Positions 1 to 64,000 are shown, counted from the stretch's first letter. The stretch: DNA of 64,000 nt from Halorussus vallis (GCF_024138165.1 NZ_CP100001.1:248001-312000), one strand, 5' to 3'. The notes: a model not told the origin generated them from the sequence alone. Program-made: numbers and translations.

Positions 1-842
1 TCCGCGACGAACACCCCGACCGGGTGTACGACGCACCGCTGGCGGAAGCGGCCATCCTGGGGCTGGGTGTCGGCCTCGGGGCGACCGGGTTCAGGCCTGT
101 CGCCGAGATACAGTTCGCCAGTTTCGTCTACCAGGGGTTCCACCAGTTACAGCAACACGCCGCCCGCCTGCGGAGTCGGACCCGCGGGACGCTCGGGGTC
201 CCGATGACGATTCGCATGCCCTACGGCGGCGGCATCCGGGCGCTCGAACTCCACTCCGAGAGCTTCGAGGCGGGGTACGCCCACCTGCCGGGGCTGAAGA
301 CGGTGGTACCCTCGAACCCCGCCGACGCCAAGGGGCTGTTGACGTCGGCGGTCCGGGACCCCGACCCGGTGGTGTTCCTCGAACCGACGAGTCGCTACCG
401 GGCCTCCCGGGAATCCGTCCCGGAAGGCGAACACACCGTCCCGCTCGGCGAGGCGAACGTCGTCCGCGAGGGCGAGGACGTGACGGTGGTCGCGTGGGGT
501 GCGATGCTCGCCGAAGCGCTGAGCGCGGTCGACGACGGCGACCTCGACGCCGACGCCGAGGTCGTCGACCTGCGGACCGTCTCGCCGATGGACTCGAAGA
601 CGATACTCAACTCGGTCCGGAAGACGGGACGGTGCGTCGTGGTCCACGAGGCGCCCCGGACCGCGGGGCTGGCCGCCGAGATAATCGCCCGCATCAACGA
701 CGACGCGCTCTACTACCTCGAAGCGCCGGTCGAGCGCGTCACGGGATACGATGTGCCGTTCCCGCTGTTCGCCCGCGAGGAGGCATACCGGCCCGACGCC
801 GAGCGCATCCGGCGGGGTATCGAACGCGCGCTGTCGAGGTGA
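1..842 (+). CDS. 2-oxoacid dehydrogenase E1 component, beta subunit (5'-partial)
   Basis: The reading frame is open from the left edge (codons start at base 3), so the N-terminus lies outside the window. About 279 codons remain, ending in TGA. They cover the end of the transketolase-type pyrimidine-binding domain (EAAILGLGVGLGATG, then FASFVYQGFHQLQQHAA) and the complete C-terminal transketolase domain (EDVTVVAWGAMLAEAL, VVDLRTVSPMD, VHEAPRTAGLAAEI). This is the pattern of PdhB/BkdB-type beta subunits, which with E1-alpha decarboxylate a 2-oxoacid using thiamine diphosphate and pass the acyl group to the E2 lipoyl domain. The alpha subunit and E2/E3 are expected just to the left. Which 2-oxoacid is used cannot be read from this fragment. 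The next gene is convergent. Confidence 0.9.
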   Translation, partial: RDEHPDRVYDAPLAEAAILGLGVGLGATGFRPVAEIQFASFVYQGFHQLQQHAARLRSRTRGTLGVPMTIRMPYGGGIRALELHSESFEAGYAHLPGLKTVVPSNPADAKGLLTSAVRDPDPVVFLEPTSRYRASRESVPEGEHTVPLGEANVVREGEDVTVVAWGAMLAEALSAVDDGDLDADAEVVDLRTVSPMDSKTILNSVRKTGRCVVVHEAPRTAGLAAEIIARINDDALYYLEAPVERVTGYDVPFPLFAREEAYRPDAERIRRGIERALSR

Positions 843-924
843 CGGCGGTTCCGCGAAACGGGACTCACCGCCGGACGAAGGGCGGCGCCAACGGTCTCGT
901 CGCGGCGGGGCGTTCGCCGAGTAG

Positions 925-1824
925 TCAGACGTAGTCGCCTTCGCTCTCGTAGACCGTCGGGTCGTCCTGATACTTGCGGGCGATATCCTCCAGGGTCGTG
1001 AACTCGGCGTTCTCGTGGCCCTTCACGTACTGGATGAACTCCTCCAGGTGCGAGATCATGTGCGGGAGTCCGTGGAGGTCGGGGTGGATGGTGAAGGTGT
1101 AGACGCCCGCCCCGCGCCGATTGTAGAGGAAGTCGAACTGGCGCTTGTAGTACTGCTCGTACATCATCTCCGGGTCCTTGTAGCCGGCGTGGTAGAGCGG
1201 CTGTTTGATGAACAGCATCGGCGGGATGTCGTCGCGGTACCAGCTGATGGGTATCTCGACGACGTCGGTTTCCTCGCCGTACTCGTAGGGCTCCATCCAC
1301 GACTGGGCATCCTGGTCGTAGTCGATGGGCGCCCACTCGTCGCCCTTGCGCATCCACCCAGGCTCGAACTCCCGCTCCATCAGACTGCTGTCGTAGAGGA
1401 AGTCGTGTTTCTCGACGAGTTCGGGCGTGTTCTCGCTGAACTCCCACCAACTCGCCCGGTGGCCGACCGGGCGCTCGCCCGAGACTTCCTCGATCAGGTC
1501 GATGGACACCTCCAGAATCTCGTCCTCTTGTCCGCGCGAGAGGTCGGTCGGGTTCTCGTGGGAGTAGCCGTGGACGCCGAGTTCGTGGCCGGCGGCCGCG
1601 ACGTCCTCGATTTCGTCGCGGAACGTGTCTATCGTGTGGCCCGGGACGTACCACGACGTCCGGACGTCCTCGTCCTCGAACAGTTGCAGGAGCCGCGGAA
1701 TCCCCTCGTTGCCGGCCGACAGCCCGCGCGAGAGGTCGGCCGGAGAGTCCGCACCGCCGTACGAGCCGAGCCAGCCGGCCACGCAGTCCGCGTCCACGCC
1801 GATTGCGACGTCGATGTCCCCCAT
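925..1824 (-). CDS. Polysaccharide deacetylase family protein (PuuE/HpPgdA-like)
   Basis: A 299-residue protein. The start is placed at ATG 1824 (MGDIDVAIG), because the 8 extra upstream residues are unconserved in character. It has the NodB-fold signature: metal/catalytic Asp in VDADC (about residue 11-13), an H-x3-H metal pair in GVHGYSHE (H85, H89), a distal His in TIHPDLHG and the typical SWYVPGHT loop. The family hydrolyses C-N bonds in N-acetylated sugars or small amides. This subgroup resembles peptidoglycan deacetylase PgdA of Helicobacter and allantoinase PuuE, which are cytoplasmic and lack signal peptides, as here. Substrate is unknown; archaea have no peptidoglycan, so an amidohydrolase role or a surface-glycan sugar is equally likely. 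It is divergent from the MoxR gene. Confidence 0.85.
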   Translation of the reverse strand: MGDIDVAIGVDADCVAGWLGSYGGADSPADLSRGLSAGNEGIPRLLQLFEDEDVRTSWYVPGHTIDTFRDEIEDVAAAGHELGVHGYSHENPTDLSRGQEDEILEVSIDLIEEVSGERPVGHRASWWEFSENTPELVEKHDFLYDSSLMEREFEPGWMRKGDEWAPIDYDQDAQSWMEPYEYGEETDVVEIPISWYRDDIPPMLFIKQPLYHAGYKDPEMMYEQYYKRQFDFLYNRRGAGVYTFTIHPDLHGLPHMISHLEEFIQYVKGHENAEFTTLEDIARKYQDDPTVYESEGDYV

Positions 1825-1967
1825 GGTGGCGCCACCTCCGACGCGCATCGGGGAAGTAGTTGTGGCCTGCCCTGCGAGCGACAGAGCGAGCGGTCGGTTC
1901 CGACGCCGGGACGAAACCCGGTCGCCGAGGGAGAATATTCATAACGAGCCTTTGAGAGGAACCGAAC

Positions 1968-2921
<954 letters not shown>

Positions 2922-3029
2922 GTCGGGGCGAGCCACCGGTTTCGAACCTTCGCACGCGTCGAGTAGCGGTGCGAGTACGTTCGACCACCCAAAACCTTTT
3001 GAAAGTTGTTGTAGTTCCTATACGTCTCC

Positions 3030-3956
3030 ATGTCCTCGCACCGACCGAAACAGACCGGTGTTCTCGCCGTCCTCCTCGTCGTCACCGTCGTCTTAGCCGG
3101 GTGTGCCGGAGCAGGAAATTCGTCACCGACGACCGCCGCTCCGGATGCGATAACCACGACACGGCCGACCATTACACAGTCGACTACCGCACAGCTAACC
3201 AATACACAGCCGACCACAACATCGAACGACACCACTCGGCTCCCGCCGGGAGTGACGGCGAACGGAATCGAAGAGCCGTCGGCGCTCGTCGAAGCCCACC
3301 GCCGGGCGCTCAATAACACGTCGTTTACCGTCGTCGAGGAGCGGATTACCCGGGTGAACGGCACGGTCGTCGTCCGGGGAACCGCCCGAGCGCGATTTTC
3401 ACAGTCGAACGGGCGCTATCTGTTTCGGTCGAACTCCACCGTCGTCAACGGGTCGGCGGACCAGGATGTCCGATTTACCCGGAGTATCTGGTCGAACGAG
3501 ACGACGACGGTTCGAAGGGTCGTGTTCTCGGACGGAACCGTCCAGTACGAAGTGGACCCACCGGGTGTGGATCGCCTCCGAGACGCCGCTACGGGCGGCG
3601 AGCGCCTCCGTGCGTTGTTCGCCGATGGGAACGCGACCGTCGAATCGACTGTCGAGCGGAACGGAACGACGCTGTACGAGATCGTTTCGACCGGCCGAGC
3701 GTCCATAGCCGTCGCTACCGAGAACGCATCGAACTTCACGCTGACCGCCTACGTCGCACCGAGCGGCGTCGTACGCGAGTATACGGTCACCTACCCGACG
3801 ACGTGGAACGGCCAACGCGCCCGGATAACCGAGCGGCGGCGGTACGTCGAAATCGGGTCGACGGCGGTTCGCCGGCCTGCGTGGGTGACGGAGGCGACCA
3901 TCAACGAGACGACGGCGTCCAACCCGTATGCATACTCCGTGTTCCGCACTCCGTAA
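3030..3956 (+). CDS. Haloarchaeal lipoprotein of unknown function
   Basis: A 308-residue protein with an N-terminal hydrophobic segment (about 11-24) ending in the lipobox LAGC (Cys about 25), then a Thr/Ser/Pro-rich linker (about 30-70) expected to span the surface layer. The remainder is beta-rich with repeated NGT/NAT/NTS sequons, so it is probably N-glycosylated. The architecture is like the lipoproteins that haloarchaeal annotation groups under DUF7537, with a helix around the residues LVEAHRRALNNTSFT followed by antiparallel strands; that family assignment is from memory of its pattern, not from a search. No catalytic motif is visible. It sits alone between the MoxR gene and a 430-bp gap. 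An AT-rich stretch (ttttgaaagttgttg, about 2997-3011) just before the start probably holds the promoter. Confidence 0.8.
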   Translation: MSSHRPKQTGVLAVLLVVTVVLAGCAGAGNSSPTTAAPDAITTTRPTITQSTTAQLTNTQPTTTSNDTTRLPPGVTANGIEEPSALVEAHRRALNNTSFTVVEERITRVNGTVVVRGTARARFSQSNGRYLFRSNSTVVNGSADQDVRFTRSIWSNETTTVRRVVFSDGTVQYEVDPPGVDRLRDAATGGERLRALFADGNATVESTVERNGTTLYEIVSTGRASIAVATENASNFTLTAYVAPSGVVREYTVTYPTTWNGQRARITERRRYVEIGSTAVRRPAWVTEATINETTASNPYAYSVFRTP

Positions 3957-4388
3957 CCACCGGTCGTGAGTAGTCCGGAGCGTCAATCCCACGTCCCCTG
4001 CGTCCCCGTTCGAGTACCGTCGCACCGGACCATCGGCTCATCGAGATGGACGGGTCGGAAATCGATTCCCCGAGGGCGGAAGTCCACGCCGAGTCGAACG
4101 GTCTGAATCTTCCCACTCGCCATTTTTGATGGCTCCACGTCTCGGAAGTCGAGCGTCGCCCGCTGACGTTCGTCCTGCACGCGAGTACTCACTTCGCTGC
4201 TGGCGAGGACTGCACGCCGTCGAAAACGATCGGGGGAGGACATGTACCCGCCGTACCACATGTAAATCCATATGCTTGACGGCGGTACATCGAGCCTCGG
4301 AGACGAGACGTTCGCACCACGGACGTGACGAATCGGCGTTCTCGTTCCGGGGTAAAGACCGGAGAAAAAACCGCGCTACCGACTGCCG
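3957..4388. other. 432-bp gap with one doubtful small ORF
   Basis: The stretch between the lipoprotein stop and the 3' end of copA contains no recognisable gene family. A minus-strand ORF (3983-4261, listed separately) has haloarchaeal-looking codon use. The rest shows no clear hairpin or RNA gene. Confidence 0.5.
3983..4261 (-). CDS. Doubtful small ORF, 92 aa
   Basis: Minus-strand ORF with ATG at 4261 and a second ATG at 4243 (MSSPDRFRRRAVLASSEVS). Third codon positions are mostly G/C and the translation mixes charged and hydrophobic residues like a real protein, including a duplicated-looking segment (DFRPRG then DFRPVH). There is no hydrophobic segment after the RRR motif, so it is not a Tat substrate. 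I do not recognise any family. It may be a real small protein, the tail of a decayed gene, or chance: high-GC DNA gives long spurious ORFs. Confidence 0.3.
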   Translation of the reverse strand: MWYGGYMSSPDRFRRRAVLASSEVSTRVQDERQRATLDFRDVEPSKMASGKIQTVRLGVDFRPRGIDFRPVHLDEPMVRCDGTRTGTQGTWD

Positions 4389-7055
4389 TTACCTCAGGAA
4401 TCCGAACAGTTCGTAGTCGTGGTCGGGCGTGTACCTGCGGAACAGCAGGCTGTTGGTCAGCACGCTCACGCTGGAGAACGCCATCGCGGCGGCCGCCAGC
4501 ACGGGCTGGAGCAGGCCGAGGCTCGCCAGCGGAATCATCGCGGTGTTGTAGCCAAGCGCCCAGAAGAGGTTCTGCTTTATCTTCGACAGCGTTCCCTCCG
4601 AGACGCGGATGGCCTTCAGCACGTCGGCAGGGTCGTCGCGCATCAGCGTCACGTCGGCGGCCTCGATGGCCACGTCGGTGCCGCTCCCGATGGCCGCGCC
4701 GACGTAGGCCGCGGCGAGCGCGGGAGCGTCGTTGACGCCATCGCCGACCATCATCGCGTTGCGACCCTCCGACTGGATGTCCTCGACGGCGTCGGCCTTG
4801 TCCTCGGGCAGCACCTCCGCCCGAACGTTCTCGGGGTCGATGCCGACCTGCTCGGCGACCGCGCGGGCGGTGCGCTCGTTGTCGCCGGTGATGAGCATCA
4901 CGTCGCGACCCGACTCGCGGAGGTCGGAGACGGCGCGCTCGGCGCTCTCCTTCACGGTGTCGCTGTCGGCGACCACGCCCGCGAGGCGGTAGTCTCGCGG
5001 CTGGTCGCCGCTCGACCGTTCCGAGGCGCTTCGCGCCTCGCGGACCGCGACGAGCATCGCGGTCTTGCCCTCGCGTTCGAGCCGTTCCATCGTCTCCTCG
5101 GCGGCCGAGGCGTCGACGCCCTCGTCCTCGAGCAGTTTCCGGTTGCCGACCAGCACCTCGCCGTGGCTCGTGGTCGCCCGGACGCCGTGTCCGGGGACGT
5201 TCTCGAAGCTTTCGGGGTCCTCGACGGTGAGGCCGCGTTCCTCCGCGCCCGCGACGATGGCCTCCGCGAGCGGGTGCTCGCTACCCTTTTCGGCGCTGGC
5301 GGCCGCCGCGAGGACGAAGTCCTCGTCGGCGGCCGCGGGTTCGGACGCCTCTATCGCACCCCCGTCGGCCGCCGGTTCGCCGCCGTCAGCCGCCGCGCGC
5401 TCGGACCCGCCGGCGGCGGGTCCGAGCGCGACTACGTCGGTCAACTGCATCTCGCCGCGGGTCAGCGTGCCGGTCTTGTCGAAGACGACCGTGTCGACGT
5501 CCTTGACGCGTTCGAGCACGTCGCCGCCCTTGAACAGCACGCCGTTCTGGGCGCCGATGGAGGTGCCGACCATCGTCGCCGCGGGCGTGGCCAGTCCGAG
5601 CGCGCAGGGGCAGGCGATGAGCACCGCGGAGGCGAACACGACCACCGCGAACTCGAGGGTGGTGATGGTGCCGCCCGCGACCGCCGGCCCGCCGGCGACC
5701 AGCCCCCACAGCGGGAGACTGCTCACGAACCCGGCCAGCGCCTCGGGGAAGAGGTACCAGACGACGCCCCACAGCAGGGCGTTGGTGATGACCGCCGGCA
5801 CGAAGTACGCCGAGATGCGGTCGGCCACCTGCTGGATCTCTGGCTGGCGGCTCTGGGCCTCCTTGACTAGCTGGACGATTTGCTGGAGCGCGGTCTCGGA
5901 GCCGACCTTCGTCGCCTCGACCCGGAGGATGCCGTTCTCGTTGACGGTCGAACCCACGACCTCGTCGCCGGGCGACTTCTCGACCGGCACCGACTCGCCG
6001 GTCACCATCGACTCGTCGACGGCGCTGTCGCCCTCCCGGACCACGCCGTCGGTCGGAATCTTCTCGCCGGGCCGGACGACCATCACGTCGCCGACCTCGA
6101 CCTCCTCCAGCGGAATCTCCTCCTCTTCGCCGTCGCGGACGACCGTCGCGGTGTCGGCCTCCATCTCCAGCAGTTTTCGCAGGGCCTCGCTGGCCTGGCC
6201 CTTCGAGCGGGCTTCGAGGTAGTTGCCCAGCGTGATGAACACCAGGATGAGCGCGGCCGTCTCGAAGTAGAGGCCGCCCGAGAGGCCGAACAGGACCGCG
6301 ACGCTGTAGAGGTAGGCGGTCGACGACCCCAGCGCGATGAGCACGTCCATGTTCGCGGTCCGGTTCTTGACGAGCGCGGTGTAGGAGTTCTCGTAGAACT
6401 CCTTGCCGAGGAAGTACTGGACCGGCGTCGCCAGCCCGAACATCACCCAGGGGAGCGGAATTCCGAAGACGGCGTCGCCGAGCAGGCCGTCGAACAGGAA
6501 GTGTTCGAGCATGAAGAACACGAGCGGCGCCGACAGCGCCGCGCCCAACAGGGTCAGATTCCGCTGGCGACGAATCTCGGCCTGTCGGGCGTCCTCGCGT
6601 CGGTCGCCCGCAGTTTCGCCGTCCTCGTCTGCGTCGTCCTCGCGGATGGGTTCGTAGCCCGCTCGCTCGATGGCGTCGTAGAGGTCCGAGAGGTCGGCGT
6701 CCTCGGGGTTGTACCGCACCGTCCCCTCGTCGGTGGCGTAGTTGACCTCGGCGTCGATGACCCCCTGCGTCTCTTCGAGAGCGGTCTCGTTGGCCTGCGA
6801 GCAGTTCGCACAGGACATGCCCGAGATGCCGACGGTCACCTGCTGGCTCACGGGGTCGTAGCCCGCGTCCTCTATCGCCCCGTAGATGTCGGCCAGCGAC
6901 ACCGCCTCGGGGTCGTACTCGACGGTGGCCTCGTCGGTGGCGAAGTTGACGTTCGCCTCGACGATGCCGTCCAACTCCCCGAGGGCGTCCTCGACGGTGC
7001 CCGAGCAGTTGGCACAGCTCATTCCTCGGATTTCGAGGTGCGTTTTCCTGGCCAT
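4389..7055 (-). CDS. copA: Copper-exporting P1B-type ATPase with two N-terminal HMA domains
   Basis: An 888-residue heavy-metal P-type ATPase. Two heavy-metal-associated domains carry GMSCANCS (C14/C17 and C82/C85). The membrane part contains the CPC metal site ([12 protein letters not shown]), the TGES actuator motif, the DKTGT phosphorylation motif, SEHPL in the nucleotide domain and [14 protein letters not shown] plus these features marks a Cu(I)/Ag(I) exporter in the cytoplasmic membrane. Between DKTGT and SEHPL there is an Ala/Gly/Glu-rich insertion ([20 protein letters not shown] and on) encoded by a perfect 17-bp inverted repeat (5396-5430), and a second short insertion carries a hairpin at 5022-5040. 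A cttaaag TATA-like box lies near 7089-7095 upstream. A TRASH-domain AsnC regulator 12 kb away is a plausible regulator. Confidence 0.95.
5022..5040. repeat. Hairpin in copA: 8-bp arms, 3-nt loop
   Basis: Arms 5022-5029 (cgaggcgc) and 5033-5040 (gcgcctcg), loop TTC. It lies in the segment encoding the Ser/Arg-rich insertion near [19 protein letters not shown]. Confidence 0.8.
5396..5430. repeat. Perfect inverted repeat in copA: 17-bp arms, 1-nt spacer
   Basis: Left arm 5396-5412 (cgcgctcggacccgccg) and right arm 5414-5430 are exact reverse complements around a single G. The repeat encodes part of the low-complexity insertion between the phosphorylation and nucleotide-binding motifs of the ATPase. 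Confidence 0.92.
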
Positions 7056-7250
7056 GTCTGTCTCTTGTCTACATCTAGGGGAGCCATCTTAAAGCGACTT
7101 TCCCCTTACGAACCCAGCCTCCTGAGGATGAAATTCTTAGATAGTTCGGCAACGACGGCGTGGACTTTCGTTCGGCGAACCGAATCGGTCGCCGAGTTCG
7201 ATTTCCGACGCGGGGTCGTTCCGAAACCGGACGCGGGCGCTCGGGCGGTC

Positions 7251-8306
7251 CTACTCCTCGGTGTCGTAGGGTTCGCCCACGGCCGACGGCGTCCGGGTGT
7301 ACCCGACCAGCGCGAGCACCACGAGCACGGCGACGTAGGGGAACAGGCCCACGATACTGCCGGGTAGCGAGATGCCGATGGTCTGGAACTGGACCTGGAG
7401 CATGTCCATCGCGCCGAACAGCAGCGACGCGCCGAACGCGCCCAGCGGGTTGTAGTTGCCGAACAGGTAGGCGACGATGGCGATCCAGCCCCGGCCGTCG
7501 ACCATCGTCACGCCGGTGCCGGTGAAGCCGCTGCCGATGCCGACCGAGAGCACGCCGCCGGCCAGTCCGACCAGCGCGCCCGACAACAGCACTGCGGCGT
7601 AGCGGACGCGGTTCACGTCGACGCCCGCCGTGTCGAGCGCCTCGGGATTCTCGCCGGCGGCCTGAACCCAGTAGCCGTACCGTGTCCGGTAGAGCACGAC
7701 CCACGCGACGACCGCGAGGACGACGGTGAACAGCACGAGCGGCGAGGCGTCGAACAGCAGGCGGCCGACCACCGGGATGTCGGCCAGCACCGGAACCGCG
7801 AGGTCGTCGATGTTCGGCAGCGACGGACTGGAGACGCCGCCCCAGACGACCGTCGCGGTGAACGGGCCGAACCCGAGGCCGATGAACCAGACTGCGAGTC
7901 CGGCGACGATCTGGTCGGCCTCGTAGCGAATCGTCAGCACGGCGAATATCGCGGTCAGTAGCGTGCAGACGACCGTCGCGGCGACGATGCCGAACCAGAG
8001 GTGGGCCTGCGTGACCGCCGCTCCCTCGGAGGGGAACCAGGCCGCGGCGGCGGCCGTGAGCGCCCCGAATATCATGAACCCCTCCAGACCGATGTTGAAC
8101 ACGCCGCTCTTCTCGGCGTAGAGGCCGCCGATGGCCGCCAGCGCGATGGGCGTGGCGGCCTGGAGCGCCCGCTCGAACGTGCCGACGGTGAACAGTTCGA
8201 CCAGCGGCAGGTCCAGCGCCGCCGTGAGAATTCCCAGCACCACGACCAGCGCCGCGAAGACGCCGAGGGCGAGTCGGTTCCTCGCCGCGCGGTCGGCGAC
8301 GCTCAT
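7251..8306 (-). CDS. BMP-type ABC transporter permease 2 (YufQ/NupQ-like)
   Basis: A 351-residue polytopic membrane protein with about 8-10 hydrophobic segments and the family's conserved loop features (GGLYAEKSGVFNIGLEGFM near residue 60, GSGFTGTGVTMVDGRGWIA). It belongs to the branched-chain-amino-acid/ribose permease superfamily, in the subgroup paired with BMP (basic membrane protein) receptors; characterised bacterial members import purine or other nucleosides. Its ATG overlaps the stop of the preceding permease gene by 4 bp (ATGA), indicating translational coupling. Last gene of the four-gene operon. Confidence 0.92.
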   Translation of the reverse strand: MSVADRAARNRLALGVFAALVVVLGILTAALDLPLVELFTVGTFERALQAATPIALAAIGGLYAEKSGVFNIGLEGFMIFGALTAAAAAWFPSEGAAVTQAHLWFGIVAATVVCTLLTAIFAVLTIRYEADQIVAGLAVWFIGLGFGPFTATVVWGGVSSPSLPNIDDLAVPVLADIPVVGRLLFDASPLVLFTVVLAVVAWVVLYRTRYGYWVQAAGENPEALDTAGVDVNRVRYAAVLLSGALVGLAGGVLSVGIGSGFTGTGVTMVDGRGWIAIVAYLFGNYNPLGAFGASLLFGAMDMLQVQFQTIGISLPGSIVGLFPYVAVLVVLALVGYTRTPSAVGEPYDTEE

Positions 8307-9430
8307 CGATCGTCACCCCCCAGTCCGGTGCGCTTGCCGGCCATCCGGAACAGTTCCGGCGTGGCGACGAACAGCACGACGAGGCCGACGACGCCGTCGA
8401 CCAGTTCGGGCGGCACGTCGAGCGTGAAGCCGATGTACTGGCCGCCGGCGTCCAGACCGCCGAACAGCAGGCCGGCGGGGACGACCCCCAGCGGGTTGTT
8501 GGCCGCGAGTAGGCTCACCGCGATGGCGTCGAAGCCGAACCGTGGGAACGTGCTCGGGTCGCTGTAGTAGCCCAGTATCATGATGGCGAAGACGGCGCCG
8601 GTGAGTCCGGCGACCATCCCCGAGAACGTCATCGTGGCGACCACCGTCTGCTTGGGGTCGACCCCCGAGTAGGCGGCCGCCGGTTCCTGGTGGCCGCTGG
8701 TGACCAGGTCGTAACCGAACCGCGTCCGGGCCATCACGACGTAGACGACGACCACCGTCGCGAGCGCCACGCCGAGTCCGATCACCGAGAACGACGCGCT
8801 GTCGAACACGAGCGACGGGAACTGGACGTAGTCGGGGAACTGCTCGGTGTTGGGCGCGGAGGCCCCCGCGGGCCGGAGGTAGCGGTCGACGACAAAGAAG
8901 ACGACCCCCGACGCGATAAAGTTGAGCATGATGGTCGTGATGACCTCGTTCGCGTCCGCGTAGGCCTTCATCAGCCCCGGAAGCGCGGCGTACGCGCCGC
9001 CGGCGACCATCGCGGCGACGACGCCGAGCACCACCAGCAGGGCGCCGCCGACCGCGCCGGTCGGCAGCACGGGCGCCAAGAACAGTATCGTGACCGCGGT
9101 CGCGAATCCGCCGACGACGAACTGGCCTTGGACGCCGATGTTGAACACGCCCGACCGGAACGCGACGGCGACGGCCACGCCCGCGAGGATGAGCATCGTC
9201 GACTGGCGGAGCGTGAACGCGACGTTCGCCCGGCTTCCGAACGCGCCGTAGACGAGCGAGGAGACGAACTCGACCGCGTCGTAGCCGGAGGCCGCCACGA
9301 TGACCGCGCCGAGCGCCAGCGCCATCGCCGTCGCGGCGACGGCGATGGCGAACCGCTCCAGCACCGTCGCACGGAGCATCCGGTCGGCCGCGCGGTCGAC
9401 GACCGCGCGGCCGGCGTCGGCGCGACTCAC
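8303..9430 (-). CDS. BMP-type ABC transporter permease 1 (YufP/NupP-like)
   Basis: A 375-residue polytopic permease with the partner signature (SGVFNIGVQGQFVVGG around residue 95-110, and the EVITTIMLNFIASG motif typical of this permease). It would form the heterodimeric channel with the downstream permease. The N-terminal cytoplasmic extension (ADAGRAVVDRAADRML) is encoded across a near-perfect DNA palindrome (9385-9413). Its ATG overlaps the ATPase gene stop by 4 bp. Confidence 0.92.
   Translation of the reverse strand: MSRADAGRAVVDRAADRMLRATVLERFAIAVAATAMALALGAVIVAASGYDAVEFVSSLVYGAFGSRANVAFTLRQSTMLILAGVAVAVAFRSGVFNIGVQGQFVVGGFATAVTILFLAPVLPTGAVGGALLVVLGVVAAMVAGGAYAALPGLMKAYADANEVITTIMLNFIASGVVFFVVDRYLRPAGASAPNTEQFPDYVQFPSLVFDSASFSVIGLGVALATVVVVYVVMARTRFGYDLVTSGHQEPAAAYSGVDPKQTVVATMTFSGMVAGLTGAVFAIMILGYYSDPSTFPRFGFDAIAVSLLAANNPLGVVPAGLLFGGLDAGGQYIGFTLDVPPELVDGVVGLVVLFVATPELFRMAGKRTGLGGDDR
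9385..9413. repeat. Inverted repeat at the permease N-terminus: 14-bp arms, 1-nt spacer
   Basis: Arms 9385-9398 (cggccgcgcggtcg) and 9400-9413 are exact reverse complements around one A. It encodes the charged cytoplasmic N-terminal extension before the first membrane segment. Confidence 0.9.
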
Positions 9431-11082
9431 GACTCGACGCCTCCTTCGCGCGCGGATTCGGCCGACTCCTCGGAATCCGCGGCCGAGTCGGCGGAGTCCG
9501 CGGACTCCGCCGACTCGGCAGTCCGGTCGCTCCGGTCGGCCGCCTCGTCTCCCGATTCGACGGTTTCGCCGGCCATCAGCAGGCCGAGTTCCCGCTCGGT
9601 CACCGCGTCGGGGTCGACCACGTCGACGAACTCGCCCTCGTACATCACCGCGATGCGGTCGGCGAGTTTTCGGACCTCGTCGAGTTTCGACGAGACAAGC
9701 AGGACCGCCATCCCCGCGTCGCGCATCTCCAGCAGGCGCTCGTGGATGAACTCTATCGCGCCGATGTCGACCCCGCGCGTGGGGTGGGACGCGACGACGA
9801 GGTCGGGTCGGTGTTCGAGTTCCCGGCCGACGATGAACTTCTGCTGGTTGCCGCCCGACAGCGACGCCGCCTCCGCGTCCGCGTCCGAGGGCTGGACGTC
9901 GTAGCGGTCGACGATCTCCTCGGCGTGGTCGCGGACCGCCCGCCAGTCGATGAAGCCGCCGCGTTCGTACGGTTCGACGGTCTGGTTGCCGAGCAGCGCG
10001 TTCCGGACCAGGTCGTAGTCCTGGACTAGCCCTTCGGCCTGCCGGTCCTCGGGAACGTAGGCGATGCCCGACTCGATGCGGCGGCGGCGACTCGCGTCGG
10101 TGACGTCGACGCCGTCGAAGGTGACGGTGCCCGAGTCGACGGTCCGGAGGCCGTTGAGCGCCTCGACCAGTTCGGCCTGACCGTTGCCTTCGACGCCCGC
10201 GACGCCGAACACTTCGCCCTCGCGGACCGCGAAGTCGACGTCGCTCACCTGTTCGAGGTCGCGGTCGTCCCGGACCCGGAGTTCCTCGACCGAGAGCGCC
10301 ACCTCGCCGGGGACGCTCTCGCGCTCGGGGTAGTCGAACAGCACGTCGCGGCCGACCATCAACTGGGCGAGTTCCTCCTGTGTGGTGTCGGCCGCGTCGA
10401 CGGTGCCGACGTTCTTCCCGTCCCGGAGGACGGTGATGCGGTCGGCGACCGCGAGCGCCTCGTCGAGTTTGTGAGTGATGAAAATGAGCGAGCGCCCGCG
10501 GTCGGTGAGTTCGTCCATCACCTCGAACAGCCCCTCGACCTCCTGGGGCGTGAGGACCGCGGTCGGTTCGTCGAGCACGAGAGTGTCGGCCCCCCGGTAG
10601 AGGCTCTTGACGATCTCGACGCGCTGCTGGACGCCGACGCCGAGTCGCTCGACGCGAGTGTCGAGGTACCGGTCGACGTCGAAGCCGTAGGTCGAACAGA
10701 TCTCCTCGATGTCCTCCCTGGCGCTCGCCTCGTCGACCAGCCCGTTCTCCGTCGGTTCGTGGCCGAGGACGACGTTCTGGACCACGGTCATGGTGTCGAC
10801 GAGCTGAAAGTGCTGGTGGATCATCCCGACGCCCGCGTCGATGGCGTCGCGCGGGGAGTCGAAGGTCCGGCGCTCGCCGTCGACGTAGACGTCGCCCGCG
10901 TCGGGTTCGTACAGTCCGTAGAGGACGCTCATCAGGGTCGTCTTGCCGGCCCCGTTCTCGCCGATCAGGGCGTGGACCGTCCCCTTCCCGAGCGAGAGGT
11001 CGACGTCGTCGTTGGCGACGACGTCGCCGAAGCGCTTGGTGATGCCGTCGAGTCGGACGGCGGGTGCTCGTGTGTCGCTCAT
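9427..11082 (-). CDS. BMP-type ABC transporter ATP-binding protein (YufO/NupO-like, two ABC domains)
   Basis: About 551 residues with two tandem ABC cassettes, as in sugar/nucleoside importers. Cassette 1 has Walker A GENGAGKTT and Walker B LVLDEPTAVLTPQE. Cassette 2 has the degenerate Walker A GVEGNGQAELVEAL, the signature LSGGNQQK and VASHPTRGVDIGA. The start is placed at ATG 11082 rather than GTG 11088. The last ~45 residues form a Glu/Ser/Asp/Ala tail (repeating ESADSADSA) not needed for the fold and encoded by a perfect 38-bp palindrome. It energises import by the two downstream permeases. Upstream neighbour is the receptor gene, 45 bp away from ATG to stop. Confidence 0.95.
   Translation of the reverse strand: MSDTRAPAVRLDGITKRFGDVVANDDVDLSLGKGTVHALIGENGAGKTTLMSVLYGLYEPDAGDVYVDGERRTFDSPRDAIDAGVGMIHQHFQLVDTMTVVQNVVLGHEPTENGLVDEASAREDIEEICSTYGFDVDRYLDTRVERLGVGVQQRVEIVKSLYRGADTLVLDEPTAVLTPQEVEGLFEVMDELTDRGRSLIFITHKLDEALAVADRITVLRDGKNVGTVDAADTTQEELAQLMVGRDVLFDYPERESVPGEVALSVEELRVRDDRDLEQVSDVDFAVREGEVFGVAGVEGNGQAELVEALNGLRTVDSGTVTFDGVDVTDASRRRRIESGIAYVPEDRQAEGLVQDYDLVRNALLGNQTVEPYERGGFIDWRAVRDHAEEIVDRYDVQPSDADAEAASLSGGNQQKFIVGRELEHRPDLVVASHPTRGVDIGAIEFIHERLLEMRDAGMAVLLVSSKLDEVRKLADRIAVMYEGEFVDVVDPDAVTERELGLLMAGETVESGDEAADRSDRTAESAESADSADSAADSEESAESAREGGVES
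9482..9519. repeat. Perfect 38-bp palindrome in the ABC ATPase C-terminal tail
   Basis: Two 19-base halves (9482-9500, beginning gccgagtcggcggagtcc, and 9501-9519) are exact reverse complements with no spacer. The encoded peptide is the low-complexity Ser/Ala/acidic tail. Part of the symmetry follows from alternating GAGTC/GACTC codons, but perfect symmetry over 38 bp is remarkable. Confidence 0.95.
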
Positions 11083-11133
11083 CGCCACGGAGTGCGGTTG
11101 GGTATCATGGATGGTGAGGAGGTGGTCGACCGC

Positions 11134-12318
11134 TCAGTTCTGACAGCCCGAGGCGCTACACGGCACCGTCACGTCGCCGTTCACGATGGCCTTGCGCGAC
11201 TCCTCGAGGTTCTTGTTCACCAGGTCGGGGAGCTTCGGGCCGATGACCCGGCCGAGGACCACCGCGACGGCGTCCTGTTCGAGGCCGAGGACGTTCTCGC
11301 CGTTGACCTGCTGCCAGTTGCCCTGCGCGACCGCCGACGCCACTCGGTTGGTCCCCTCGTTGATGTACTTGACCGCCGAGCCCATGATGACGTCCTCGTA
11401 GTTGGGGAGCGTCTTCGACTGGTCGGCGTCGACGCCGATGGCGAACCGGTTTGCGTTCTGGGCGGCCTGGAAGACGCCTTGGCCGGCCGCCGAGGCGGCG
11501 TGGTAGACGATGTCGGCCCCGGCGTCGTACTGGGAACTGGCGATGTTGTTCGCCGTCTGGGTGTCGGTGTAGTTGCCGATGTAGCCCACCTTCACGCTCA
11601 CGTCCTGGTTGACCCACTTCGCCCCGGCCCGGTAGGAGCGTTCGAACGCGTTGATGAGCGCACCGTCGACGCCGCCGACGAAGCCCACCGTGGGGTTGTC
11701 GGCCGTCGTCGAGTTGCCGGCGTGTGAGAACTGTCGGGTCGTCATCGTGCCCGCGAGGACGCCTGCCTGGAACGACATCTGGTGGTTGGCCCAGGTGTAG
11801 CCGGCGACGTTCGGCTGGTCGACGTAGTCGTTGATGAGCATCCACTTCTGGTCGGAGTACTGGCTGGCGTTCGATTCGAGCGCCTGGGTGTGGTTGTAGC
11901 CCACCAGCACGATGAGGTCGTAGTCGGGGTTCCGGCTCTCGGCCAGCCGCGACTGGACCGTTCCGTACTGGGACTGGTCGGTCTCCTCGACCTGCTGTAT
12001 CTTGATATTGAACTTCTTGGCGGCGTTCTGGAGTCCCTCCAGCGCGAGGTCGTTGAACGCCTTGTCGCCGAAGCCGGCGGGACTGGAGACGATGGCGACG
12101 TTCGTCGGTTCGCCGCCGCCCCCACCGCCCCCGCCGCCCGAAGTGGTGGTGTCCGTCGTGGTACCGCCGTCTTGCGAGCCGGTACAGCCGGCGAGCCCGA
12201 TTCCGCCGACCAGTGCCACCCCCGACCTGAGAACGCGACGCCGGTTCACACCGCCCGCAGTCAGTTTCTGTGCGTATGCCGGTTCCGCTCCGTCTGTTTC
12301 GTCCGTGTGGCGAGTCAT
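11134..12318 (-). CDS. BMP-family substrate-binding lipoprotein (nucleoside-like receptor)
   Basis: 394 residues from ATG 12318. N-terminal Tat-type signal NRRRVLRSGVALVGGIGLAGC ends in the lipobox LAGC, followed by a Thr/Gly linker with nine consecutive Gly. The mature part is a periplasmic-binding-protein type I fold with BMP hallmarks (VAIVSSPAGFGDKAFNDLALEG at its start, GFVGGVDGALINAFERSYRAG, VYHAASAAGQGVFQAA, AIGVDADQ). Characterised BMP receptors (TmpC, PnrA, BmpA) bind purine nucleosides, so nucleoside import is the best guess; the ligand pocket is not resolvable by eye. First gene of the operon receptor-ATPase-permease-permease. The gene upstream on the same strand is nrdB. Confidence 0.93.
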   Translation of the reverse strand: MTRHTDETDGAEPAYAQKLTAGGVNRRRVLRSGVALVGGIGLAGCTGSQDGGTTTDTTTSGGGGGGGGGEPTNVAIVSSPAGFGDKAFNDLALEGLQNAAKKFNIKIQQVEETDQSQYGTVQSRLAESRNPDYDLIVLVGYNHTQALESNASQYSDQKWMLINDYVDQPNVAGYTWANHQMSFQAGVLAGTMTTRQFSHAGNSTTADNPTVGFVGGVDGALINAFERSYRAGAKWVNQDVSVKVGYIGNYTDTQTANNIASSQYDAGADIVYHAASAAGQGVFQAAQNANRFAIGVDADQSKTLPNYEDVIMGSAVKYINEGTNRVASAVAQGNWQQVNGENVLGLEQDAVAVVLGRVIGPKLPDLVNKNLEESRKAIVNGDVTVPCSASGCQN

Positions 12319-12633
12319 TGCCCTGCTGTGACAGATTAACACACAAGGAGGTAAATATCTATTCGGTTATATTAGGACGCTGTCGAGACGATAAAATTCG
12401 TGAGATGGTAACAGGGCACGCGCTCGGCTTCCGGAGCGAGGCCGCCTGCGGCCTCGCTCCGGGCGTTCGGCGTCTCCTCGGGCGGCCGACTTCTCCGGAG
12501 TTCGGCCGGTGAACCCGCGCGAATCGAGGCGGTCGGAGGGACGCGGCGTCGGCGAAACGACGAGGACGTCCCGTATTCTGAGTGCATCACGAAGAGGTGT
12601 CGACCTCCACGAGGGAGCGGGCGGACTCCGGCG
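12319..12633. other. 315-bp intergenic region: importer promoter and nrdB downstream hairpin
   Basis: No gene is visible. The AT-rich part at about 12335-12375 holds the presumed promoter of the importer operon (a minus-strand TATA-like gatatttac at about 12354-12362, 36-44 nt before the ATG). The GC-rich part includes a strong 14-bp hairpin (12431-12462), about 170 nt after the nrdB stop. Confidence 0.7.
12431..12462. repeat. Intergenic hairpin: perfect 14-bp arms, 4-nt loop
   Basis: Left arm 12431-12444 (ccggagcgaggccg), loop cctg, right arm 12449-12462. It lies downstream of nrdB and upstream of the importer operon. There is no T-run, so it is not a classic bacterial terminator; it could act at RNA 3' ends or be a dispersed palindromic element. 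Confidence 0.9.
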
Positions 12634-13620
12634 CTACCAGTCCAGCGACCCGCCCGACCGGTACTCGGTCACCTGCTTTTCGAAGAAGTTCGTCTCCTTG
12701 TTGAGGTCGGTCGCCTCCGACATCCACGGGAAGGGGTTGTCGGTGCCGTAGGTTTCGGGGAGGTCGAGTTGTCGGAGTCGGCGGTCGGCGACGTACTCGA
12801 CGTACTCGGCGAACTGCTCGGGACCCATGCCCAGAATCTCGTCCGGACAGGCCTCGCGGGCGTACACCTGTTCGAGTTCGACCGCGCGTTCGATGAGGGA
12901 GGCGATCTCCGCGCCGAACTCCTCGGTCCAGACGCCGAGGTGTTCGGCGCGAATCGCGTTCACGAGGTCGACGCCGAACGCGAGGTGGACCGACTCGTCG
13001 CGCATGATGTACTCGAACTGCTGGCCGATGCCGACCATCTTGCCCTGCCGCTTCAGTCCGAGCATCATGGCGAACCCGGCGTAGAAGAAGACGCCCTCCA
13101 TCACGACGTAGAAGCCGATCAGGTCCCGGAGCAACGACCGCACGTCGGCGTCGCTCTCCAGTTCGAAGTCGTCGTCCAGGAGCGTCTCGGTCAGTCCGAC
13201 GACGAACTGGTCTTTCTCCTCGATGGCCGGGACCTCGTCGTACATGCCGTAGACGTAGTCGGGGTCGAGGCCGAGCGAGTCGCAGCAGTAGATGAACGTG
13301 TCCGTGTGGATGGCCTCCTCGTAGGCCTGCCGGAGGAGGTACTGGCGACACTCGGGGCTGGTGACGTGCTCGTAGACCGCGAGCACGAGGTTGTTTGCGG
13401 TCAGCGACTCGGCGGTCGAGAAGAACCCGAAGTTCCACTCGACCAGTCGGCGCTCGGGGTCGGTGAGCGCGTCGCCCTTCCACTGGGAGACGTCCTCGCC
13501 CATCGGAATCTCCTCGGGCACCCAGTTGTTGTCGACGCCCGCACGGTAGTACTCGCGGGCCCAGTCGTACTCTATCGGCAGGATCTTGTTCGGGTCGGTC
13601 TTGTCGTCGTCGAGTATCAT
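12634..13620 (-). CDS. nrdB: Ribonucleotide reductase R2 (small) subunit, class Ic-like
   Basis: 328 residues from ATG 13620 (MILDDDKTDPNK). The ferritin-like dimetal ligands are in place with family spacing: E71, E102, H105, E175, E209, H212. Two points differ from class Ia: the first ligand is Glu, not Asp (FSTAESL), and the position of the radical tyrosine, His+4, is Phe109 (EEAIHTDTF). Both are the hallmarks of Chlamydia-type R2c, which uses a Mn/Fe cofactor instead of a tyrosyl radical. The C-terminus keeps a Tyr (EYRSGGSLDW) for radical transfer to R1. It starts 2 bp after the nrdA stop, so the two are co-transcribed. With NrdA it reduces ribonucleotides for DNA synthesis under aerobic conditions. 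Confidence 0.95.
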   Translation of the reverse strand: MILDDDKTDPNKILPIEYDWAREYYRAGVDNNWVPEEIPMGEDVSQWKGDALTDPERRLVEWNFGFFSTAESLTANNLVLAVYEHVTSPECRQYLLRQAYEEAIHTDTFIYCCDSLGLDPDYVYGMYDEVPAIEEKDQFVVGLTETLLDDDFELESDADVRSLLRDLIGFYVVMEGVFFYAGFAMMLGLKRQGKMVGIGQQFEYIMRDESVHLAFGVDLVNAIRAEHLGVWTEEFGAEIASLIERAVELEQVYAREACPDEILGMGPEQFAEYVEYVADRRLRQLDLPETYGTDNPFPWMSEATDLNKETNFFEKQVTEYRSGGSLDW

Positions 13621-13622
13621 GG

Positions 13623-16106
13623 TCACTGGCAGGCGTCGCAGGTCGAGTCCTCGACGCTCGGAAGGTCGGTTTCCGCACCGTTCGCCTCGCAGGAATCGCC
13701 CTCCTCGGTGTCGCCTTCCCTCCCGCCGCCGTCGACGGTCCGCCGTCCCCGAGTCTGGGTCTTGCCGTACTCGCTCATGTCGAGCGTGGACTTCTCGATC
13801 TGAGACGCGCCGAGCGTCCGGAGGTAGTAGGTCGTCTTCACGCCGAGTTCCCACGCCGTCCGGTAGACGTCGTCCAACAGCGACCCGTCCGTCGAGGGGA
13901 AGAAGACGTTGTGCGAAACCGACTGGTCTATCCACTGGCCGCGGCGGGCGGTGAGTCGAAGTTGGTGTCGCGGGTCGATCTCGAACGCCCCGCGGTACAG
14001 TTCCCGAAGTTCGTCTGGTATCGCGTCTATCTCCCCGACCGAACCGTCGTGGAACTTGATGCGGTCTAACATCTCGGCGTCCCAGAGGTCGCGGTCTCGG
14101 AGGTCGGCGACGAGGCGGTCGTTGACCACCGTGAACTCCCCGCTCATGTTCGACTTGACGTAGAGGTTCGAGTAGATCGGCTCGATGGAGGGCGTCGTCC
14201 CCGCGATGGTCGAGATGGTCGCGGTCGGCGCGACCGCCATCGTGTTGGAGTTGCGCATCCCGTGGTCGGCGACCAGTTCCCGGACCGCGTCCCAGTCGAG
14301 GCGCTCCTCGCGGGGGAGCGGAATCTCGCGGCCGCGCTCGTCCTCCAACAGGTCGAGGGTGTCCTGCGGGAAGATGCCGCGGTCCCACTTCGACCCCTCG
14401 AAGGAGTCGTACGCGCCGCGTTCGCGGGCTAACTCCGCGGAGGTCCGAATCGCGTGGTAGGCGACGAACTCCTGGGACTCGTCGGCGAACGCGACCGCCT
14501 CCTCGGAGGCGAACGGAATCCGGCGTTCGAACAGCGCCTCGTGGAAGCCCATCACGCCCATGCCGACGGGGCGGTGGCGCGCGTTCGACCGCTCGGCCTC
14601 CTCGGTGGGATAGAAGTTCAGGTCGACCACGTTGTCGAGCATCCGCATCCCGGTTTCGACGGTCTCGCGGAGTTTCTCGCGCTCGAGACCGTCGGGGGTC
14701 ACGTGCTTCGAGAGGTTGACCGAGCCGAGGTTACAGACCGCGTGCTCGTCCTCGGACGTGTTGAGCGTGATTTCGGTGCAGAGGTTCGACGAGCGGACGA
14801 CGCCCGCGTGGTCCTGTGGCGACCGGACGTTGCAGGGGTCCTTGAACGTGAGCCACGGGTGGCCGGTTTCGAACAGCCGAGTCAGGGTCTTGCGCCAGAG
14901 TTCCTCGGCGTCCACGACCTCGTACTGGCGGAGTTCGCCCGCTTCGGCCTTCCGCTCGTACGCTCTGTACAGTTCCTCGAACTCCCGACCGTACGTCTCG
15001 TGGAGTTCGGGCACCTCGTCGGGCGAGAACAGCGTCCACTCCTCGCCCGCCTCCACCCGCTTCACGAACAGGTCCGGAATCCACGCCGCGGTGTTCATGT
15101 CGTGGGTCCGGCGCCGCTCGTCGCCGGTGTTCCGCCGGAGGTCGATGAAGTCCGGGTAGTCGAGGTGCCAGCACTCCAGGTAGGCGCAGGCCGCCCCGCG
15201 GCGCTTGCCCGAGCGGTTGATGGCCGCGGTCACGTCGTTGCTTATCTTGAGGAACGGGACCACGCCGGTCGACTCGACGCCCGTCGACTCGATGAGCGAC
15301 CCCGACGCCCGGATCGGCGTCCAGTCGTTGCCGAGGCCGCCGCTCCACTTCGAGAGTTTGGCGTGACCCCGGTAGCCGTCGAAGATGCCTTCGAGGTCGT
15401 CGGGCATCGTCGTGAGGTAGCAGGAACTCAGTTGCGGGTGGACGGTTCCGGCGTGGAACAGCGTCGGACTCGACGGGACGAACCGGAGCGTCGACATGAC
15501 CTCGTAGAATTCCTCGGCGCGCGCTCGGCGCTCGTCTACTGGCTCTCGCAGGGCCAGTCCCATCGCCACCCGCATCCAGAACGCCTGCGGGAGTTCGAGG
15601 CGCTCGCCGTCGGCCGTCTTCAGGAAGTACCGCTGGTAGAGCGTGTCGAGGGCGGTGTAGTCGAACAGTTCGTCGCGGGCGGGAACCAGCGCCTCGGCCA
15701 GCGCGTCGAGGTCGAACGTCAGCATCCGTTCGTCCAGCAGGTCCTCGCGGACCCCGCGCTCGACGTTCGCGACGAACGTCTCGCGGTAGGCCGCCTCGCG
15801 GTCGTCGGGGCGTTCGCCGAGTTTCCCCTCGGCGTCGGGCGACTCGCCGGCGACCTCGCGGTCGTACCGCTCGCGGAACGCAGCCGCGGCGACCGCTTCG
15901 TAGGTGGGGTCGCGCTCGATTCGCGCCGTCGCCGCGTCGACGGCGGCGTCGTACACCTCCGAGAGCGAGGCCCCCGCGTAGAGGCTCCGCTCGGCGTCGG
16001 CGACGAGTTCGTCCAGCGCGTCGTCGGTTAGCGCGTCCTCGCACTTGGTCCTCGCGCGGTCGAGAACCGCGCGAACCGTCTCCGTCTCGGTAGTGGTCTG
16101 ACTCAT
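13623..16106 (-). CDS. nrdA: Ribonucleoside-diphosphate reductase R1 (large) subunit
   Basis: 827 residues. Catalytic residues of class I R1 are visible: the first redox Cys in LSSCYLTTMPDD, N-x-C-x-E in SSNLCTEI (Asn, thiyl-radical Cys, Glu), the second redox Cys in AVCNLGSVNL, the paired radical-transfer tyrosines in KTTYYLRT, and a C-terminal Cys pair (STCDACQ) for re-reduction by thioredoxin/glutaredoxin. The N-terminus starts directly with helices (RAVLDRARTKCEDAL, later ARIERDPTYEAVAAAAF) that match the second half of an ATP-cone; the beta-hairpin with the usual KRDG-type motif is absent and no in-frame extension exists upstream. Dimer/substrate-specificity regions appear complete. Operon with nrdB. 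Confidence 0.96.
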   Translation of the reverse strand: MSQTTTETETVRAVLDRARTKCEDALTDDALDELVADAERSLYAGASLSEVYDAAVDAATARIERDPTYEAVAAAAFRERYDREVAGESPDAEGKLGERPDDREAAYRETFVANVERGVREDLLDERMLTFDLDALAEALVPARDELFDYTALDTLYQRYFLKTADGERLELPQAFWMRVAMGLALREPVDERRARAEEFYEVMSTLRFVPSSPTLFHAGTVHPQLSSCYLTTMPDDLEGIFDGYRGHAKLSKWSGGLGNDWTPIRASGSLIESTGVESTGVVPFLKISNDVTAAINRSGKRRGAACAYLECWHLDYPDFIDLRRNTGDERRRTHDMNTAAWIPDLFVKRVEAGEEWTLFSPDEVPELHETYGREFEELYRAYERKAEAGELRQYEVVDAEELWRKTLTRLFETGHPWLTFKDPCNVRSPQDHAGVVRSSNLCTEITLNTSEDEHAVCNLGSVNLSKHVTPDGLEREKLRETVETGMRMLDNVVDLNFYPTEEAERSNARHRPVGMGVMGFHEALFERRIPFASEEAVAFADESQEFVAYHAIRTSAELARERGAYDSFEGSKWDRGIFPQDTLDLLEDERGREIPLPREERLDWDAVRELVADHGMRNSNTMAVAPTATISTIAGTTPSIEPIYSNLYVKSNMSGEFTVVNDRLVADLRDRDLWDAEMLDRIKFHDGSVGEIDAIPDELRELYRGAFEIDPRHQLRLTARRGQWIDQSVSHNVFFPSTDGSLLDDVYRTAWELGVKTTYYLRTLGASQIEKSTLDMSEYGKTQTRGRRTVDGGGREGDTEEGDSCEANGAETDLPSVEDSTCDACQ

Positions 16107-16181
16107 GGTGTCTCCTCGCCGGAAAGGGGACGGGAGGCCGAACCCGGGACAGCGTCGCCACTGCTCGGTCGGCGTCCGGGG

Positions 16182-16254
16182 ACGCTGGCGATTTCGGCGC
16201 GTCCGGCGCGGGGTATCACCGCCGCGTTCTTCGCCGGGCCGAAATCGCCAGCGT
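16182..16254. repeat. Perfect 17-bp inverted repeat upstream of nrdA
   Basis: Left arm 16182-16198 (acgctggcgatttcggc) and right arm 16238-16254 are exact reverse complements separated by 39 bp. It lies 76-148 bp upstream of the nrdA ATG, between the Rieske gene stop and nrdA. It could be an operator pair for a dimeric regulator, a 5'-leader hairpin, or a mobile palindrome. Confidence 0.92.
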
Positions 16255-16377
16255 GGCCACTATCGACCGTTCGGTGCCGTCTCCCGTCGGATTCTCTCCG
16301 GCCGTACCCACCACTGTTCGGTCGGACCCGGATAAAGTTTTCCAACTAAGGTTTCAGAAGAGCAAGTTAGTTTGTTC

Positions 16378-18213
16378 TCACTCGCCCGCCTCGTGGACCT
16401 TCTCGCCGTGGTTCAGCCGCGAGGCGATGGAGAAGGTCTGCTCGGCCGACCGGCGCGTCGGGAAGTGAGCCGCCATGTAACGGGCGGTGGCGACGAGGTG
16501 GACCCGCGCCCGGTCGGGGTCCTCCGCGAGGTCGAACTGCTCGAAGGCCGCCTCGACGTTCTGGAGCGTGTGGAAGTTCGCGTCCTCCCGGAGGAGCGCC
16601 TCGCCGAGCGCTCGCTTGAGTTCGTCGGGGGCGCCGCCGTCGGCGAGGTGGGCCGCAACGAGTCGGCCGGCGGCGTTGACCTCGCCCTCCTCGTCGAAGG
16701 TGTCGAGCAGCGCCTCCCGGACGTCGTCGGGCGCGTCGACCTCGCTTCCGTCCGGAATCGGAATCGGCGGCGTGTTGAGGAACCGGTCGAGGTAGACGCT
16801 CATCGCGCCCGCGAACGCACCGCGGTAGGCCGCCAGCCCGGCGGTTCCGGCAGATTCGTCGGACTCGCCCGATTTCTCGGACTCGCCGGATTCGCCCGTC
16901 TCCGAGTCGCTCGCCGCGGCGAGCGACTCGGTGCGGAGCGCGGCCTTGTGGACCGCATTGGCGTAGCTGTAGGTGTGGTGGACCGTGTTCCAGTCACTGA
17001 ACTCGTTGGAGGTGCCGAACTGCGCGACCCGGCGGCCGGCGGCGTGGGCGACCTCGCCGGCCAACTCCGCGGCGGTCGCGCCGTTCTGGACCGCCGCCTT
17101 CATCGCGGTGACGACCTCCTCGGGGTCGTCGCTGAGCAGGGTTTCGACGAAGCCGTTCGGGTCGTCCCAGGTTTCGTCGGCGCCGTCTTCGAGCAGGTCC
17201 GGCAGTTCGTCGTAGGCGTCGAAGACGAGTTCGGCCACGTCGTCGGGTTGGCGCCACGAGGAGAGTTCCTCCGAGCGGGTGGCCCGGGTCAGTCGGGGAA
17301 TCACGCTCGGCAGTATCTCGTCGGCGCGCTCCCAGCCGACGTGGTCGAGCGACTCGCAGGCCTTGTTGACGAAGTCGAAGGTGTGGCCCGCGTCCATGTA
17401 GAGGTGGTCGGTCGCGGCCGAGTAGAGCAGGTCGGCGACCCGCTCGGGTTCGAGCGTCTCGACGGCGGTCCGGAGACACCGCTCGGCGCCGTCCTCGTCG
17501 CGGACCTCGACGCTCTCGCGGAACCACTCTTCGAGGCGCTCGGCCGAGACGTCCCGGGTCGAGAACGAGGGCTGGTCGAACCGCGGCGGTTCGCCCTGGC
17601 AGTCCTGGGCGACCCGCGAGAGGCCGACGTACAGTGCGCGGTTGCGGTCCTCGGGCCGCAGGGCGTCCAGCAGGTTCGCCATCGCCGACAGGATGGTCAG
17701 CCCGGAACTCCAGCCGTCGGCCCGGTAGGTCGCGCCGAACGCCAGGCCCGCCCGGAGCGGGTCGGTGTAGGGCACGTCCTCATCGGCCAGGCCGAGGACC
17801 GACTTCGCGACCACGAGTTGGAGGCTCTCCTCCAGCCCGGTTTCGAGCCGGTCGCTCCAGTGTTCGACCGGCGGGAGGTCGGGTTCGGGGTACGGGTCGA
17901 CGTACACGTCGCCGTCCCGGACCTCGACGGGGAACGTCTGGACGTCGTCGGCCCAGGGGTCGAAGGTGTCGCCGCAGGAGAGTTCGAAGCGGGCGTGATG
18001 CCAGTGGCAGGTCAGGATTCCCTCGTCGACGGTGCCCTCCGCGAGTGGAAAGCCCATGTGCGGACAGCGGTTGTCCACCGCACGGAATTCCCCTTCGTGG
18101 TAGAACAGCGCGAGCGCGCGATTGCCGGCCCGCGATATCAGTCGCCCCTCTTCGCGGAGTTCGTCGGCGTCGGCCACCTTCACAAGGTCGGAGTCGGACT
18201 GCTCGGTTGCCAT
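16378..18213 (-). CDS. Rieske [2Fe-2S] domain fused to a large helical domain
   Basis: 611 residues from ATG 18213. The N-terminal ~100 residues form a Rieske ferredoxin-like domain with C50-x-H52 (RCPHMG) and C69-x2-H72 (TCHWHH). The remaining ~500 residues are helical and Ala/Asp/Glu-rich with several His-rich stretches (HHTYSYANAVHKAALRTE); I do not recognise a named family. A Ser/Gly/Glu linker (ETGESGESEKSGESDESAG) interrupts this part and its DNA contains a perfect 30-bp palindrome. No membrane segment or signal peptide, so it is likely a cytoplasmic electron carrier coupled to an unknown oxidoreductase function. It is not the Rieske subunit of a bc-type complex, which would have a membrane anchor. 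Confidence 0.85.
   Translation of the reverse strand: MATEQSDSDLVKVADADELREEGRLISRAGNRALALFYHEGEFRAVDNRCPHMGFPLAEGTVDEGILTCHWHHARFELSCGDTFDPWADDVQTFPVEVRDGDVYVDPYPEPDLPPVEHWSDRLETGLEESLQLVVAKSVLGLADEDVPYTDPLRAGLAFGATYRADGWSSGLTILSAMANLLDALRPEDRNRALYVGLSRVAQDCQGEPPRFDQPSFSTRDVSAERLEEWFRESVEVRDEDGAERCLRTAVETLEPERVADLLYSAATDHLYMDAGHTFDFVNKACESLDHVGWERADEILPSVIPRLTRATRSEELSSWRQPDDVAELVFDAYDELPDLLEDGADETWDDPNGFVETLLSDDPEEVVTAMKAAVQNGATAAELAGEVAHAAGRRVAQFGTSNEFSDWNTVHHTYSYANAVHKAALRTESLAAASDSETGESGESEKSGESDESAGTAGLAAYRGAFAGAMSVYLDRFLNTPPIPIPDGSEVDAPDDVREALLDTFDEEGEVNAAGRLVAAHLADGGAPDELKRALGEALLREDANFHTLQNVEAAFEQFDLAEDPDRARVHLVATARYMAAHFPTRRSAEQTFSIASRLNHGEKVHEAGE
16902..16931. repeat. Perfect 30-bp palindrome in the Rieske protein linker
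   Basis: Halves 16902-16916 (ccgagtcgctcgccg) and 16917-16931 are exact reverse complements with no spacer. It lies next to the Ser/Glu/Gly linker-coding DNA. Confidence 0.93.
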
Positions 18214-18304
18214 GTGCGAACGATACCCACGAGCCCACAAAACGGTTCGCTGAAACCGATTCCTGTAAGGAGTAGTTCAAGAACTCGGCCAGCGCTCGCG
18301 CCGG

Positions 18305-18538
18305 CTACCCGAGCAGCGCCAGCAGCGTGACGAACGCGCCGGCCGCCGCGAGACAGCCCGCGAGAACCTTCGTGGACGCGACGGAGAACCGACTGGGTTC
18401 GACCGCACCGAGGTCGCGAGTACTCCCGAGCGCGTCGAGTCGCTCCTCGAAGCGACTGATCGCCTCGGCGTGCCGGACGCCGAGTAGTCCGCCCGCGGTG
18501 ATCGCGAGTCCGACGAGGACGCCCAGTGCGTCTGCCAT
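18305..18538 (-). CDS. Small two-segment membrane protein, unknown function
   Basis: 77 residues with two hydrophobic helices (about 4-20 and 58-76) flanking a charged loop (RHAEAISRFEERLDALGSTRD). The C-terminus ends inside the second helix (ALLALLG). No family recognised. It lies between the Rieske and AsnC-TRASH genes on the same strand. Confidence 0.65.
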   Translation of the reverse strand: MADALGVLVGLAITAGGLLGVRHAEAISRFEERLDALGSTRDLGAVEPSRFSVASTKVLAGCLAAAGAFVTLLALLG

Positions 18539-18579
18539 ACCGACGCGTTCGCGGGCCGAGTGAAAATCGTTCCGTCTCG

Positions 18580-19170
18580 TCAGGCCGCCTCCTGCAACTC
18601 CTCGTAGCGCTCCTCGAACCGGCCCTTACAGGACGAACAGCAGAACTGGTAGAGGTCGCCGTCGATGCGGGCCGACTCGCCCTCGCTGGTGACGGTGTTG
18701 CCGCACTCGTCGCACTCCATCGCGAACTCCACGTTCCGTGGCTGGGGGTACCACGCCGAGTCGACGAGCAACTGGACGTCGTACTCCCGGAGCGCGTCGG
18801 TCTCCAGCACGTCGTCCAACAGGGGTTCGACCGCGCCCTCCTGCAAGCGGGCCTGGAAGACGACCTGCCCGTCGGCGGTGACGAAGACGTGCTCGACGCC
18901 TTCTATCTCTTCGACGCCCGCCCGAACGTCGCCGACCCGGCCGGGTTCGGCGTGAAGGGTCACCAGCACCGCCACGCCGTCGGCGAGCATCGAGCGGTCC
19001 AGGTCGACGGTGAACCGCCGGATGACTCCGAGGTCCTTCAGCCGGTCGATGCGGTCCGAAACCGTCGGCGGAGAGAGGTCCACCGCCGAGGAAATCTCGT
19101 TGTACGGTCTGCGGCCGTCGGTCACGAGCAGTCGGAGGATTTCGAGGTCGGTTTCGTCGAGTTCGCGCAT
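18580..19170 (-). CDS. AsnC/Lrp-type transcription regulator with C-terminal TRASH metal-sensing domain
   Basis: 196 residues from ATG 19170 (MRELDETDLEIL). Residues about 1-60 are the AsnC winged helix-turn-helix (LVTDGRRPYNEISSAVDLSPPTVSDRIDRL). The middle (about 65-140) is the ligand/oligomerisation domain. The last ~45 residues are a TRASH-type zinc-ribbon-like domain with CDECG and CCSSCK (Cys pairs), known to sense heavy metals. In Halobacterium salinarum the AsnC-TRASH protein VNG1179C controls the copper ATPase YvgX (Kaur et al. 2006), so this protein is probably a copper or related-metal sensor and the copA gene in this window is a candidate target. No direct neighbour is an obvious metal gene. 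Confidence 0.92.
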   Translation of the reverse strand: MRELDETDLEILRLLVTDGRRPYNEISSAVDLSPPTVSDRIDRLKDLGVIRRFTVDLDRSMLADGVAVLVTLHAEPGRVGDVRAGVEEIEGVEHVFVTADGQVVFQARLQEGAVEPLLDDVLETDALREYDVQLLVDSAWYPQPRNVEFAMECDECGNTVTSEGESARIDGDLYQFCCSSCKGRFEERYEELQEAA

Positions 19171-19273
19171 TATCACTCGTTTGTCAGTCCAGCATAGAAA
19201 CAGTTTTCGCACGCGTCCGGGACCGAGCCGTCGGAATCAAACGGTTCGTGCGAACCCGGTCGCGGCCCGCGAT

Positions 19274-20335
19274 TCAGTCGTCGGCGGCGACCTCGGGGTC
19301 GGGGTCGGCGGCGGCCCGCGCGTCGCGGGCAGCCTCGATTCGCTCGGCGACGTCGACGACCCGGCCCGTCTCGGCGGCCTCGTAGGCCGCCTCGGTCAGC
19401 GCGGTCACCCTGAGGCCGAACGACCCGGGCACCGACGGGTCGTCGCCCGTCTCGACCGCGCCGACGAAGTCCTCGAGCTTTCGGCGCGCGAGCGTCTCGA
19501 AGTCGCGGTCGGCCGCGATATCGGCCTCGTAGGTGACGCCGTCCTCGCAGACGGTCAGGCTCGACCCGTCGTACTCGACGTGGCCCTCGGTCCCCCAGAC
19601 GACGAGTCCCTCGTCGGGTTCGCCGTTCGTGCCGTCGCCGCTGACCGCGACGCTGGCGGTCAGCGTCCCGCCGTCGCGGTCGAGGACCGCCGCCAGCGCG
19701 CTGTTGACGTCGACGTCCTCGCCGCGGTCGTCGACGACCGCGGCGACGCTCCGCGGGGTGGAGTCGGTCGTCCAGAGCAGCGCGTCGAGCAGGTGGCTCC
19801 CCGAGTCGTACAGTTGGCCGCCGCCAGAGAGGTCCGGCGCGGTCCGCCAGGTGCCCCGCTGCAGTTCGATCCAGTCCTGGCCGAGGTAGGCGTTGGCGGC
19901 GTGGACCTCGCCGATTCGACCCGACGAGATGACGCGGCGGAGTTCCCGGAAGAGCGGGTCGAAGTGGCGCTGGTAGCCGACCTGGAGGACGCGCCCGCGC
20001 TCCTCGGCGGTCGCCACGAGGTCGACGGCGTTCTCGACGCCGGTGACCATCGGCTTCTCCAGGAAGACGTCGACGCCCGCCTCGAAGCAGGCGATGGCCT
20101 GGTCGTAGTGGAGGGTGTGGGGCGTGACGATGCTCACCGCGTCGAGGTCGTGGGCGGCCAGCATCGCCGCGTGGTCCTCGTAGGACGGCGCGTCGTACGC
20201 GGCGTCGAAGCCCTCGCGGGCGTCGGGCGAGACGTCCGCGCCCGCGACGATTTCGACGCCGTCTATCTGGTCGTAGAGTCCGAGTTCGAGTCGTCCGAGC
20301 CCGCCGAGACCGACGGCCCCGAGTCGTACTGCCAT
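19274..20335 (-). CDS. Gfo/Idh/MocA-family NAD(P)-dependent oxidoreductase
   Basis: 353 residues from ATG 20335 (MAVRLGAVGLGGLGRLELG). N-terminal Rossmann fold with GxGxxG-like GAVGLGGLG, then the family motif EKPM (DVFLEKPMVTG) holding the catalytic Lys, and the second domain containing GGGQLYDSGSHLLDALLW. The C-terminus is an Ala/Asp tail. The family oxidises or reduces sugars, inositols and related diols with bound or soluble NAD(P)(H). Substrate is unknown. Divergent from the membrane hydrolase gene, sharing a ~120-bp promoter region. Confidence 0.92.
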   Translation of the reverse strand: MAVRLGAVGLGGLGRLELGLYDQIDGVEIVAGADVSPDAREGFDAAYDAPSYEDHAAMLAAHDLDAVSIVTPHTLHYDQAIACFEAGVDVFLEKPMVTGVENAVDLVATAEERGRVLQVGYQRHFDPLFRELRRVISSGRIGEVHAANAYLGQDWIELQRGTWRTAPDLSGGGQLYDSGSHLLDALLWTTDSTPRSVAAVVDDRGEDVDVNSALAAVLDRDGGTLTASVAVSGDGTNGEPDEGLVVWGTEGHVEYDGSSLTVCEDGVTYEADIAADRDFETLARRKLEDFVGAVETGDDPSVPGSFGLRVTALTEAAYEAAETGRVVDVAERIEAARDARAAADPDPEVAADD

Positions 20336-20454
20336 GGGTCGGCGCGAGGAGCCGTCCGTTGTATGCTTTCTGGTCCGGTGATGGCGCGCTCGGTCCGCGG
20401 GCGACGCGACCGACAATCCAAGAGGCTATGCGAACGGAACCGGAAGCCGGTGGC

Positions 20455-21012
20455 ATGTGGCCGTGGGGGCATCTCGCGTTCGGCTATCTGCTGTACTCGG
20501 TGCTGGTTCGCGTTCGAACCCGCCGACCGCCGGGTGACGCGGCGACCGTCGCGCTCGCGGTCGGCACCCAGTTTCCGGACCTCGTGGACAAACCGCTGGC
20601 GTGGTCGCTGGACGTCCTCCCGAGCGGACGCTCGCTCGCTCACTCGGCGTTCACCGCTGCGTTCGTCGTCTTCGTCGTCTGGGCCGTCCTCCGCCGACGG
20701 AACGCCGAAACCGCGGCCGCGGCATTCGGCGTCGGCTACGTCTCGCACCTGGTGGGCGACGCGCTCGACCCCGTGCTCGCCGGCGACTACTACCATCTCG
20801 GATTCCTCGGCTGGCCGCTGGTTCCCGCCATCGAGTACCCGACCGAACAGAGCTTCGTCGCCCACTTCCGCGAACTGAGCCTCGGGTCGCTGACGTCGGT
20901 CGAAGCGGGGTTCGCCGTCGCGATAACGCTCCTCTGGCTGGTCGACGGAGCGCCCGGAGCGAGGGCCCTCAGAACGATTCCGAAGTGGGCCCGACGAGTG
21001 CTGTCGGCCTGA
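20455..21012 (+). CDS. Membrane-bound metal-dependent hydrolase (YdjM-like)
   Basis: About 185 residues from ATG 20455 (MWPWGHLAFGYLLYS); an in-frame ATG at 20428 would add 9 residues. It has 4-5 membrane helices and the family's polar metal ligands: H6 in WGHLA, D in QFPDLVDKPL, H in RSLAHSAF and H/D in YVSHLVGDALDP. The family (COG1988) includes inner-membrane metal-dependent hydrolases of unclear substrate. The gene stands alone. Confidence 0.85.
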   Translation: MWPWGHLAFGYLLYSVLVRVRTRRPPGDAATVALAVGTQFPDLVDKPLAWSLDVLPSGRSLAHSAFTAAFVVFVVWAVLRRRNAETAAAAFGVGYVSHLVGDALDPVLAGDYYHLGFLGWPLVPAIEYPTEQSFVAHFRELSLGSLTSVEAGFAVAITLLWLVDGAPGARALRTIPKWARRVLSA

Positions 21013-21197
21013 GGTCGAGACCGCCGGCGAGTGCCCACGGGAGAACGGTCACCGACGAACGGTCGTCGACTCTCGGCAACTTCGACCTACTATTTCGAGC
21101 CCGAACGCGGTAGTTGCGAGACATCTTCAGGAATTCCAACCGGTGAGCCGAGCGAATCCAAGAGACTATAGCGCTCGTTTGCACGCTGTCGAACTGC

Positions 21198-22463
21198 ATG
21201 GCACGCGACGAGAAGGCACGCGACCCCGTAGCGAGGCGCACCTATCTGAAACTCGCTGGTATCGGCATGTTCTCGACGACCTCGGTCACCGCCGGCGGCG
21301 GTACCGCCGCGGCCGCCCAAACCGTCGGATACGGCGGCGGCGGGTACGGACTGGTCGCCTACGGCGGCAGCAAACTGGTCGACGCGAACCCCGCCGTCAC
21401 CGTCGACGGTGCGACGAACGTCACGCAGACCGCCGCGACGCTCGGCGGCGTCGTCTCCGACCTCGGCGGCGCGACGTCGGTGACCGTTCGGTTCGAGTAC
21501 CGACCCGTCGGGGCGACAGATTGGACGGCGACCCCCGAACAGTCGCTCTCGGCGACCGGCACGTTCGGTCGGCGACTCACCGGACTCGCGGCGGGGTCGG
21601 ACTACGAGTACCGGGCGACCGCGACCGCCAGCGACGGCGACGCGGCCGCGAGTTCGACGGTGACGTTCGCGACGAAGCGCCACACCCTCGTCATCGACGG
21701 CGGAGCGAGTCCCGGGACGTTGAACGACTACTCGTTCGCGGTGAGCGGCGACGTCGAGAAGAGCGCGGAACTCGGGTCGATCCAGGCCAACGACACCGTC
21801 TCGGGGAGCACGGTTTCCGGCGAGGTCCTCGCCGGGAAGGACGGCTACCGCTTCACCGGCGACGTGACCGACTTCCGCGTGGCGGGGTCCCCGGCCGTGT
21901 ACCTCGACGGGGAGCGGGTGGACCCGGCCGACCTCGGCGAGACGACCTACCCCCGCACGCTGGTCGTCGACGGCGCCCGAGCGCCCCGCGAGCGGGCGAC
22001 CTACGAGGCGACGGTGAGCGGGAAGATAAAGAAGAGCAGTTCGCTGGGCTCGGTCCAGGCGAACGATACCATCGCGGGTGCGACCGCGAGCGGACAGGTG
22101 TACGGCGGCAAGGACGGCTACCGCTTCACCGGCGGACTCACGGAACTTCGAGTGGACGGAGCGCTCACCGTCTCGCTCGGCGGCGGTGACGGCGACTCCG
22201 CGTCGGCCGGTTCGCTCCCGAACTCGTTCGTCGTCGACGGCACCGGGACGCCGAACCGAAAGGCGACGTACTCGGTCACCGTCACGGGGAGCGTCGAGAA
22301 GAGCGGCGAACTCGGCTCGCTCCAGCGGAACGACGTCGTCTCCGGGTCCACCGCCAGCGGGGAGGTCGTCGGCGGCAAGGACGGCTACCGGTACTCTGGC
22401 GACGTGACGCGAATCGAGGTCACCGGGCCGGCCGTGATACGGTTCACCGACACGGACGGCTGA
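21198..22463 (+). CDS. Tat-exported protein with Fn3-like domain and three copies of a ~75-aa repeat domain
   Basis: 421 residues. The N-terminus carries a Tat-type signal (VARRTYLKLAGIG..., cleavage probably near residue 40). A Gly/Tyr-rich segment follows, then an Fn3-like beta domain (about 65-158). The rest is three tandem copies (about 162-238, 253-328, 342-417) of one module: T[LF]V[VI]DG...Y..[TA]V[ST]G.[VI]EKS..LGS.Q.ND...G.T.SG.V..GKDGYR[FY][TS]G. I know this module from other haloarchaeal secreted proteins but not its function; carbohydrate or surface binding is a guess. No catalytic residues evident. The repeat DNA is also strongly repetitive (gcaaggacggctaccg occurs in each copy). 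Confidence 0.82.
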   Translation: MARDEKARDPVARRTYLKLAGIGMFSTTSVTAGGGTAAAAQTVGYGGGGYGLVAYGGSKLVDANPAVTVDGATNVTQTAATLGGVVSDLGGATSVTVRFEYRPVGATDWTATPEQSLSATGTFGRRLTGLAAGSDYEYRATATASDGDAAASSTVTFATKRHTLVIDGGASPGTLNDYSFAVSGDVEKSAELGSIQANDTVSGSTVSGEVLAGKDGYRFTGDVTDFRVAGSPAVYLDGERVDPADLGETTYPRTLVVDGARAPRERATYEATVSGKIKKSSSLGSVQANDTIAGATASGQVYGGKDGYRFTGGLTELRVDGALTVSLGGGDGDSASAGSLPNSFVVDGTGTPNRKATYSVTVTGSVEKSGELGSLQRNDVVSGSTASGEVVGGKDGYRYSGDVTRIEVTGPAVIRFTDTDG

Positions 22464-22509
22464 CCGAGCGAGGCCGGTCGCTCGCGGCGGCGTTCGGTGT
22501 CGCCCGATG

Positions 22510-23928
22510 CTACGCGGTCAGGACGTGCCGGACCTGGACCAGCACGTCCTCTCTGATGGGACGGAACAGCAACAGCAGTCCGAAGTACGTCACCGCCCCG
22601 AGGCCCACGACGGCCAGCAGCACCGGCACCGTCCGGATGGTGACCGTCTGCTTGACGCCGAGCAGCAGGCCGGCCATCCCGAGCGCGGCGACCGTCCCGC
22701 AGGCGGCCTCCCGGAGCGGCAGTTCGATGGTCACGAACCGATTCAAGTAAATCGCGTGGAGGACCGTGTTCAGACCGAACGAAACGGACGTCGCGATCGC
22801 CGCGCCGACGAGGCCGAACTCGGCTATCAGGACGACGTTGAGGACGACGTTCACCACGATGGCGACGGTCGTCGCGCGCGCGGAGAGGTCGGCGTGGTCG
22901 ATGGCCCGGAGCGCCCGGCCGAACACGAGGTGGACGGTCTGTATCACCTTCTCGCCCATCAGGATGACGAGGGCGACGGAGGCCACGGTGTACGCCTCGC
23001 CGAAGACGATGCCCAGAATCTCCCGCGAGAACAGCGCGGTGCCGGCGAACGCCGGGATGGCGATCAGCAGTCCGGGCGTGAGCGCGACGGGGAGTATCGA
23101 CTCGATTCGGTCCGTCGCCTTCTGTGCGCTCCACTCGCTCACCTGGGGGAAGATGGTCAGCGCGACGGACTCGCCCGCCAGAATCACGACCATCGTGACG
23201 AGCCAGGCGATTTCGTAGCTGCTCACCGCCGACTTGGGGAGGAACACCGCGAGTATCAGCAGGTCCATCCGACTGTAGAAGTGCTTCCCGATCCCCGAGA
23301 CGACGTCGAACTTCGCGTAGGACCAGAGTGACGAGGCGTGTCGGCGGGTCGGTCTTCGGAAGCCGAGCGTCGTCTTGGAGGCGCCCCAGACGACCGTGAC
23401 GACGAAGCTCAGGAGGAGCCCGTACACGAGCGCGTACACGTCCAACCCCACCGCCAGCAGCGGAACACCGATGACGACCCAGCCGGCGTCGCGGAGGAAC
23501 TGGAGCGCGTAGGTTTCGCCGACGCGCAGTTCCCCTCGGAGCACCCTGAGCGACAGGTCGGCGAGTTCCTGCAACACCAGCGTGGCCGCGAGGTAGTACG
23601 CGAGCGGTACCCCGAAGTAGGAGTTGAGGGTCGACCGGAAGACGAGGATGGCCGCGACGACCACCGCCAGCGGGGCCAGTTTGAGCAGGAGGCCCGACGT
23701 GTACACCTCGTCCGGGGCTTCCCCCTCGCTGAGACGTTTCTCGACCGCCGCTCGGAGCCCGAAGTCGGCGGGCGTGGCCAGGATGCCGAGCACCGCCTGG
23801 AACAGGAAGAAGCTCCCGAGGACCCCCGCGCCCAGTTCGCGGGCGACGACGACGGTTCCCGCGAAGGTGACGACCGCGCCGACCGTCTTCGCGCCGAAGA
23901 GCTTGAAGCCGGCCTTTATCAGGTCCAT
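22510..23928 (-). CDS. Oligosaccharide flippase (Wzx/MVF-type)
   Basis: 472 residues with about 12-14 hydrophobic helices. The N-terminus (MDLIKAGFKLFGAKTVGAVVT..., then ARELGAGVLGSFFLFQAVLG and ATPADFGLRAAVEKR) is the classic polysaccharide-biosynthesis transporter pattern. It would flip lipid-linked glycans across the membrane, here probably dolichyl-linked oligosaccharides for S-layer glycosylation or exopolysaccharide units; AglR plays this kind of role in Haloferax. It opens the surface-glycan locus that runs to ~38 kb. Confidence 0.9.
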   Translation of the reverse strand: MDLIKAGFKLFGAKTVGAVVTFAGTVVVARELGAGVLGSFFLFQAVLGILATPADFGLRAAVEKRLSEGEAPDEVYTSGLLLKLAPLAVVVAAILVFRSTLNSYFGVPLAYYLAATLVLQELADLSLRVLRGELRVGETYALQFLRDAGWVVIGVPLLAVGLDVYALVYGLLLSFVVTVVWGASKTTLGFRRPTRRHASSLWSYAKFDVVSGIGKHFYSRMDLLILAVFLPKSAVSSYEIAWLVTMVVILAGESVALTIFPQVSEWSAQKATDRIESILPVALTPGLLIAIPAFAGTALFSREILGIVFGEAYTVASVALVILMGEKVIQTVHLVFGRALRAIDHADLSARATTVAIVVNVVLNVVLIAEFGLVGAAIATSVSFGLNTVLHAIYLNRFVTIELPLREAACGTVAALGMAGLLLGVKQTVTIRTVPVLLAVVGLGAVTYFGLLLLFRPIREDVLVQVRHVLTA

Positions 23929-24237
23929 GGTCGGACTCCGGGCGAAGTGTCGCCGTTCGTCGCTCTGACCCCACTCAGCCCTGGCCGCGCACCCCCCCGA
24001 CCGGTCGTCGCGTCCGAAGACGAGCTCCGGACGCGCGAGATCGCGCGATCCGGCGGAGAGAGCGCCCTCGATTCGGAAATCATCCGTCTCAGTTACACCG
24101 ACATCCTACAAAAGGAGTCTGCTAACACGGGTCCGTTACACCGCTCAACGCGCGCCGCGCGCGACCGTCGAGTCGAAAGGGAGGTCGGGTCGGACCCGAC
24201 CTCGCGGGCCGGTCGCCCGTCGTCGGCGCTCGCGCGG
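23929..24237. other. 309-bp intergenic region
   Basis: It lies between the flippase start and the 3' end of the beta-helix gene, both on the minus strand. It contains an AT-richer patch (24090-24130) that may be the flippase promoter region or a remnant, a 10-bp hairpin (24181-24203) and cgcgcgagatcgcgcg-type short palindromes. No gene seen. Confidence 0.6.
24181..24203. repeat. Hairpin downstream of the beta-helix gene: 10-bp arms, 3-nt loop
   Basis: Arms 24181-24190 (gaggtcgggt) and 24194-24203 (acccgacctc), loop cgg. It starts 35 nt past the minus-strand stop at 24238, so an RNA 3'-end or termination role is possible. Confidence 0.75.
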
Positions 24238-25962
24238 CTACAGGACCGCTTCCCACGACCACTCCAGGTTGTTCGCGCCCGCCGGCGGTGCGGCGTCGTA
24301 GTGGACCGTGATGGCGGTTCCGTCGGTCGTCAGGTGGTCGACGCGCCCCGCGGCCGGAGTCTTCGCCATCACCCGCGGGAAGCGCGGTTCGTCGACGAGT
24401 CCGTGTTCGATGGAGAACGAGGTCGTCGAACCGTCGCCGCTCGCCGTCGTCGTGCCGCGGGTGAGCGTCCGGTCGGCCGACCCGCCGTTGAAGCAGACGT
24501 CGAAGTAGTCGCCGTCGCGCGGTGGGTTGCTCTCGGGGTCCCAGCCGGTGACCCCCGACGCCAGCCAGCCCCGGGCGAAGACGTAGTTCCTCGCGCCCCA
24601 CCCGTAGGAGATGGCCGCCGACCCGTTCCCGTTCAGCCCGGTCGCGACCAGGTACGAGTCCTTGAACTCGGAGGTGCTACCCAGGTTCAGGCCGTACCCG
24701 CCGTTGTGGCTGGCGTTCGCGGCGTGGATGGTGATCTCGTGACCGTCGAGCTTCGCGCCGTCCCCGTTCCACTCGGAGGTGTACAGCTCTCCGATGGTGA
24801 CCGGTCCGCCGTCGATCACGACGCCGGTGTGGCCGGTGTTGGAGCGCTTGCCGAGCCCGCGGGCGAACAGCTTTCCGACGTGGGCGGTCTCCTTGATTCG
24901 GAGCGACGAGGGCGCGCGACCCCCGGCCACCTTCACGTGGTCGGCGAGCAGTTCGCCCGTCACTTCCGCCTCCTCGTTGTCGACGTAGATGTAGGACGCG
25001 CGGCCGTTCGCCTCGTGGAGCTGGGGCGAGTCGCTGCTGTACCCGTGGAGGTAGAGGTCGTCGTAGTAGTTGCTCCACTCGGGCGCGGCGTCGCTCATCC
25101 AACCGCGCTTCAGGTGGTCGGCGGATATCGCCCAGATCTGGGAGTCGTGCGGGCCGCGCCAGACGATTCCGTGGTCGTTCGCGCGCCACGTCCGAATCTT
25201 GACCTGCGCTTCCGGGAGGTTGGTGAAGTCCCACGTCCCGCCGGCCTGCGTCCCGCACTCCGAGTAGAACGCCACGCCCTGCGTCCGGTCGACCTGCGTC
25301 GGGCGACCGCCGAGCCCCCCGACGGAGTACCCCTTCCCGTAAAAGGCGATACCGCTAATAGGGTGGCCGTCGACCGAGGTGGTTTCGCTGCCGGTGTTGT
25401 TCGCCCGGTTTCCGTCGACGTGACCGTAGAATCCGAAGTTGTACGGGACGGTGCCAGACGCGGTACCCGCCTGCCACGTGTTCGTCCCGGTCAGCGAGTC
25501 GAAGTCGCGGGACTTGACGGCGCACGTGTTGGACCCGTCGGCGAGTTTCAGGTTGGCGATCAGGTGGACGTTCGAGCGGAGGACGACCGGGCTGGAGACG
25601 GTGACCGTACTGCGCGGTCCGACGACGTAGGCGACGCCCATCGGCGCGACGTCTTCGTGGGCGTTCGTGATGAGAGCGTTTATCGCGGCGGCGTCGGCCG
25701 ACTCGTCGAACGAGAGGACGGGTTGACCGCTCGCGGCGTCGCCGATGGCGCCCAGCCTGGACCACTTCGTCCCGTCGCCGAGGTACACCGTGCCGGTGTC
25801 CGTCGCGAGGAATTTCGCGCCGTCCTTCGGCGCGTAGGTGTCTCTGTTCGCTTCGCTATCCCGAATCTCGACGTCGGTGTCAAGCTTCTCGAAGTTGCGG
25901 TTGAGCGGGACGTGCCAGTCGGCCGACCCCTTCTGCGGCGTGTTGTATTCGTGGTTCGTCAT
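24238..25962 (-). CDS. Right-handed beta-helix protein with tail-fibre-like N-terminus
   Basis: 574 residues without a signal peptide. The first ~75 residues (NTPQKGSADWHVPLNRNFEKLDTDV, GAKFLATDTGTVYLGDGTKWSRLG) look like the collar region of phage tail-fibre/appendage proteins, where a TDTGxVYLGDGTxW motif is common. Residues about 85-500 resemble a pectate-lyase-type beta-helix (AAAINALI near the start, then repeated short strands with Gly/Asn turns such as DGHPISGIAFYGKGYSVGG and HAANASHNGGYGLNLG). The last ~70 residues are a small beta domain (TTTSFSIEHGLVDEPRFPRVMAKTP). Such folds bind or cleave polysaccharide. It sits between a flippase and a membrane protein gene in the glycan locus. 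Catalytic residues cannot be assigned by eye. Confidence 0.75.
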   Translation of the reverse strand: MTNHEYNTPQKGSADWHVPLNRNFEKLDTDVEIRDSEANRDTYAPKDGAKFLATDTGTVYLGDGTKWSRLGAIGDAASGQPVLSFDESADAAAINALITNAHEDVAPMGVAYVVGPRSTVTVSSPVVLRSNVHLIANLKLADGSNTCAVKSRDFDSLTGTNTWQAGTASGTVPYNFGFYGHVDGNRANNTGSETTSVDGHPISGIAFYGKGYSVGGLGGRPTQVDRTQGVAFYSECGTQAGGTWDFTNLPEAQVKIRTWRANDHGIVWRGPHDSQIWAISADHLKRGWMSDAAPEWSNYYDDLYLHGYSSDSPQLHEANGRASYIYVDNEEAEVTGELLADHVKVAGGRAPSSLRIKETAHVGKLFARGLGKRSNTGHTGVVIDGGPVTIGELYTSEWNGDGAKLDGHEITIHAANASHNGGYGLNLGSTSEFKDSYLVATGLNGNGSAAISYGWGARNYVFARGWLASGVTGWDPESNPPRDGDYFDVCFNGGSADRTLTRGTTTASGDGSTTSFSIEHGLVDEPRFPRVMAKTPAAGRVDHLTTDGTAITVHYDAAPPAGANNLEWSWEAVL

Positions 25963-26075
25963 CTAATTTCGTGTTCGGATACTCTCTGAGGATTGTTCGG
26001 TCGCTTTTTACTGCGTCCTGAGTAGGCGCCGATTCTGAACTACAGTACTTAGTGTTTTTCAATTTGAAGGAGTAG

Positions 26076-26084
26076 TTTTATATG
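26076..26084 (+). promoter_or_regulatory. TATA-like promoter element ahead of the 653-aa membrane protein gene
   Basis: The ttttatatg sequence in an AT-rich island (26040-26090) lies ~80 nt before the GTG start of the 26163 gene, suggesting a leader of about 50 nt. Confidence 0.5.
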
Positions 26085-26162
26085 GTATCGTGGAAGGCCG
26101 GTCGGTCCGCCTCGGTACTGTAAGCACAAGAGGTACTAAGACACTCGGCGACACTGAGAGCC

Positions 26163-28124
26163 GTGACCGCCGAAGCGACGAGCGACGCTCGAGACCGGGT
26201 CGTCTCGGTCACCCGCACCCTCGCGATGCTGGGGCCCGTCGTCGGAGCGGGCGCTATCGTCTCGCTCCTCCTGCTCGGGCAGACCGCACTCGCCGTCCTC
26301 GGCTCGTACGCCGCCGCCCCGCTCTGTCTCGCCCCCGTCCTCTACAGGTTCGCGAACGACGACTCGCCCGTCGAACTGGTACGACGGATACGGTTCTCCC
26401 GGCGCGCGTTCGCCATCGTCCTGTTGTTCGGTCTCAGCGCCGCGCTGTTGATGGCCAAGGCCGAACCCCGACCGCGGGCGTTCTTCGTCACGCTCGCGTT
26501 CGTGAACGCGCTCGCCGTGTCGTACTCCGTCGTCCGCTCCCGAGTCCTGCTGCCGCTGCTCGCGCTCACCGCGACGAGCCTGGTCTTCCACCTGTCGACC
26601 ACGCTCACGAACGCGCTGTTCATCGGCGCCGGGGACACGATCTGGATGTGGGCGGCGGCCGAGCTATCGGCCCGGAGCGGCGAGTTCACGACCCTCGCGG
26701 GGTACGACTCGTTTCCGAGTTTCTTCGTGCTCGTGAAGGTGGTGGGAGAGGTCACGTCGCTCTCGCCCAGGACGGCGCTGTTCGTGACGTCTGCGGTCAT
26801 GTACGTCGCGGTCCTCTGGATACTGACCTGGCTGACGGACAAACTGGACATCGTCGACACCCGGTACACCCTCGTCCCCGCCTACGTCCTGACGCTGACC
26901 TACGAGTTCCACTACATCGGACTCTACTCGTTGCCCAGGTCCATCGTCTCCGAACTCTCGTTGCTGCTCGTCGGACTAATCGCCATCGTGGTCGTCCGCC
27001 GGGCGGGACTCAACCTCCAGTACAACGTGCTGGCCGGAATCCTCGTCCTTTCGATACCCCTGTACCACAAGGTCGGCTCGTTTCTGGTCGTCCTCGTCCT
27101 CGCCCCGTTCCTGGTGTTAGACCGGGTCGTCGGCCGACGCCTCGGCGACGCAGCGGACGGTTCGCGGTACCTGTACAACGCCGCGGCGCTGCTGGTCGTC
27201 CTCGTGGGAATCCAACTGTACCTCGTCTTCCAGACGGGCCTCCCCGCGTACTTCGTGGAACTGGTGCAGGCGAACCTCCATCTGGGGAGCCTGTTGGGCG
27301 ACACGAGCAGCGAGAGCTCCTTCGCCTTCGCGTCGCCGTACGGCCTGCTCTCGACGTTTCTCGGGAGTAGTTTCGTCCTCGCGTTACTGATGACGGGCGC
27401 GTTCAAGGTGACCGGCGACCTGCGGCGCAGCGTCGCCGTGGTGACGCTGGGCGGGGTCGTCCTCGCGCCGTTCTACTTCCCCGGGCCGCTCCAGTTCCTC
27501 CTGCTCAGAATCGGCGTCCAGCGCGTCGCACAGTACGCCCTCTATCCGGTCGCGCTGGTCGCGGCCATCGGGTTCGTGGGGCTCGTGCGAACCCGTTCGG
27601 GCACCCTCGTGGCCGTCGTCTTCGTGGTCGCGGTGCTCGCCGGGACGGTGACGTACTCCAACGACATGTACACGCGCGACAATCCGATCAAGCAGACGGG
27701 AACCTACAGCAACTACTTCACGGAGTCCGAACGCCAAGCGGTCGAGTTCGCGCTCCGGCACACCGACCGAGTCACCAGCGACCGACAGACGGTGAGCTAC
27801 CTCGAGTACACGGATCTCGTCGGCCGGAAGACCGGGCGGTCGTACGGCTCCGAGGTGGTGACGGTCGAGAACGCGAGTTCGTTCTGCGACGTGCCCATGC
27901 TGGTCAGGAACGGCGAACTGGAGCAGCGAGGCTACCTGATACTGCCGCTGGCGAGCGACCGGACGTTAACGGACTGGGCGAGCGTCGAGGGCGGGTACGT
28001 ACGCTACCGGTCGACGACCGCCATCCCGTGCTGGTCGGCCAGCGACACGGTGTACGACTCGGGGTCGGTGACGCTCACCCGACCCCCGGGCGTCGAATCG
28101 AACGCCACGGCGGTGACGCGATGA
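26163..28124 (+). CDS. Large polytopic membrane protein (glycosyltransferase-C-like)
   Basis: 653 residues, GTG start. About 12-13 hydrophobic helices are spread over residues 20-500, with a soluble C-terminal domain (about 505-653: KQTGTYSNYFTESERQAVEF, QTVSYLEYTDLVGRKTGRS). This resembles GT-C fold membrane glycosyltransferases and related haloarchaeal surface-glycan proteins, but the acidic DxD/ExD loop-1 motif is not obvious, so catalysis is uncertain. Its stop overlaps the start of the DUF1616 gene (ATGA), so the two are translationally coupled and probably act together. Confidence 0.75.
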   Translation: MTAEATSDARDRVVSVTRTLAMLGPVVGAGAIVSLLLLGQTALAVLGSYAAAPLCLAPVLYRFANDDSPVELVRRIRFSRRAFAIVLLFGLSAALLMAKAEPRPRAFFVTLAFVNALAVSYSVVRSRVLLPLLALTATSLVFHLSTTLTNALFIGAGDTIWMWAAAELSARSGEFTTLAGYDSFPSFFVLVKVVGEVTSLSPRTALFVTSAVMYVAVLWILTWLTDKLDIVDTRYTLVPAYVLTLTYEFHYIGLYSLPRSIVSELSLLLVGLIAIVVVRRAGLNLQYNVLAGILVLSIPLYHKVGSFLVVLVLAPFLVLDRVVGRRLGDAADGSRYLYNAAALLVVLVGIQLYLVFQTGLPAYFVELVQANLHLGSLLGDTSSESSFAFASPYGLLSTFLGSSFVLALLMTGAFKVTGDLRRSVAVVTLGGVVLAPFYFPGPLQFLLLRIGVQRVAQYALYPVALVAAIGFVGLVRTRSGTLVAVVFVVAVLAGTVTYSNDMYTRDNPIKQTGTYSNYFTESERQAVEFALRHTDRVTSDRQTVSYLEYTDLVGRKTGRSYGSEVVTVENASSFCDVPMLVRNGELEQRGYLILPLASDRTLTDWASVEGGYVRYRSTTAIPCWSASDTVYDSGSVTLTRPPGVESNATAVTR

Positions 28125-29200
28125 AATCGACTCGTTTCCGGCCGCTGCTGGTCGCCACGGCGTCCAGGATTCCGAGCGACCTGGTCGGCGTGCTGTCGCT
28201 CGTGGTCCTCACGAACGTCGTCGTCTTCGTTCCGGAGTCCCCCGGGCGGTTGCTCCCCCTCGTCGTCGGCCTCCCGTTCACGCTGTTCGCGCCGGGATAC
28301 GCGGTGGTCGCCGCGCTCTTCCCGAGACGCGGCGATGTCCGACTGTCCCGACCGACCCGGCGGACCGACCGGGAGCCTCCGGCCGGTCGCGGCCGGCGCG
28401 CGGAGGCCGCCTGCGTCGACCGGGTCGCGCTCTCGGTCGGACTCAGTTTCGCGCTGGTCCCCCTCGTCGTGCTCGCGTCGAAGTACGCGGGGTTCGAGGT
28501 CGCGCTCCGCCCGATAGTCGCGTCGCTGAGCGGTTTCACGCTACTCGCGACGGCAGGGGCGACCTATCGCCGGCTGGCGCTCGACCCGGCCGAACGCTTC
28601 CGGCTTCCGCTCAGAGCGTGGTTCGAAACGGTCCGAGCGGGGGTACGCACCCCCGACACCGCCGCCGATTTCGCCGCGACGCTCCTGGTGGTCGTCGGCG
28701 TCGTCGCGCTCGTTGCCACCGTGAGTTACGTGGGGGCGTTCTCCCCGACCGGCCAGTCGTTCACCGAGTTCTACGTGCTCGACGGGAACGACACCGACGA
28801 ACTCGCGGCCGACGGGTCCCTCGCCGGCGGGGGCGACGGTGAGCGGCGGACGCTTCGAATCGGCATCGCGAACCACGAGAGGAGTCGAGAGACGTACACC
28901 GTCATAGTGCAGCGCCAGCGCGTTTCGGTGACCGACGACGGGGTCGTCCCGCGGACGACGCGAACGCTCGGACGGTACCGGACGACGGTGGAACCGGGAG
29001 CGTCCTCGGTGCGCGCCTACGACGTTCCGCAGGCGGAGGTGAACGGGAGCGGTCGCGTGCGGCTCCGACTGTTGTTGTACCGCGGCGCTCCGCCCTCGAA
29101 GGTGAGCGGAGAGACGGCGTACCGCGCGCTCACGCTGTGGGCCGCAGACTCGAACGCGAGCGCCGCCGGCCGACCGGCTACGGAGACGGTCGGCGAGTAG
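28121..29200 (+). CDS. DUF1616 family membrane protein
   Basis: 359 residues from ATG 28121, coupled to the preceding gene by a 4-bp overlap. The pattern is DUF1616: TM pair near the N-terminus (VLSLVVLTNVVVFVP, LPLVVGLPFTLFAPGYAVVAALFP), DRVALSVGLSFALVPLVVL, a further TM near 190-215, then an extracellular domain with the conserved GQSFTEFYVLD and RIGIANHERSRETYTVIV. It recurs in archaeal surface-glycan loci; function unknown. The Arg/Pro-rich loop around residue 75-105 is variable. Confidence 0.88.
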   Translation: MKSTRFRPLLVATASRIPSDLVGVLSLVVLTNVVVFVPESPGRLLPLVVGLPFTLFAPGYAVVAALFPRRGDVRLSRPTRRTDREPPAGRGRRAEAACVDRVALSVGLSFALVPLVVLASKYAGFEVALRPIVASLSGFTLLATAGATYRRLALDPAERFRLPLRAWFETVRAGVRTPDTAADFAATLLVVVGVVALVATVSYVGAFSPTGQSFTEFYVLDGNDTDELAADGSLAGGGDGERRTLRIGIANHERSRETYTVIVQRQRVSVTDDGVVPRTTRTLGRYRTTVEPGASSVRAYDVPQAEVNGSGRVRLRLLLYRGAPPSKVSGETAYRALTLWAADSNASAAGRPATETVGE

Positions 29201-29325
29201 TCGAGACGTGCGCCGCGGACGAACGGACGTGTCGTGAACGGCTACGCGTGCCGCAAAACTCCGTGCTGTAGACGAAAGAGTCGTGCCGAAGACGAGGACG
29301 TGAGCGCGAGACGGGGACGCCCCGA

Positions 29326-30612
29326 CTACGCGCGACCGCTACTTTCGGGGGCCACCCGCCGTCGCGGCGACGGTTCGCCGGCCAGCATCCGGTAGTACTC
29401 GTCGACGGCGGCGTCCTTCGTGAAGTGCTCCTCGAATGCGGCCCGGGCGTTCTCCCCCTGTCGGCTCGCCAGCGCCGGGTTCTCTCGCCACCGGCGAACC
29501 GTGTCGACCAGCGCGTCGACGTCGCCCTGCGCGACGTGGTGGCCCGCGTCGAACTTCTCGACGAGTTTCGACTCGTCGTCGTAGGGCTGAGCCACGACGA
29601 GCACGGGACGACCCGCGGCCATTGCGGTGTACAGTTTGCTCGAGACGCAGACGCCTTCGAACCCCTCCCGGACGGCGACGACCGACACGTCGCCGGCCGT
29701 CAGGCTGTACGGGAGGTCCTCCCAGTCCTGATACGGGAGGAACCGGACCGAGTCGCCCCTGACCCCGTAGCGCTCGGCGAGCGAGACTATCGTCTCCTTG
29801 TTGTCGCCCTCGCCGATGATGAGGAACCGAACGTCCTCGTCCTCGAAGCGGGTCGACGCCTCGACCAGCGTCTTGAGGTCGTGGAACTCGCCGATGTTCC
29901 CCGAGTAGAGCACCGTGAAGGAGTCCGTGAGGTCGTGCTGCTCGCAGAACCAGTTGTCCTCCTTCGCCATCGGGGTGATGAACTCCTCGTCGGCCCAGTT
30001 GTGGATGAGCCGGATCTTGTCGGCGTCGAGGCGGTAGTCGGCGTTGCGCTGGATTCGCTCGGACATGAGCGGTCCGTTCGAGACGATGTGCTTCGCCCGC
30101 CGGTAGGACGCGACGGTGAGCCGCGACCAGAGTCGGTCGAGGAGGCCGCCTTCCTTCAGGTAACCCAGTTCGGTCGCCTGGTCGGGGTAGAGGTCGTAAG
30201 CGACGTATGTGTACTCCCAGCCCCGTATCCAGCACGCGAGCGAGACGGCGATGGGGAGCAACGGGGTGATGGAGACGAATATCACCTCGCGGTCCTCTGG
30301 CGCCTCGTCGAACAGCAGGACGAAGAACGTCCATATCGTGAAGACCGACCAGTTGAACAGCCGCCGCGGGAGCGACGACTGGCGGACCTGCGGCGCGCGG
30401 ATTCGCTCGATTCGGACACCCTCGTGGAACGACGTCCGGGGCTGTCGTTCGTTGTCGCCGCTGTGGTAGTTTGGTTGGCCCGTGTAGACCGAGATGGCGA
30501 GTCCGCGCTCTCGAAGGCCCACGGCGAGGTCCATCATCAGTTGGCCGGTCGACGCGGTGTCCGGATGGAAGTACTCCGTGACGAGTACGAACTCCGTGTG
30601 TTCGTCCGACAT
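29326..30612 (-). CDS. Glycosyltransferase family 4 (WbuB/WcaI-like)
   Basis: 428 residues, GT-B fold. The N-terminal domain begins TEYFHPDTASTGQLMMDLAVGL. The C-terminal donor-binding domain has VLYSGNIGEFHDLKTLVEA, RFLIIGEGDNKETI, the DVSVVAVREGFEGVCVSSKLYTAMAAGRPVL region with the E-x7-E-like motif, and the trailing AAFEEHF. It resembles enzymes that add N-acetyl-fucosamine or related sugars in O-antigen/colanic acid synthesis. It is 5 bp downstream of the epimerase gene on the same strand, forming an operon zinc-ribbon/GT2/epimerase/GT4. Confidence 0.92.
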   Translation of the reverse strand: MSDEHTEFVLVTEYFHPDTASTGQLMMDLAVGLRERGLAISVYTGQPNYHSGDNERQPRTSFHEGVRIERIRAPQVRQSSLPRRLFNWSVFTIWTFFVLLFDEAPEDREVIFVSITPLLPIAVSLACWIRGWEYTYVAYDLYPDQATELGYLKEGGLLDRLWSRLTVASYRRAKHIVSNGPLMSERIQRNADYRLDADKIRLIHNWADEEFITPMAKEDNWFCEQHDLTDSFTVLYSGNIGEFHDLKTLVEASTRFEDEDVRFLIIGEGDNKETIVSLAERYGVRGDSVRFLPYQDWEDLPYSLTAGDVSVVAVREGFEGVCVSSKLYTAMAAGRPVLVVAQPYDDESKLVEKFDAGHHVAQGDVDALVDTVRRWRENPALASRQGENARAAFEEHFTKDAAVDEYYRMLAGEPSPRRRVAPESSGRA

Positions 30613-30617
30613 CGTGG

Positions 30618-31637
30618 TTATCGCTCGTGGAGCAGCGTCTCCAGGTTCGCCCTGACGTACTCCTTGTCTCGGTTACTCGTGTACCAGTCGAGTGTGTTCG
30701 CGATACCGTCCGAGAGCGTGTACTCGGCCTCCCAGCCGAGGCGCTCGTTGGCCCGGGTCGTGTCGGCCGCGCGGTGTCGGACCCCGACGGGTTTGTCGGT
30801 CAGGTAGTCGATACTGTCGGGTTCCCAGTCGAGGTGGTCGAATATCTCCTCGACCGCCTCGTTGATGCTCACGTAGCGGCTGATTCCCGCGTTGACCGCG
30901 GACCCGTCGGTGATGTTCTCGCCCGCGAGCCTGAGCGCTCTCGTGATGTCCTTCACGTAGGTGAAGTTGCGCGTCTGTTCGCCGTCACCCCATATCTGGA
31001 ACGGGTCCTGCTCGGCGTAGGCCTTCGCCATCAGCGCGACGATGGCGTGGGTTTCGTTCTCCCGCGGCCCGTAGGCGGTGAAGATGCGGACCGACGCGGC
31101 GTCGATGCCGTACTGCTCGTGGTGAGCCTGGAGCGACCGCTCGCCCATCAGTTTCGCCCAGCCGTACACCTCGTCGGCGTAGGCGCCGCCGCGCTCGTCG
31201 AAGCTGATCATGTCCTCGCTCAGCCGGCGCTTCTCCTGCTGGATGTCCGTGGGGTACGTGCAGGCGCTCGACGCGAAGACGATTCTGTCGACGCCGTTGT
31301 TCGCCGCCGTCTCGAAGACGACGTTGTCGAGCGCCATGTTGGTCGCGCAGAACGCGGGGTAGTTCGAGATGTACCCGCGGCCGCCGTGGTCGGCCGCCAG
31401 GTGGAACACCGTGTCGACGTCCCGGGTAGCTTCGTCGGCGAAGGTCACGTCCTTCAGGTTCCCCTCGAATATCTCGACGTCCTCCGCGACGGCCGAGAGG
31501 TTCTCGCGGCGCCCGCTGGAGAAGTCGTCGGCGACGCGGACGTCGGCGCCGGCCGCGACCAGGTCCTCGACCAGGTGCGAGCCGATGAACGACGCGCCGC
31601 CGGTGACGAGGACCCGCTCGTCGGACCACTCACCCAT
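30618..31637 (-). CDS. NAD-dependent epimerase/dehydratase (extended SDR)
   Basis: 339 residues from ATG 31637, which overlaps the GT2 stop by 8 bp. NAD-binding GGASFIGSHL, acidic DDFSSGRRENL, the catalytic Tyr-x3-Lys in YGWAKLMGE, and TAYGPRENETHAIVA plus GDGEQTRNFTYVKDI. This is the UDP-glucose 4-epimerase / dTDP-glucose dehydratase branch, making a nucleotide sugar for the locus. The exact substrate cannot be chosen. Confidence 0.92.
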   Translation of the reverse strand: MGEWSDERVLVTGGASFIGSHLVEDLVAAGADVRVADDFSSGRRENLSAVAEDVEIFEGNLKDVTFADEATRDVDTVFHLAADHGGRGYISNYPAFCATNMALDNVVFETAANNGVDRIVFASSACTYPTDIQQEKRRLSEDMISFDERGGAYADEVYGWAKLMGERSLQAHHEQYGIDAASVRIFTAYGPRENETHAIVALMAKAYAEQDPFQIWGDGEQTRNFTYVKDITRALRLAGENITDGSAVNAGISRYVSINEAVEEIFDHLDWEPDSIDYLTDKPVGVRHRAADTTRANERLGWEAEYTLSDGIANTLDWYTSNRDKEYVRANLETLLHER

Positions 31638-32457
31638 CGGTTTCACCCCCCGACTTCGAGCGGGAGTAATCCAGCGCGGTCAGCGACATGAACTTCAGGT
31701 GGCGCCACCCGTCCCGGAAGCTGTGGAGCGTCGCGTCGCCCTCCCGCTCGTGGTAGACGATGGGGACCTCCTCGATTCGGAGTCCCTTCGCCGCGGCCTC
31801 CATGATCATCTCGCTCGCGAACTCCATCCCGCCGCTCCGGAGGTCGAGTCGGTCGAGGGCGTCCCGCCGAATCGCACGGAACCCCGAGTGGGCGTCGGTG
31901 ACGCCCGCGTCGAACAGCATGTTCAGAATCGCGGTCAGCAGCGGATTCCCCACGTACCGGTGGAGCGCCGGCATCGCGCCCGGTTTGATGTCGCCGGCGA
32001 AGCGACTGCCCAGGACGAGGTCGGCCTCGTCCAGTATCAGCGGCAGCAGTAGCTTCGGGAGGTCCTCGAAGTCGTAGGTCGTGTCGGCGTCCCCGATGAC
32101 GATGTAGTCGCCACGGGCGTGCTCGAAGGCGTACTTGTACGCGTTGCCGTAGCCGTTGGCCGGCGGTTTGACGACGGTGGCGCCGTACTCCCGAGCGACG
32201 TCCGGCGTGCGGTCGGTCGAACTGTCGCTCACGATGACTTCGAGGTCCATCTCGATGACTTCGCCGGCACGGCGAATGCGGTCGAGGCACTCGGCGATGC
32301 CGTTCTCCTCGTTTCGTGTCGGCAGGACCACGCTCAGCGTCGGAGATGTGCGCTCTGTGCTTCCGGGCGTCCTCTCCTGCGCGGCATCGGGAACGACCTC
32401 CCTGACGACTCGCCGGAGCGGTCCCGAGCCGTCGCGGTGCTGGGGTTCGGATGCCAT
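31630..32457 (-). CDS. GT2 family glycosyltransferase (dolichyl-phosphate hexose synthase-like, AglJ type)
   Basis: 275 residues. The GT-A core includes LSVVLPTRNEENGIAECL, VIVSDSSTDRT, GDYIVIGDADTTYDFEDL (D-x-D), GSRFAGDIKPGAMP and TDAHSGFRAIRRDAL. This is the dolichol-phosphate mannosyltransferase pattern without C-terminal membrane helices, as in Haloferax AglJ, which loads the first hexose on dolichol phosphate in S-layer N-glycosylation. The first ~38 residues are an unconserved acidic extension. The start lies 1 bp beyond the stop of the small zinc-ribbon gene. Confidence 0.9.
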   Translation of the reverse strand: MASEPQHRDGSGPLRRVVREVVPDAAQERTPGSTERTSPTLSVVLPTRNEENGIAECLDRIRRAGEVIEMDLEVIVSDSSTDRTPDVAREYGATVVKPPANGYGNAYKYAFEHARGDYIVIGDADTTYDFEDLPKLLLPLILDEADLVLGSRFAGDIKPGAMPALHRYVGNPLLTAILNMLFDAGVTDAHSGFRAIRRDALDRLDLRSGGMEFASEMIMEAAAKGLRIEEVPIVYHEREGDATLHSFRDGWRHLKFMSLTALDYSRSKSGGETDG

Positions 32458-32458
32458 G

Positions 32459-32617
32459 TTACCTGGTCACCCCAGCAGACGGTTGGGTCGATACTGTCGG
32501 CGACCCGCAGCGGACGCACACGTACTGCGACTCGACCGTTTCGACCGCCGGCGCGTTACAGTCGATACACTTGACGGCGGCCGCCCGGACGTCCTTCGGG
32601 AAGCGGTCACGACCCAT
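32459..32617 (-). CDS. 52-aa zinc-ribbon microprotein
   Basis: Short ORF with ATG at 32617 and TAA at 32459. It encodes a protein with two Cys pairs, K-C-I-D-C (C17, C20) and V-C-V-R-C-G (C34, C37), the spacing of a one-finger zinc ribbon. A very good Shine-Dalgarno GGAGGTGG lies just before the ATG. The stop codon is separated from the GT2 ATG by a single base, so the two are almost certainly co-translated. Codon use is normal for the window. Haloarchaea encode many such zinc-finger microproteins, some affecting biofilm and motility; a role in expression of, or partnering with, the glycosyltransferase is inference. Confidence 0.8.
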   Translation of the reverse strand: MGRDRFPKDVRAAAVKCIDCNAPAVETVESQYVCVRCGSPTVSTQPSAGVTR

Positions 32618-32631
32618 CCTGCCACCTCCGG
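32618..32631 (-). promoter_or_regulatory. Strong ribosome-binding site of the zinc-ribbon gene
   Basis: Reading the minus strand, ggaggtggcagg immediately precedes ATG 32617, complementary to the 16S rRNA 3' end. It decides the start of this small gene. Confidence 0.7.
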
Positions 32632-32903
32632 GGGCGCGCTCCGCGGTACGTTCTATCGTTCGACTCGGTTCTCGACTGGCCAGTTCGGCTCGCGCCTTTT
32701 GACACCATCAATCCCACCTCCATACGTACACCAACACACGGACGATGAACCGGATAGGGTCATCGCGTGACGTGCTCGCCACGCGCTGGATTCTCATACT
32801 AAAACGTGTCGTCCATACGAGCCGACGGGATTTCACGACGGGCGTCGGATAGGTTTGAACTGGTACGATTATACATCGACACCTCGTCACACTCCCGCGT
32901 CCA

Positions 32904-33692
32904 ATGGCGGGGCAACAGCAGTCGCCAACCGAACTCTTCGGACTGGTGAACCAGCGGTACGCGTTTCTCGCCGCGCTCGACGAGGCCGTCTACGCGAAGC
33001 GCGACCTCGTCGACGAACTCGACGTCTCGCGGTCGACGGTCGACCGAGCGCTCCGCGAACTCGAGACGGCCCAGCTAGTGACGACGCAGGCCGGACGGTA
33101 CGAGATCACCCTCTACGGCCGGACGCTCCTGGCGTGCTTCGAGTCCGTCATCGACACGACCGAACACGTCCAGCGAGCGAAACCCCTGTTGGCGCTGTTG
33201 CCCCCGGACGTCGACTTCGAGTTCAGCCTCCTCCTCGACGCCGAGGTCCAGGTCGTCGCCGAACCAGGACTCCACACGCCGGCCACGCGCATCGCGGAGT
33301 TGGTCGAAGGCGCCAGCCGAATCCGGGGCCTGGCGTACGCCCACACGTCGCTCGTCGGAATCGACCTCTTCGAAAAGAAGATTCTGGTCGAGGGGACGGA
33401 GACGGAGTTCGTCCTCCACGAGAGGGTCTACGAGTCGCTGGTCGAGCGTCGTCCCGACCTGGTGGCCGACGCCACGGCGTGCGATTGCTTCTCGGGATAC
33501 GTCGTTCCGGACCTCCCGTACGGCCTGTTGCTGCTCTCGACCGGGGGGAGAGACACCCTGTGTCTCGTCGTGTACGGCCCGAACCGACAGCTGAAAGGAG
33601 CGATCATCAACGACGCGCCGCGGGCGGTCGCGTGGGGCCGGAACGTGTTCGAACGCTACCGGGCCGAAGGGATACCGCTCGACGCTGGATGA
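32904..33692 (+). CDS. Winged-helix transcriptional regulator
   Basis: 262 residues. The N-terminal winged HTH (about 18-75: FLAALDEAVYAKRDLVDELDVSRSTVDRALRELE, then RYEITLYGRTLL) is followed by a ~180-residue effector domain like the archaeal HTH/DUF1724 regulators (EAVLL-type strands, AYAHTSLVGIDLFEKKILVEG, PYGLLLLSTGGRDTLCLVVYGPN). No ligand can be assigned. Placed divergently from the GT2 operon, it may control surface-glycan genes. Confidence 0.85.
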   Translation: MAGQQQSPTELFGLVNQRYAFLAALDEAVYAKRDLVDELDVSRSTVDRALRELETAQLVTTQAGRYEITLYGRTLLACFESVIDTTEHVQRAKPLLALLPPDVDFEFSLLLDAEVQVVAEPGLHTPATRIAELVEGASRIRGLAYAHTSLVGIDLFEKKILVEGTETEFVLHERVYESLVERRPDLVADATACDCFSGYVVPDLPYGLLLLSTGGRDTLCLVVYGPNRQLKGAIINDAPRAVAWGRNVFERYRAEGIPLDAG

Positions 33693-33844
33693 CCGCGACC
33701 GGACTCGGACACTGACCGAACGACACCGCCGAGAGCGTTCGAGGCGTGCACGACGCCGACCGCCGGGTCAAACGGTCGCTTTCGCTCTGGGCCGCGACGC
33801 CGGTCGCTCCTGGACCGACGTCGAACGTCCGATGTGGAGCGCGT

Positions 33845-34999
33845 TCAGTTGCCGGACTCGGCCTCGGCCGCGCTCTGAATGCGTCGATTGATATCCTCGA
33901 TGGTGCGCTCCTCCAGTCCCCGCGTCGCCAACCGACCCTGAACCAGATCGAGCAGGTTCAACTCCCGGAGGAGTCGACGGGCGTCGTCCCGGTCCAGGTC
34001 CAACACCCGTTGGACCTCGTAGAGCGTCTTGGCGTCTCGGGCAGCCGACTTGACCTGCGAGAGCGTCACGTGCTCGGGGAGGTCGACGACGCTATCGGCG
34101 GCCGAATCGTCGACCGAGTCGCCGTCGCACGGTGTCGGCTCGCTCGCCTCGGTGTCCGTCGTCCCCGCCGGCCGAACGGCGTCCTCGTCCTCCCGCGATG
34201 CGTCCTTCGAACCCCTGTTTCCGTCCGCCGCGAACACCATCACGTCCGAGGTCGACGGTCGAGGCGACCCGAAGGCCGACCGTTCGGACTCGGATTCCCG
34301 CTCGTTCGACCCTCCGCCAAGCGCCGGAATCGAATCGGGGTCCATCTTGAGCAGGCTATCGGCCGAGATGCGTCCGGACTGCGACGCGGGTTCGTGGATG
34401 CCGTGCTGTATCATGTACCGACGGACCGTCTGAGAGGTGACGTCGACGTCGAGCGCCTCGGTCATCTCGGCGAACGTCTCGTGGGCCTCGTATACCTCGC
34501 GGAGGCGCTCGGGGTTTCGGTACGCCGGGAGGTCCGACGGCTCACCGCCGCCGGCCGCGGAGTCGTCGTCGGCTTCTCGAGAGTCGTCGGGGTCGGCGTC
34601 TTCCGCTCCGACGGTCGTCCAGGATTCCGCGTTCGGCGCCGCCCGCGAGGAGCGAGACGAATTCGACCGCGCTCCTCCGCCGCGAGTCGCCGCGGCGCGG
34701 TCGGCGGTGGCATCGCGGTCGGCGGTGGCGTCGACGCTGGCACGGAATTCGACGCGAAGCGAGCCGTCGTCGATCAATCGGACGTCGTCCGGGACGAGGG
34801 TCACGCCGTTCGGAACCGTCTCGGGGCGAACGAACGGGAACTCGAATCCGAGCATTACGCTCAACTGTTCACCGTCGAAACACTCGTTACTGTAAGGAAC
34901 GACCGTCGTTAAGTTCACACAGTCGTTACTAGTTCCTAGTAGTTCGACGTCTTCAAGGAAATCCCCCATCTCCCGAAACGCGGTACTTGCGCCCGTCAT
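33845..34999 (-). CDS. Haloarchaeal DNA-binding-like protein with two helix-turn-helix-like segments
   Basis: 384 residues. N-terminal ~95 residues form an unrecognised beta-rich domain (LLGTSNDCVNLTTVVPYSNECF). After a disordered acidic/Arg linker comes an HTH-like segment (about 170-200: LREVYEAHETFAEMTEALDVDVTSQTVRRYM). After a second disordered linker comes another (about 300-350: SQVKSAARDAKTLYEVQRVLDLDRDDARRLLRELN). This looks like a sequence-specific regulator; no family name can be given. The first linker contains a tandem 18-bp DNA repeat (34697-34732). Convergent with the winged-helix gene. Confidence 0.75.
   Translation of the reverse strand: MTGASTAFREMGDFLEDVELLGTSNDCVNLTTVVPYSNECFDGEQLSVMLGFEFPFVRPETVPNGVTLVPDDVRLIDDGSLRVEFRASVDATADRDATADRAAATRGGGARSNSSRSSRAAPNAESWTTVGAEDADPDDSREADDDSAAGGGEPSDLPAYRNPERLREVYEAHETFAEMTEALDVDVTSQTVRRYMIQHGIHEPASQSGRISADSLLKMDPDSIPALGGGSNERESESERSAFGSPRPSTSDVMVFAADGNRGSKDASREDEDAVRPAGTTDTEASEPTPCDGDSVDDSAADSVVDLPEHVTLSQVKSAARDAKTLYEVQRVLDLDRDDARRLLRELNLLDLVQGRLATRGLEERTIEDINRRIQSAAEAESGN
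34697..34732. repeat. Two tandem 18-bp repeats in a linker-coding region
   Basis: Copies 34697-34714 and 34715-34732 (gcggtcggcggtggc + atc/gtc) differ by one base. They encode the repeated hexapeptide DATADR in the first disordered linker. Confidence 0.9.
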
Positions 35000-35421
35000 T
35001 GCCTAATTCACTTCACACTGGTGGAACGTCATCCTCCAAAAACCCGTCCGACCGTTATCGTGTTCAAGAGCTAGTATTCCGCTACCCCCGCGATTCGAGG
35101 GAAACGAGAGTTTTGCAAGCGGAGATTAGCGCCTTGAACGCCGCCGTAGCGGCCGAGTAACGCGTTCTTTCCGGAGAGTATTCGGAATTTCACCGCGGAA
35201 TTCGGCGGTTCCGTCTGTTCACGTGCCAACCCTCGCGTCGGGTGGCGACCTCGGACGCGCCGTGGCGCTCGCCTGTCGGTCGGCCGAGAGTACGTGTCGC
35301 GTCATCTTCCGAGAATACGTTTGTCGCGTTATGGGCGCTCGTACCCGGCCTGTGACCTGTTCTTCTCCGCCCAATATGCCTAACTTTGGCCGGGACGACT
35401 TCCTCACAAGGGACTGGTACG
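35000..35421. other. 422-bp divergent promoter region
   Basis: It separates the minus-strand DNA-binding-like gene from the plus-strand GT4 gene. ORFs here are short and low in coding character; no gene family was recognised. AT-rich patches near 35035-35060 and 35370-35390 may hold promoters for the two genes. Confidence 0.6.
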
Positions 35422-36645
35422 ATGGGGGAAATTGCAGTCATCCACATGGATCTGATGTCCAAAGGTGGAGGCGAAGCCGTCGCGATGAACGTCCTCGAAG
35501 CCCTGCAGGAGGACCACGACGTGACGGTGCTGACCTTGACCGACCCGGACCTGGAGGAACTCAACGACTACTTCGACACCGACGTCGACGAGGCGGCCCT
35601 GACCGTCGAACGGGCGGGCCGCCTCGCGCCGTGGCTCAACGAGCGGTTCGGGCTGAAGTACTACATCCTCCAGAACGCGCTGCTGGGCCGGTACGCCAGC
35701 AGGCGGGCCGACGACTTCGACCTGCTCGTCAGCACCATCAACGAACTCGGCCTGGAGGCCGACTCGGTCCAGTACATCCACTTCCCGTTCGACTGGACGG
35801 TGAGCGCCGAGAACCGCGAGCACATCTTCCACCCGACCGTCGAGGAGGACTCGCTCTACGAGCGGTTCGCCACCCGGGTCGCGGGCGTCGACCGGGCCGA
35901 CATCCAGTCGAACGCACTACTGGCGAACTCGGGGTGGACCGCCGACGTGGTCGAGGACGCCTACGACACCCGCCCGGAGGTGCTCCACCCGCCGATAGAC
36001 ACCCGCGAGTTCGAGAACCGGCCGTGGGACGAGCGCGAGGACGGCTTCGTCACGGTCGGGCGCATCGAGCGGAGCAAGCGCATCGTCGAACTCATCGAGG
36101 TGATCGAGGGAGCCCGCGAGCGCGGCCACGACACCCACCTCCACGTCATCGGCCCGACGGTCGACGAGGAGTACCGCACCGAGGTCGAGGCGAAGGCGGC
36201 GGGCCGCGACTACGTCCACCTCGAGGGCGAGATTCCCCGCGACGAACTGGTCGAGCGCATCTGCAACCACAAGTACGGCATCCACGGCAAGCAGTACGAG
36301 CACTTCGGGATGGCGGTCGCCGAACTCGCGGCGGGCGGCGCGATTCCGTTCGTCCCCGAAACCGGCGGCCAGCACGCCATCGTCGACGACCGGCCGGAAC
36401 TCACCTACTCAGACCCCGACGACGCCGTCGAGAAGATTTCGGAGGTCGTCTCGGACCGCGGCCTCCAGCGGGAACTCCGGCGACCGTTCGGCCCGCAGGC
36501 GATGAAGCGCCGGTTCGGCCGCGACCGCTTCCGGCGCGAGATTCGCCGCGTGGTCGCGGAGGCGCTCGACCGGCCGGCCGCGGGGGTCCCGGAGGCCGAA
36601 CTTGCCGCGGAGACGGCGAAGGAACAACCGGCGAGCGGGGACTGA
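35422..36645 (+). CDS. Glycosyltransferase family 4
   Basis: 407 residues from ATG 35422 (MGEIAVIHMDLMSKGGGEAVAMNVLEAL); the start excludes a 12-residue unconserved extension. GT-B fold with the acceptor domain (LLVSTINELGLEADSVQYIHFPF), the linker NSGWTADVVEDAY, RPEVLHPPID, FVTVGRIERSKRIVELIEVIEGA and the donor site KQYEHFGMAVAELAAGGAIPFVPETGG. It adds a sugar during glycan assembly; donor unknown. The C-terminal ~25 residues are an Ala/Glu-rich tail. Confidence 0.92.
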   Translation: MGEIAVIHMDLMSKGGGEAVAMNVLEALQEDHDVTVLTLTDPDLEELNDYFDTDVDEAALTVERAGRLAPWLNERFGLKYYILQNALLGRYASRRADDFDLLVSTINELGLEADSVQYIHFPFDWTVSAENREHIFHPTVEEDSLYERFATRVAGVDRADIQSNALLANSGWTADVVEDAYDTRPEVLHPPIDTREFENRPWDEREDGFVTVGRIERSKRIVELIEVIEGARERGHDTHLHVIGPTVDEEYRTEVEAKAAGRDYVHLEGEIPRDELVERICNHKYGIHGKQYEHFGMAVAELAAGGAIPFVPETGGQHAIVDDRPELTYSDPDDAVEKISEVVSDRGLQRELRRPFGPQAMKRRFGRDRFRREIRRVVAEALDRPAAGVPEAELAAETAKEQPASGD

Positions 36646-36774
36646 TCTCGAACGTGTGAGGCGCAGGAGGAACTCGCGCCAGAGCGCGCCGTGACCCGAG
36701 GCTCGTTTCGCGCATCTCCACGGCCGGCGTGGCGCGCGGGGTCGCGGTTTGCGTGAGCAAAGCGAACGCAAGCT

Positions 36775-36795
36775 CGTCGGAGCGAAGCTCCGACG
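36775..36795. repeat. Intergenic hairpin: 9-bp arms, GAA loop
   Basis: cgtcggagc-gaa-gctccgacg. Perfect arms at 36775-36783 and 36787-36795, downstream of the GT4 gene. Confidence 0.85.
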
Positions 36796-36913
36796 GTGCC
36801 TCGTGTCGCGACCATCTCACGCGAGGGATGACTGAGCGTCCGGAGGACGCGAAGGAGTCGGCTGGGGAGGCGCGTGGCTGTTGCGAGGCGGTTACTCAGT
36901 TGTACCGTGTAAG

Positions 36914-36977
36914 TGGCGGTCGCTGTCGCGGTTGCGCTGGCTGTCGCGGTCGTGCTGGCTGTCACGGTTGCGGTTGG
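36914..36977. repeat. Degenerate ~18-bp tandem repeat tract
   Basis: About 3.5 imperfect copies of gctggctgtcgcggttgc lie in the intergenic region between two convergent glycosyltransferase genes. Confidence 0.8.
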
Positions 36978-37060
36978 GTGCGGGACTCATTCGAATCGTG
37001 CGAGGTGGCGGTACCGTCGTTGTCGTCGCGGAGTGCTACGCGTTGGAGTCGTTATCGTCG

Positions 37061-38347
37061 TTACCCGACCAGTTCTAGATACCGCGTCTCGGTTTCCTCG
37101 ACGGTCTGCTCCCAGGTGAAGTGCTCGCGGGCGTGGTCGCGGCACGCTCGGCCCGCCGCCTCGCGCTCGCTCGCCGACAGTCCCGCCCACGCCGCCATCC
37201 GGTCGGCGAGCGCCTCGGCGTCGACCGACGGGACCAGCGGGTCCTCGGGCACGCGGTCGTCCGCCGCCAATCCGTCGAGCAGTTCCGTGGTGCCACCGAC
37301 CGGCGTGGCCACTACCGGCGTCCCCGAGGCCAGCGCCTCCAGCGTCGCCAGCCCGAACCCCTCCAGTTTCCGCGTCGGCAGTACGAAGCAGTCGGCGGTG
37401 GCGTAGGCGCTCGGCAGGTCGGCGTCGGGGACGTAGCCGAGGAACGTCACGCGCTCTTCGACGCCCAGTTCGGCCGCGGTCCGTTCCAGCGGTTTGCGGA
37501 GCGGGCCGTCGCCCGCGACGAAGAGGTTGGCGTCCGGGCGCTCGGGCGCGAGTCGGGCGAACGCCTGCAGGAGCATCCCGTGACCCATCCGCGGAGAGAG
37601 TCGCCGGACCGTCAGGAAGTCGGTCCCGCCGGCTTCCCCGTGGTCGCGGCCCGACCCGTCGCTCGCCACCGTTGTCGTCTCGGCGGGCGACTCAGTGGAC
37701 GGAGAGGCCGAGTCGCCCGCCATCGGTCCGTAGACCCCGGCGTCGGGCCGGTACCGGTCCAGGTCGACGCCGCCGGGGACGACCGCCGGGTCGGCGACCG
37801 GGCCGTACGTCTCGCGGAGTTTCCCGCGCATGAACTCGCTCAGCGCCTGGACCGCGTCGCAGTCGGCCAGCAGTCGGCGCTCGACCCGCCGCCGGAGTTC
37901 GACGTTGAGGCGGCGGCGAGGCCCCGACAGGTCGTCCGAACCCGCCGTCCGGATGCGATACTCGGTGGGCCAGGGGCTATGGAAGGTGGCGCTCCGCGGG
38001 AGCGAATCGTCGGCCAGCGCGTCGAGCAGCGGGCCGGTCACGGGTCCCTGAAAGCTCAGTAAATCGGGGTCGGGGAGCGCCGCGAGGTGGTCCCAGACCG
38101 TCCGAACCGCGTCGGGCAACTGGGCCGCGATTCGCGGCGCCGACTCCTCGGCGACCGAGAGGTCGTAGCGGGCCACGCGGACGCCCGCGACGGTTTCGCG
38201 GGCCGGAACGTCCCCGCGGCGGCGGGTCAGCACCGACACCTCGTGGCCACGGTCGACGAGTCGCTTGGCGGTTTCGTGGACGTACCGCCCCGACCCGCCC
38301 GACCCGGGGTCCGGGTAGAAGTCGTGCGCGGCGACCAGCACGTGCAT
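37061..38347 (-). CDS. Glycosyltransferase family 4
   Basis: 428 residues. N-terminus MHVLVAAHDFYPDPGSGGSGRYVHETAKRL, then AVQALSEFMRGKL, VPGGVDLDRYRPDAG, FLTVRRLSPRMGHGMLLQAFARL, the donor-binding region FVLPTRKLEGFGLATLEALASGTPVVATPVGGTTELLDGL, and CRDHAREHFTWEQ near the C-terminus. The E-x7-E motif is E-G-F-G-L-A-T-L-E. A disordered Ser/Thr/Glu insertion (around ASPSTESPAETTTVASDG) sits just before the donor domain and is encoded by DNA with a 12-bp inverted repeat (37682-37721). Role: sugar transfer in the surface-glycan locus. Confidence 0.92.
   Translation of the reverse strand: MHVLVAAHDFYPDPGSGGSGRYVHETAKRLVDRGHEVSVLTRRRGDVPARETVAGVRVARYDLSVAEESAPRIAAQLPDAVRTVWDHLAALPDPDLLSFQGPVTGPLLDALADDSLPRSATFHSPWPTEYRIRTAGSDDLSGPRRRLNVELRRRVERRLLADCDAVQALSEFMRGKLRETYGPVADPAVVPGGVDLDRYRPDAGVYGPMAGDSASPSTESPAETTTVASDGSGRDHGEAGGTDFLTVRRLSPRMGHGMLLQAFARLAPERPDANLFVAGDGPLRKPLERTAAELGVEERVTFLGYVPDADLPSAYATADCFVLPTRKLEGFGLATLEALASGTPVVATPVGGTTELLDGLAADDRVPEDPLVPSVDAEALADRMAAWAGLSASEREAAGRACRDHAREHFTWEQTVEETETRYLELVG
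37682..37721. repeat. Inverted repeat in a GT4 linker: 12-bp arms, 16-nt loop
   Basis: Arms 37682-37693 (ggcgggcgactc) and 37710-37721 (gagtcgcccgcc), exact complements, inside the DNA coding for the Ser/Thr-rich insertion. Confidence 0.88.
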
Positions 38348-38400
38348 CGGGTACGAGAGACGGCGGAGACGGACTACTATTCTTCGGCCGACGGTGAAAG

Positions 38401-38410
38401 AACTTTAACA
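38401..38410 (+). promoter_or_regulatory. TATA box of the first duplicated membrane-protein gene
   Basis: aactttaaca, centred about 27 nt before ATG 38432, so the transcript is probably leaderless or nearly so. The surrounding 47 bp (38388-38434) recur at 38959-39005. Confidence 0.75.
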
Positions 38411-38431
38411 ACTCCGCGGACAGTCGGAGGT

Positions 38432-38890
38432 ATGTCCCTCCCTCCGAAGCGCTGGGCGCGAGAACCGGTTCCCGTCGCCGCGATACTGCTGTTCTGGAAC
38501 CTGCTCGCGGTCGTCGCACAGATGCAGAACGTCGGCGGGCCGGTTCGCGACGCCGGAATCGTCATGGCCGCGCTGTACGTCGTCGTCCGCGGCGTCTCGC
38601 TCTCCGCGGAGGTGCAACCGACCGTCGCGGCCGACGTCGAGGCGGTGCTCCACGAGAACGCCCGCCTCGCCGTCCTCGCCGGTGCGTGGTTCCTGGGCGC
38701 GATAATCGTCTACGCCGGCGACGGGAATCTGTACGCGTACGGCCCGTCGTCCGGGGCCGTCGCCCTCGGGAGTGCGCTCGCCGGTGCGGGTCTGGGCGTC
38801 GTCGGCCTCTACGCCGTCGCCGTCGGCTACGCCACCCTCGGCGAGTCGGCTTCGCCGAGCATTGCATCCGACGCTTCGAGCGACGACTGA
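38432..38890 (+). CDS. Four-helix membrane protein, paralogue 1 of a tandem pair
   Basis: 152 residues, start ATG 38432 (MSLPPKRWAREPVPVAAILLFWNLLAV). Four predicted helices: about 14-30, 38-55, 80-100 and 109-135. A conserved RxVSLSAEVQPTVAADVEAVL loop and the terminal GLGVVGLYAVAVGY motif are shared with the next gene. The C-terminus is Ser/Asp-rich. No family recognised. Promoter, start region and protein are duplicated downstream. Confidence 0.75.
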   Translation: MSLPPKRWAREPVPVAAILLFWNLLAVVAQMQNVGGPVRDAGIVMAALYVVVRGVSLSAEVQPTVAADVEAVLHENARLAVLAGAWFLGAIIVYAGDGNLYAYGPSSGAVALGSALAGAGLGVVGLYAVAVGYATLGESASPSIASDASSDD

Positions 38891-38970
38891 TCGGTAGACC
38901 GCTTCTGCGGGTGCACGCACTCGTCGCTCCGAGGCGAGCACAAACCGTCGGGCTCGGACCGACGGTGAAA

Positions 38971-38980
38971 GAGTTTTAAC
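38971..38980 (+). promoter_or_regulatory. TATA box of the second duplicated membrane-protein gene
   Basis: gagttttaac, in a 47-bp block (38959-39005) that matches 38388-38434 at 41 of 47 positions, placed identically relative to the ATG. Confidence 0.75.
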
Positions 38981-39002
38981 AACTCCGCGAACAGTCGAAG
39001 CC

Positions 39003-39476
39003 ATGACCCTCCCCGCCAAACGCTGGGCGCAGGAAGCGATTCCGGTCGCCGCGATACTGCTGTTCTGGAACGTCCTGTCGTGGCTGTTCACGCTCGACCC
39101 CGCAATCGGCGGTACCGTCCGCAGCGCCGGTACCGTGATGGCGCTGCTCTACGTCGTCGTCCGCGGCGTCGTACTGGCACCGTCGGTGTCGGTGCCGATT
39201 ACGGGCGACGTCGAACCTGTCCTCCGCGAGAACGCCCGCGTGGCGCTCCCGGCGGGCGCGTGGTTCCTCGCGGCGGCCGCCGTCCACCTCCTCGACGGAA
39301 TCTGGGAGACTGCCGGACTCCCCGGCCTCCACGTCTCGCCCGCAGGATGGATGATGAGCGTGCTCGCAGGCACGGGCCTGGGCGTCGTCGGCCTCTACGC
39401 GGTCGCGGTCGGGTACTCCACCCTCAGCGCGGCCGAAGCGTCGGGCGTCGCGCCCGACGCTTCGGGCGACGATTAA
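39003..39476 (+). CDS. Four-helix membrane protein, paralogue 2 of a tandem pair
   Basis: 157 residues (MTLPAKRWAQEAIPVAAILLFWNVLSW). Same four-helix layout as the preceding gene with shared KRWA, IPVAAILLFWN, LYVVVRGV, VLRENARVAL, GAWFLAAA and GLGVVGLYAVAVGY segments; loops have diverged. The stop overlaps the 3' end of the convergent 182-aa gene by 4 bp. Function unknown; the pair probably forms a hetero-oligomer or represents recent functional split. Confidence 0.75.
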   Translation: MTLPAKRWAQEAIPVAAILLFWNVLSWLFTLDPAIGGTVRSAGTVMALLYVVVRGVVLAPSVSVPITGDVEPVLRENARVALPAGAWFLAAAAVHLLDGIWETAGLPGLHVSPAGWMMSVLAGTGLGVVGLYAVAVGYSTLSAAEASGVAPDASGDD

Positions 39477-40021
39477 GCGCCGGACCGCTCTTCCTTCTCG
39501 GTCTCCGAACGCACGTAGTCGTCTATCCACGGCGGCCTGGTCCGGCCGCCCGACCACTCGAAGAGGTGGCGCTTCTCGTTGGCGTAGTAGAGCCGATAGG
39601 CGTCGACGTAGTCGTCGGCGTGCCAGCCGTCGGTCACCTGCGGCGGGTCGCCCGGGTCGCCCGGCCAGTCGAGGCCCGCGATTTCGTCGTCGTCCAGCGT
39701 CCGGACGGTCGCCCAGCTCCCGTGGACCTTCTCGGGCGGGTGGTCCCAGCGGTGTTTCCACTCCTCGTGGGCCAGTTTTGTGTACTCGTAGAGGTACGCC
39801 CAGTTGTCCGGATGGGCGGCCGCCCAGCGCGTGAGCGGGTGGTTCGGGTGGGTGAAGTAGAGGTCGTCGCGGACCTCCGGTTCGCCTTCGGCGTAGCCGT
39901 TCAACTGGACCGCGGTCGTGAGCACCATCGCGTTCTCGAAGACCGACGAGGTGACGTGGCGGTCGACCAGCCACCGGACCGCCTGCCCGAGGTCGCGGTC
40001 CAGCCAGAAGGCGTTAACCAT
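39473..40021 (-). CDS. Conserved hypothetical protein, 182 aa (phage-like family)
   Basis: 182 residues, acidic, rich in Trp/Tyr/His. A segment with HPLTRWAAAHPDNWAYLYEY, HEEWKHRWDHPPEKVHGSW and YRLYYANEKRHLFEWSGGRT, P-x-W resembles uncharacterised proteins that also occur in cyanophages, in which a YRRYY-x-EK-x3-W-x4-P-x-W motif closes the protein; this is recalled pattern similarity, not a search result. No catalytic residues can be assigned. Confidence 0.7.
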   Translation of the reverse strand: MVNAFWLDRDLGQAVRWLVDRHVTSSVFENAMVLTTAVQLNGYAEGEPEVRDDLYFTHPNHPLTRWAAAHPDNWAYLYEYTKLAHEEWKHRWDHPPEKVHGSWATVRTLDDDEIAGLDWPGDPGDPPQVTDGWHADDYVDAYRLYYANEKRHLFEWSGGRTRPPWIDDYVRSETEKEERSGA

Positions 40022-40114
40022 GTACGTCGTAGGCGTCGAGGGGGCTTAGTGGCGGCGACCGGACCGACGGCAATCAGCGTTTTACCGCTGGCTGTCGTCT
40101 ATCCTTCGGCAACC

Positions 40115-40927
40115 ATGGCGGAATACGACTTCGAGGGGAAAGTAGCGATGGTGACGGGAGCGGCGCGCGGACAGGGTCGGTCGCACGCCCTGCGGTACGC
40201 CGAGAACGGGGCGGACGTGGTGTGTGCCGACATCTGCGAGACGACCGACGAGTCGACGTACGAACTCGGCGACGAGACCGAACTCGACGAGACGGTCCGG
40301 ATGGTCGAGGAGCGGGGCCAGCGCGCGCTGGGCGTCCAGATGGACGTCTCGGACGAGGCGGAGGTGCAGGCGGGCGTCGAGCACGCCGTCTCGGAGTTGG
40401 GCCGCATCGACATCCTCGCCAACAACGCGGGAGTCGCGCCGGTTTCGGGGCTGATGGAGTTGGACGAGGAGACGTGGGACCACGCCCTCGACGTGAACCT
40501 CAAGGGGATGTGGCTCTGCTCGAAGTACGTCGGCCAGCACATGATAGAGCGCGGCGAGGGCGGGCGCATCGTCAACACCTCCTCGACCGCCGGGATGGTC
40601 GCCTCGCCGGGACTCGGCCATTACAGCGCCGCGAAGCACGGCGTCATCGGACTGACGAAGAACCTCGCGATGGAACTCGCCCAGCACGACGTGACGGTCA
40701 ACGCGGTCTGTCCGACCGCGGTCGACACCGCGATGGTGGGCGGCATCGTCGAGTCCATCGGCGAGGAGATGGCCGAAATCGCGGAGCAGTCCGGCCCGGA
40801 CAACGTGCTGGGTGAGATCGTCGAACCGGAGGACGTGAGCGCGGCGTTCATGTGGCTGTCGAGCGACGACGCCCGCTACGTCACCGGCATCGCGCTCCCC
40901 GTGGCCGCGGGGGCGACCGCGATTTGA
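40115..40927 (+). CDS. Short-chain dehydrogenase/reductase (mycofactocin-coupled type motif)
   Basis: 270 residues from ATG 40115. Cofactor motif [22 protein letters not shown] (TGxxxGxG type with the RSHA extension characteristic of mycofactocin-associated SDRs), NNAG, catalytic Ser in NTSSTAGM and Tyr-x3-Lys in HYSAAKHG. This SDR subgroup carries non-exchangeable NAD(H) in bacteria that make the mycofactocin electron carrier; none of the mycofactocin genes is in this window. Substrate unknown (probably an alcohol or carbonyl). An in-frame upstream extension of ~340 codons is a spurious antisense reading of the neighbour. Confidence 0.9.
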   Translation: MAEYDFEGKVAMVTGAARGQGRSHALRYAENGADVVCADICETTDESTYELGDETELDETVRMVEERGQRALGVQMDVSDEAEVQAGVEHAVSELGRIDILANNAGVAPVSGLMELDEETWDHALDVNLKGMWLCSKYVGQHMIERGEGGRIVNTSSTAGMVASPGLGHYSAAKHGVIGLTKNLAMELAQHDVTVNAVCPTAVDTAMVGGIVESIGEEMAEIAEQSGPDNVLGEIVEPEDVSAAFMWLSSDDARYVTGIALPVAAGATAI

Positions 40928-40982
40928 AAGACGCGAAACAGACCGATTCGACCGATTCGAAACCGTTCGGAGGCTTTCGCTC

Positions 40983-42164
40983 GTGAACTGGCAAGAGTTC
41001 GTCGACTACGACAGGAACCGAATCGCATGGTGGCTCTACCTGCTCGCGCTCGGGGTCGGCGTCGTCTACGTCGGCTACTCGTTCGTAGGGATGTTCGTGC
41101 TGGGCGTGTTCCTCTACTACGCCGCCCGGCCCATCTGCGACCGTGTCGACGAAGTCGTCGACAACGACGGACTGGCGGCCGGCCTGACGCTGGCGGGCAT
41201 CGTGACGCCGGTACTGTTCGTCCTCGGCTACGTCGGCCTGGCGGCGCTCCGAGACGCGGCGGCGTTGTCGGGGGCGGAGGGCGTCACGGGACTGCTCGCG
41301 CCGGTGCTGAACGTCGAGTCGCTCACCGCGAGCCAGCAGAACCTCGTCCAGACGCTGCTGAACAACCCCCAGCGAGTCCAGTCGCTGGGGACCGGCCGAA
41401 TTCGACAGCTGGTGACCGCCGCGCTGTCCGCACTCGGCGCACTCGTCGGGGCGGCGGTCCTGGTGTCGCTGTCGTTCGGGCTGGCGTTCTTCCTGCTCCG
41501 GGACGACGACGGCATCGCGGAGTGGTTCCGCGAGGAGGTGGCGCCGAAGGGGACGACCGGCTACGCCTACGCCTACGCCGTCGACGACGAACTGGAGACG
41601 GTGTTCTTCGGGAACGTGTTGTTCGTGCTCGTGATGGCGATACTCTCGGCAATCGTCTACTACGGGTTCAACTTCGTGGCGCCGCCGTCGCTCACCATCC
41701 CGTACGCCATCCTGCTCGCGCTGTTGACCGGGGTGGCGAGCCTCGTCCCGCTCGTTGTCGGGAAGGTCGTCTACGTCCCGCTGGTGGCGTACCTCGCCTG
41801 GGTCGCGTCCGGGCAGGGTGGCGCGGCGATGGTCTACCCCGTCGGCCTGCTGGTCGTGTCGTTCCTCGTGCTCGACATCCTGCCCCAGACGTTCCTCCAG
41901 CCGTACATCTCGGGCAACCAGATCCACGTGGGCATCATGATGTTCGCGTACATCCTCGGGCCGATGTTGTTCGGCTGGTACGGGTTCTTCCTGCTCCCGC
42001 TGTTCTTCGTGTTGGTCATCCAGGCGGTCCGCATCGTCGTGACCGACCTCATCCACGGCGAGGAGCTCTCGCCGGACGTCGACGCGGCCCCCTCGCTGGG
42101 GAAACGGAACCTGGGCGAACCGGGCGACTCCGACGAGGACGAGTCGTCGTCGGCCTCCTCGTGA
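40983..42164 (+). CDS. AI-2E/PerM family membrane protein
   Basis: 393 residues, GTG start (MNWQEFVDYDRNRIAWW). Eight predicted membrane helices with the UPF0118 layout: an N-terminal pair, a soluble segment (LLAPVLNVESLTASQQNLVQTLL), then a bundle with LSFGLAFFLLRDDDGIAEWF, GLASLVPLVV-type helices (GVASLVPLVVGKVVYVPLVAYLAW) and DILPQTFLQPYISGNQIHVGIMMF, which is the most conserved part of the family. Proposed roles include export of small molecules or Na+/H+ antiport. C-terminal tail is Asp/Ser-rich. Confidence 0.9.
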   Translation: MNWQEFVDYDRNRIAWWLYLLALGVGVVYVGYSFVGMFVLGVFLYYAARPICDRVDEVVDNDGLAAGLTLAGIVTPVLFVLGYVGLAALRDAAALSGAEGVTGLLAPVLNVESLTASQQNLVQTLLNNPQRVQSLGTGRIRQLVTAALSALGALVGAAVLVSLSFGLAFFLLRDDDGIAEWFREEVAPKGTTGYAYAYAVDDELETVFFGNVLFVLVMAILSAIVYYGFNFVAPPSLTIPYAILLALLTGVASLVPLVVGKVVYVPLVAYLAWVASGQGGAAMVYPVGLLVVSFLVLDILPQTFLQPYISGNQIHVGIMMFAYILGPMLFGWYGFFLLPLFFVLVIQAVRIVVTDLIHGEELSPDVDAAPSLGKRNLGEPGDSDEDESSSASS

Positions 42165-42189
42165 GCGACGCCCGGACGAACGTGGCCGG

Positions 42190-43719
42190 CTACTCGGCCA
42201 CGAGGTCCTCGCCGACCGCCGCGCGTTCCGATTCTTTCGTGTGACCGTCTTCGTCTTCCGGCGCGTCGTCGACGCGCCGGAAGACCGGCGTCCCCGGATT
42301 GCCGGCGTCTTCGAATCCGAACGACCGCAGGGCGTAGACGAGGTCCGCGAGGGCGTAGTCCTCGCGGGCCGTCACCGGCCGGCCGTCGTCGGTGTACTCG
42401 GCGGTCAGCGCGGCGAGGTCGTCGAGCGCGACGCCGCCGCGCGCGGCGGCGTCGCGCTCCGAGCGTTGCGCACCGTCCGAATCGACGGCCGCCGCGAGCG
42501 CCGCCCGCACCGGGGCGTCCGAGCGGTCGAGGTCGTAGCGCTCGCGCTTGTCCTCGACGCGGCCGCGGAGGTCGTCGTAGGTCCGTCGCCCGCACCGGTC
42601 GGGGTCCCGGACTCGCTCGGCGTGGGCGACGAGGTGGCGGTTGGCCGCGACCGCCTCGTCCCAGTTCCGGACCGCCGCGGCCGCGATGTCCGGGAGGTCG
42701 TCTGAGTCGCCGACCAGCGGGTGGTCGTCGGGCACCGAGTCGTATATCCACGGCTCGTCCCGGAGGACCAGCACCTGGCCGCTGGCGGCCTGCTCGAACG
42801 GCGTACGGGCCATCGTCTCGTACTCGCTGGCGCAGACGGCGAGGTCGCCCGCGGCGAGCGCGCGCTCGTAGGTTTCGCGGTCGGCCTCGGGATACGCGTC
42901 GACCCACGCCGGTTCGGCGTAGGCGTCCGGAATCGGGTCCATGCTGGTGAGCAGCGTCTCGATTCCGAACTCGTCGTGGAGGCGCTCGCCGACCGCCAGC
43001 AGGCGGTCGGCGCGCTTCTTCTCCCACATCGACCCCGCGAGGTGGAGCGCGGTCGGTTCGTCGGCGTAGCGCTCGTCGAACGCAGAGAAGTGGATGGGAC
43101 TGCCGGTTTCGAGCGCCCCGTCCAGCGCCGACTCGACCGCCTCGGGCCGGAGGAAGTCGGTCGCGCGCTCCCGGAGTTGCCGGGCGTCGGCGCCGGCCTT
43201 GAACCAGATGCCGTCCGAGAAGACGGCGCTCGCCATCTCCATCTTGCTCTGGAAGTCGTCGCGGTGCGAGCAGTAGCGGTACTTGAACGGCACCTGGAGG
43301 TCGTGGACGTTGGCGATCACGTCGAAGGGGTCGACGTCGGCCGCCCAGTGGTCGGTCTGCTCGCGGAGCCACTTGGAGAGGTCGAACCGGCCGGTCCGGC
43401 GCTGGTCGACCACGCAGTCGAGGTACGCGCCGCGGTCGTATATCTCGCGCTTCAGGGCCGAGAGTTCGTCCCACCCGTAGCCGCCCTCGGTGAACAGTTC
43501 CGACTCGCCCGCGGCGAACGGGTCGGCTCGAATCGCGGTGACGCGCTCGCGGTCGGCCAGCACCGCCGCGTCGGGCGTGCCGGGGTCCACCAGCCAGTAG
43601 ACGTGCAGCGAGTCGTCGAGTTCGAGCCACCGCTCGACCCACGTCGCGGCGTCGGCGAGCGTGCCGTTCGCACTCGGGTCGTCGGGTCGGTAGAGTTCGG
43701 GTATCACCAGAACGCGCAT
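42190..43719 (-). CDS. Glycosyltransferase-like protein (GT-B fold)
   Basis: 509 residues from ATG 43719 (MRVLVIPELYRPDDPSANGTLADAATWVERW). The middle shows a GT-B donor domain: GSPIHFSAFDERYADEPTALHLAGSMWEKKRADRLLAVGE, then AVCASEYETMARTPFEQAASGQVLVLRDEPW. The classical DxD is not evident. A Ser/Gly/Arg linker (DSDGAQRSERDAAARGGVAL) near residue 425 is encoded by a perfect 36-bp palindrome, and a Cys-x-x-like CGRR is nearby. Exact activity unknown; probably surface-sugar transfer. Confidence 0.75.
   Translation of the reverse strand: MRVLVIPELYRPDDPSANGTLADAATWVERWLELDDSLHVYWLVDPGTPDAAVLADRERVTAIRADPFAAGESELFTEGGYGWDELSALKREIYDRGAYLDCVVDQRRTGRFDLSKWLREQTDHWAADVDPFDVIANVHDLQVPFKYRYCSHRDDFQSKMEMASAVFSDGIWFKAGADARQLRERATDFLRPEAVESALDGALETGSPIHFSAFDERYADEPTALHLAGSMWEKKRADRLLAVGERLHDEFGIETLLTSMDPIPDAYAEPAWVDAYPEADRETYERALAAGDLAVCASEYETMARTPFEQAASGQVLVLRDEPWIYDSVPDDHPLVGDSDDLPDIAAAAVRNWDEAVAANRHLVAHAERVRDPDRCGRRTYDDLRGRVEDKRERYDLDRSDAPVRAALAAAVDSDGAQRSERDAAARGGVALDDLAALTAEYTDDGRPVTAREDYALADLVYALRSFGFEDAGNPGTPVFRRVDDAPEDEDGHTKESERAAVGEDLVAE
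42424..42459. repeat. Perfect 36-bp palindrome in the glycosyltransferase linker
   Basis: Two 18-base halves (42424-42441, beginning gagcgcgacgccgccgcg, and 42442-42459) are exact reverse complements with no spacer. It encodes the Arg/Ala/Gly part of a disordered linker. Confidence 0.95.
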
Positions 43720-43949
43720 CGAAAGTCCCCCGTTCGACGCCGGCGTCACTGCTGGCGTCGACTCCGCTCGTGGAACGAAAGGCGTGCGAGCGCCTTCAAC
43801 GTCTCGGCCGGGAGGTCGCGGTCGACCGCGGACGAACCGCGGTCGGCCGCGGCTTCGAGTGTCGAGGCCCGTGCGTCGACGGAGCGGGCGGCCGGACCGA
43901 AAGAGAGTCGCGGTGTCACGGCGGTGCGTCGGCGGCTATCCGGGCGGGG

Positions 43950-44543
43950 TCAGTACTGCGAACCGGTGAACGGCTGACTCTGCTGGCTCTGCATCGGCGG
44001 TTGGCTCCGGGTCCGGGTCGGAATCTGACCCTGGGGCTGGCCCTGTCCCGAGGTCTGGGCGCCGCTCTGCTGGTTCGACCCCTGGTAGACGGTGAGCAGT
44101 TCCTCGACGGAGTGAATCGCCCGAAGCAGGTCGGTGATGACCGCCCCGACGAACTGCTCCTGTTCGAACTGCTGGAGTTCCCGGATGGCCTCTGTGGCGA
44201 CCGTCAGGAAAGTGTCGGCCTGGTAGGGCACGAACTTCGACCGGCTGAGGATGAGTTCCTCGTTGAGTTCGGCGATTTCGCTGATGGCCTCCAGGGTCGT
44301 CTCGATACCGCTACCCTGGAACGTGGCGTGAGCCCTCTCGGCCGCCCACTTGGTCTGCTTGCGGAGCCAACTCAGGTCTTCGAGCGCGGCCCGCAGTTCG
44401 CTTCGGAGGTCCTCGTCGAAGTGTGCGGGCTGGAACTGCTGTACCTGCTGGTCCTGCTGGAATTGCTGGCCCTGCTGGGTCGGAGTGCCGAGCGACTGGG
44501 ACTGCTGGACGCCTCTCGCTTGCGGTTGGTACTGTTGTGACAT
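43950..44543 (-). CDS. Gln-rich protein with a helical core
   Basis: 197 residues from ATG 44543, preceded by a GGAGGG ribosome-binding site. The first ~40 residues and the last ~45 are Gln/Ser/Pro-rich (VQQSQSLGTPTQQGQQFQQD; MQSQQSQPFTGSQ). The centre (about 42-150) is helical and hydrophobic-periodic (LRSELRAALEDLSWLRKQTKWAAERAH, TTLEAISEIAELNEELI, VATEAIRELQQFEQEQFVGAVI). The layout suggests a coiled-coil or assembly protein with prion-like tails. No family recognised; gas-vesicle or surface accessory roles would be guesses. Confidence 0.75.
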   Translation of the reverse strand: MSQQYQPQARGVQQSQSLGTPTQQGQQFQQDQQVQQFQPAHFDEDLRSELRAALEDLSWLRKQTKWAAERAHATFQGSGIETTLEAISEIAELNEELILSRSKFVPYQADTFLTVATEAIRELQQFEQEQFVGAVITDLLRAIHSVEELLTVYQGSNQQSGAQTSGQGQPQGQIPTRTRSQPPMQSQQSQPFTGSQY

Positions 44544-44806
44544 CTGATTTCCCTCCACCTACCGGGCGCGACCGCGGTATTGATAGGTGTGGCGGCCACG
44601 TAACACAATCCGGAACGGTGTCTAATTTCACGTATTCTAACTGGGAAATCCGCCGCTCGCGGCGGGCCGCCGAACGGGGAGCGGAACGACCGAATCTCGC
44701 GCCCTCGGAGCGCTGAACTATTCGAGCGCGGACGGGAGAATCCGTACCGACGGGGGCGAACCCCGAACACGGGCGACCCGTCTGTCGGAGTACCCGAGCG
44801 ACGGAG

Positions 44807-45190
44807 TCATTCGCCGACGAACACCTCGACGCCGTTCTTCGTGAGTACCACCAGCGGGGTGTTTCGTTCCTTCCAGTCCGACAGGTCGAACGTAAACGCC
44901 GAGTCGTCGGTCGCCGTCTCCGCCGAGACTGTGTACGTAGTCGCCTCCACTTTCGGCCACGGCTTCGAGGCACCGCCGTTCCCGGGGACGCTGTACGATT
45001 CGTCCAGTACGGTCCTGTCGTCGGCCTCGATTGTGACGGCGACCGTCACGGAAGCGGCGGTTTCGTTTCGGAGTTCGAATCGTTCGGGCATTCTCCCGAA
45101 GAGTGCGCCTCGAATTCGGGCGCAACCGGCGAAACCGGCCAAAGCGCCGGTGGAGATTGCGGACAAGACGCTCCTTCGGTTCATAGACAT
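44807..45190 (-). CDS. Tat-exported lipoprotein, 127 aa
   Basis: N-terminal NRRSVLSAISTGALAGFAGC has a twin Arg and the lipobox FAGC (Cys about 23). The mature part is a small beta-rich domain (FELRNETAASVTVAVTIEADDRTVLDESYSVPGNGG) resembling haloarchaeal extracellular beta-sandwich domains. Function unknown. The start is either ATG 45190 or ATG 45184. Confidence 0.75.
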   Translation of the reverse strand: MSMNRRSVLSAISTGALAGFAGCARIRGALFGRMPERFELRNETAASVTVAVTIEADDRTVLDESYSVPGNGGASKPWPKVEATTYTVSAETATDDSAFTFDLSDWKERNTPLVVLTKNGVEVFVGE

Positions 45191-45405
45191 CGTTTCCTTC
45201 TCCGATCAAACTCCCGACGTAATCCATATTTTTACCGATTACGCCGAACGCTCGACGGCGTTCGAGAGACGAGAGCGCGCCGCGAGCGGTCGAGACGTGC
45301 GCCTGTGAAAGCGCGACCGAGAACGCAGGCGGACTACCGAGAGCGCGCGAGCGCCTCGAACGCGATTCCGAAACCATTAGCCGGTGCCGCCGCAACTCAC
45401 GGGCG

Positions 45406-46416
45406 ATGAACGACCTCCTCGTGCGGGCGGCCCGCGGCGAACGCACCGAGCGACCGCCGGTCTGGCTGATGCGCCAGGCCGGCCGCTACATCCCCGAGTA
45501 CCGCGAGATTCGCGAGGACTACACCTTCAGGGAGGCCATCTCGACCCCGGAGGTCGCCGAGCGAATCACGCTCCTGCCCTGGGAACTGTTCGAACCCGAC
45601 GGCCTCGTGATGTTCTCGGACATCCTTACCGTCCTCGAACCGCTCGGCCTCGACTACCGCATCGAGAGCGGAGTCGGCCCGGTGGTCGAGAACCCCGTCC
45701 AGTCGCCCGCCGACGTACCCGCGGGCCACGCCGACGTGCGCGAGGAACTCGACTACGTCGGCGCGCTGCTCGAACGCCTCCAGGAGAGCGTCGGCGGGAA
45801 GTCGGCCATCATCGGCTTCACCGGCGGTCCCTTCACCCTCGCGGCCTACGCCGTCGCGGGCGAACCCGCGGGGAAGAAACAGCTCCCCGTCCGGAAGTTC
45901 CGGGTCGAACACCCCGAGGCGTTCGCCGAACTGCTCGAACGGTTCACCGACGTCGTGGTCGAGTACGTCCGCTATCAGGTGGAGTCTGGCGCGGAGGTGA
46001 TTCAGCTGTTCGACACCTACGCCGGACTGCTGACCCCCGACGACTACGAGACGTTCGTCCAGCCGCTCCACCGCCGAATCTTGGAAGCCGTCGACGTCCC
46101 CTCCATCGTCTTCGTCCGGAACCCCGGCGGGAAACTCGACCTGCTGGCCGACGCGAGCGCCGACGTCGTTGGCCTCGACTGGACCGTCGACATGGCCGAC
46201 ACCCGCGAGGAACTGGGCGAAACTCCCGTGCAGGGCAACCTCGACCCCTCCTACCTGCTCGGCGACGAGGAATTCGTCCGGGAGAAGACAGCGGAGGTCA
46301 TCGAGAAGGCCGGCCCCGAGGGCCACATCCTCAACCTGGGCCACGGCATCGACCGGAACACGCCCGTCGAGAACGCGCAGGCGTTCGTGGAGACGGCCAA
46401 GCAGTGGGAGTGGTAG
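45406..46416 (+). CDS. hemE: Uroporphyrinogen III decarboxylase
   Basis: 336 residues, the usual family length. Signature PVWLMRQAGRYIPEYRE near residue 18-34 (the substrate-binding R-Q-A-G-R), FSDILTVLEPLG (catalytic Asp), GFTGGPFTLAAYAVAG, FDTYAGLLTPDDYE, and GNLDPSYLLG with ILNLGHGIDRNTPVENAQAFVE at the end. It decarboxylates the acetate side chains of uroporphyrinogen III to coproporphyrinogen III. hemG and hemH lie 4.6 kb further on. Confidence 0.96.
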   Translation: MNDLLVRAARGERTERPPVWLMRQAGRYIPEYREIREDYTFREAISTPEVAERITLLPWELFEPDGLVMFSDILTVLEPLGLDYRIESGVGPVVENPVQSPADVPAGHADVREELDYVGALLERLQESVGGKSAIIGFTGGPFTLAAYAVAGEPAGKKQLPVRKFRVEHPEAFAELLERFTDVVVEYVRYQVESGAEVIQLFDTYAGLLTPDDYETFVQPLHRRILEAVDVPSIVFVRNPGGKLDLLADASADVVGLDWTVDMADTREELGETPVQGNLDPSYLLGDEEFVREKTAEVIEKAGPEGHILNLGHGIDRNTPVENAQAFVETAKQWEW

Positions 46417-46491
46417 GGTCAGCGTCGTCGCGTTCGGGCCCTCGTCGCGCGACCGTTCGCGCCGTCTCGCCTCCGCGAAACTCGAACGTTC

Positions 46492-48126
46492 TCACTCCGT
46501 CTCGCCCGTCTCCTGTAGCGCGTGAACCCGGTAGAGCGTCGTCGTCCCGCTGATTTCGTTGCCGACCGCGACCAGCGGCGCGTCGACGGGGCTCGCCTCG
46601 GCCGGGACGAAGGTCACGCCCTCCGGCCCGAGGTCGCCCGCGTCGCTCGGGTCGGCCGGCCCTTCTTCGATGTCTCGCTCGGGGTCGACGTCGAAGTCGC
46701 GGTTGTTGATGTACTGGACGAACGCCGGTTCGGTCGGGTCGGTCACGTCGTAGACGACCAGGCTCGCGATGCGTTCGAGGCCGACGAACGCGTACGTGCG
46801 GCCGCCGACGTCGCCGACGGCGATGCCCTCGGGTTCGGGACCCTTCGCGGTGCTCTGGGCGAACGGCGCGTTCGTCGTTCCGTCGGCGTTGAAGTACTCG
46901 GGGTGGTGCATCGCTTCGAGGAGTTCGAAGTCGGCCCCGCTGTCGTACACCAGCGTCCCGTTGGGTCTCCAGATGGCGAACGACCGGCCGCCGAACGCGT
47001 ATATCTCCTCGTGTCGCCCGTCGCCGTCGACGTCGCCGCGCTCGGTCGTGGTGTGGAGGTTGCCCAGATGCTCGGGTCGCTGGAGGTCGGCGACGTCCGA
47101 GACGCCCGGCATCGAATCGAAGTCGAACGCGTCGGGGTCGAGGTCGAGGTCGGCGACGGTCGTCACCTCGCTGAATCCCTCGGCGTCGCGCGCGCCGCCC
47201 TCGTTGGCCGTGAGCAGGTAGGTTTGCCCGTCGCGCTCGTAGGCCGCCACGGCGTCGGGTTGGTACATCCCGTAGACGGGCCAGTTCCGGACGTTCAACC
47301 GGTCGACGTCGCTGGCGTCGAGTTCGTTCCCGGTCGCGTCGTGGTCCTTGTAGCCCAACGCGCGGACCTCGGTCACGGTCGCCGACTCGACGTCCACCTC
47401 GGCGAGCGCGTTGTTCAACTGCAGGACGACGTAGGCCGTGGTCGAGTCGGCCGAGACGGTCAGATACTCCGGTTCGAAGTTCGTCGAGGCGGCCGCGTTC
47501 GGGCCGAAGATTCGGACGCCGCGCTCGCGGAGTTCGTCCTCCCGGCCGTCGTACGCCCGAAAGTCGGCCTGTTCGACCGTCGCGTCACCCACGCCGTCGC
47601 GAACGTCCACGACGCTCACCGTCCCCGGCGGGTCGGTTTCGTAGTCGTCGCTCGGTTCGCCGGAGTCGGCCGTGAGCACCCGACTCCCGTCGGGGGTGAA
47701 CTTCACCGCGTCGGGCGTCGCGCCGACCTCGACGGTGGCCGCGTGAGCGCGCTTCGGGGCGTCGTAGAAGACGACGCGACCGTGCTCCTGGGGCGTCTCC
47801 GCGACGACCGACACCGCGAGCACCGTGGTCGTCCCGTCGCCGAGGGGAACGTCGTCCTTCAGGGCGACGTTGGTCACCTCGCCCGCGTCGGGCCACGCCT
47901 CGGCGACCGAAATCTGGGCCGCTCGCTCGGGGTCGGCGGGCGTCGTCACGTCGAGCACGTCGACGGCGCAGGCCTCCGCGTCGACGACGAACAGGTGGTC
48001 CGAATCGGCGCTGGTGGCGACGATTTCGGCCGCGTCGGCGTCGAACTTGCCCGACTCGTATCGGCCGACCCGTTCGAGCACCACGCCGCCGCGGTCGCCG
48101 GTTCCCGCCGGATAGGATGTCGTCAT
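46492..48126 (-). CDS. Choice-of-anchor I-like beta-propeller protein
   Basis: 544 residues, no signal peptide or lipobox seen. It carries the repeated blades and motifs of the choice-of-anchor I domain: GGVVLERVGRYESGKFDADAAEI, VVFYDAPKRAHAATVEVGATPDAVKFTPDGSRVLTADSGEPSDDY, FEPEYLTVSADSTTAYVVLQLNNALAEVDV, LRVNWPVYG-like, LTANEGGARDAEGF, KGPEPEGIAVGDVGGRTYAFVGLERIA, LGPEGVTFVPAEASP. Members are usually secreted cell-surface or alkaline-phosphatase-associated proteins, so the missing signal is notable. Function unknown. Confidence 0.88.
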   Translation of the reverse strand: MTTSYPAGTGDRGGVVLERVGRYESGKFDADAAEIVATSADSDHLFVVDAEACAVDVLDVTTPADPERAAQISVAEAWPDAGEVTNVALKDDVPLGDGTTTVLAVSVVAETPQEHGRVVFYDAPKRAHAATVEVGATPDAVKFTPDGSRVLTADSGEPSDDYETDPPGTVSVVDVRDGVGDATVEQADFRAYDGREDELRERGVRIFGPNAAASTNFEPEYLTVSADSTTAYVVLQLNNALAEVDVESATVTEVRALGYKDHDATGNELDASDVDRLNVRNWPVYGMYQPDAVAAYERDGQTYLLTANEGGARDAEGFSEVTTVADLDLDPDAFDFDSMPGVSDVADLQRPEHLGNLHTTTERGDVDGDGRHEEIYAFGGRSFAIWRPNGTLVYDSGADFELLEAMHHPEYFNADGTTNAPFAQSTAKGPEPEGIAVGDVGGRTYAFVGLERIASLVVYDVTDPTEPAFVQYINNRDFDVDPERDIEEGPADPSDAGDLGPEGVTFVPAEASPVDAPLVAVGNEISGTTTLYRVHALQETGETE

Positions 48127-48226
48127 GCTCGAAGTGACGAGAGCCCGAATGTAGAAAGTTCTCGCCGAAGAGGAGTCTCAGCGCGTTCAGCGCCGAGCCG
48201 AACGAGCGACGCTCCCCGACGACCGC

Positions 48227-50497
48227 CTACAGCGCAGGCAACAGGGCGGGGTCGGGTTCCGCGACCCGACCGGTGTCGGCGAGGTAGTCGTAGAGGCCGC
48301 GGTACGTCTCGACGCAGCCGTGGGTCGGCGTCTCCCGCAGGTGTCCCCGAAGCGTGTTCCAGTCGCCGACGAGCGCGCAGTGGCGCTTCGCTCGGGTCAA
48401 CGCGACGTTGAGGCGGCGGAGGCCGTCCTCCGGACGGCCGAGGAAGCCCACCGTTCCGTCGTCGTTGCTCCGGACGAACGAGATGACGATGGCCTCCCGC
48501 TCGCTCCCCTGGAAGGCGTCGATGGTGTCGACGGTGACGGCGTCGCCGCCGGTCACCGATGCGAGGCGGTCGCGCACAGCGTCGACCTGGGCCTGGTACG
48601 GCGTGATAACGCCGATCTCGTCGGGGGCGAGGCCGTTGCCCAGCAGGTCCTTCACGAGCAGACCGACCAGCGTCGCCTCCGTGGGATTGTACCACGAGTG
48701 GTCGTCGCGGCGCTCCGGGCCGCCGAGCGAGTGGGCGACGATGGGCGGGCGGTCGGCCAGCGGGTCAACCCGCCGGCCGTTCCGGAGCGACCGGTCGTAG
48801 AACGCCCGGTTGGGGAAGTACGACACGTCGCGGTGCATCCGGTACTGGGTGCGGAGTTGGACGCCGACGCCCTCGTAGACGCCACCCTCCGCGTAGAGGT
48901 GCTCGAATAGCGAGAGGCCGTAACTCGACGCCGCGGGGTCGTCGGTGGCGCTGTAGGGTGGCAACTGGCGGTGGTCGCCCGCCAGCACCACCTTCTCGGC
49001 CCGGGCCAGCGGGACGCACGACGCCGCGCAGGTCGCCTGGGTCGCCTCGTCGACGACCGCCACGTCGAACTCGCGGGCGAGTCGGGCGGCGCTGCTGTTG
49101 GTCGTCGCGACCACGTCCGGACGCTCACCGCCGGCGTCCGCCCCGCCGTAGCAGGAGCGGACCAGCGAGTTGCTCGACCGGCGGACGTTCCGCCGGTCGA
49201 GGACGAGTTCGCCCGTCCCGTGCTGGCCGAAGGCGTGTAGCGACCCGGGGTCGGCCTGTTCGGCGGTGCTGGCGCCGACGAGCAGGTTGTCGACCGCCTG
49301 GTTGGAGTCGGCGCAGACCAGCACGTCCCGGCCGGCCTTCACCGACCGCCGGACGAACTCCACGAGCGTCCGGGTCTTGCCAGTTCCCGGCGGCCCGTGG
49401 ACGCAGAAGAGGCGGTCGGCCAGCAGCGCGTGGTCGACCGCCATCCGCTGGTCCTGGTTGAGTTCGTCGTCGAGCGGTTCGCTCGCGGCCTTCGCGCTGT
49501 CGTCGAAGGTGAGCGATTCTCGGCCGGACAGCACCGCGCCCAGCCCCTCCCGAGAGCCGAGTTCGTCGATGGCCTCGCGCTGGCGGTCGTAGGGCACCGG
49601 ATTGAGCAGGCCGGAGACGGCGTAGCCCTCGCGCGGTCGGCCGAGGACGCCGCCGACCGCGGTGCGCGAGTCCACCTCGTCCCAGTCGACCGCCACCCGT
49701 AGTTCGGTCCCGCGGACCGACTCGACCGCGGCCCGGACGGGGAAGTCCTCGGTGGCGGCGCCGTCGGGCGCGTGAATCAGCACCTCGTTGCCCTCGTGGA
49801 CGCCGAACTCGTCGGGGACGTACCGGCGGCGGTTCACCTCGTCAGCGTCGACTTCGAGGCCGACCTCGGGGGCGTCGAGCACGCGAAAGACGTGTGCGCC
49901 GTCGTCGGCTCCGTCGCACCGGAGCGCGGGAATCACGTCGTGGCCCCGGCGGTACAGGGTGGTCGTCGAGGTCCGCTCAGCGCGTTCGCGGTTCGCCTCG
50001 CGCTCGACCGCCCGCTCCTCGGCGACGAACTCGCAGAGGCCGTCGAGTAACTCGTCGACGCTCGACAGCGGGTTGCGAGCGGGTTCGGTCAGGTCGACCG
50101 GCGACTCGTGGTAGGAGGGCATCTCGGCGGGGACGTGGTCGGGGTGCCAGAACCGAAGCCGCGCCGCGAGCGACGAGTCGGCGAGCGTCTCGGCCGCCGA
50201 CCACTCGACGTCGCCGTCCTCGCCCGCCGCGCCGAACAGCGGGCCGCGGAGGTCGTGGTCGCGGTAGACGACGTACTCGTCGGAGAGTTCGGCCGAGTCG
50301 GCCTCGTGAAGCGGCAGGCGGAGCCAGTCATCGGCCTCGGGGTGGCACAGGTCGTCGTGGTGGTCGGCGTAGCCCGCGACGATTTCCACCGCCAGCGGCG
50401 CGGCGAGCGCGCCGTCGTCCGAGAGGGCGTCAGCCGGAACGAGGGCGGCCTCCTCGGGCCGGAACGCGGAGAGGGCGTTCTCCAGCAGGAGCGACAT
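48227..50497 (-). CDS. Superfamily 1 DNA/RNA helicase (UPF1/Dna2-like)
   Basis: 756 residues from ATG 50497. Helicase motifs are in order: Q-like region VPYDRQREAIDELG, motif I GPPGTGKTRTLVEF, Ia DVLVCADSNQAVDNLLV, II FDVAVVDEATQAT (DEAT), III VVLAGDHRQLPPY, V TVDTIDAFQGSEREAIVISFVRS, VI RRLNVALTRAKRHCALVGD. N-terminal ~350 residues form an acidic accessory region (dispersed hydrophobic patches, HDVIPALRCDGADDGAHVFRVLD). No Cys cluster of a Dna2-type nuclease. Likely 5'-3' helicase in DNA/RNA metabolism. Confidence 0.9.
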   Translation of the reverse strand: MSLLLENALSAFRPEEAALVPADALSDDGALAAPLAVEIVAGYADHHDDLCHPEADDWLRLPLHEADSAELSDEYVVYRDHDLRGPLFGAAGEDGDVEWSAAETLADSSLAARLRFWHPDHVPAEMPSYHESPVDLTEPARNPLSSVDELLDGLCEFVAEERAVEREANRERAERTSTTTLYRRGHDVIPALRCDGADDGAHVFRVLDAPEVGLEVDADEVNRRRYVPDEFGVHEGNEVLIHAPDGAATEDFPVRAAVESVRGTELRVAVDWDEVDSRTAVGGVLGRPREGYAVSGLLNPVPYDRQREAIDELGSREGLGAVLSGRESLTFDDSAKAASEPLDDELNQDQRMAVDHALLADRLFCVHGPPGTGKTRTLVEFVRRSVKAGRDVLVCADSNQAVDNLLVGASTAEQADPGSLHAFGQHGTGELVLDRRNVRRSSNSLVRSCYGGADAGGERPDVVATTNSSAARLAREFDVAVVDEATQATCAASCVPLARAEKVVLAGDHRQLPPYSATDDPAASSYGLSLFEHLYAEGGVYEGVGVQLRTQYRMHRDVSYFPNRAFYDRSLRNGRRVDPLADRPPIVAHSLGGPERRDDHSWYNPTEATLVGLLVKDLLGNGLAPDEIGVITPYQAQVDAVRDRLASVTGGDAVTVDTIDAFQGSEREAIVISFVRSNDDGTVGFLGRPEDGLRRLNVALTRAKRHCALVGDWNTLRGHLRETPTHGCVETYRGLYDYLADTGRVAEPDPALLPAL

Positions 50498-50618
50498 ACC
50501 GGGGGTTCCCGCCCCATCCCACATAACGGTTGGCGTCGCGGAACTGGGAGGATGCTCCGGCGTTCCGGGAGTGTCCGTCCGTCGAAACAGTTACTCGTCC
50601 GTCCGAAGTCGTTCGACC

Positions 50619-50966
50619 ATGACCGACGAGATATCGCTCGACGGACGGACGCTCGCCGGCGTCTCGAACGACGAAGCGGGCGAAGTGAATGCGGAAACCG
50701 AGTTTCACTTCGAACAGGACGGCGAGCGGATATACGCTAACTACTCCGGCGGCAGAATCGTCGACGGTCACCTGGTCGGGACGTTCGACGGCTCGCGGTG
50801 GGACGTTCGGTACGTCCAGATGAACGAGCGCGGCGAGACGGCGACGGGACACTCCGTCGGACGGGTCGAACTGCTCGGCGACGGACGCGTCAGGGTCGAA
50901 GACGAGTGGGAGTGGGAATCAAAACCCGGAACGGGCGAGTCGGTCCACGAGGAGGTCGACCGATAG
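50619..50966 (+). CDS. Small beta-rich protein often annotated n-acetylglutamate synthase
   Basis: 115 residues from ATG 50619. It matches the small bacterial/archaeal family with DGRTLAGVSNDEAGEVNAET, YANYSGGRIVDGHLVGTFDG, RYVQMNERGETATGHSVGRVELL, WEWES and a C-terminal HEEVDR. Databases often label this family n-acetylglutamate synthase, but the protein has no acetyltransferase motif; the label should be treated with caution. Role unknown. Confidence 0.85.
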   Translation: MTDEISLDGRTLAGVSNDEAGEVNAETEFHFEQDGERIYANYSGGRIVDGHLVGTFDGSRWDVRYVQMNERGETATGHSVGRVELLGDGRVRVEDEWEWESKPGTGESVHEEVDR

Positions 50967-51019
50967 CGCGGCGAGCGGCGTACCGAAGGTAGAAAGCGGG
51001 TCGTCGGTTCGACAGACGG

Positions 51020-52399
51020 TTACTCGTCTCGGACGTCCGCCAGTTCCGCGGCCAACTGCTCGGCCTCCCGCAACCGACTCGGCACGCCCATCCGGGCCGT
51101 GTAGTTCGTCGCGAGTCGAACTCCCGGCGGGAGTTCGACTCGCTCTAGGGCGTCCCACGAGGCGTCGTAGGCCGGAAAGCCCCGCGGAACGCGGTAGACG
51201 TCTACGACCTCGGCGGGCGCGCCCGTGACGGTTTCGAACTCCGCGGCGGCGACATCGCCGAGCGTCTCGTCGCTCCCGTCCAGTATCTCGGGGTCGTGCA
51301 TCCCGCCGAGGAAGGCGGTGTAGACGCCGTCGCTTCGCTCCGCTCGCGACGAGCCCGCGCTCGCTTCGCTCGCGCGAACGCCGCGGTCGAACATGGCGTC
51401 GTTCCACGAGACGCCGAGGGTGCGGACGTCTTCGTCGTAGCCAACCTGATAGCCGAGCGCGTTCGGGTCGACGTCGCCGTCGCTCGCGACGTCCGCGCGC
51501 AGGTAGACCATCGCCAACGGGTTGTAGGTGAGTTCGCGGAGCGCGTCGGCCGAGTCGGGCGTGAGGCCGGCCACGAGGTCGGCAGTGAGGTCGGCGGGCG
51601 TCGTCAACACGACCTGGTCGAACGCCGTCGCGCCGTCGAGCGTCTCCAGTTCGTACCCCGGACCCGCCCCGGCCTCTCTGACGGCCGTGACGGGCGTCCC
51701 GAGGCGGACCCGGTCGGCGTGGGCGGCCGCGAGCGCCTCGGGGAGGCGCTGGAGTCCGTCCTCGAACGAGATTGCCGGCGGCGACTCGTGGTCGCTCTCC
51801 GAGCGTTTGATGGCGGTCTTGAGCAGGCTTCCGTCGCGGGCTTCGAGTTTCAGCAGGCCGGCGAGCGCGTGGCGGGCGGGCATCTCGGCGGGGTCCGAGC
51901 CGTAGATGCCGCCGAACAGCGGCCCGAGGAGGTTGCGGTAGGCCTCCGCGCCGAACTTCCGGGTGAACAGGTCCGCGGCGGTTTCGTCGGGACCGGCCGG
52001 GTCGGTGAACGGTTCGGCCAGCACCTCGCGCTTGGCGTCGGCCGACAGCAGGTCGGTCGCCATGAACTCCGCGACCGTGAACGGCGCGGTGTGGAGCGCC
52101 CCGTCGGCGTAGACCCGGATGGAGAGGTCCGGGTCGGCGACCAGGACCTCGTCGTCGAGGCCCAGGTCGCGAATTAGACCGTTCAGCAGGTCGGTCCGGC
52201 GAATTCGCTGGGGGCCGCGCTCGGTCAGCAGGCCGTCCGCGCGCTCGCTCCGGACGACGCCGCCGGGGTCGGCGGCGGCCTCGAAGAGTTCGAACTCGAC
52301 GCCGCGCTCGGCCAGAAAGTGAGCCAGCGACAGGCCCGTGACGCCGCCGCCGACGATGCCGACCCGGGGTCCGGCTTCTGAGTCGCTCGCGCCGGTCAT
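51020..52399 (-). CDS. hemG: Protoporphyrinogen oxidase (FAD-dependent, HemY/HemG type)
   Basis: 459 residues from ATG 52399, which overlaps the hemH stop (ATGA). Rossmann FAD-binding motif VGIVGGGVTGLSLAHFLAERG, then PGGVVRSERADGLLTERGPQ, FADxFTRKFG-like region (AADLFTRKFGAEAYRNLLGPLFGGIYGSDPAEM, typical of PPO), and ELPPGVRLATNYTARMGVPSRLREAEQLAAEL at the C-terminus. It oxidises protoporphyrinogen IX to protoporphyrin IX (or coproporphyrinogen to coproporphyrin in the coproporphyrin branch). A variable Ser/Ala/Arg insertion (SEASAGSSRAERS) interrupts one loop. Confidence 0.93.
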   Translation of the reverse strand: MTGASDSEAGPRVGIVGGGVTGLSLAHFLAERGVEFELFEAAADPGGVVRSERADGLLTERGPQRIRRTDLLNGLIRDLGLDDEVLVADPDLSIRVYADGALHTAPFTVAEFMATDLLSADAKREVLAEPFTDPAGPDETAADLFTRKFGAEAYRNLLGPLFGGIYGSDPAEMPARHALAGLLKLEARDGSLLKTAIKRSESDHESPPAISFEDGLQRLPEALAAAHADRVRLGTPVTAVREAGAGPGYELETLDGATAFDQVVLTTPADLTADLVAGLTPDSADALRELTYNPLAMVYLRADVASDGDVDPNALGYQVGYDEDVRTLGVSWNDAMFDRGVRASEASAGSSRAERSDGVYTAFLGGMHDPEILDGSDETLGDVAAAEFETVTGAPAEVVDVYRVPRGFPAYDASWDALERVELPPGVRLATNYTARMGVPSRLREAEQLAAELADVRDE

Positions 52400-53448
52400 C
52401 GCGGTGCGTTCAGACACATCGCGCCGGGGCTGTCGGAACACTGGCACTGCCGGAACTGGTAGTAGCCGGGGTCGAAGCCGGCGACGAACGGTTCGACGAG
52501 GTCGGCGAGGACGGTCGGGAACCGGTCGTCGTCGTGGGGAATCGGCACCCGGTAGAAGTCGAGGCCGAGTTCCGCGGCCTCCTCGCGGAGTTCGTCGTCG
52601 AGTTCCGAGAGCGTCTCGCTCTGCTCGTGCATGAAACTCACCGGTTCGACGACGACGCGTTCGGCGCCGGACTCCGCGACGGTTTCGAGCGCGTCCTCGA
52701 CGTCGGGTTCGGTCCACGAGACGTCCCGGTTCTCGTGGTTCTGGTAGCCGAGCGTGTACCCCTCGATGCCGAGCTTTCGGGCGACGACGTCGCAGAACTC
52801 CTCGACGTACTCGTCGTACCGGCTCCCCTCGTCCAGATAGTGGGTGGGCGTGCCGTGGGCGGAGTAGAGCAGTTCCGTCTCGGGGTCGGCCAGGTCGACG
52901 CCGTGGGCGTCGGTGAATCGCCGGACGTTGTCGGTCCGGAGCGCGTTGTAGCGCGGGTGGCGGTGCCAGCCCGTGATCTCGGCGACCGGGACGTCCCAGT
53001 CGCGGTCGGCCACCGCGTCCGTCAGTTCGTCGAGCGCTGCGACGGTCGTGGAGGCGCCGCAGAGCGGGTAGATGGGAAGTCCCACGAGTTCGTCGACGCC
53101 GTCCTCGCGGGCGGCCTCGACCGCGTCGCCGATGAACGGTTCGGTGAACTGCATGCCGACGTAGGTTTCGGCGTCGTAGCCCCGGGCGTCGAGTTCGTCG
53201 GCCAGCATCGCGGCCTGGGCCTCCGCCTGGGGTTTGAGCGGCGACCCGCCGATCCCCTCGTACTCCTCGATGAGGCCGGGCGCGCGCCGCTCGGCGAGTT
53301 GTCGGGAGCGCTCGCGGGCCTCCTCCTCGGTGGTGTCACCCTCCAGCGAGCGGTTGTTCATGAAGATGCGTTCGAGGTAGCCGACGACCTTCTCTCGCGT
53401 CGGTTCCGCGGGTTCGCCGAAGTTCAGCAGGACGACCCCTGTGGTCAT
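52396..53448 (-). CDS. hemH: Ferrochelatase (protoporphyrin/coproporphyrin)
   Basis: 350 residues from ATG 53448. Motifs: VVLLNFGEPAEP near the start, YVGMQFTEPFIGDAV, IYPLCGAST, LYSAHGTPTHYLD (catalytic His), NRDVSWTEPDVEDAL, and EPVSFMHEQSETLSELD. It inserts Fe2+ into the porphyrin. The C-terminus holds a Cys cluster (CQCSDSPGAMC) that may bind an iron-sulphur cluster as in many ferrochelatases. Co-transcribed with hemG by overlap. Confidence 0.93.
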   Translation of the reverse strand: MTTGVVLLNFGEPAEPTREKVVGYLERIFMNNRSLEGDTTEEEARERSRQLAERRAPGLIEEYEGIGGSPLKPQAEAQAAMLADELDARGYDAETYVGMQFTEPFIGDAVEAAREDGVDELVGLPIYPLCGASTTVAALDELTDAVADRDWDVPVAEITGWHRHPRYNALRTDNVRRFTDAHGVDLADPETELLYSAHGTPTHYLDEGSRYDEYVEEFCDVVARKLGIEGYTLGYQNHENRDVSWTEPDVEDALETVAESGAERVVVEPVSFMHEQSETLSELDDELREEAAELGLDFYRVPIPHDDDRFPTVLADLVEPFVAGFDPGYYQFRQCQCSDSPGAMCLNAPR

Positions 53449-53696
53449 GGTCGGGGCTTGGGACAGTGCAGTTGAATAGCTGTCGTTCCCGGACCGCGAC
53501 GGCGACATCGGAGAGGTGAGGCGGGAACGAAACGCGTCGAAGGGAGGACCGCGGAATCGGCGCGGTCGCCCGACCGAGAGATTTAGGCGAAGCCCTCATC
53601 CCGGTGTGTCCCTTAGCGTGGTAGCCGTAAGTGAAACATTACCAACCTTTCGTCCGGCGCGGGCGAACGTAATTCCGACCGTCCATCCCAGAAACC

Positions 53697-56600
53697 ATGT
53701 CGACCGTTCCCGAGTATCTGACGAACCGCGGACTGTTCTCGAATCGCTACCTCGGCGAGCGCCTCCCGCGGACCGACCGCTGGACCGAGGTCGACGACGG
53801 CGCGGTCCGGAACGCCTACGAGGAGATTCGGGACCTCTACCGCGGGCGAATCGACCTCGCCGCGGAGGGCAACGAGCGACGGCCCGAGGCGGACTTACTC
53901 GACCGCGTGTTCGACGCGCTGGGGTACCCGCCGAGGACCGAGGAGCCGATTCGAGCCGACGGCGACCGTCGCGGTCCGGACTGTCGGATTCGCTGCCTCG
54001 ACGCGGCCGACCTCGATGCGGCCGACTTCGGCCCGACCGACCGCGACGCGACCGTCGCCACCGACGGTCGGCGGTGGCGACTCTACTACCGACCGGCGAA
54101 CCGACCCTTCGACGCACACTACGAGGTCGACCTGCCCGCGTTGCTGGCGGCCGGCGACCCGGAGCGGTTCAAGTACTTCTACCTCTTCTTCCGACGGCGA
54201 GCGTTTCCTCCCCTCGAACGAGACGCCGCCGACGCCGCGGAAGCGCGAGCGGACGAACCCTTCGTCGAGTACGTCTGCGAGCGGAGCGACGCCTTCGCCG
54301 CGGCGCTGAGCGACGACCTCCGCGAGAACTGCGCCGCGGCGCTGTCGACGCTCGCACGGGGATTCCTTGCCGACTCGGACCTCGGCGCCGACGACCTCTC
54401 CGCCGTCTACGAGGCGTCGCTGACCTACCTCTTCCGCCTCGTCGTCGTGCTGTACGCCGAGAGCGGCGGTCGCGGCCCGCTCGATGTCGACGACCCGGTC
54501 TACCGCCGGCGATTCAGCCTCGACGCGCTCAAGCGGCGGGTCGCCGACGAACTCGACGGGGGCGACCCCGACTTCCGGCCGGGGAGGACGACCCTCTGGG
54601 ACCGACTCGGCGACCTGTTCGAACTCGTCGACCGGGGGAGCGCGGCGCTCGGCGGGGACGAGGGTGACCCCTCGGTTCCGGCCTACGACGGCGACCTCTT
54701 CGCTACCGGCCCCGACTCGGGCGGGACCGCCGCGTTCCTCGCCGCGAACGAGGTGGGCGACGCCCACCTCGCACGGGTCGTCGACCTGCTGGCCCGTCGA
54801 AAGCGCCGCGGGGAAAACGCCGACGGCGACGGAGACGCCGGTGGCGAGAGCGACGACGGTGACGGCGGCGAACGGACCTTCGTCGACTACTCCTCGCTGG
54901 ACGTGCGCCACCTCGGACGCATCTACGAGGACCTGCTGGAGTACGACCTCGAACTCGCCGACGACTCGCTCGCCGGCGTCGAACCGGGCGACGCCGACAT
55001 CGCCGCCGGGACGGGGACGCGAAAGGCGACCGGGTCGTACTACACGCCCGAGTTCGTGGTCCGCCACGTGGTCGAGCGCGCGCTCGACCCGCTCGTCGCC
55101 GAGATTCGCGACGACCTCAACCCGACCGACCCCGACTACGCCGGAACGTTCGCCGAACGCGTGTTCGACCTCTCGGTGCTCGACCCCGCGATGGGGAGCG
55201 GCCACTTCCTCGTCGCGGCGGTCGAACGCCTCTCTCGGGCCGTCGCCGCGGCCCGCCGGGAGCAGGCCGAGCGACTCGGCCCGGAGACGCTCGAAGGCGG
55301 CCGCGGCGTCGACTGGGCGCGCCGACAGGTCGCCCGCCGGTGCGTCTACGGCGTCGACCGGAACGGGATGGCGGTCGAACTGGCGACGGCGTCGCTGTGG
55401 CTCCGGGCACCCGACGCCGACCGGCCGGTGGCATCCCTCGACCGCCACCTAAAGCGCGGCGACTCGCTGGTGGGCGTCGGCCCGGGAGACGCCGACGCGC
55501 CCGCGGGGTCGCGGGGAGCGCGAAGTGCGCGGAAAGCGCAGAGATCGCGGCCCCCAGACGACGAATCGGCCGACGAACGTCGCCGCCGACTGACCGCGGC
55601 GGCGAACGTCCGAACCGCCGAGCGGTTGGGGCTCGACCTGCCACCGGACGCCGTCGAGCGCGCGAACGAGGCCGTCGAGTCGGACACGGCCCGAGAGGAC
55701 GTCGAGGAAACCCGGTGGTTCGAGGCGGTCCGGTCGGCGGCCGCCGAGCGGGGATTCTTCCACTGGCGACTCGCCTTCCCGGAAGTGTTCCACGGCGCCG
55801 ACGGGTCGGCGGCGGCCGACGCCTGTTTCGACGCCGTGGTCGGCAATCCGCCGTACGTCCGGAGTCGCAACCTCGACGCCGACCTGAAGTCCTACGTCCG
55901 GGAGCGCTACGAGACGGCCGAGGGGGCGTTCGACCTCTACGTGCCGTTCCTCGAACTCGCGGGCGAACTCGGCGCGCGAGTCTCGGTCGTCGTCCCGAAC
56001 AAGTGGACCACGACCCGGTACGCCCGGACGCTCCGGGCGCGACTGCTCGGCGACCTCGGCCTGCGGGAGGTGCTCGACGCCTCGTCGCTGGACGCGTTCC
56101 CCGACGCCGACGTCTACCCCGTGGTCGCGACCTACGAACCCGGAAGAGACGGAGAAGCCACCGAGACGAACTCGATAACCGTCAGGCGCGCCGAGGACCC
56201 GGCCGCGCTCGCAGGGGCCCCGGCGACCCCGGTCCCGCGGTCGTTCGTCGACTCGCTCGGCGGACGGGTGATTCCGGTCGGTCTCGACCCGGCGTTCGCC
56301 GACCTCGCGGCCGACGTGGTGGCCGATTGCGACCGCCTCGGCGACCACGCGACGTTCGCCGAGGGCGTCCACACCGGCAACGTCCGCGAGAAACTGCTGA
56401 CAGACGGCCGGGGCGACGGACGGAGGAACGGAGACGACGGGACTCACCGGAAGGTGGTCGGCGGCGCGGAGGTCGGTCGCTACCGACTCGACTGGGGCGG
56501 GCGGCGGGTGCGCTACGACGACGGACTCGTCGACCGCGAGTCGGGCGAGTACGCCGACCTCCGGGACCCCGCAGTGTTCGAGGGCGAGAAACTTCTCGTC

Positions 56601-57650
56601 CGGGACATCAGCGACCGGCCCGTCGGCGCGTACGACGGCGAGGGCCACTACGCGCTCAACACCCTCTACAGCGTCAGATCCCGCCCGGAGAGCGACCTGC
56701 CGCTCCGGTACCTGCTGGGGGTGTTCAACTCGGCGTTTGTCGCGCGCTACTTCCGGCAGGTGTACGGCGGCACTCGGGTCAGCGGCGACTACCTCCGCTT
56801 CAAGCCGACGTTCGCCGCCGAGATTCCGGTGCCGGACCCCGACCCCGCGCTGGTGTCGCCGCCCGACGTGGCGGCCGCCGCGGGCGTCGAACGCCGGATT
56901 CCCGACGACCCCGCCGCGGCCGTGGCGGCGCTCGTCCAGCGCCGCCGCGAACTCGGCGACGAGCGCGCGGTGCTGGACCTCGACCTCCTCGACTACCTCG
57001 ACGCCGACCCCGTGAACGCCGATGAAGCCGACGGCGCCGGGAACGCTCGGACGCTGGGCGAGGTCGGCATTCCGGCCGACGGCGTCGGCGATTCGATTCT
57101 GGCCGCGACCGCGGCCGACCGCGAGGGCCTCCGAATCGGCCGGGTCGACGTCGAGCGGGGGTGCGCGTGCGGCCAGCCCGGGGAACGTGTGCGCGCAGAC
57201 GCCGTCGCCGGTGACGGCGTCTGCGCGCTCGCGGTGTCGGCGACCGCCCGGTACAAACCCGAGAGCCGCGGACGGAGCAACACCTGTACTGCCGACACCG
57301 ACCGGTGGGGGTACGTCGAAACCGACCCCGTGGCCGCGCTGTGCGTTCACGGCCTCGGCTGGCGTGAGACCGCGCTGGTCGAGGCGTTCGTCCCGGCCGC
57401 CGTCGAGCGCGGCGGGGGGTTCGCCGGCGTCCGCGCGACGGCGACGAAGACCATCTCGCCGCTTGACCGCCTGCGGGCGCTCGTCCTGCCGAGCGCCGCG
57501 GTCGTCGCCGAAGTCGGAGAGCACTACCTCGCGGTCCGCGAGCGGGCGGTCGAACTGGACGACGCCATCGCGGCGGTCGAGGACGCCGTCGACGAGATCG
57601 TCTGTCGGCTGTACGGACTGAACGAGAGGGAAATCGAGGTCGTGCGCTAA
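53697..57650 (+). CDS. Eco57I-type adenine methylase, likely lacking its nuclease core
   Basis: 1317 residues. SAM-binding motif I LDPAMGSGHF is at about 495-504 and the catalytic NPPY at about 717-720, followed by target-recognition-like segments (VIPVGLDPAFADLAADVVADCDRLGDHATFAEGVHTGN). This is the Eco57I/type IIG family, in which one chain carries nuclease, N6-adenine methylase and target recognition. Here the expected N-terminal PD-(D/E)xK core is not found: the strand pattern before GPDCRI (94-99) is followed within ~25 residues by TDGRRWRLY (122-130), and no Lys occurs before residue ~159. An orphan methylase role is therefore likely. A 16-bp inverted repeat lies in the C-terminal coding part. 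No separate nuclease or specificity gene adjoins. Confidence 0.88.
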   Translation: MSTVPEYLTNRGLFSNRYLGERLPRTDRWTEVDDGAVRNAYEEIRDLYRGRIDLAAEGNERRPEADLLDRVFDALGYPPRTEEPIRADGDRRGPDCRIRCLDAADLDAADFGPTDRDATVATDGRRWRLYYRPANRPFDAHYEVDLPALLAAGDPERFKYFYLFFRRRAFPPLERDAADAAEARADEPFVEYVCERSDAFAAALSDDLRENCAAALSTLARGFLADSDLGADDLSAVYEASLTYLFRLVVVLYAESGGRGPLDVDDPVYRRRFSLDALKRRVADELDGGDPDFRPGRTTLWDRLGDLFELVDRGSAALGGDEGDPSVPAYDGDLFATGPDSGGTAAFLAANEVGDAHLARVVDLLARRKRRGENADGDGDAGGESDDGDGGERTFVDYSSLDVRHLGRIYEDLLEYDLELADDSLAGVEPGDADIAAGTGTRKATGSYYTPEFVVRHVVERALDPLVAEIRDDLNPTDPDYAGTFAERVFDLSVLDPAMGSGHFLVAAVERLSRAVAAARREQAERLGPETLEGGRGVDWARRQVARRCVYGVDRNGMAVELATASLWLRAPDADRPVASLDRHLKRGDSLVGVGPGDADAPAGSRGARSARKAQRSRPPDDESADERRRRLTAAANVRTAERLGLDLPPDAVERANEAVESDTAREDVEETRWFEAVRSAAAERGFFHWRLAFPEVFHGADGSAAADACFDAVVGNPPYVRSRNLDADLKSYVRERYETAEGAFDLYVPFLELAGELGARVSVVVPNKWTTTRYARTLRARLLGDLGLREVLDASSLDAFPDADVYPVVATYEPGRDGEATETNSITVRRAEDPAALAGAPATPVPRSFVDSLGGRVIPVGLDPAFADLAADVVADCDRLGDHATFAEGVHTGNVREKLLTDGRGDGRRNGDDGTHRKVVGGAEVGRYRLDWGGRRVRYDDGLVDRESGEYADLRDPAVFEGEKLLVRDISDRPVGAYDGEGHYALNTLYSVRSRPESDLPLRYLLGVFNSAFVARYFRQVYGGTRVSGDYLRFKPTFAAEIPVPDPDPALVSPPDVAAAAGVERRIPDDPAAAVAALVQRRRELGDERAVLDLDLLDYLDADPVNADEADGAGNARTLGEVGIPADGVGDSILAATAADREGLRIGRVDVERGCACGQPGERVRADAVAGDGVCALAVSATARYKPESRGRSNTCTADTDRWGYVETDPVAALCVHGLGWRETALVEAFVPAAVERGGGFAGVRATATKTISPLDRLRALVLPSAAVVAEVGEHYLAVRERAVELDDAIAAVEDAVDEIVCRLYGLNEREIEVVR
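57191..57228. repeat. Inverted repeat in the methylase C-terminal coding part: 16-bp arms, 6-nt loop
   Basis: Arms 57191-57206 (gcgcgcagacgccgtc) and 57213-57228 are exact reverse complements around gccggt. The encoded segment is a Cys/Ala/Gly/Val-rich loop near CACGQPGERVRADAVAGDG. Confidence 0.93.
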
Positions 57651-57720
57651 CTTTCGGGCAAGTAGTCGGCCGATTCGTGTCGGATTCGGGCGATTCGAGG
57701 GGCGTCCCGAACACGGGGAG

Positions 57721-57727
57721 TATATCG
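57721..57727 (+). promoter_or_regulatory. TATA-like element of the aminotransferase gene
   Basis: tatatcg lies ~27 nt before ATG 57751, the spacing of a leaderless haloarchaeal transcript. Confidence 0.6.
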
Positions 57728-57750
57728 TTCGCCGGCGGGAGTACTTCCGT

Positions 57751-58821
57751 ATGGAGTTGCCCCCTTTCGAACTGGAACGGTGGTTGGACGAGTACGAACC
57801 GGACGCCGACCTGATGCTCGCCGAAAGCGGCGTTCGGAGCCTTCCCGCCGACCGTTTCGACCTCGACGCGGGCGAACTCGGCTACGTCATCCCGACCGAC
57901 GGATCACCGGCGTTCCGGGCCGACATCGCCGAGCGCTACGACCGCGACGCCGAGGAGGTGGTCCTCACGTGCGGAACCCAAGAGGCGGACTATCTCACGT
58001 TCATGGCGCTCTTAGACGAGGGCGACCACAGCGTCGTCGTCTCGCCGACCTACCAGTCGCTCGCGAGCGTGCCCGGCGCGGTCGGCGAGGTGAGCGAAGT
58101 CCGAACCGAGCCACCGGAGTGGGAACTCTCCGTCGACGCCGTGGCGGAGGCGATGCGCTCGGACACCCGGTTGGTCGTCCTGACGAATCCGAGCAATCCG
58201 ACGGGCAAGTACCTCGGGGCGGAGACGATTCAGGCGCTGTACGACCTCGTCGAGGAGAACGACGCGTACCTGCTCGTCGACGAGGTGTATCGCATGCTGG
58301 CCGACGACCCTCACGCTCCGGCCGCCTCGCTCGGGCCGCGAGCCATCTCGACCGCGGGCGTCTCGAAGTCGTACGGCCTCGCGGGTGCGCGCCTGGGTTG
58401 GGTCGTCGCGGAGACGGAGATCGCGGACGCGGTGCGCAAGTGGAAGGACTACACCACGATTTCGCCCCCGAAACTCGGTCAGCACGTCGCTCGACAGGCG
58501 CTCGGGGACCAGGAGGCCGAGATTCTCGAAGCCAACCGAGCCCACGCGAAATCGAACCGGGAACGCGTCGTCGCGTTCGTCGAACGCTACGACCTCGACT
58601 GGTTCGAGCCGACGGGCGTGAACGGGTTCCCGACGATTCCCGACGGGTTCGAGAGCGGAAAGCAGTTCTGTCGGTCGCTGTTCGAGGCCGAGAGCGTCGT
58701 CCTCGCGCCCGGCGACGTCTTCGGCTACCCCGACCGATTCCGAATCGGCTTCGGACTCCACACCGACGAACTCGAGGAGGGGCTCGAACGGGTCGGTCGG
58801 CACATCGAAAACCACGACTGA
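57751..58821 (+). CDS. PLP-dependent aminotransferase, class I/II
   Basis: 356 residues. Fold type I motifs: LTCGTQEADYLTFMALLDEGD, VVLTNPSNPTGKYLG, LLVDEVYRML, the PLP-lysine segment STAGVSKSYGLAGARLGW, and FRIGFGL near the end with the substrate-binding Arg. The NPTG and DEVYR hallmarks are those of aspartate/tyrosine/alanine transaminases and capreomycidine-synthase-like enzymes. Substrate not assignable. The following gene is convergent. Confidence 0.92.
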   Translation: MELPPFELERWLDEYEPDADLMLAESGVRSLPADRFDLDAGELGYVIPTDGSPAFRADIAERYDRDAEEVVLTCGTQEADYLTFMALLDEGDHSVVVSPTYQSLASVPGAVGEVSEVRTEPPEWELSVDAVAEAMRSDTRLVVLTNPSNPTGKYLGAETIQALYDLVEENDAYLLVDEVYRMLADDPHAPAASLGPRAISTAGVSKSYGLAGARLGWVVAETEIADAVRKWKDYTTISPPKLGQHVARQALGDQEAEILEANRAHAKSNRERVVAFVERYDLDWFEPTGVNGFPTIPDGFESGKQFCRSLFEAESVVLAPGDVFGYPDRFRIGFGLHTDELEEGLERVGRHIENHD

Positions 58822-58866
58822 GTGCGCGAAAGACGATTCCGAACGAAGAAACCCGAGCGACTCCCG

Positions 58867-59613
58867 TTAGACGTACGCCTCGAACACGTCGGCGCGGAGT
58901 CGCCCGTGGACGTGTTCGAGGAGGTCCTTCAGATTCTCGGCGTCCTCGCGGTTGTACTTCACCAGTCGGTCGAGTGCGGCGTCGTCCTCGTTGCGGTCGT
59001 AACGGTGCCAGAGCCGGACCGCCTCGCGGCCGTCGACGTCGCCGTCGGCGCGGTCGATGCCGACCGCCTTCTCGACGTTCTTCAGTCCCCCGGAGAGGCC
59101 GACCTGCTTGCAGGCGTACAGCAGGTCGAGGTGGGGCGTCGTCACGTCGAGGTCGAGGCAATCCTCCAGGAAGGGCTGGTCGAAGCGCTTGCCGTTGAAC
59201 GAGACGAGCATGCTCGACTCGGCGAACTCCTCGCGGAGGACGTCGGCGGTGAGGTCCTCGTCCTGCACGTAGGTTCGGGTGTCGCCCCCACGGTGGAGGC
59301 TCACCGTCGTCACGTCGTGACGGGAACTATCGAGGCCCGTGGTTTCGATGTCGAAGAAGCAGGCGTCGTCCGCGAAGTTTTCGTAGGCCCGCCAGAACTG
59401 GTCGCTCGGCAGGGCGTCGCCGAAGAAGTCGGCATCGCCCGCGTCGAGGCTGTCGCGGGCGGCGTCGATGAACTCCAGGACGTTCTCGGTCGTCTTCGGC
59501 CCCAGCAACCCCGTTTCGAACTCGTCCCAGTGGGTGACCCCCTGCCGCCAGAGTTTGCGCTCGGTCTTCGTCCCCACCCCGCTGGCGGCGATGAAGCTGT
59601 TCTCCAGTCGCAT
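58867..59613 (-). CDS. DEDD-type exonuclease domain protein (RNase H-like, YprB-like)
   Basis: 248 residues from ATG 59613. DEDD exonuclease residues: FDIETTGLD (about 89-97, D and E), the SFNGKRFDQPFL motif (D), and VKYNREDAENLKDL (D). The first ~60 residues form a helix-hairpin-helix-like domain (IAASGVGTKTERKLWRQGVTHWDEF). The domain order HhH plus DnaQ/YprB-like 3'-5' exonuclease suggests a nucleic-acid trimming or repair role. Confidence 0.88.
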   Translation of the reverse strand: MRLENSFIAASGVGTKTERKLWRQGVTHWDEFETGLLGPKTTENVLEFIDAARDSLDAGDADFFGDALPSDQFWRAYENFADDACFFDIETTGLDSSRHDVTTVSLHRGGDTRTYVQDEDLTADVLREEFAESSMLVSFNGKRFDQPFLEDCLDLDVTTPHLDLLYACKQVGLSGGLKNVEKAVGIDRADGDVDGREAVRLWHRYDRNEDDAALDRLVKYNREDAENLKDLLEHVHGRLRADVFEAYV

Positions 59614-59930
59614 GGTGGAGTCGATTCGCCCGAGGGGTCTTAACCGGCGGTGGTTTTGCATCGGTCTTCGGTTTATGCGACCTGTCACAGTACCCAACCG
59701 AACGCCGGCAGGTCACCCCGGAATCGCTCGGTCGCACAGACCACCGGTGTTCGAGGCAGTCACCTTTGCTGTCGTCCGCGGCGAGTGGCTCTGTCGAATC
59801 CCTTCAGGACTGACAGTAGACGACGCGAGCGATGCGTGGTGCGAATTTGTCAGCTTTGTTCTCTACGGATGCGTAACCCGGCAGGTAATTCGTAGGCGTA
59901 ACGTCCGAAATTCGGCCGACTGGTAGTCCG
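59614..59930. other. 317-bp intergenic region, possible gene remnant
   Basis: It separates the exonuclease gene from the erythromycin-esterase-like gene. A plus-strand reading frame ending at 59926 contains a protein-like stretch (FEAVTFAVVRGEWLCRIPSG, WCEFVSFVLYGCVTRQV) without a family match or sound start. It could be the tail of a decayed gene at the edge of the accessory region. Confidence 0.4.
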
Positions 59931-61178
59931 TCAGTCCAAGTGGACAAGCGGCGACGTCTCACGGACGAAGAGCAACCCATCGAACTCGCCGAGGTCGGAG
60001 GGGCGGTACTTTACGGGATTGTCGCCATCGGGAGTCCCGCCCCAGATATCGTGTCGCCGTGGTCGCGTCCGGAGCCACTCTTCGATCGACGAGTCGTCGT
60101 AGAGGTCGTCGACTGACAGGTAGAACAGCGGCTCATCGACTTGCCCCAATACGTCCGGAATCGACCCCGATGGCGGGTCGGGGATGGGATGCTCGACGAT
60201 GTCCTCCGTCCTGCCGTCCAACGCGACCACCGTCCCGGCACCGAGTTCGAATCCGACCGGACAGTATCTCTCCCCGTACGAGTCGGCGAGCCACTCCCCC
60301 ATCGACCGAACGTCCACCTCCCATTCGCCGAGGACGTGTCTGCCGCGGTTGAGATGGCCGTTGTGTCCCCAGAGGACGACCGGACCCGTCGAGCGGTCGT
60401 GAATCCACTCGACGGTCTCGGCCATCGTCTCGTCTCTGAGTGCCATCCGCCCCTCGTGGTCACGCTCGTGGGCCTCCAGCTGGCGGTCGATGAGGTGGAG
60501 CCGGTGGCGGACGCGTTCGTACGCCTGACGCGAATCCGCCTCGACCCACGCCGACTCGTTCGCGTCGAGCATCGGCTTCAGCGTCGAGTGCACTCGCCGT
60601 GCACTTTCGACCAGCGCCTGGCGCTCGTCGTCGGAGTCGTAGCCGGTCGTCATGGTGTCGAGGTCCGCGAGAATGGATTCCTCGACGTCAGCATCGACGC
60701 GTTCGAGGTACGACCGGAGCCCGTTTGTCGCGTTCTCGATGATCGTCATGTCGAAGCCGTAGAGGTAGACGCGGTCCTCGGGCGGGCGAGAGGCGTTGAA
60801 CGACTGCAGCCACTCGAAGAGGTCGGCCATCGTCTCGGTTTTCACTGTGCGGTAGTCGTCGATCTCGACGAGAAGCGATCGGATGTCACCCTCGCCAGAC
60901 ACGATGAGGTCGTTGACCCGACACAGGGGGTCGAACCCGGCCTCGATGCCGACCGCCCGGACCCCGAACTCCTCGACGAGCAGTCGGATAAGCCGGAACC
61001 GCAGTTCGTAGAACTCCTCCGTACCGTGTGAGGCTTCGCCCAGTCCGATGACCGTCGCGTCGTCGAGCCGGGAGCGCAACCCGTCGGGCAGGTCCGTAGC
61101 CGTCAGTTCGTCCGCGTTGGGGAACGGGACAGCGAGTTCCGAGAGCGACGAGAGGAGGTCTTCTTTTGTTCCAGACAC
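59931..61178 (-). CDS. Erythromycin-esterase family protein
   Basis: 415 residues. Family motifs: VIGLGEASHGTEEFYELRFRLIRLLVEEFGVRAVGIEAGFD (catalytic-type H and E), VYLYGFDMTI, TGPVVLWGHNGHLNRGRHVLG, and the C-terminal FDGLLFVRETSPL. Ere-type enzymes hydrolyse macrolide lactones; many homologues (EreA/EreB, BcR135/136-like) act on other esters. Archaeal ribosomes are mostly macrolide-insensitive, so a different ester substrate is likely. It borders the AT-rich accessory segment. Confidence 0.85.
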   Translation of the reverse strand: MSGTKEDLLSSLSELAVPFPNADELTATDLPDGLRSRLDDATVIGLGEASHGTEEFYELRFRLIRLLVEEFGVRAVGIEAGFDPLCRVNDLIVSGEGDIRSLLVEIDDYRTVKTETMADLFEWLQSFNASRPPEDRVYLYGFDMTIIENATNGLRSYLERVDADVEESILADLDTMTTGYDSDDERQALVESARRVHSTLKPMLDANESAWVEADSRQAYERVRHRLHLIDRQLEAHERDHEGRMALRDETMAETVEWIHDRSTGPVVLWGHNGHLNRGRHVLGEWEVDVRSMGEWLADSYGERYCPVGFELGAGTVVALDGRTEDIVEHPIPDPPSGSIPDVLGQVDEPLFYLSVDDLYDDSSIEEWLRTRPRRHDIWGGTPDGDNPVKYRPSDLGEFDGLLFVRETSPLVHLD

Positions 61179-61233
61179 GCACTAATCTCTGTTATGTCAC
61201 TAACGTGAAATCGGCGTGTGAAGATTTTTAAAT

Positions 61234-61671
61234 TTAGTTGCCACTACTGAGCGATTGATAGAGTGATTCAAAGTCGAAGCCGCCGTAGAATTCCTGCAGG
61301 TGATTGTTTATCTGGTGTAGGTTCCGCTCTCTAGCAGACGGATCTTCCTGGTCTGCGTTTTTGAATACCCCCTTCAGGAGGTGCTCTATTCGCTCGCGGA
61401 GGAGACTTTCACTTCCTGTCAGGGTCGTTCTCCCCATCTGGACTTTAAGTTTCTCTCCTAAGTCCTGCACTTCGACAGATGTACCTGCTCCTATGAAGAA
61501 ATTACGCGCGGCTCGATTGACGATACTATCGTAAAGGACAGCTAATTGCTGCAATGAGGCACTCATATCGTACTGTCTGCCATCCTCCGTTCGAATGACA
61601 AACTCGATGTTATCGGGCACATCTGACCCGTACCATCCGTATGACATGGACTTTAACTCGAACTCTATCAT
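61234..61671 (-). CDS. Unrecognised small protein family, paralogue A
   Basis: 145 residues. N-terminal beta-rich half (MIEFELKSMSYGWYGSDVPDNIEFVIRT), a central helix (SLQQLAVLYDSIVNRA), strands with GAGTSVEVQDLGEKL, then a helical C-terminus ending GGFDFESLYQSLS. The pattern recurs in two neighbouring genes (61759-62220 and 62982-63413): M-[IV]-x-F-x-L, P-D-x-[IL], IRT, LY, E-L-R-like, ER, G-[FLI]-[DY]-x3-LY. No known domain is recognised. Codon and base use are AT-richer than the main genome. See the findings for the cluster. Confidence 0.75.
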   Translation of the reverse strand: MIEFELKSMSYGWYGSDVPDNIEFVIRTEDGRQYDMSASLQQLAVLYDSIVNRAARNFFIGAGTSVEVQDLGEKLKVQMGRTTLTGSESLLRERIEHLLKGVFKNADQEDPSARERNLHQINNHLQEFYGGFDFESLYQSLSSGN

Positions 61672-61758
61672 GTGAGTCGTTCTCCGGTTTTAAGAGAGTA
61701 TTTTGGCCGAATTTCTTGTCGAACCGCGATGCATAGGGATTTGTTCTCTGACCATAGA

Positions 61759-62220
61759 CTACCTTCCTGTTTGGTTCATGAGCCGCTCGTAGAGCTGTCC
61801 GAAGTCAAGCCCTGACTGGTTATTCATGTACTCTATCGCTTCCCGACGTTTCTGGCATCCGTTTCTTCTATTCAAGGTAGAAAATATCTCGGCTAGAAAC
61901 GGCTCTAAAGATGTTCGGAGTTCCTCGTAGGTCGTAGTTATCGGTTCGTCCATGTCCCATCGTCCGATTTCAATCTGGTCCCCATCTTCGACAACCGTGT
62001 AGAATTCTGAAACGGGATATTCCGCCGAGGGAACTTCTTTCTGTGCACAACCGTAAAGCTTGGTCAAGACGACGAGAGAGTCAGATTTCTCTATTTTGAC
62101 TCCTTGGGGTGTTCTTATGACGTACTCGATTTCGTCGGGGGCCATGCCACTCGTCACGCGAACCCAATCTGCGACTTCGAGTACTCTTTTTAGCTGGAAT
62201 TCGACCATCGGTGTTCTCAC
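61759..62220 (-). CDS. Unrecognised small protein family, paralogue B
   Basis: 153 residues if the GTG at 62220 is used; an ATG at 62208 (MVEFQLKRVLEVADW) is the alternative and matches the paralogues' first residues. The GTG start overlaps the stop of a 20-aa upstream ORF (GTGA), so translational coupling is possible. Shared features with A and C: P-D-E-I-E-Y-VIRT, SLVVLTKLYG, TVVEDGDQIEIGRW, TTTYEELRTSLEPFLAEIF, LDFGQLYERL. Function unknown. Confidence 0.72.
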   Translation of the reverse strand: MRTPMVEFQLKRVLEVADWVRVTSGMAPDEIEYVIRTPQGVKIEKSDSLVVLTKLYGCAQKEVPSAEYPVSEFYTVVEDGDQIEIGRWDMDEPITTTYEELRTSLEPFLAEIFSTLNRRNGCQKRREAIEYMNNQSGLDFGQLYERLMNQTGR

Positions 62221-62279
62221 TTCGTTTCTCCCTCGTCTATTTCCTCGAGGACTTCATCAAACTCTATCGTTTTCTCCAT
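62217..62279 (-). CDS. Putative 20-aa leader or microprotein ORF
   Basis: ATG at 62279, TGA at 62217-62219, encoding an acidic 20-residue peptide (MEKTIEFDEVLEEIDEGETK). The stop overlaps the GTG codon at 62220 of paralogue B (GTGA). It may be a real coupled peptide, a leader ORF, or the remnant of a longer gene. The frame stays open upstream for 11 codons to a TGA without another ATG. Confidence 0.4.
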   Translation of the reverse strand: MEKTIEFDEVLEEIDEGETK

Positions 62280-62293
62280 ATCACTACTTAATT

Positions 62294-62312
62294 GGCCTTG
62301 TTGAAACCATCA
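62294..62312. repeat. Repeat copy 1 flanking the Nudix gene
   Basis: ggccttgttgaaaccatc, similar in the same orientation to gggcttcgttgaacccatc at 62831-62849. A TTGTTGAA-like core resembles ends of some haloarchaeal insertion sequences, so it may be an IS remnant. Confidence 0.45.
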
Positions 62313-62426
62313 ATAGGTGATAGGTTTTGGGAGTTCTACTGAGTACCCGGGCCCATTCGGCAGTTCTCGAGCATGAATTCCTAGAAATTAAGCATGGAGT
62401 CCGATACGTCTACACGAGCAAATTAG

Positions 62427-62819
62427 ATGACCAAACGAAAGCCGAGTTACTGCCCGTATTGTGGGGCAGTGCTCGTAACCAGATCGTTCGAAGAACGCGA
62501 GCGACGATTCTGTCCGACGTGCCAGGAGTGTATCTTTCAGAATCCAGTTCCGGTCGCCCGCGTCGTCGCCCTCGACGGCGACAGGGCTCTGTTCGTCAAA
62601 CGTGCCCAGTCTCCCTATCAGGAGGCATGGACGATACCGGGTGGCATCTTGGAAGTCGATGAGTCGGCGGCACTCGGAGCGTCGCGAGAACTCCAAGAGG
62701 AAGCCCTCGTACGCACGTCCACTGGCTCGATCTCCGGTGTCTCGAAGCTGCATTTGAACGTATCCGGGGAGAAGAGCGCGAATTCACCCATCGGTCCTGA
62801 CTACCCTACTTTTCAATAA
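62427..62819 (+). CDS. Zinc-ribbon Nudix hydrolase, truncated after the Nudix box
   Basis: 130 residues from ATG 62427. N-terminal zinc ribbon C9-P-Y-C12 ... C29-P-T-C32, then the beta-strand and Nudix loop AWTIPGGILEVDESAALGASRELQEE. In the consensus GX5EX7REUXEEXGU, G73, E79, R87-E88 and E91-E92 are present, but A93-L94 replaces the X-G pair and the domain breaks off soon after. The final ~36 residues (LVRTSTGSISGVSKLHLNVS) do not look like any Nudix C-terminus. Family members with this zinc ribbon cleave NDP-sugars or ADP-ribose; this copy is likely inactive. Confidence 0.75.
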   Translation: MTKRKPSYCPYCGAVLVTRSFEERERRFCPTCQECIFQNPVPVARVVALDGDRALFVKRAQSPYQEAWTIPGGILEVDESAALGASRELQEEALVRTSTGSISGVSKLHLNVSGEKSANSPIGPDYPTFQ

Positions 62820-62830
62820 CGGGTCGCATT

Positions 62831-62849
62831 GGGCTTCGTTGAACCCATC
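62831..62849. repeat. Repeat copy 2 flanking the Nudix gene
   Basis: gggcttcgttgaacccatc, resembling the copy at 62294 (16 of 19 aligned positions with one gap). Between the copies sits the damaged Nudix gene. Confidence 0.45.
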
Positions 62850-62981
62850 CCGCATGTTTGTTCCCGTCCCTTGGCTTCGGTCAGCGGCGTGAACGACCTT
62901 GTTTCTCCATGTTCGGAATGGGCACAGACGTATCGTCATCGATTCCACCAAGACCACTTATTCCGCACCGTTACTGATTAG

Positions 62982-63413
62982 TCAACTCGTCAGTTGCTCG
63001 TAGAGTACTCCGACATCGTACCCGATGCCCTTATCGTGGACTTGCTTTTCTGCGTATCGGATGGCGTCTTCCCGCTCGTCAGGGCCTTCTCTCACGTCTT
63101 TTGCTGCAAACACTTCTCTCAGCAGTTGTTTCAGATTTTCTCGCAGTTCTCCGAACGTCGTCTGGACACTCAGACGATTTGCTTCGAATATTACCCCTGA
63201 GTCATCCCCGATAATCCGGATGGTCGAACCGGTCCCGACGAGTAGTTCACCGGGTTCTTCGTGCAAGACGTATCCGTATAGTTCGAACAATCCCATCAGA
63301 GATGTCTCCAACACGTGCGATTCAGACGCAGTACGTATCTTTACGGTCAGGTCGTCAGGAATTCCAATTCCGCTCCAACCGTCCCATTCGTTTTCAAGGT
63401 CAAATTTGATCAT
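62982..63413 (-). CDS. Unrecognised small protein family, paralogue C
   Basis: 143 residues (MIKFDLENEWDGWSGIGIPDDLTVKIRTA). Shares with A and B the N-terminal strand pattern, IRT, SLMGLFELYGYV, GTGSTIRIIGDDSGV, TFGELRENLKQLLREVF, PDEREDAIRYAE and the terminal GIGYDVGVLYEQL. Beta-rich N-terminal half, helical C-terminal half. Function unknown; see findings. Confidence 0.75.
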   Translation of the reverse strand: MIKFDLENEWDGWSGIGIPDDLTVKIRTASESHVLETSLMGLFELYGYVLHEEPGELLVGTGSTIRIIGDDSGVIFEANRLSVQTTFGELRENLKQLLREVFAAKDVREGPDEREDAIRYAEKQVHDKGIGYDVGVLYEQLTS

Positions 63414-63598
63414 CGTCTGATATCACTGACCAGCATGACCGGTATGGCACCTGCGCCGGTCCACTTCTCCCGCGTTCCAATTTAACGAGTACCGCGTAGT
63501 GGCTTGCAGCCACGACGAACGATGCACACGGTTGAGGAACACCACCTGACGCATCAGTAGGGTACATAGAGGAATTTCAACGTTCGGTTGGATTGTGG

Positions 63599-63994
63599 TT
63601 ACGAATTAAATTCCGTCTGCAGAGCCTCAATCTTCGTTCGAACACGTTGTTCAAATTCTATCGTGTACTCGTTTGGATATTCGATTCCGTAATTCGATAG
63701 AAACTCCTTGAGAGCTCCATAGGCGTTGTCGAACTCCGGTTCCGCTCCCCAAAAGAGACGGTTCTGCAGGCTTATCTCCTGAAATATTTCTAGGGCTTGT
63801 TCGTAATGTTCGAATGCTGCATCATCTTCCAGCATAAAATAGGCGTCCCCGAGCCACTCAGATGCTAATCCCTGGATAGTCCGTTCGGAAGACGTTTCGA
63901 GAAGAAGATAGAAGACTGGCTCCGTCATCCGAAGATGAACCTGGGCCCGTTGAAAATTGCTGGTGCGAACATCAGAGCTGATAGACTCTAACAT
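63599..63994 (-). CDS. TPR-like helical protein, possibly partial
   Basis: 131 residues from ATG 63994. Because the window ends 6 bases further, an upstream extension cannot be excluded. Helical repeats with TPR-like spacing (FYLLLETSSERTIQGLASEWLGDAYFMLEDDAAFEHYEQALEIFQE). No catalytic motifs. It follows the small-protein paralogues on the same strand in AT-richer DNA and may belong to the same functional unit. Confidence 0.65.
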   Translation of the reverse strand: MLESISSDVRTSNFQRAQVHLRMTEPVFYLLLETSSERTIQGLASEWLGDAYFMLEDDAAFEHYEQALEIFQEISLQNRLFWGAEPEFDNAYGALKEFLSNYGIEYPNEYTIEFEQRVRTKIEALQTEFNS

Positions 63995-64000
63995 GTGAGT

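Follow-up and report, generated by a model that had tools for sequence, protein, structure and literature searches.

The Halorussus vallis gene at positions 53697-57650 (+) of the window, the 64,000-nucleotide stretch of NZ_CP100001.1 (248001-312000) analyzed here, encodes a 1317-aa Type IIG-derived protein that has lost its nuclease catalytic core but retains its methylase motifs and target recognition domain. The gene is quite probably a domesticated orphan N6-adenine DNA methyltransferase with a Type IIG restriction-modification enzyme as its ancestor, and its nuclease loss is one of several in a single recognition-domain lineage of haloarchaea.

Organization of the gene

The reading frame of 1317 codons is stop-free, can be extended upstream by at most eight codons, is 72% GC, and is carried by a 557-kb contig. 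Pfam matches the protein to the Eco57I methylase family (PF07669, residues 549-801, E 9.1e-28) and to the TaqI_C recognition domain (PF12950, residues 920-1045, E 1.5e-12), with no domain match in residues 1-440. Residues 1-93 (53697-53975) form the helical N-terminal border of what was once the nuclease domain, in which homology persists and 63% of conserved positions are retained; they are followed by a scar replacing the catalytic core (residues 94-121, 53976-54059) and by the downstream edge of the domain, running from TDGRRWRLY to FKYFYLFF (residues 122-165, 54060-54191). A helical connector, assigned by alignment, joins the nuclease to the methylase (residues 166-445, 54192-55031). The N6-adenine methylase domain (residues 446-860, 55032-56276), recognized by PF07669 and by alignment, includes the aligned SAM-binding motif I (DPAMGSGHF, residues 496-504, 55182-55208) and catalytic motif IV (NPPY, residues 717-720, 55845-55856). 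The TaqI_C-type target recognition domain (residues 884-1045, 56346-56831) and a C-terminal region (residues 1046-1317, 56832-57647) complete the protein, all on the plus strand.

Loss of the nuclease core

A first-pass annotation, which had correctly placed the reading frame, PDC at residues 94-96, TDGRRWRLY at 122-130, and the first lysine at K159, proposed that the nuclease catalytic core is lost, and the comparison with homologues agrees. Counted from PD to T(N/D)G, the window protein has 28 residues and intact orthologues have 71 (as in L057, an intact protein at the same locus, where PD starts at 92 and TNG at 163), a difference of 43 residues, and all of the compared homologues with a complete motif have these extra residues. 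The N-terminal domain of an intact orthologue is modeled by AlphaFold (pLDDT 86.6) with a strand at 94-97, a helix at 100-111, a strand bearing DAK at 122-126, a helix at 144-155, and a strand at 159-163; the PDB structure that it matches best is DrdV (probability 1.00, E 2.6e-3, although the TM-score by query is only 0.37), and HsdR and BpuSI rank lower. In the model of the window N-terminus, the outer elements are present, both helices and the catalytic strand are absent, residues 88-115 are of low confidence, and there is no nuclease match in the PDB. The N-terminal PD-(D/E)xK nuclease of a Type IIG enzyme is therefore missing. The in-frame loss of about 43 residues took the D/E-x-K strand together with the helices on either side, and a protein so altered is predicted to be unable to cut.

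A clean in-frame deletion had been named as potential evidence of domestication, but the deletion is not clean. About 25 residues without counterpart lie between the two edges, where PDC is followed by an unalignable stretch that includes a 15-nt tandem duplication (53997-54026, +) encoding LDAAD LDAAD with one mismatch, and the duplication shows that the event was not a clean excision. The same deletion is seen in none of the other genomes compared, so it may be private to H. vallis. We give practically no credence to a sequencing or assembly error as its source, because the frame is uninterrupted, the scar consists of diverged sequence rather than a simple gap, the assembly is 99.7% complete in 5 contigs, and relatives have lost the nuclease independently.

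Restriction might persist through a relocated or noncanonical active site, or through a nuclease acting in trans. Some enzymes accommodate changes to a PD-(D/E)xK site; BamHI carries Glu in place of Lys, a K-to-E change is by itself no proof of inactivity, and relatives with DVE or DTE triplets could be active. The window protein, however, is missing the whole strand and its adjoining helices, and its sole D/ExK, found when we looked for a nuclease core elsewhere in the protein, is DLK729, within the methylase. Searching the genome with the intact N-terminal domain gave no second copy and no separate nuclease fragment above chance; it matched the window gene itself in two pieces, covering query residues 4-106 and 158-211 but nothing of the catalytic part at 107-157. 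With no nuclease fold in the model either, persisting restriction is very improbable. A match on contig C1 (E 0.13) was considered as a trans nuclease fragment and set aside as being at chance level. No cognate nuclease is present within the protein or adjoining it, as in orphan methyltransferases.

Retention of the methylase and recognition domains

Measured over positions identical across five intact reference proteins, the window protein retains 18% in the nuclease core, 63 to 71% in its edges, 77% in the connector, 74% in the methylase, 87% in the C-terminus, and 92% in the recognition domain, the best-kept part. The methylase motifs had been described as intact, and GSYYTPE, DPAMGSGHF, and NPPY are all present by alignment. 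The protein thus has the fused gamma-type N6-adenine methylase (SAM motif plus NPPY) and C-terminal target recognition domain (PF12950) of Type IIG enzymes, and with the SAM-binding and NPPY motifs and a strongly conserved recognition domain all kept, it most likely still methylates adenine. In the predicted mechanism, the TaqI_C-type domain engages the target site and the enzyme methylates adenine at N6, so that one strand of an asymmetric site carries the mark, in the manner of Type IIG methylases; its specificity is presumably unchanged.

An alternative is that an unused Type IIG gene is simply decaying, its nuclease first, and that its methylase has no activity or is not expressed. The window branch of the methylase tree exceeds the branches of intact orthologues in length, and dN/dS between the window gene and intact L057 is 0.55 in comparison with 0.25 to 0.31 for intact pairs, although dS is unreliable in these GC-rich genes; the raised ratio may reflect somewhat relaxed constraint on the entire protein. 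There is also a precedent in the silent Type IIG fragments of Haloferax volcanii, where the split pair HVO_A0006/HVO_A0237 gives no detectable methylation (PMC5867850). That pair is a broken-up haloarchaeal Type IIG system like the window gene, but consists of two genes and retains the nuclease part. Against general decay stands the disparity between the recognition domain, with all methylase motifs kept, and the nuclease core; the 1317 stop-free codons also count against it, weakly in a gene of 72% GC. Together with the Haladaptatus form described below, these make decay an unlikely reading, and we favor a domesticated methylase.

Graded nuclease decay at one Halorussus locus

The gene is bounded on its left by the ferrochelatase gene hemH (52396-53508, -; PF00762) and on its right by an RNase_H_2 family gene (58867-59697, -; PF13482), the two flanks of a syntenic locus. 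Its immediate right neighbor, a class I/II aminotransferase gene (57751-58821, +; PF00155), was not found at the orthologous loci searched. Eight of 16 Halorussus genomes, including that of the window, have the gene between hemH and RNase_H_2; in the other eight, the same flanks are 0.8 to 2.9 kb apart and the gene is absent. It is evidently dispensable in those genomes, and absence from half of the genus is a further point compatible with decay. A tree of the flanking proteins (hemG, hemH, and RNase_H_2) broadly agrees with the methylase tree, with some forks weakly supported; the window and G017 are basal, followed by a group of G002, G007, G015, G013, G005, and G008. This agreement suggests vertical inheritance of the gene with several gene losses. 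Two other Halorussus homologues, L058 (G001) and L059 (G003), initially looked like orthologues and were ruled out since they sit at other loci.

The D/ExK triplet differs among the eight copies: it is DAK in G005, G008, and G015 and EVK in G007, and the noncanonical forms are DTE in G002, DVE in G013, EFV in G017, and the deletion in the window. On sequence grounds, the deletion and the EFV of G017 are strong evidence of nuclease inactivity. The two K-to-E copies each lie beside intact ones, G002 as the sister of G007 and G013 in a group with G005 and G008. Forcing the four noncanonical copies to be monophyletic costs 105 log-likelihood units and is rejected (p-AU 2.9e-5), as is monophyly of the two K-to-E copies (72 units, p-AU 2.3e-5). 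These rejections imply at least three nuclease losses within Halorussus, provided that loss is never reversed, and the window deletion, treated as a single event in the first-pass annotation, is one among several independent losses.

The locus also bears on whether the protein is the methylase of a multigene defense system, DISARM DrmMI or BREX PglX, which would never have needed its own nuclease. The top PADLOC match is DrmMI (E 1.7e-66), and BREX PglX models match too, but the latter at 30.8 to 65.6 bits against cut-offs of 400 to 900. The neighbors are heme genes, the aminotransferase gene, and the RNase_H_2 gene; no DrmA, DrmB, or DrmC is linked among six neighbors examined, none of the neighbors searched is a BREX gene such as PglZ or BrxL, and the genome's only MZB/DUF1998 match, which would mark DrmB, falls on a different contig. 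An intact nuclease domain is, moreover, present in orthologues at this locus. We reject both assignments, and membership in such a defense system is extremely improbable.

Recurrent loss within one recognition-domain lineage

Nuclease loss extends beyond the genus. We scored the homologues, gathered with the window protein as query, against the window recognition domain, and the scores split cleanly, with 26 homologues at 155 bits or more and every other at 76 or less. Ten of the 26 have no nuclease domain at all (eight from Haladaptatus and two from another family), and in 10 of the 16 that have some N-terminal domain the motif is not intact. By contrast, only one of 35 homologues with other recognition domains has a motif that is not intact (L021, DVR). 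Loss is concentrated in the proteins with this recognition domain (Fisher 6e-6), although the test ignores shared ancestry and the window protein served as the query for the sampling. The Halocatena copies are mixed, with L134 intact, L133 carrying STK, and L135 ambiguous (LGD..DVK) and counted here as not intact; L104, L136, and L137 are degenerate.

We note that L058, although at another locus, is an EAK-type Type IIG backbone bearing the window's recognition domain (54% identical). This mixture suggests an exchange between two Type IIG backbones, and recognition domains may move among methylase backbones.

A nuclease-free form in Haladaptatus

Halomicrococcus and Haladaptatus are sister genera of Halorussus in its family. 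All nine Haladaptatus genomes carry a nuclease-free form of about 790 aa, flanked on one side by a copper P-type ATPase and on the other by a CitMHS transporter; in one (G023, L070) it is frame-broken just past NPPYV, at about 9760-10300, as a pseudogene or a draft error. The gene is present in 9/9 Haladaptatus genomes, one copy broken, and at a single locus in 8/16 Halorussus genomes. The Haladaptatus homologues (L061-L068) belong to the same lineage, with recognition domains 55 to 60% identical to that of the window, but have lost the nuclease domain and most of the connector and occupy a different locus. The Halomicrococcus copy (979 aa) has nuclease remnants and the same flanks as the Haladaptatus copy, and is within ~20 kb of hemH, hemG, and RNase_H_2. 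In four Haladaptatus pairs, dN/dS is 0.22 to 0.33 overall and 0.07 to 0.17 in the recognition domain, which indicates that the methylase is maintained without the nuclease and argues against simple decay. From this synteny-conserved form under purifying selection, the proposal of an orphan epigenetic methylase arising by domestication, which we infer for the window gene, gains strength.

The repeated nuclease losses in one recognition lineage and the short, fixed Haladaptatus methylase point to the methyl mark itself as the probable retained trait. Every nuclease-less line has kept its recognition domain better than its other parts, so selection seems to favor the mark, and given several separate losses in relatives it may have acquired a use of its own. 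The mark might serve in gene regulation or replication, or it might protect against an enzyme of matching specificity carried by relatives; protection is plausible since sister species have apparently intact enzymes of this recognition lineage.

We also observed that the Haladaptatus pallidirubidus chromosome has two copies (L066 and L069) of a 20-kb orphan-methylase region, ~0.55 Mb apart.

Relation to known systems

The closest relatives are haloarchaeal Type IIG enzymes of the PDY..ADAK and VDR..EAK kinds (for example, L054, L056, L057, L140, and L149), which have the N-terminal edge, connector, Eco57I methylase, and C-terminus in common with the window protein, and in L054-L057 also the recognition domain and locus, but which have the D/ExK strand and adjoining helices that account for their 43 additional residues. 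The solved Type IIG enzymes DrdV and BpuSI structurally match the N-terminal model of the intact orthologue, whereas the window protein is without their catalytic core. Around NPPY, the sequence also matches orphan adenine methylases of the Eco57I/BseCI kind (BseCI, E 1.3e-12; 7lni, which we take to be CamA of Clostridioides difficile, E 4.3e-8); BseCI- and CamA-kind methylases are ~580 aa with no nuclease remnant, whereas the window protein has visible remains.

Orphan methylases of the Dam and CcrM types are thought to derive from restriction systems, and degraded restriction systems are an established idea for their source, but the route is rarely seen. An orphan methylase as such is ordinary; what is new here is that the loss is graded and recurs, both at a single locus and in a single recognition lineage. 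Because the steps coexist in one genus at one locus, their order (nuclease lost first, recognition domain kept), how often loss occurred, and how fit each form is are directly testable. In Halobacteria, a published survey reports CTAG and GATC orphans as conserved and restriction systems as patchy, and calls the transition to orphans infrequent (PMC6471742). The persistent groups named in the portion of a 2023 archaeal survey drawn on here are Type I systems and the methylases of BREX and of orphan Type II kinds; none named there derives from Type IIG enzymes (PMC10609329). On a broader reading, for which we find the case evenly balanced, a single methylation specificity, found in Haladaptatus, Halorussus, and their haloarchaeal relatives, would be shifting repeatedly and independently from restriction to a host epigenetic mark, with living intermediates (intact, point-mutated, and core-deleted) at a single chromosomal locus and a fixed stand-alone methylase in a sister genus.

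Other features of the window and genome

Several other features were observed. Contig C4 of the window genome (G000) has an Eco57I-type gene pair repeated exactly 121,284 bases apart (19792-22662 and 141076-143946) with differing frame lengths, reflecting either a duplication or assembly redundancy of the contig. Heme genes in the window include a probable hemE by eye (45406-46416), hemG (51020-52411), and hemH (52396-53508), on the 557-kb contig, and in Halomicrococcus gelatinilyticus, hemG and hemH are on a record termed a plasmid; heme synthesis may ride secondary replicons in this family. Three small homologous proteins of 143 to 153 aa with mutual identities of 26 to 32% (61234-61671, 61759-62220, and 62982-63413, -) are encoded where the GC content is 50%, in a patch that lies at the end of the window (67% GC), and the array looks recently acquired and is possibly immunity-like. 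Adjacent coordinates (59931-61178, -) code for an erythromycin esterase family protein (PF05139, E 2.6e-53) in this archaeon.
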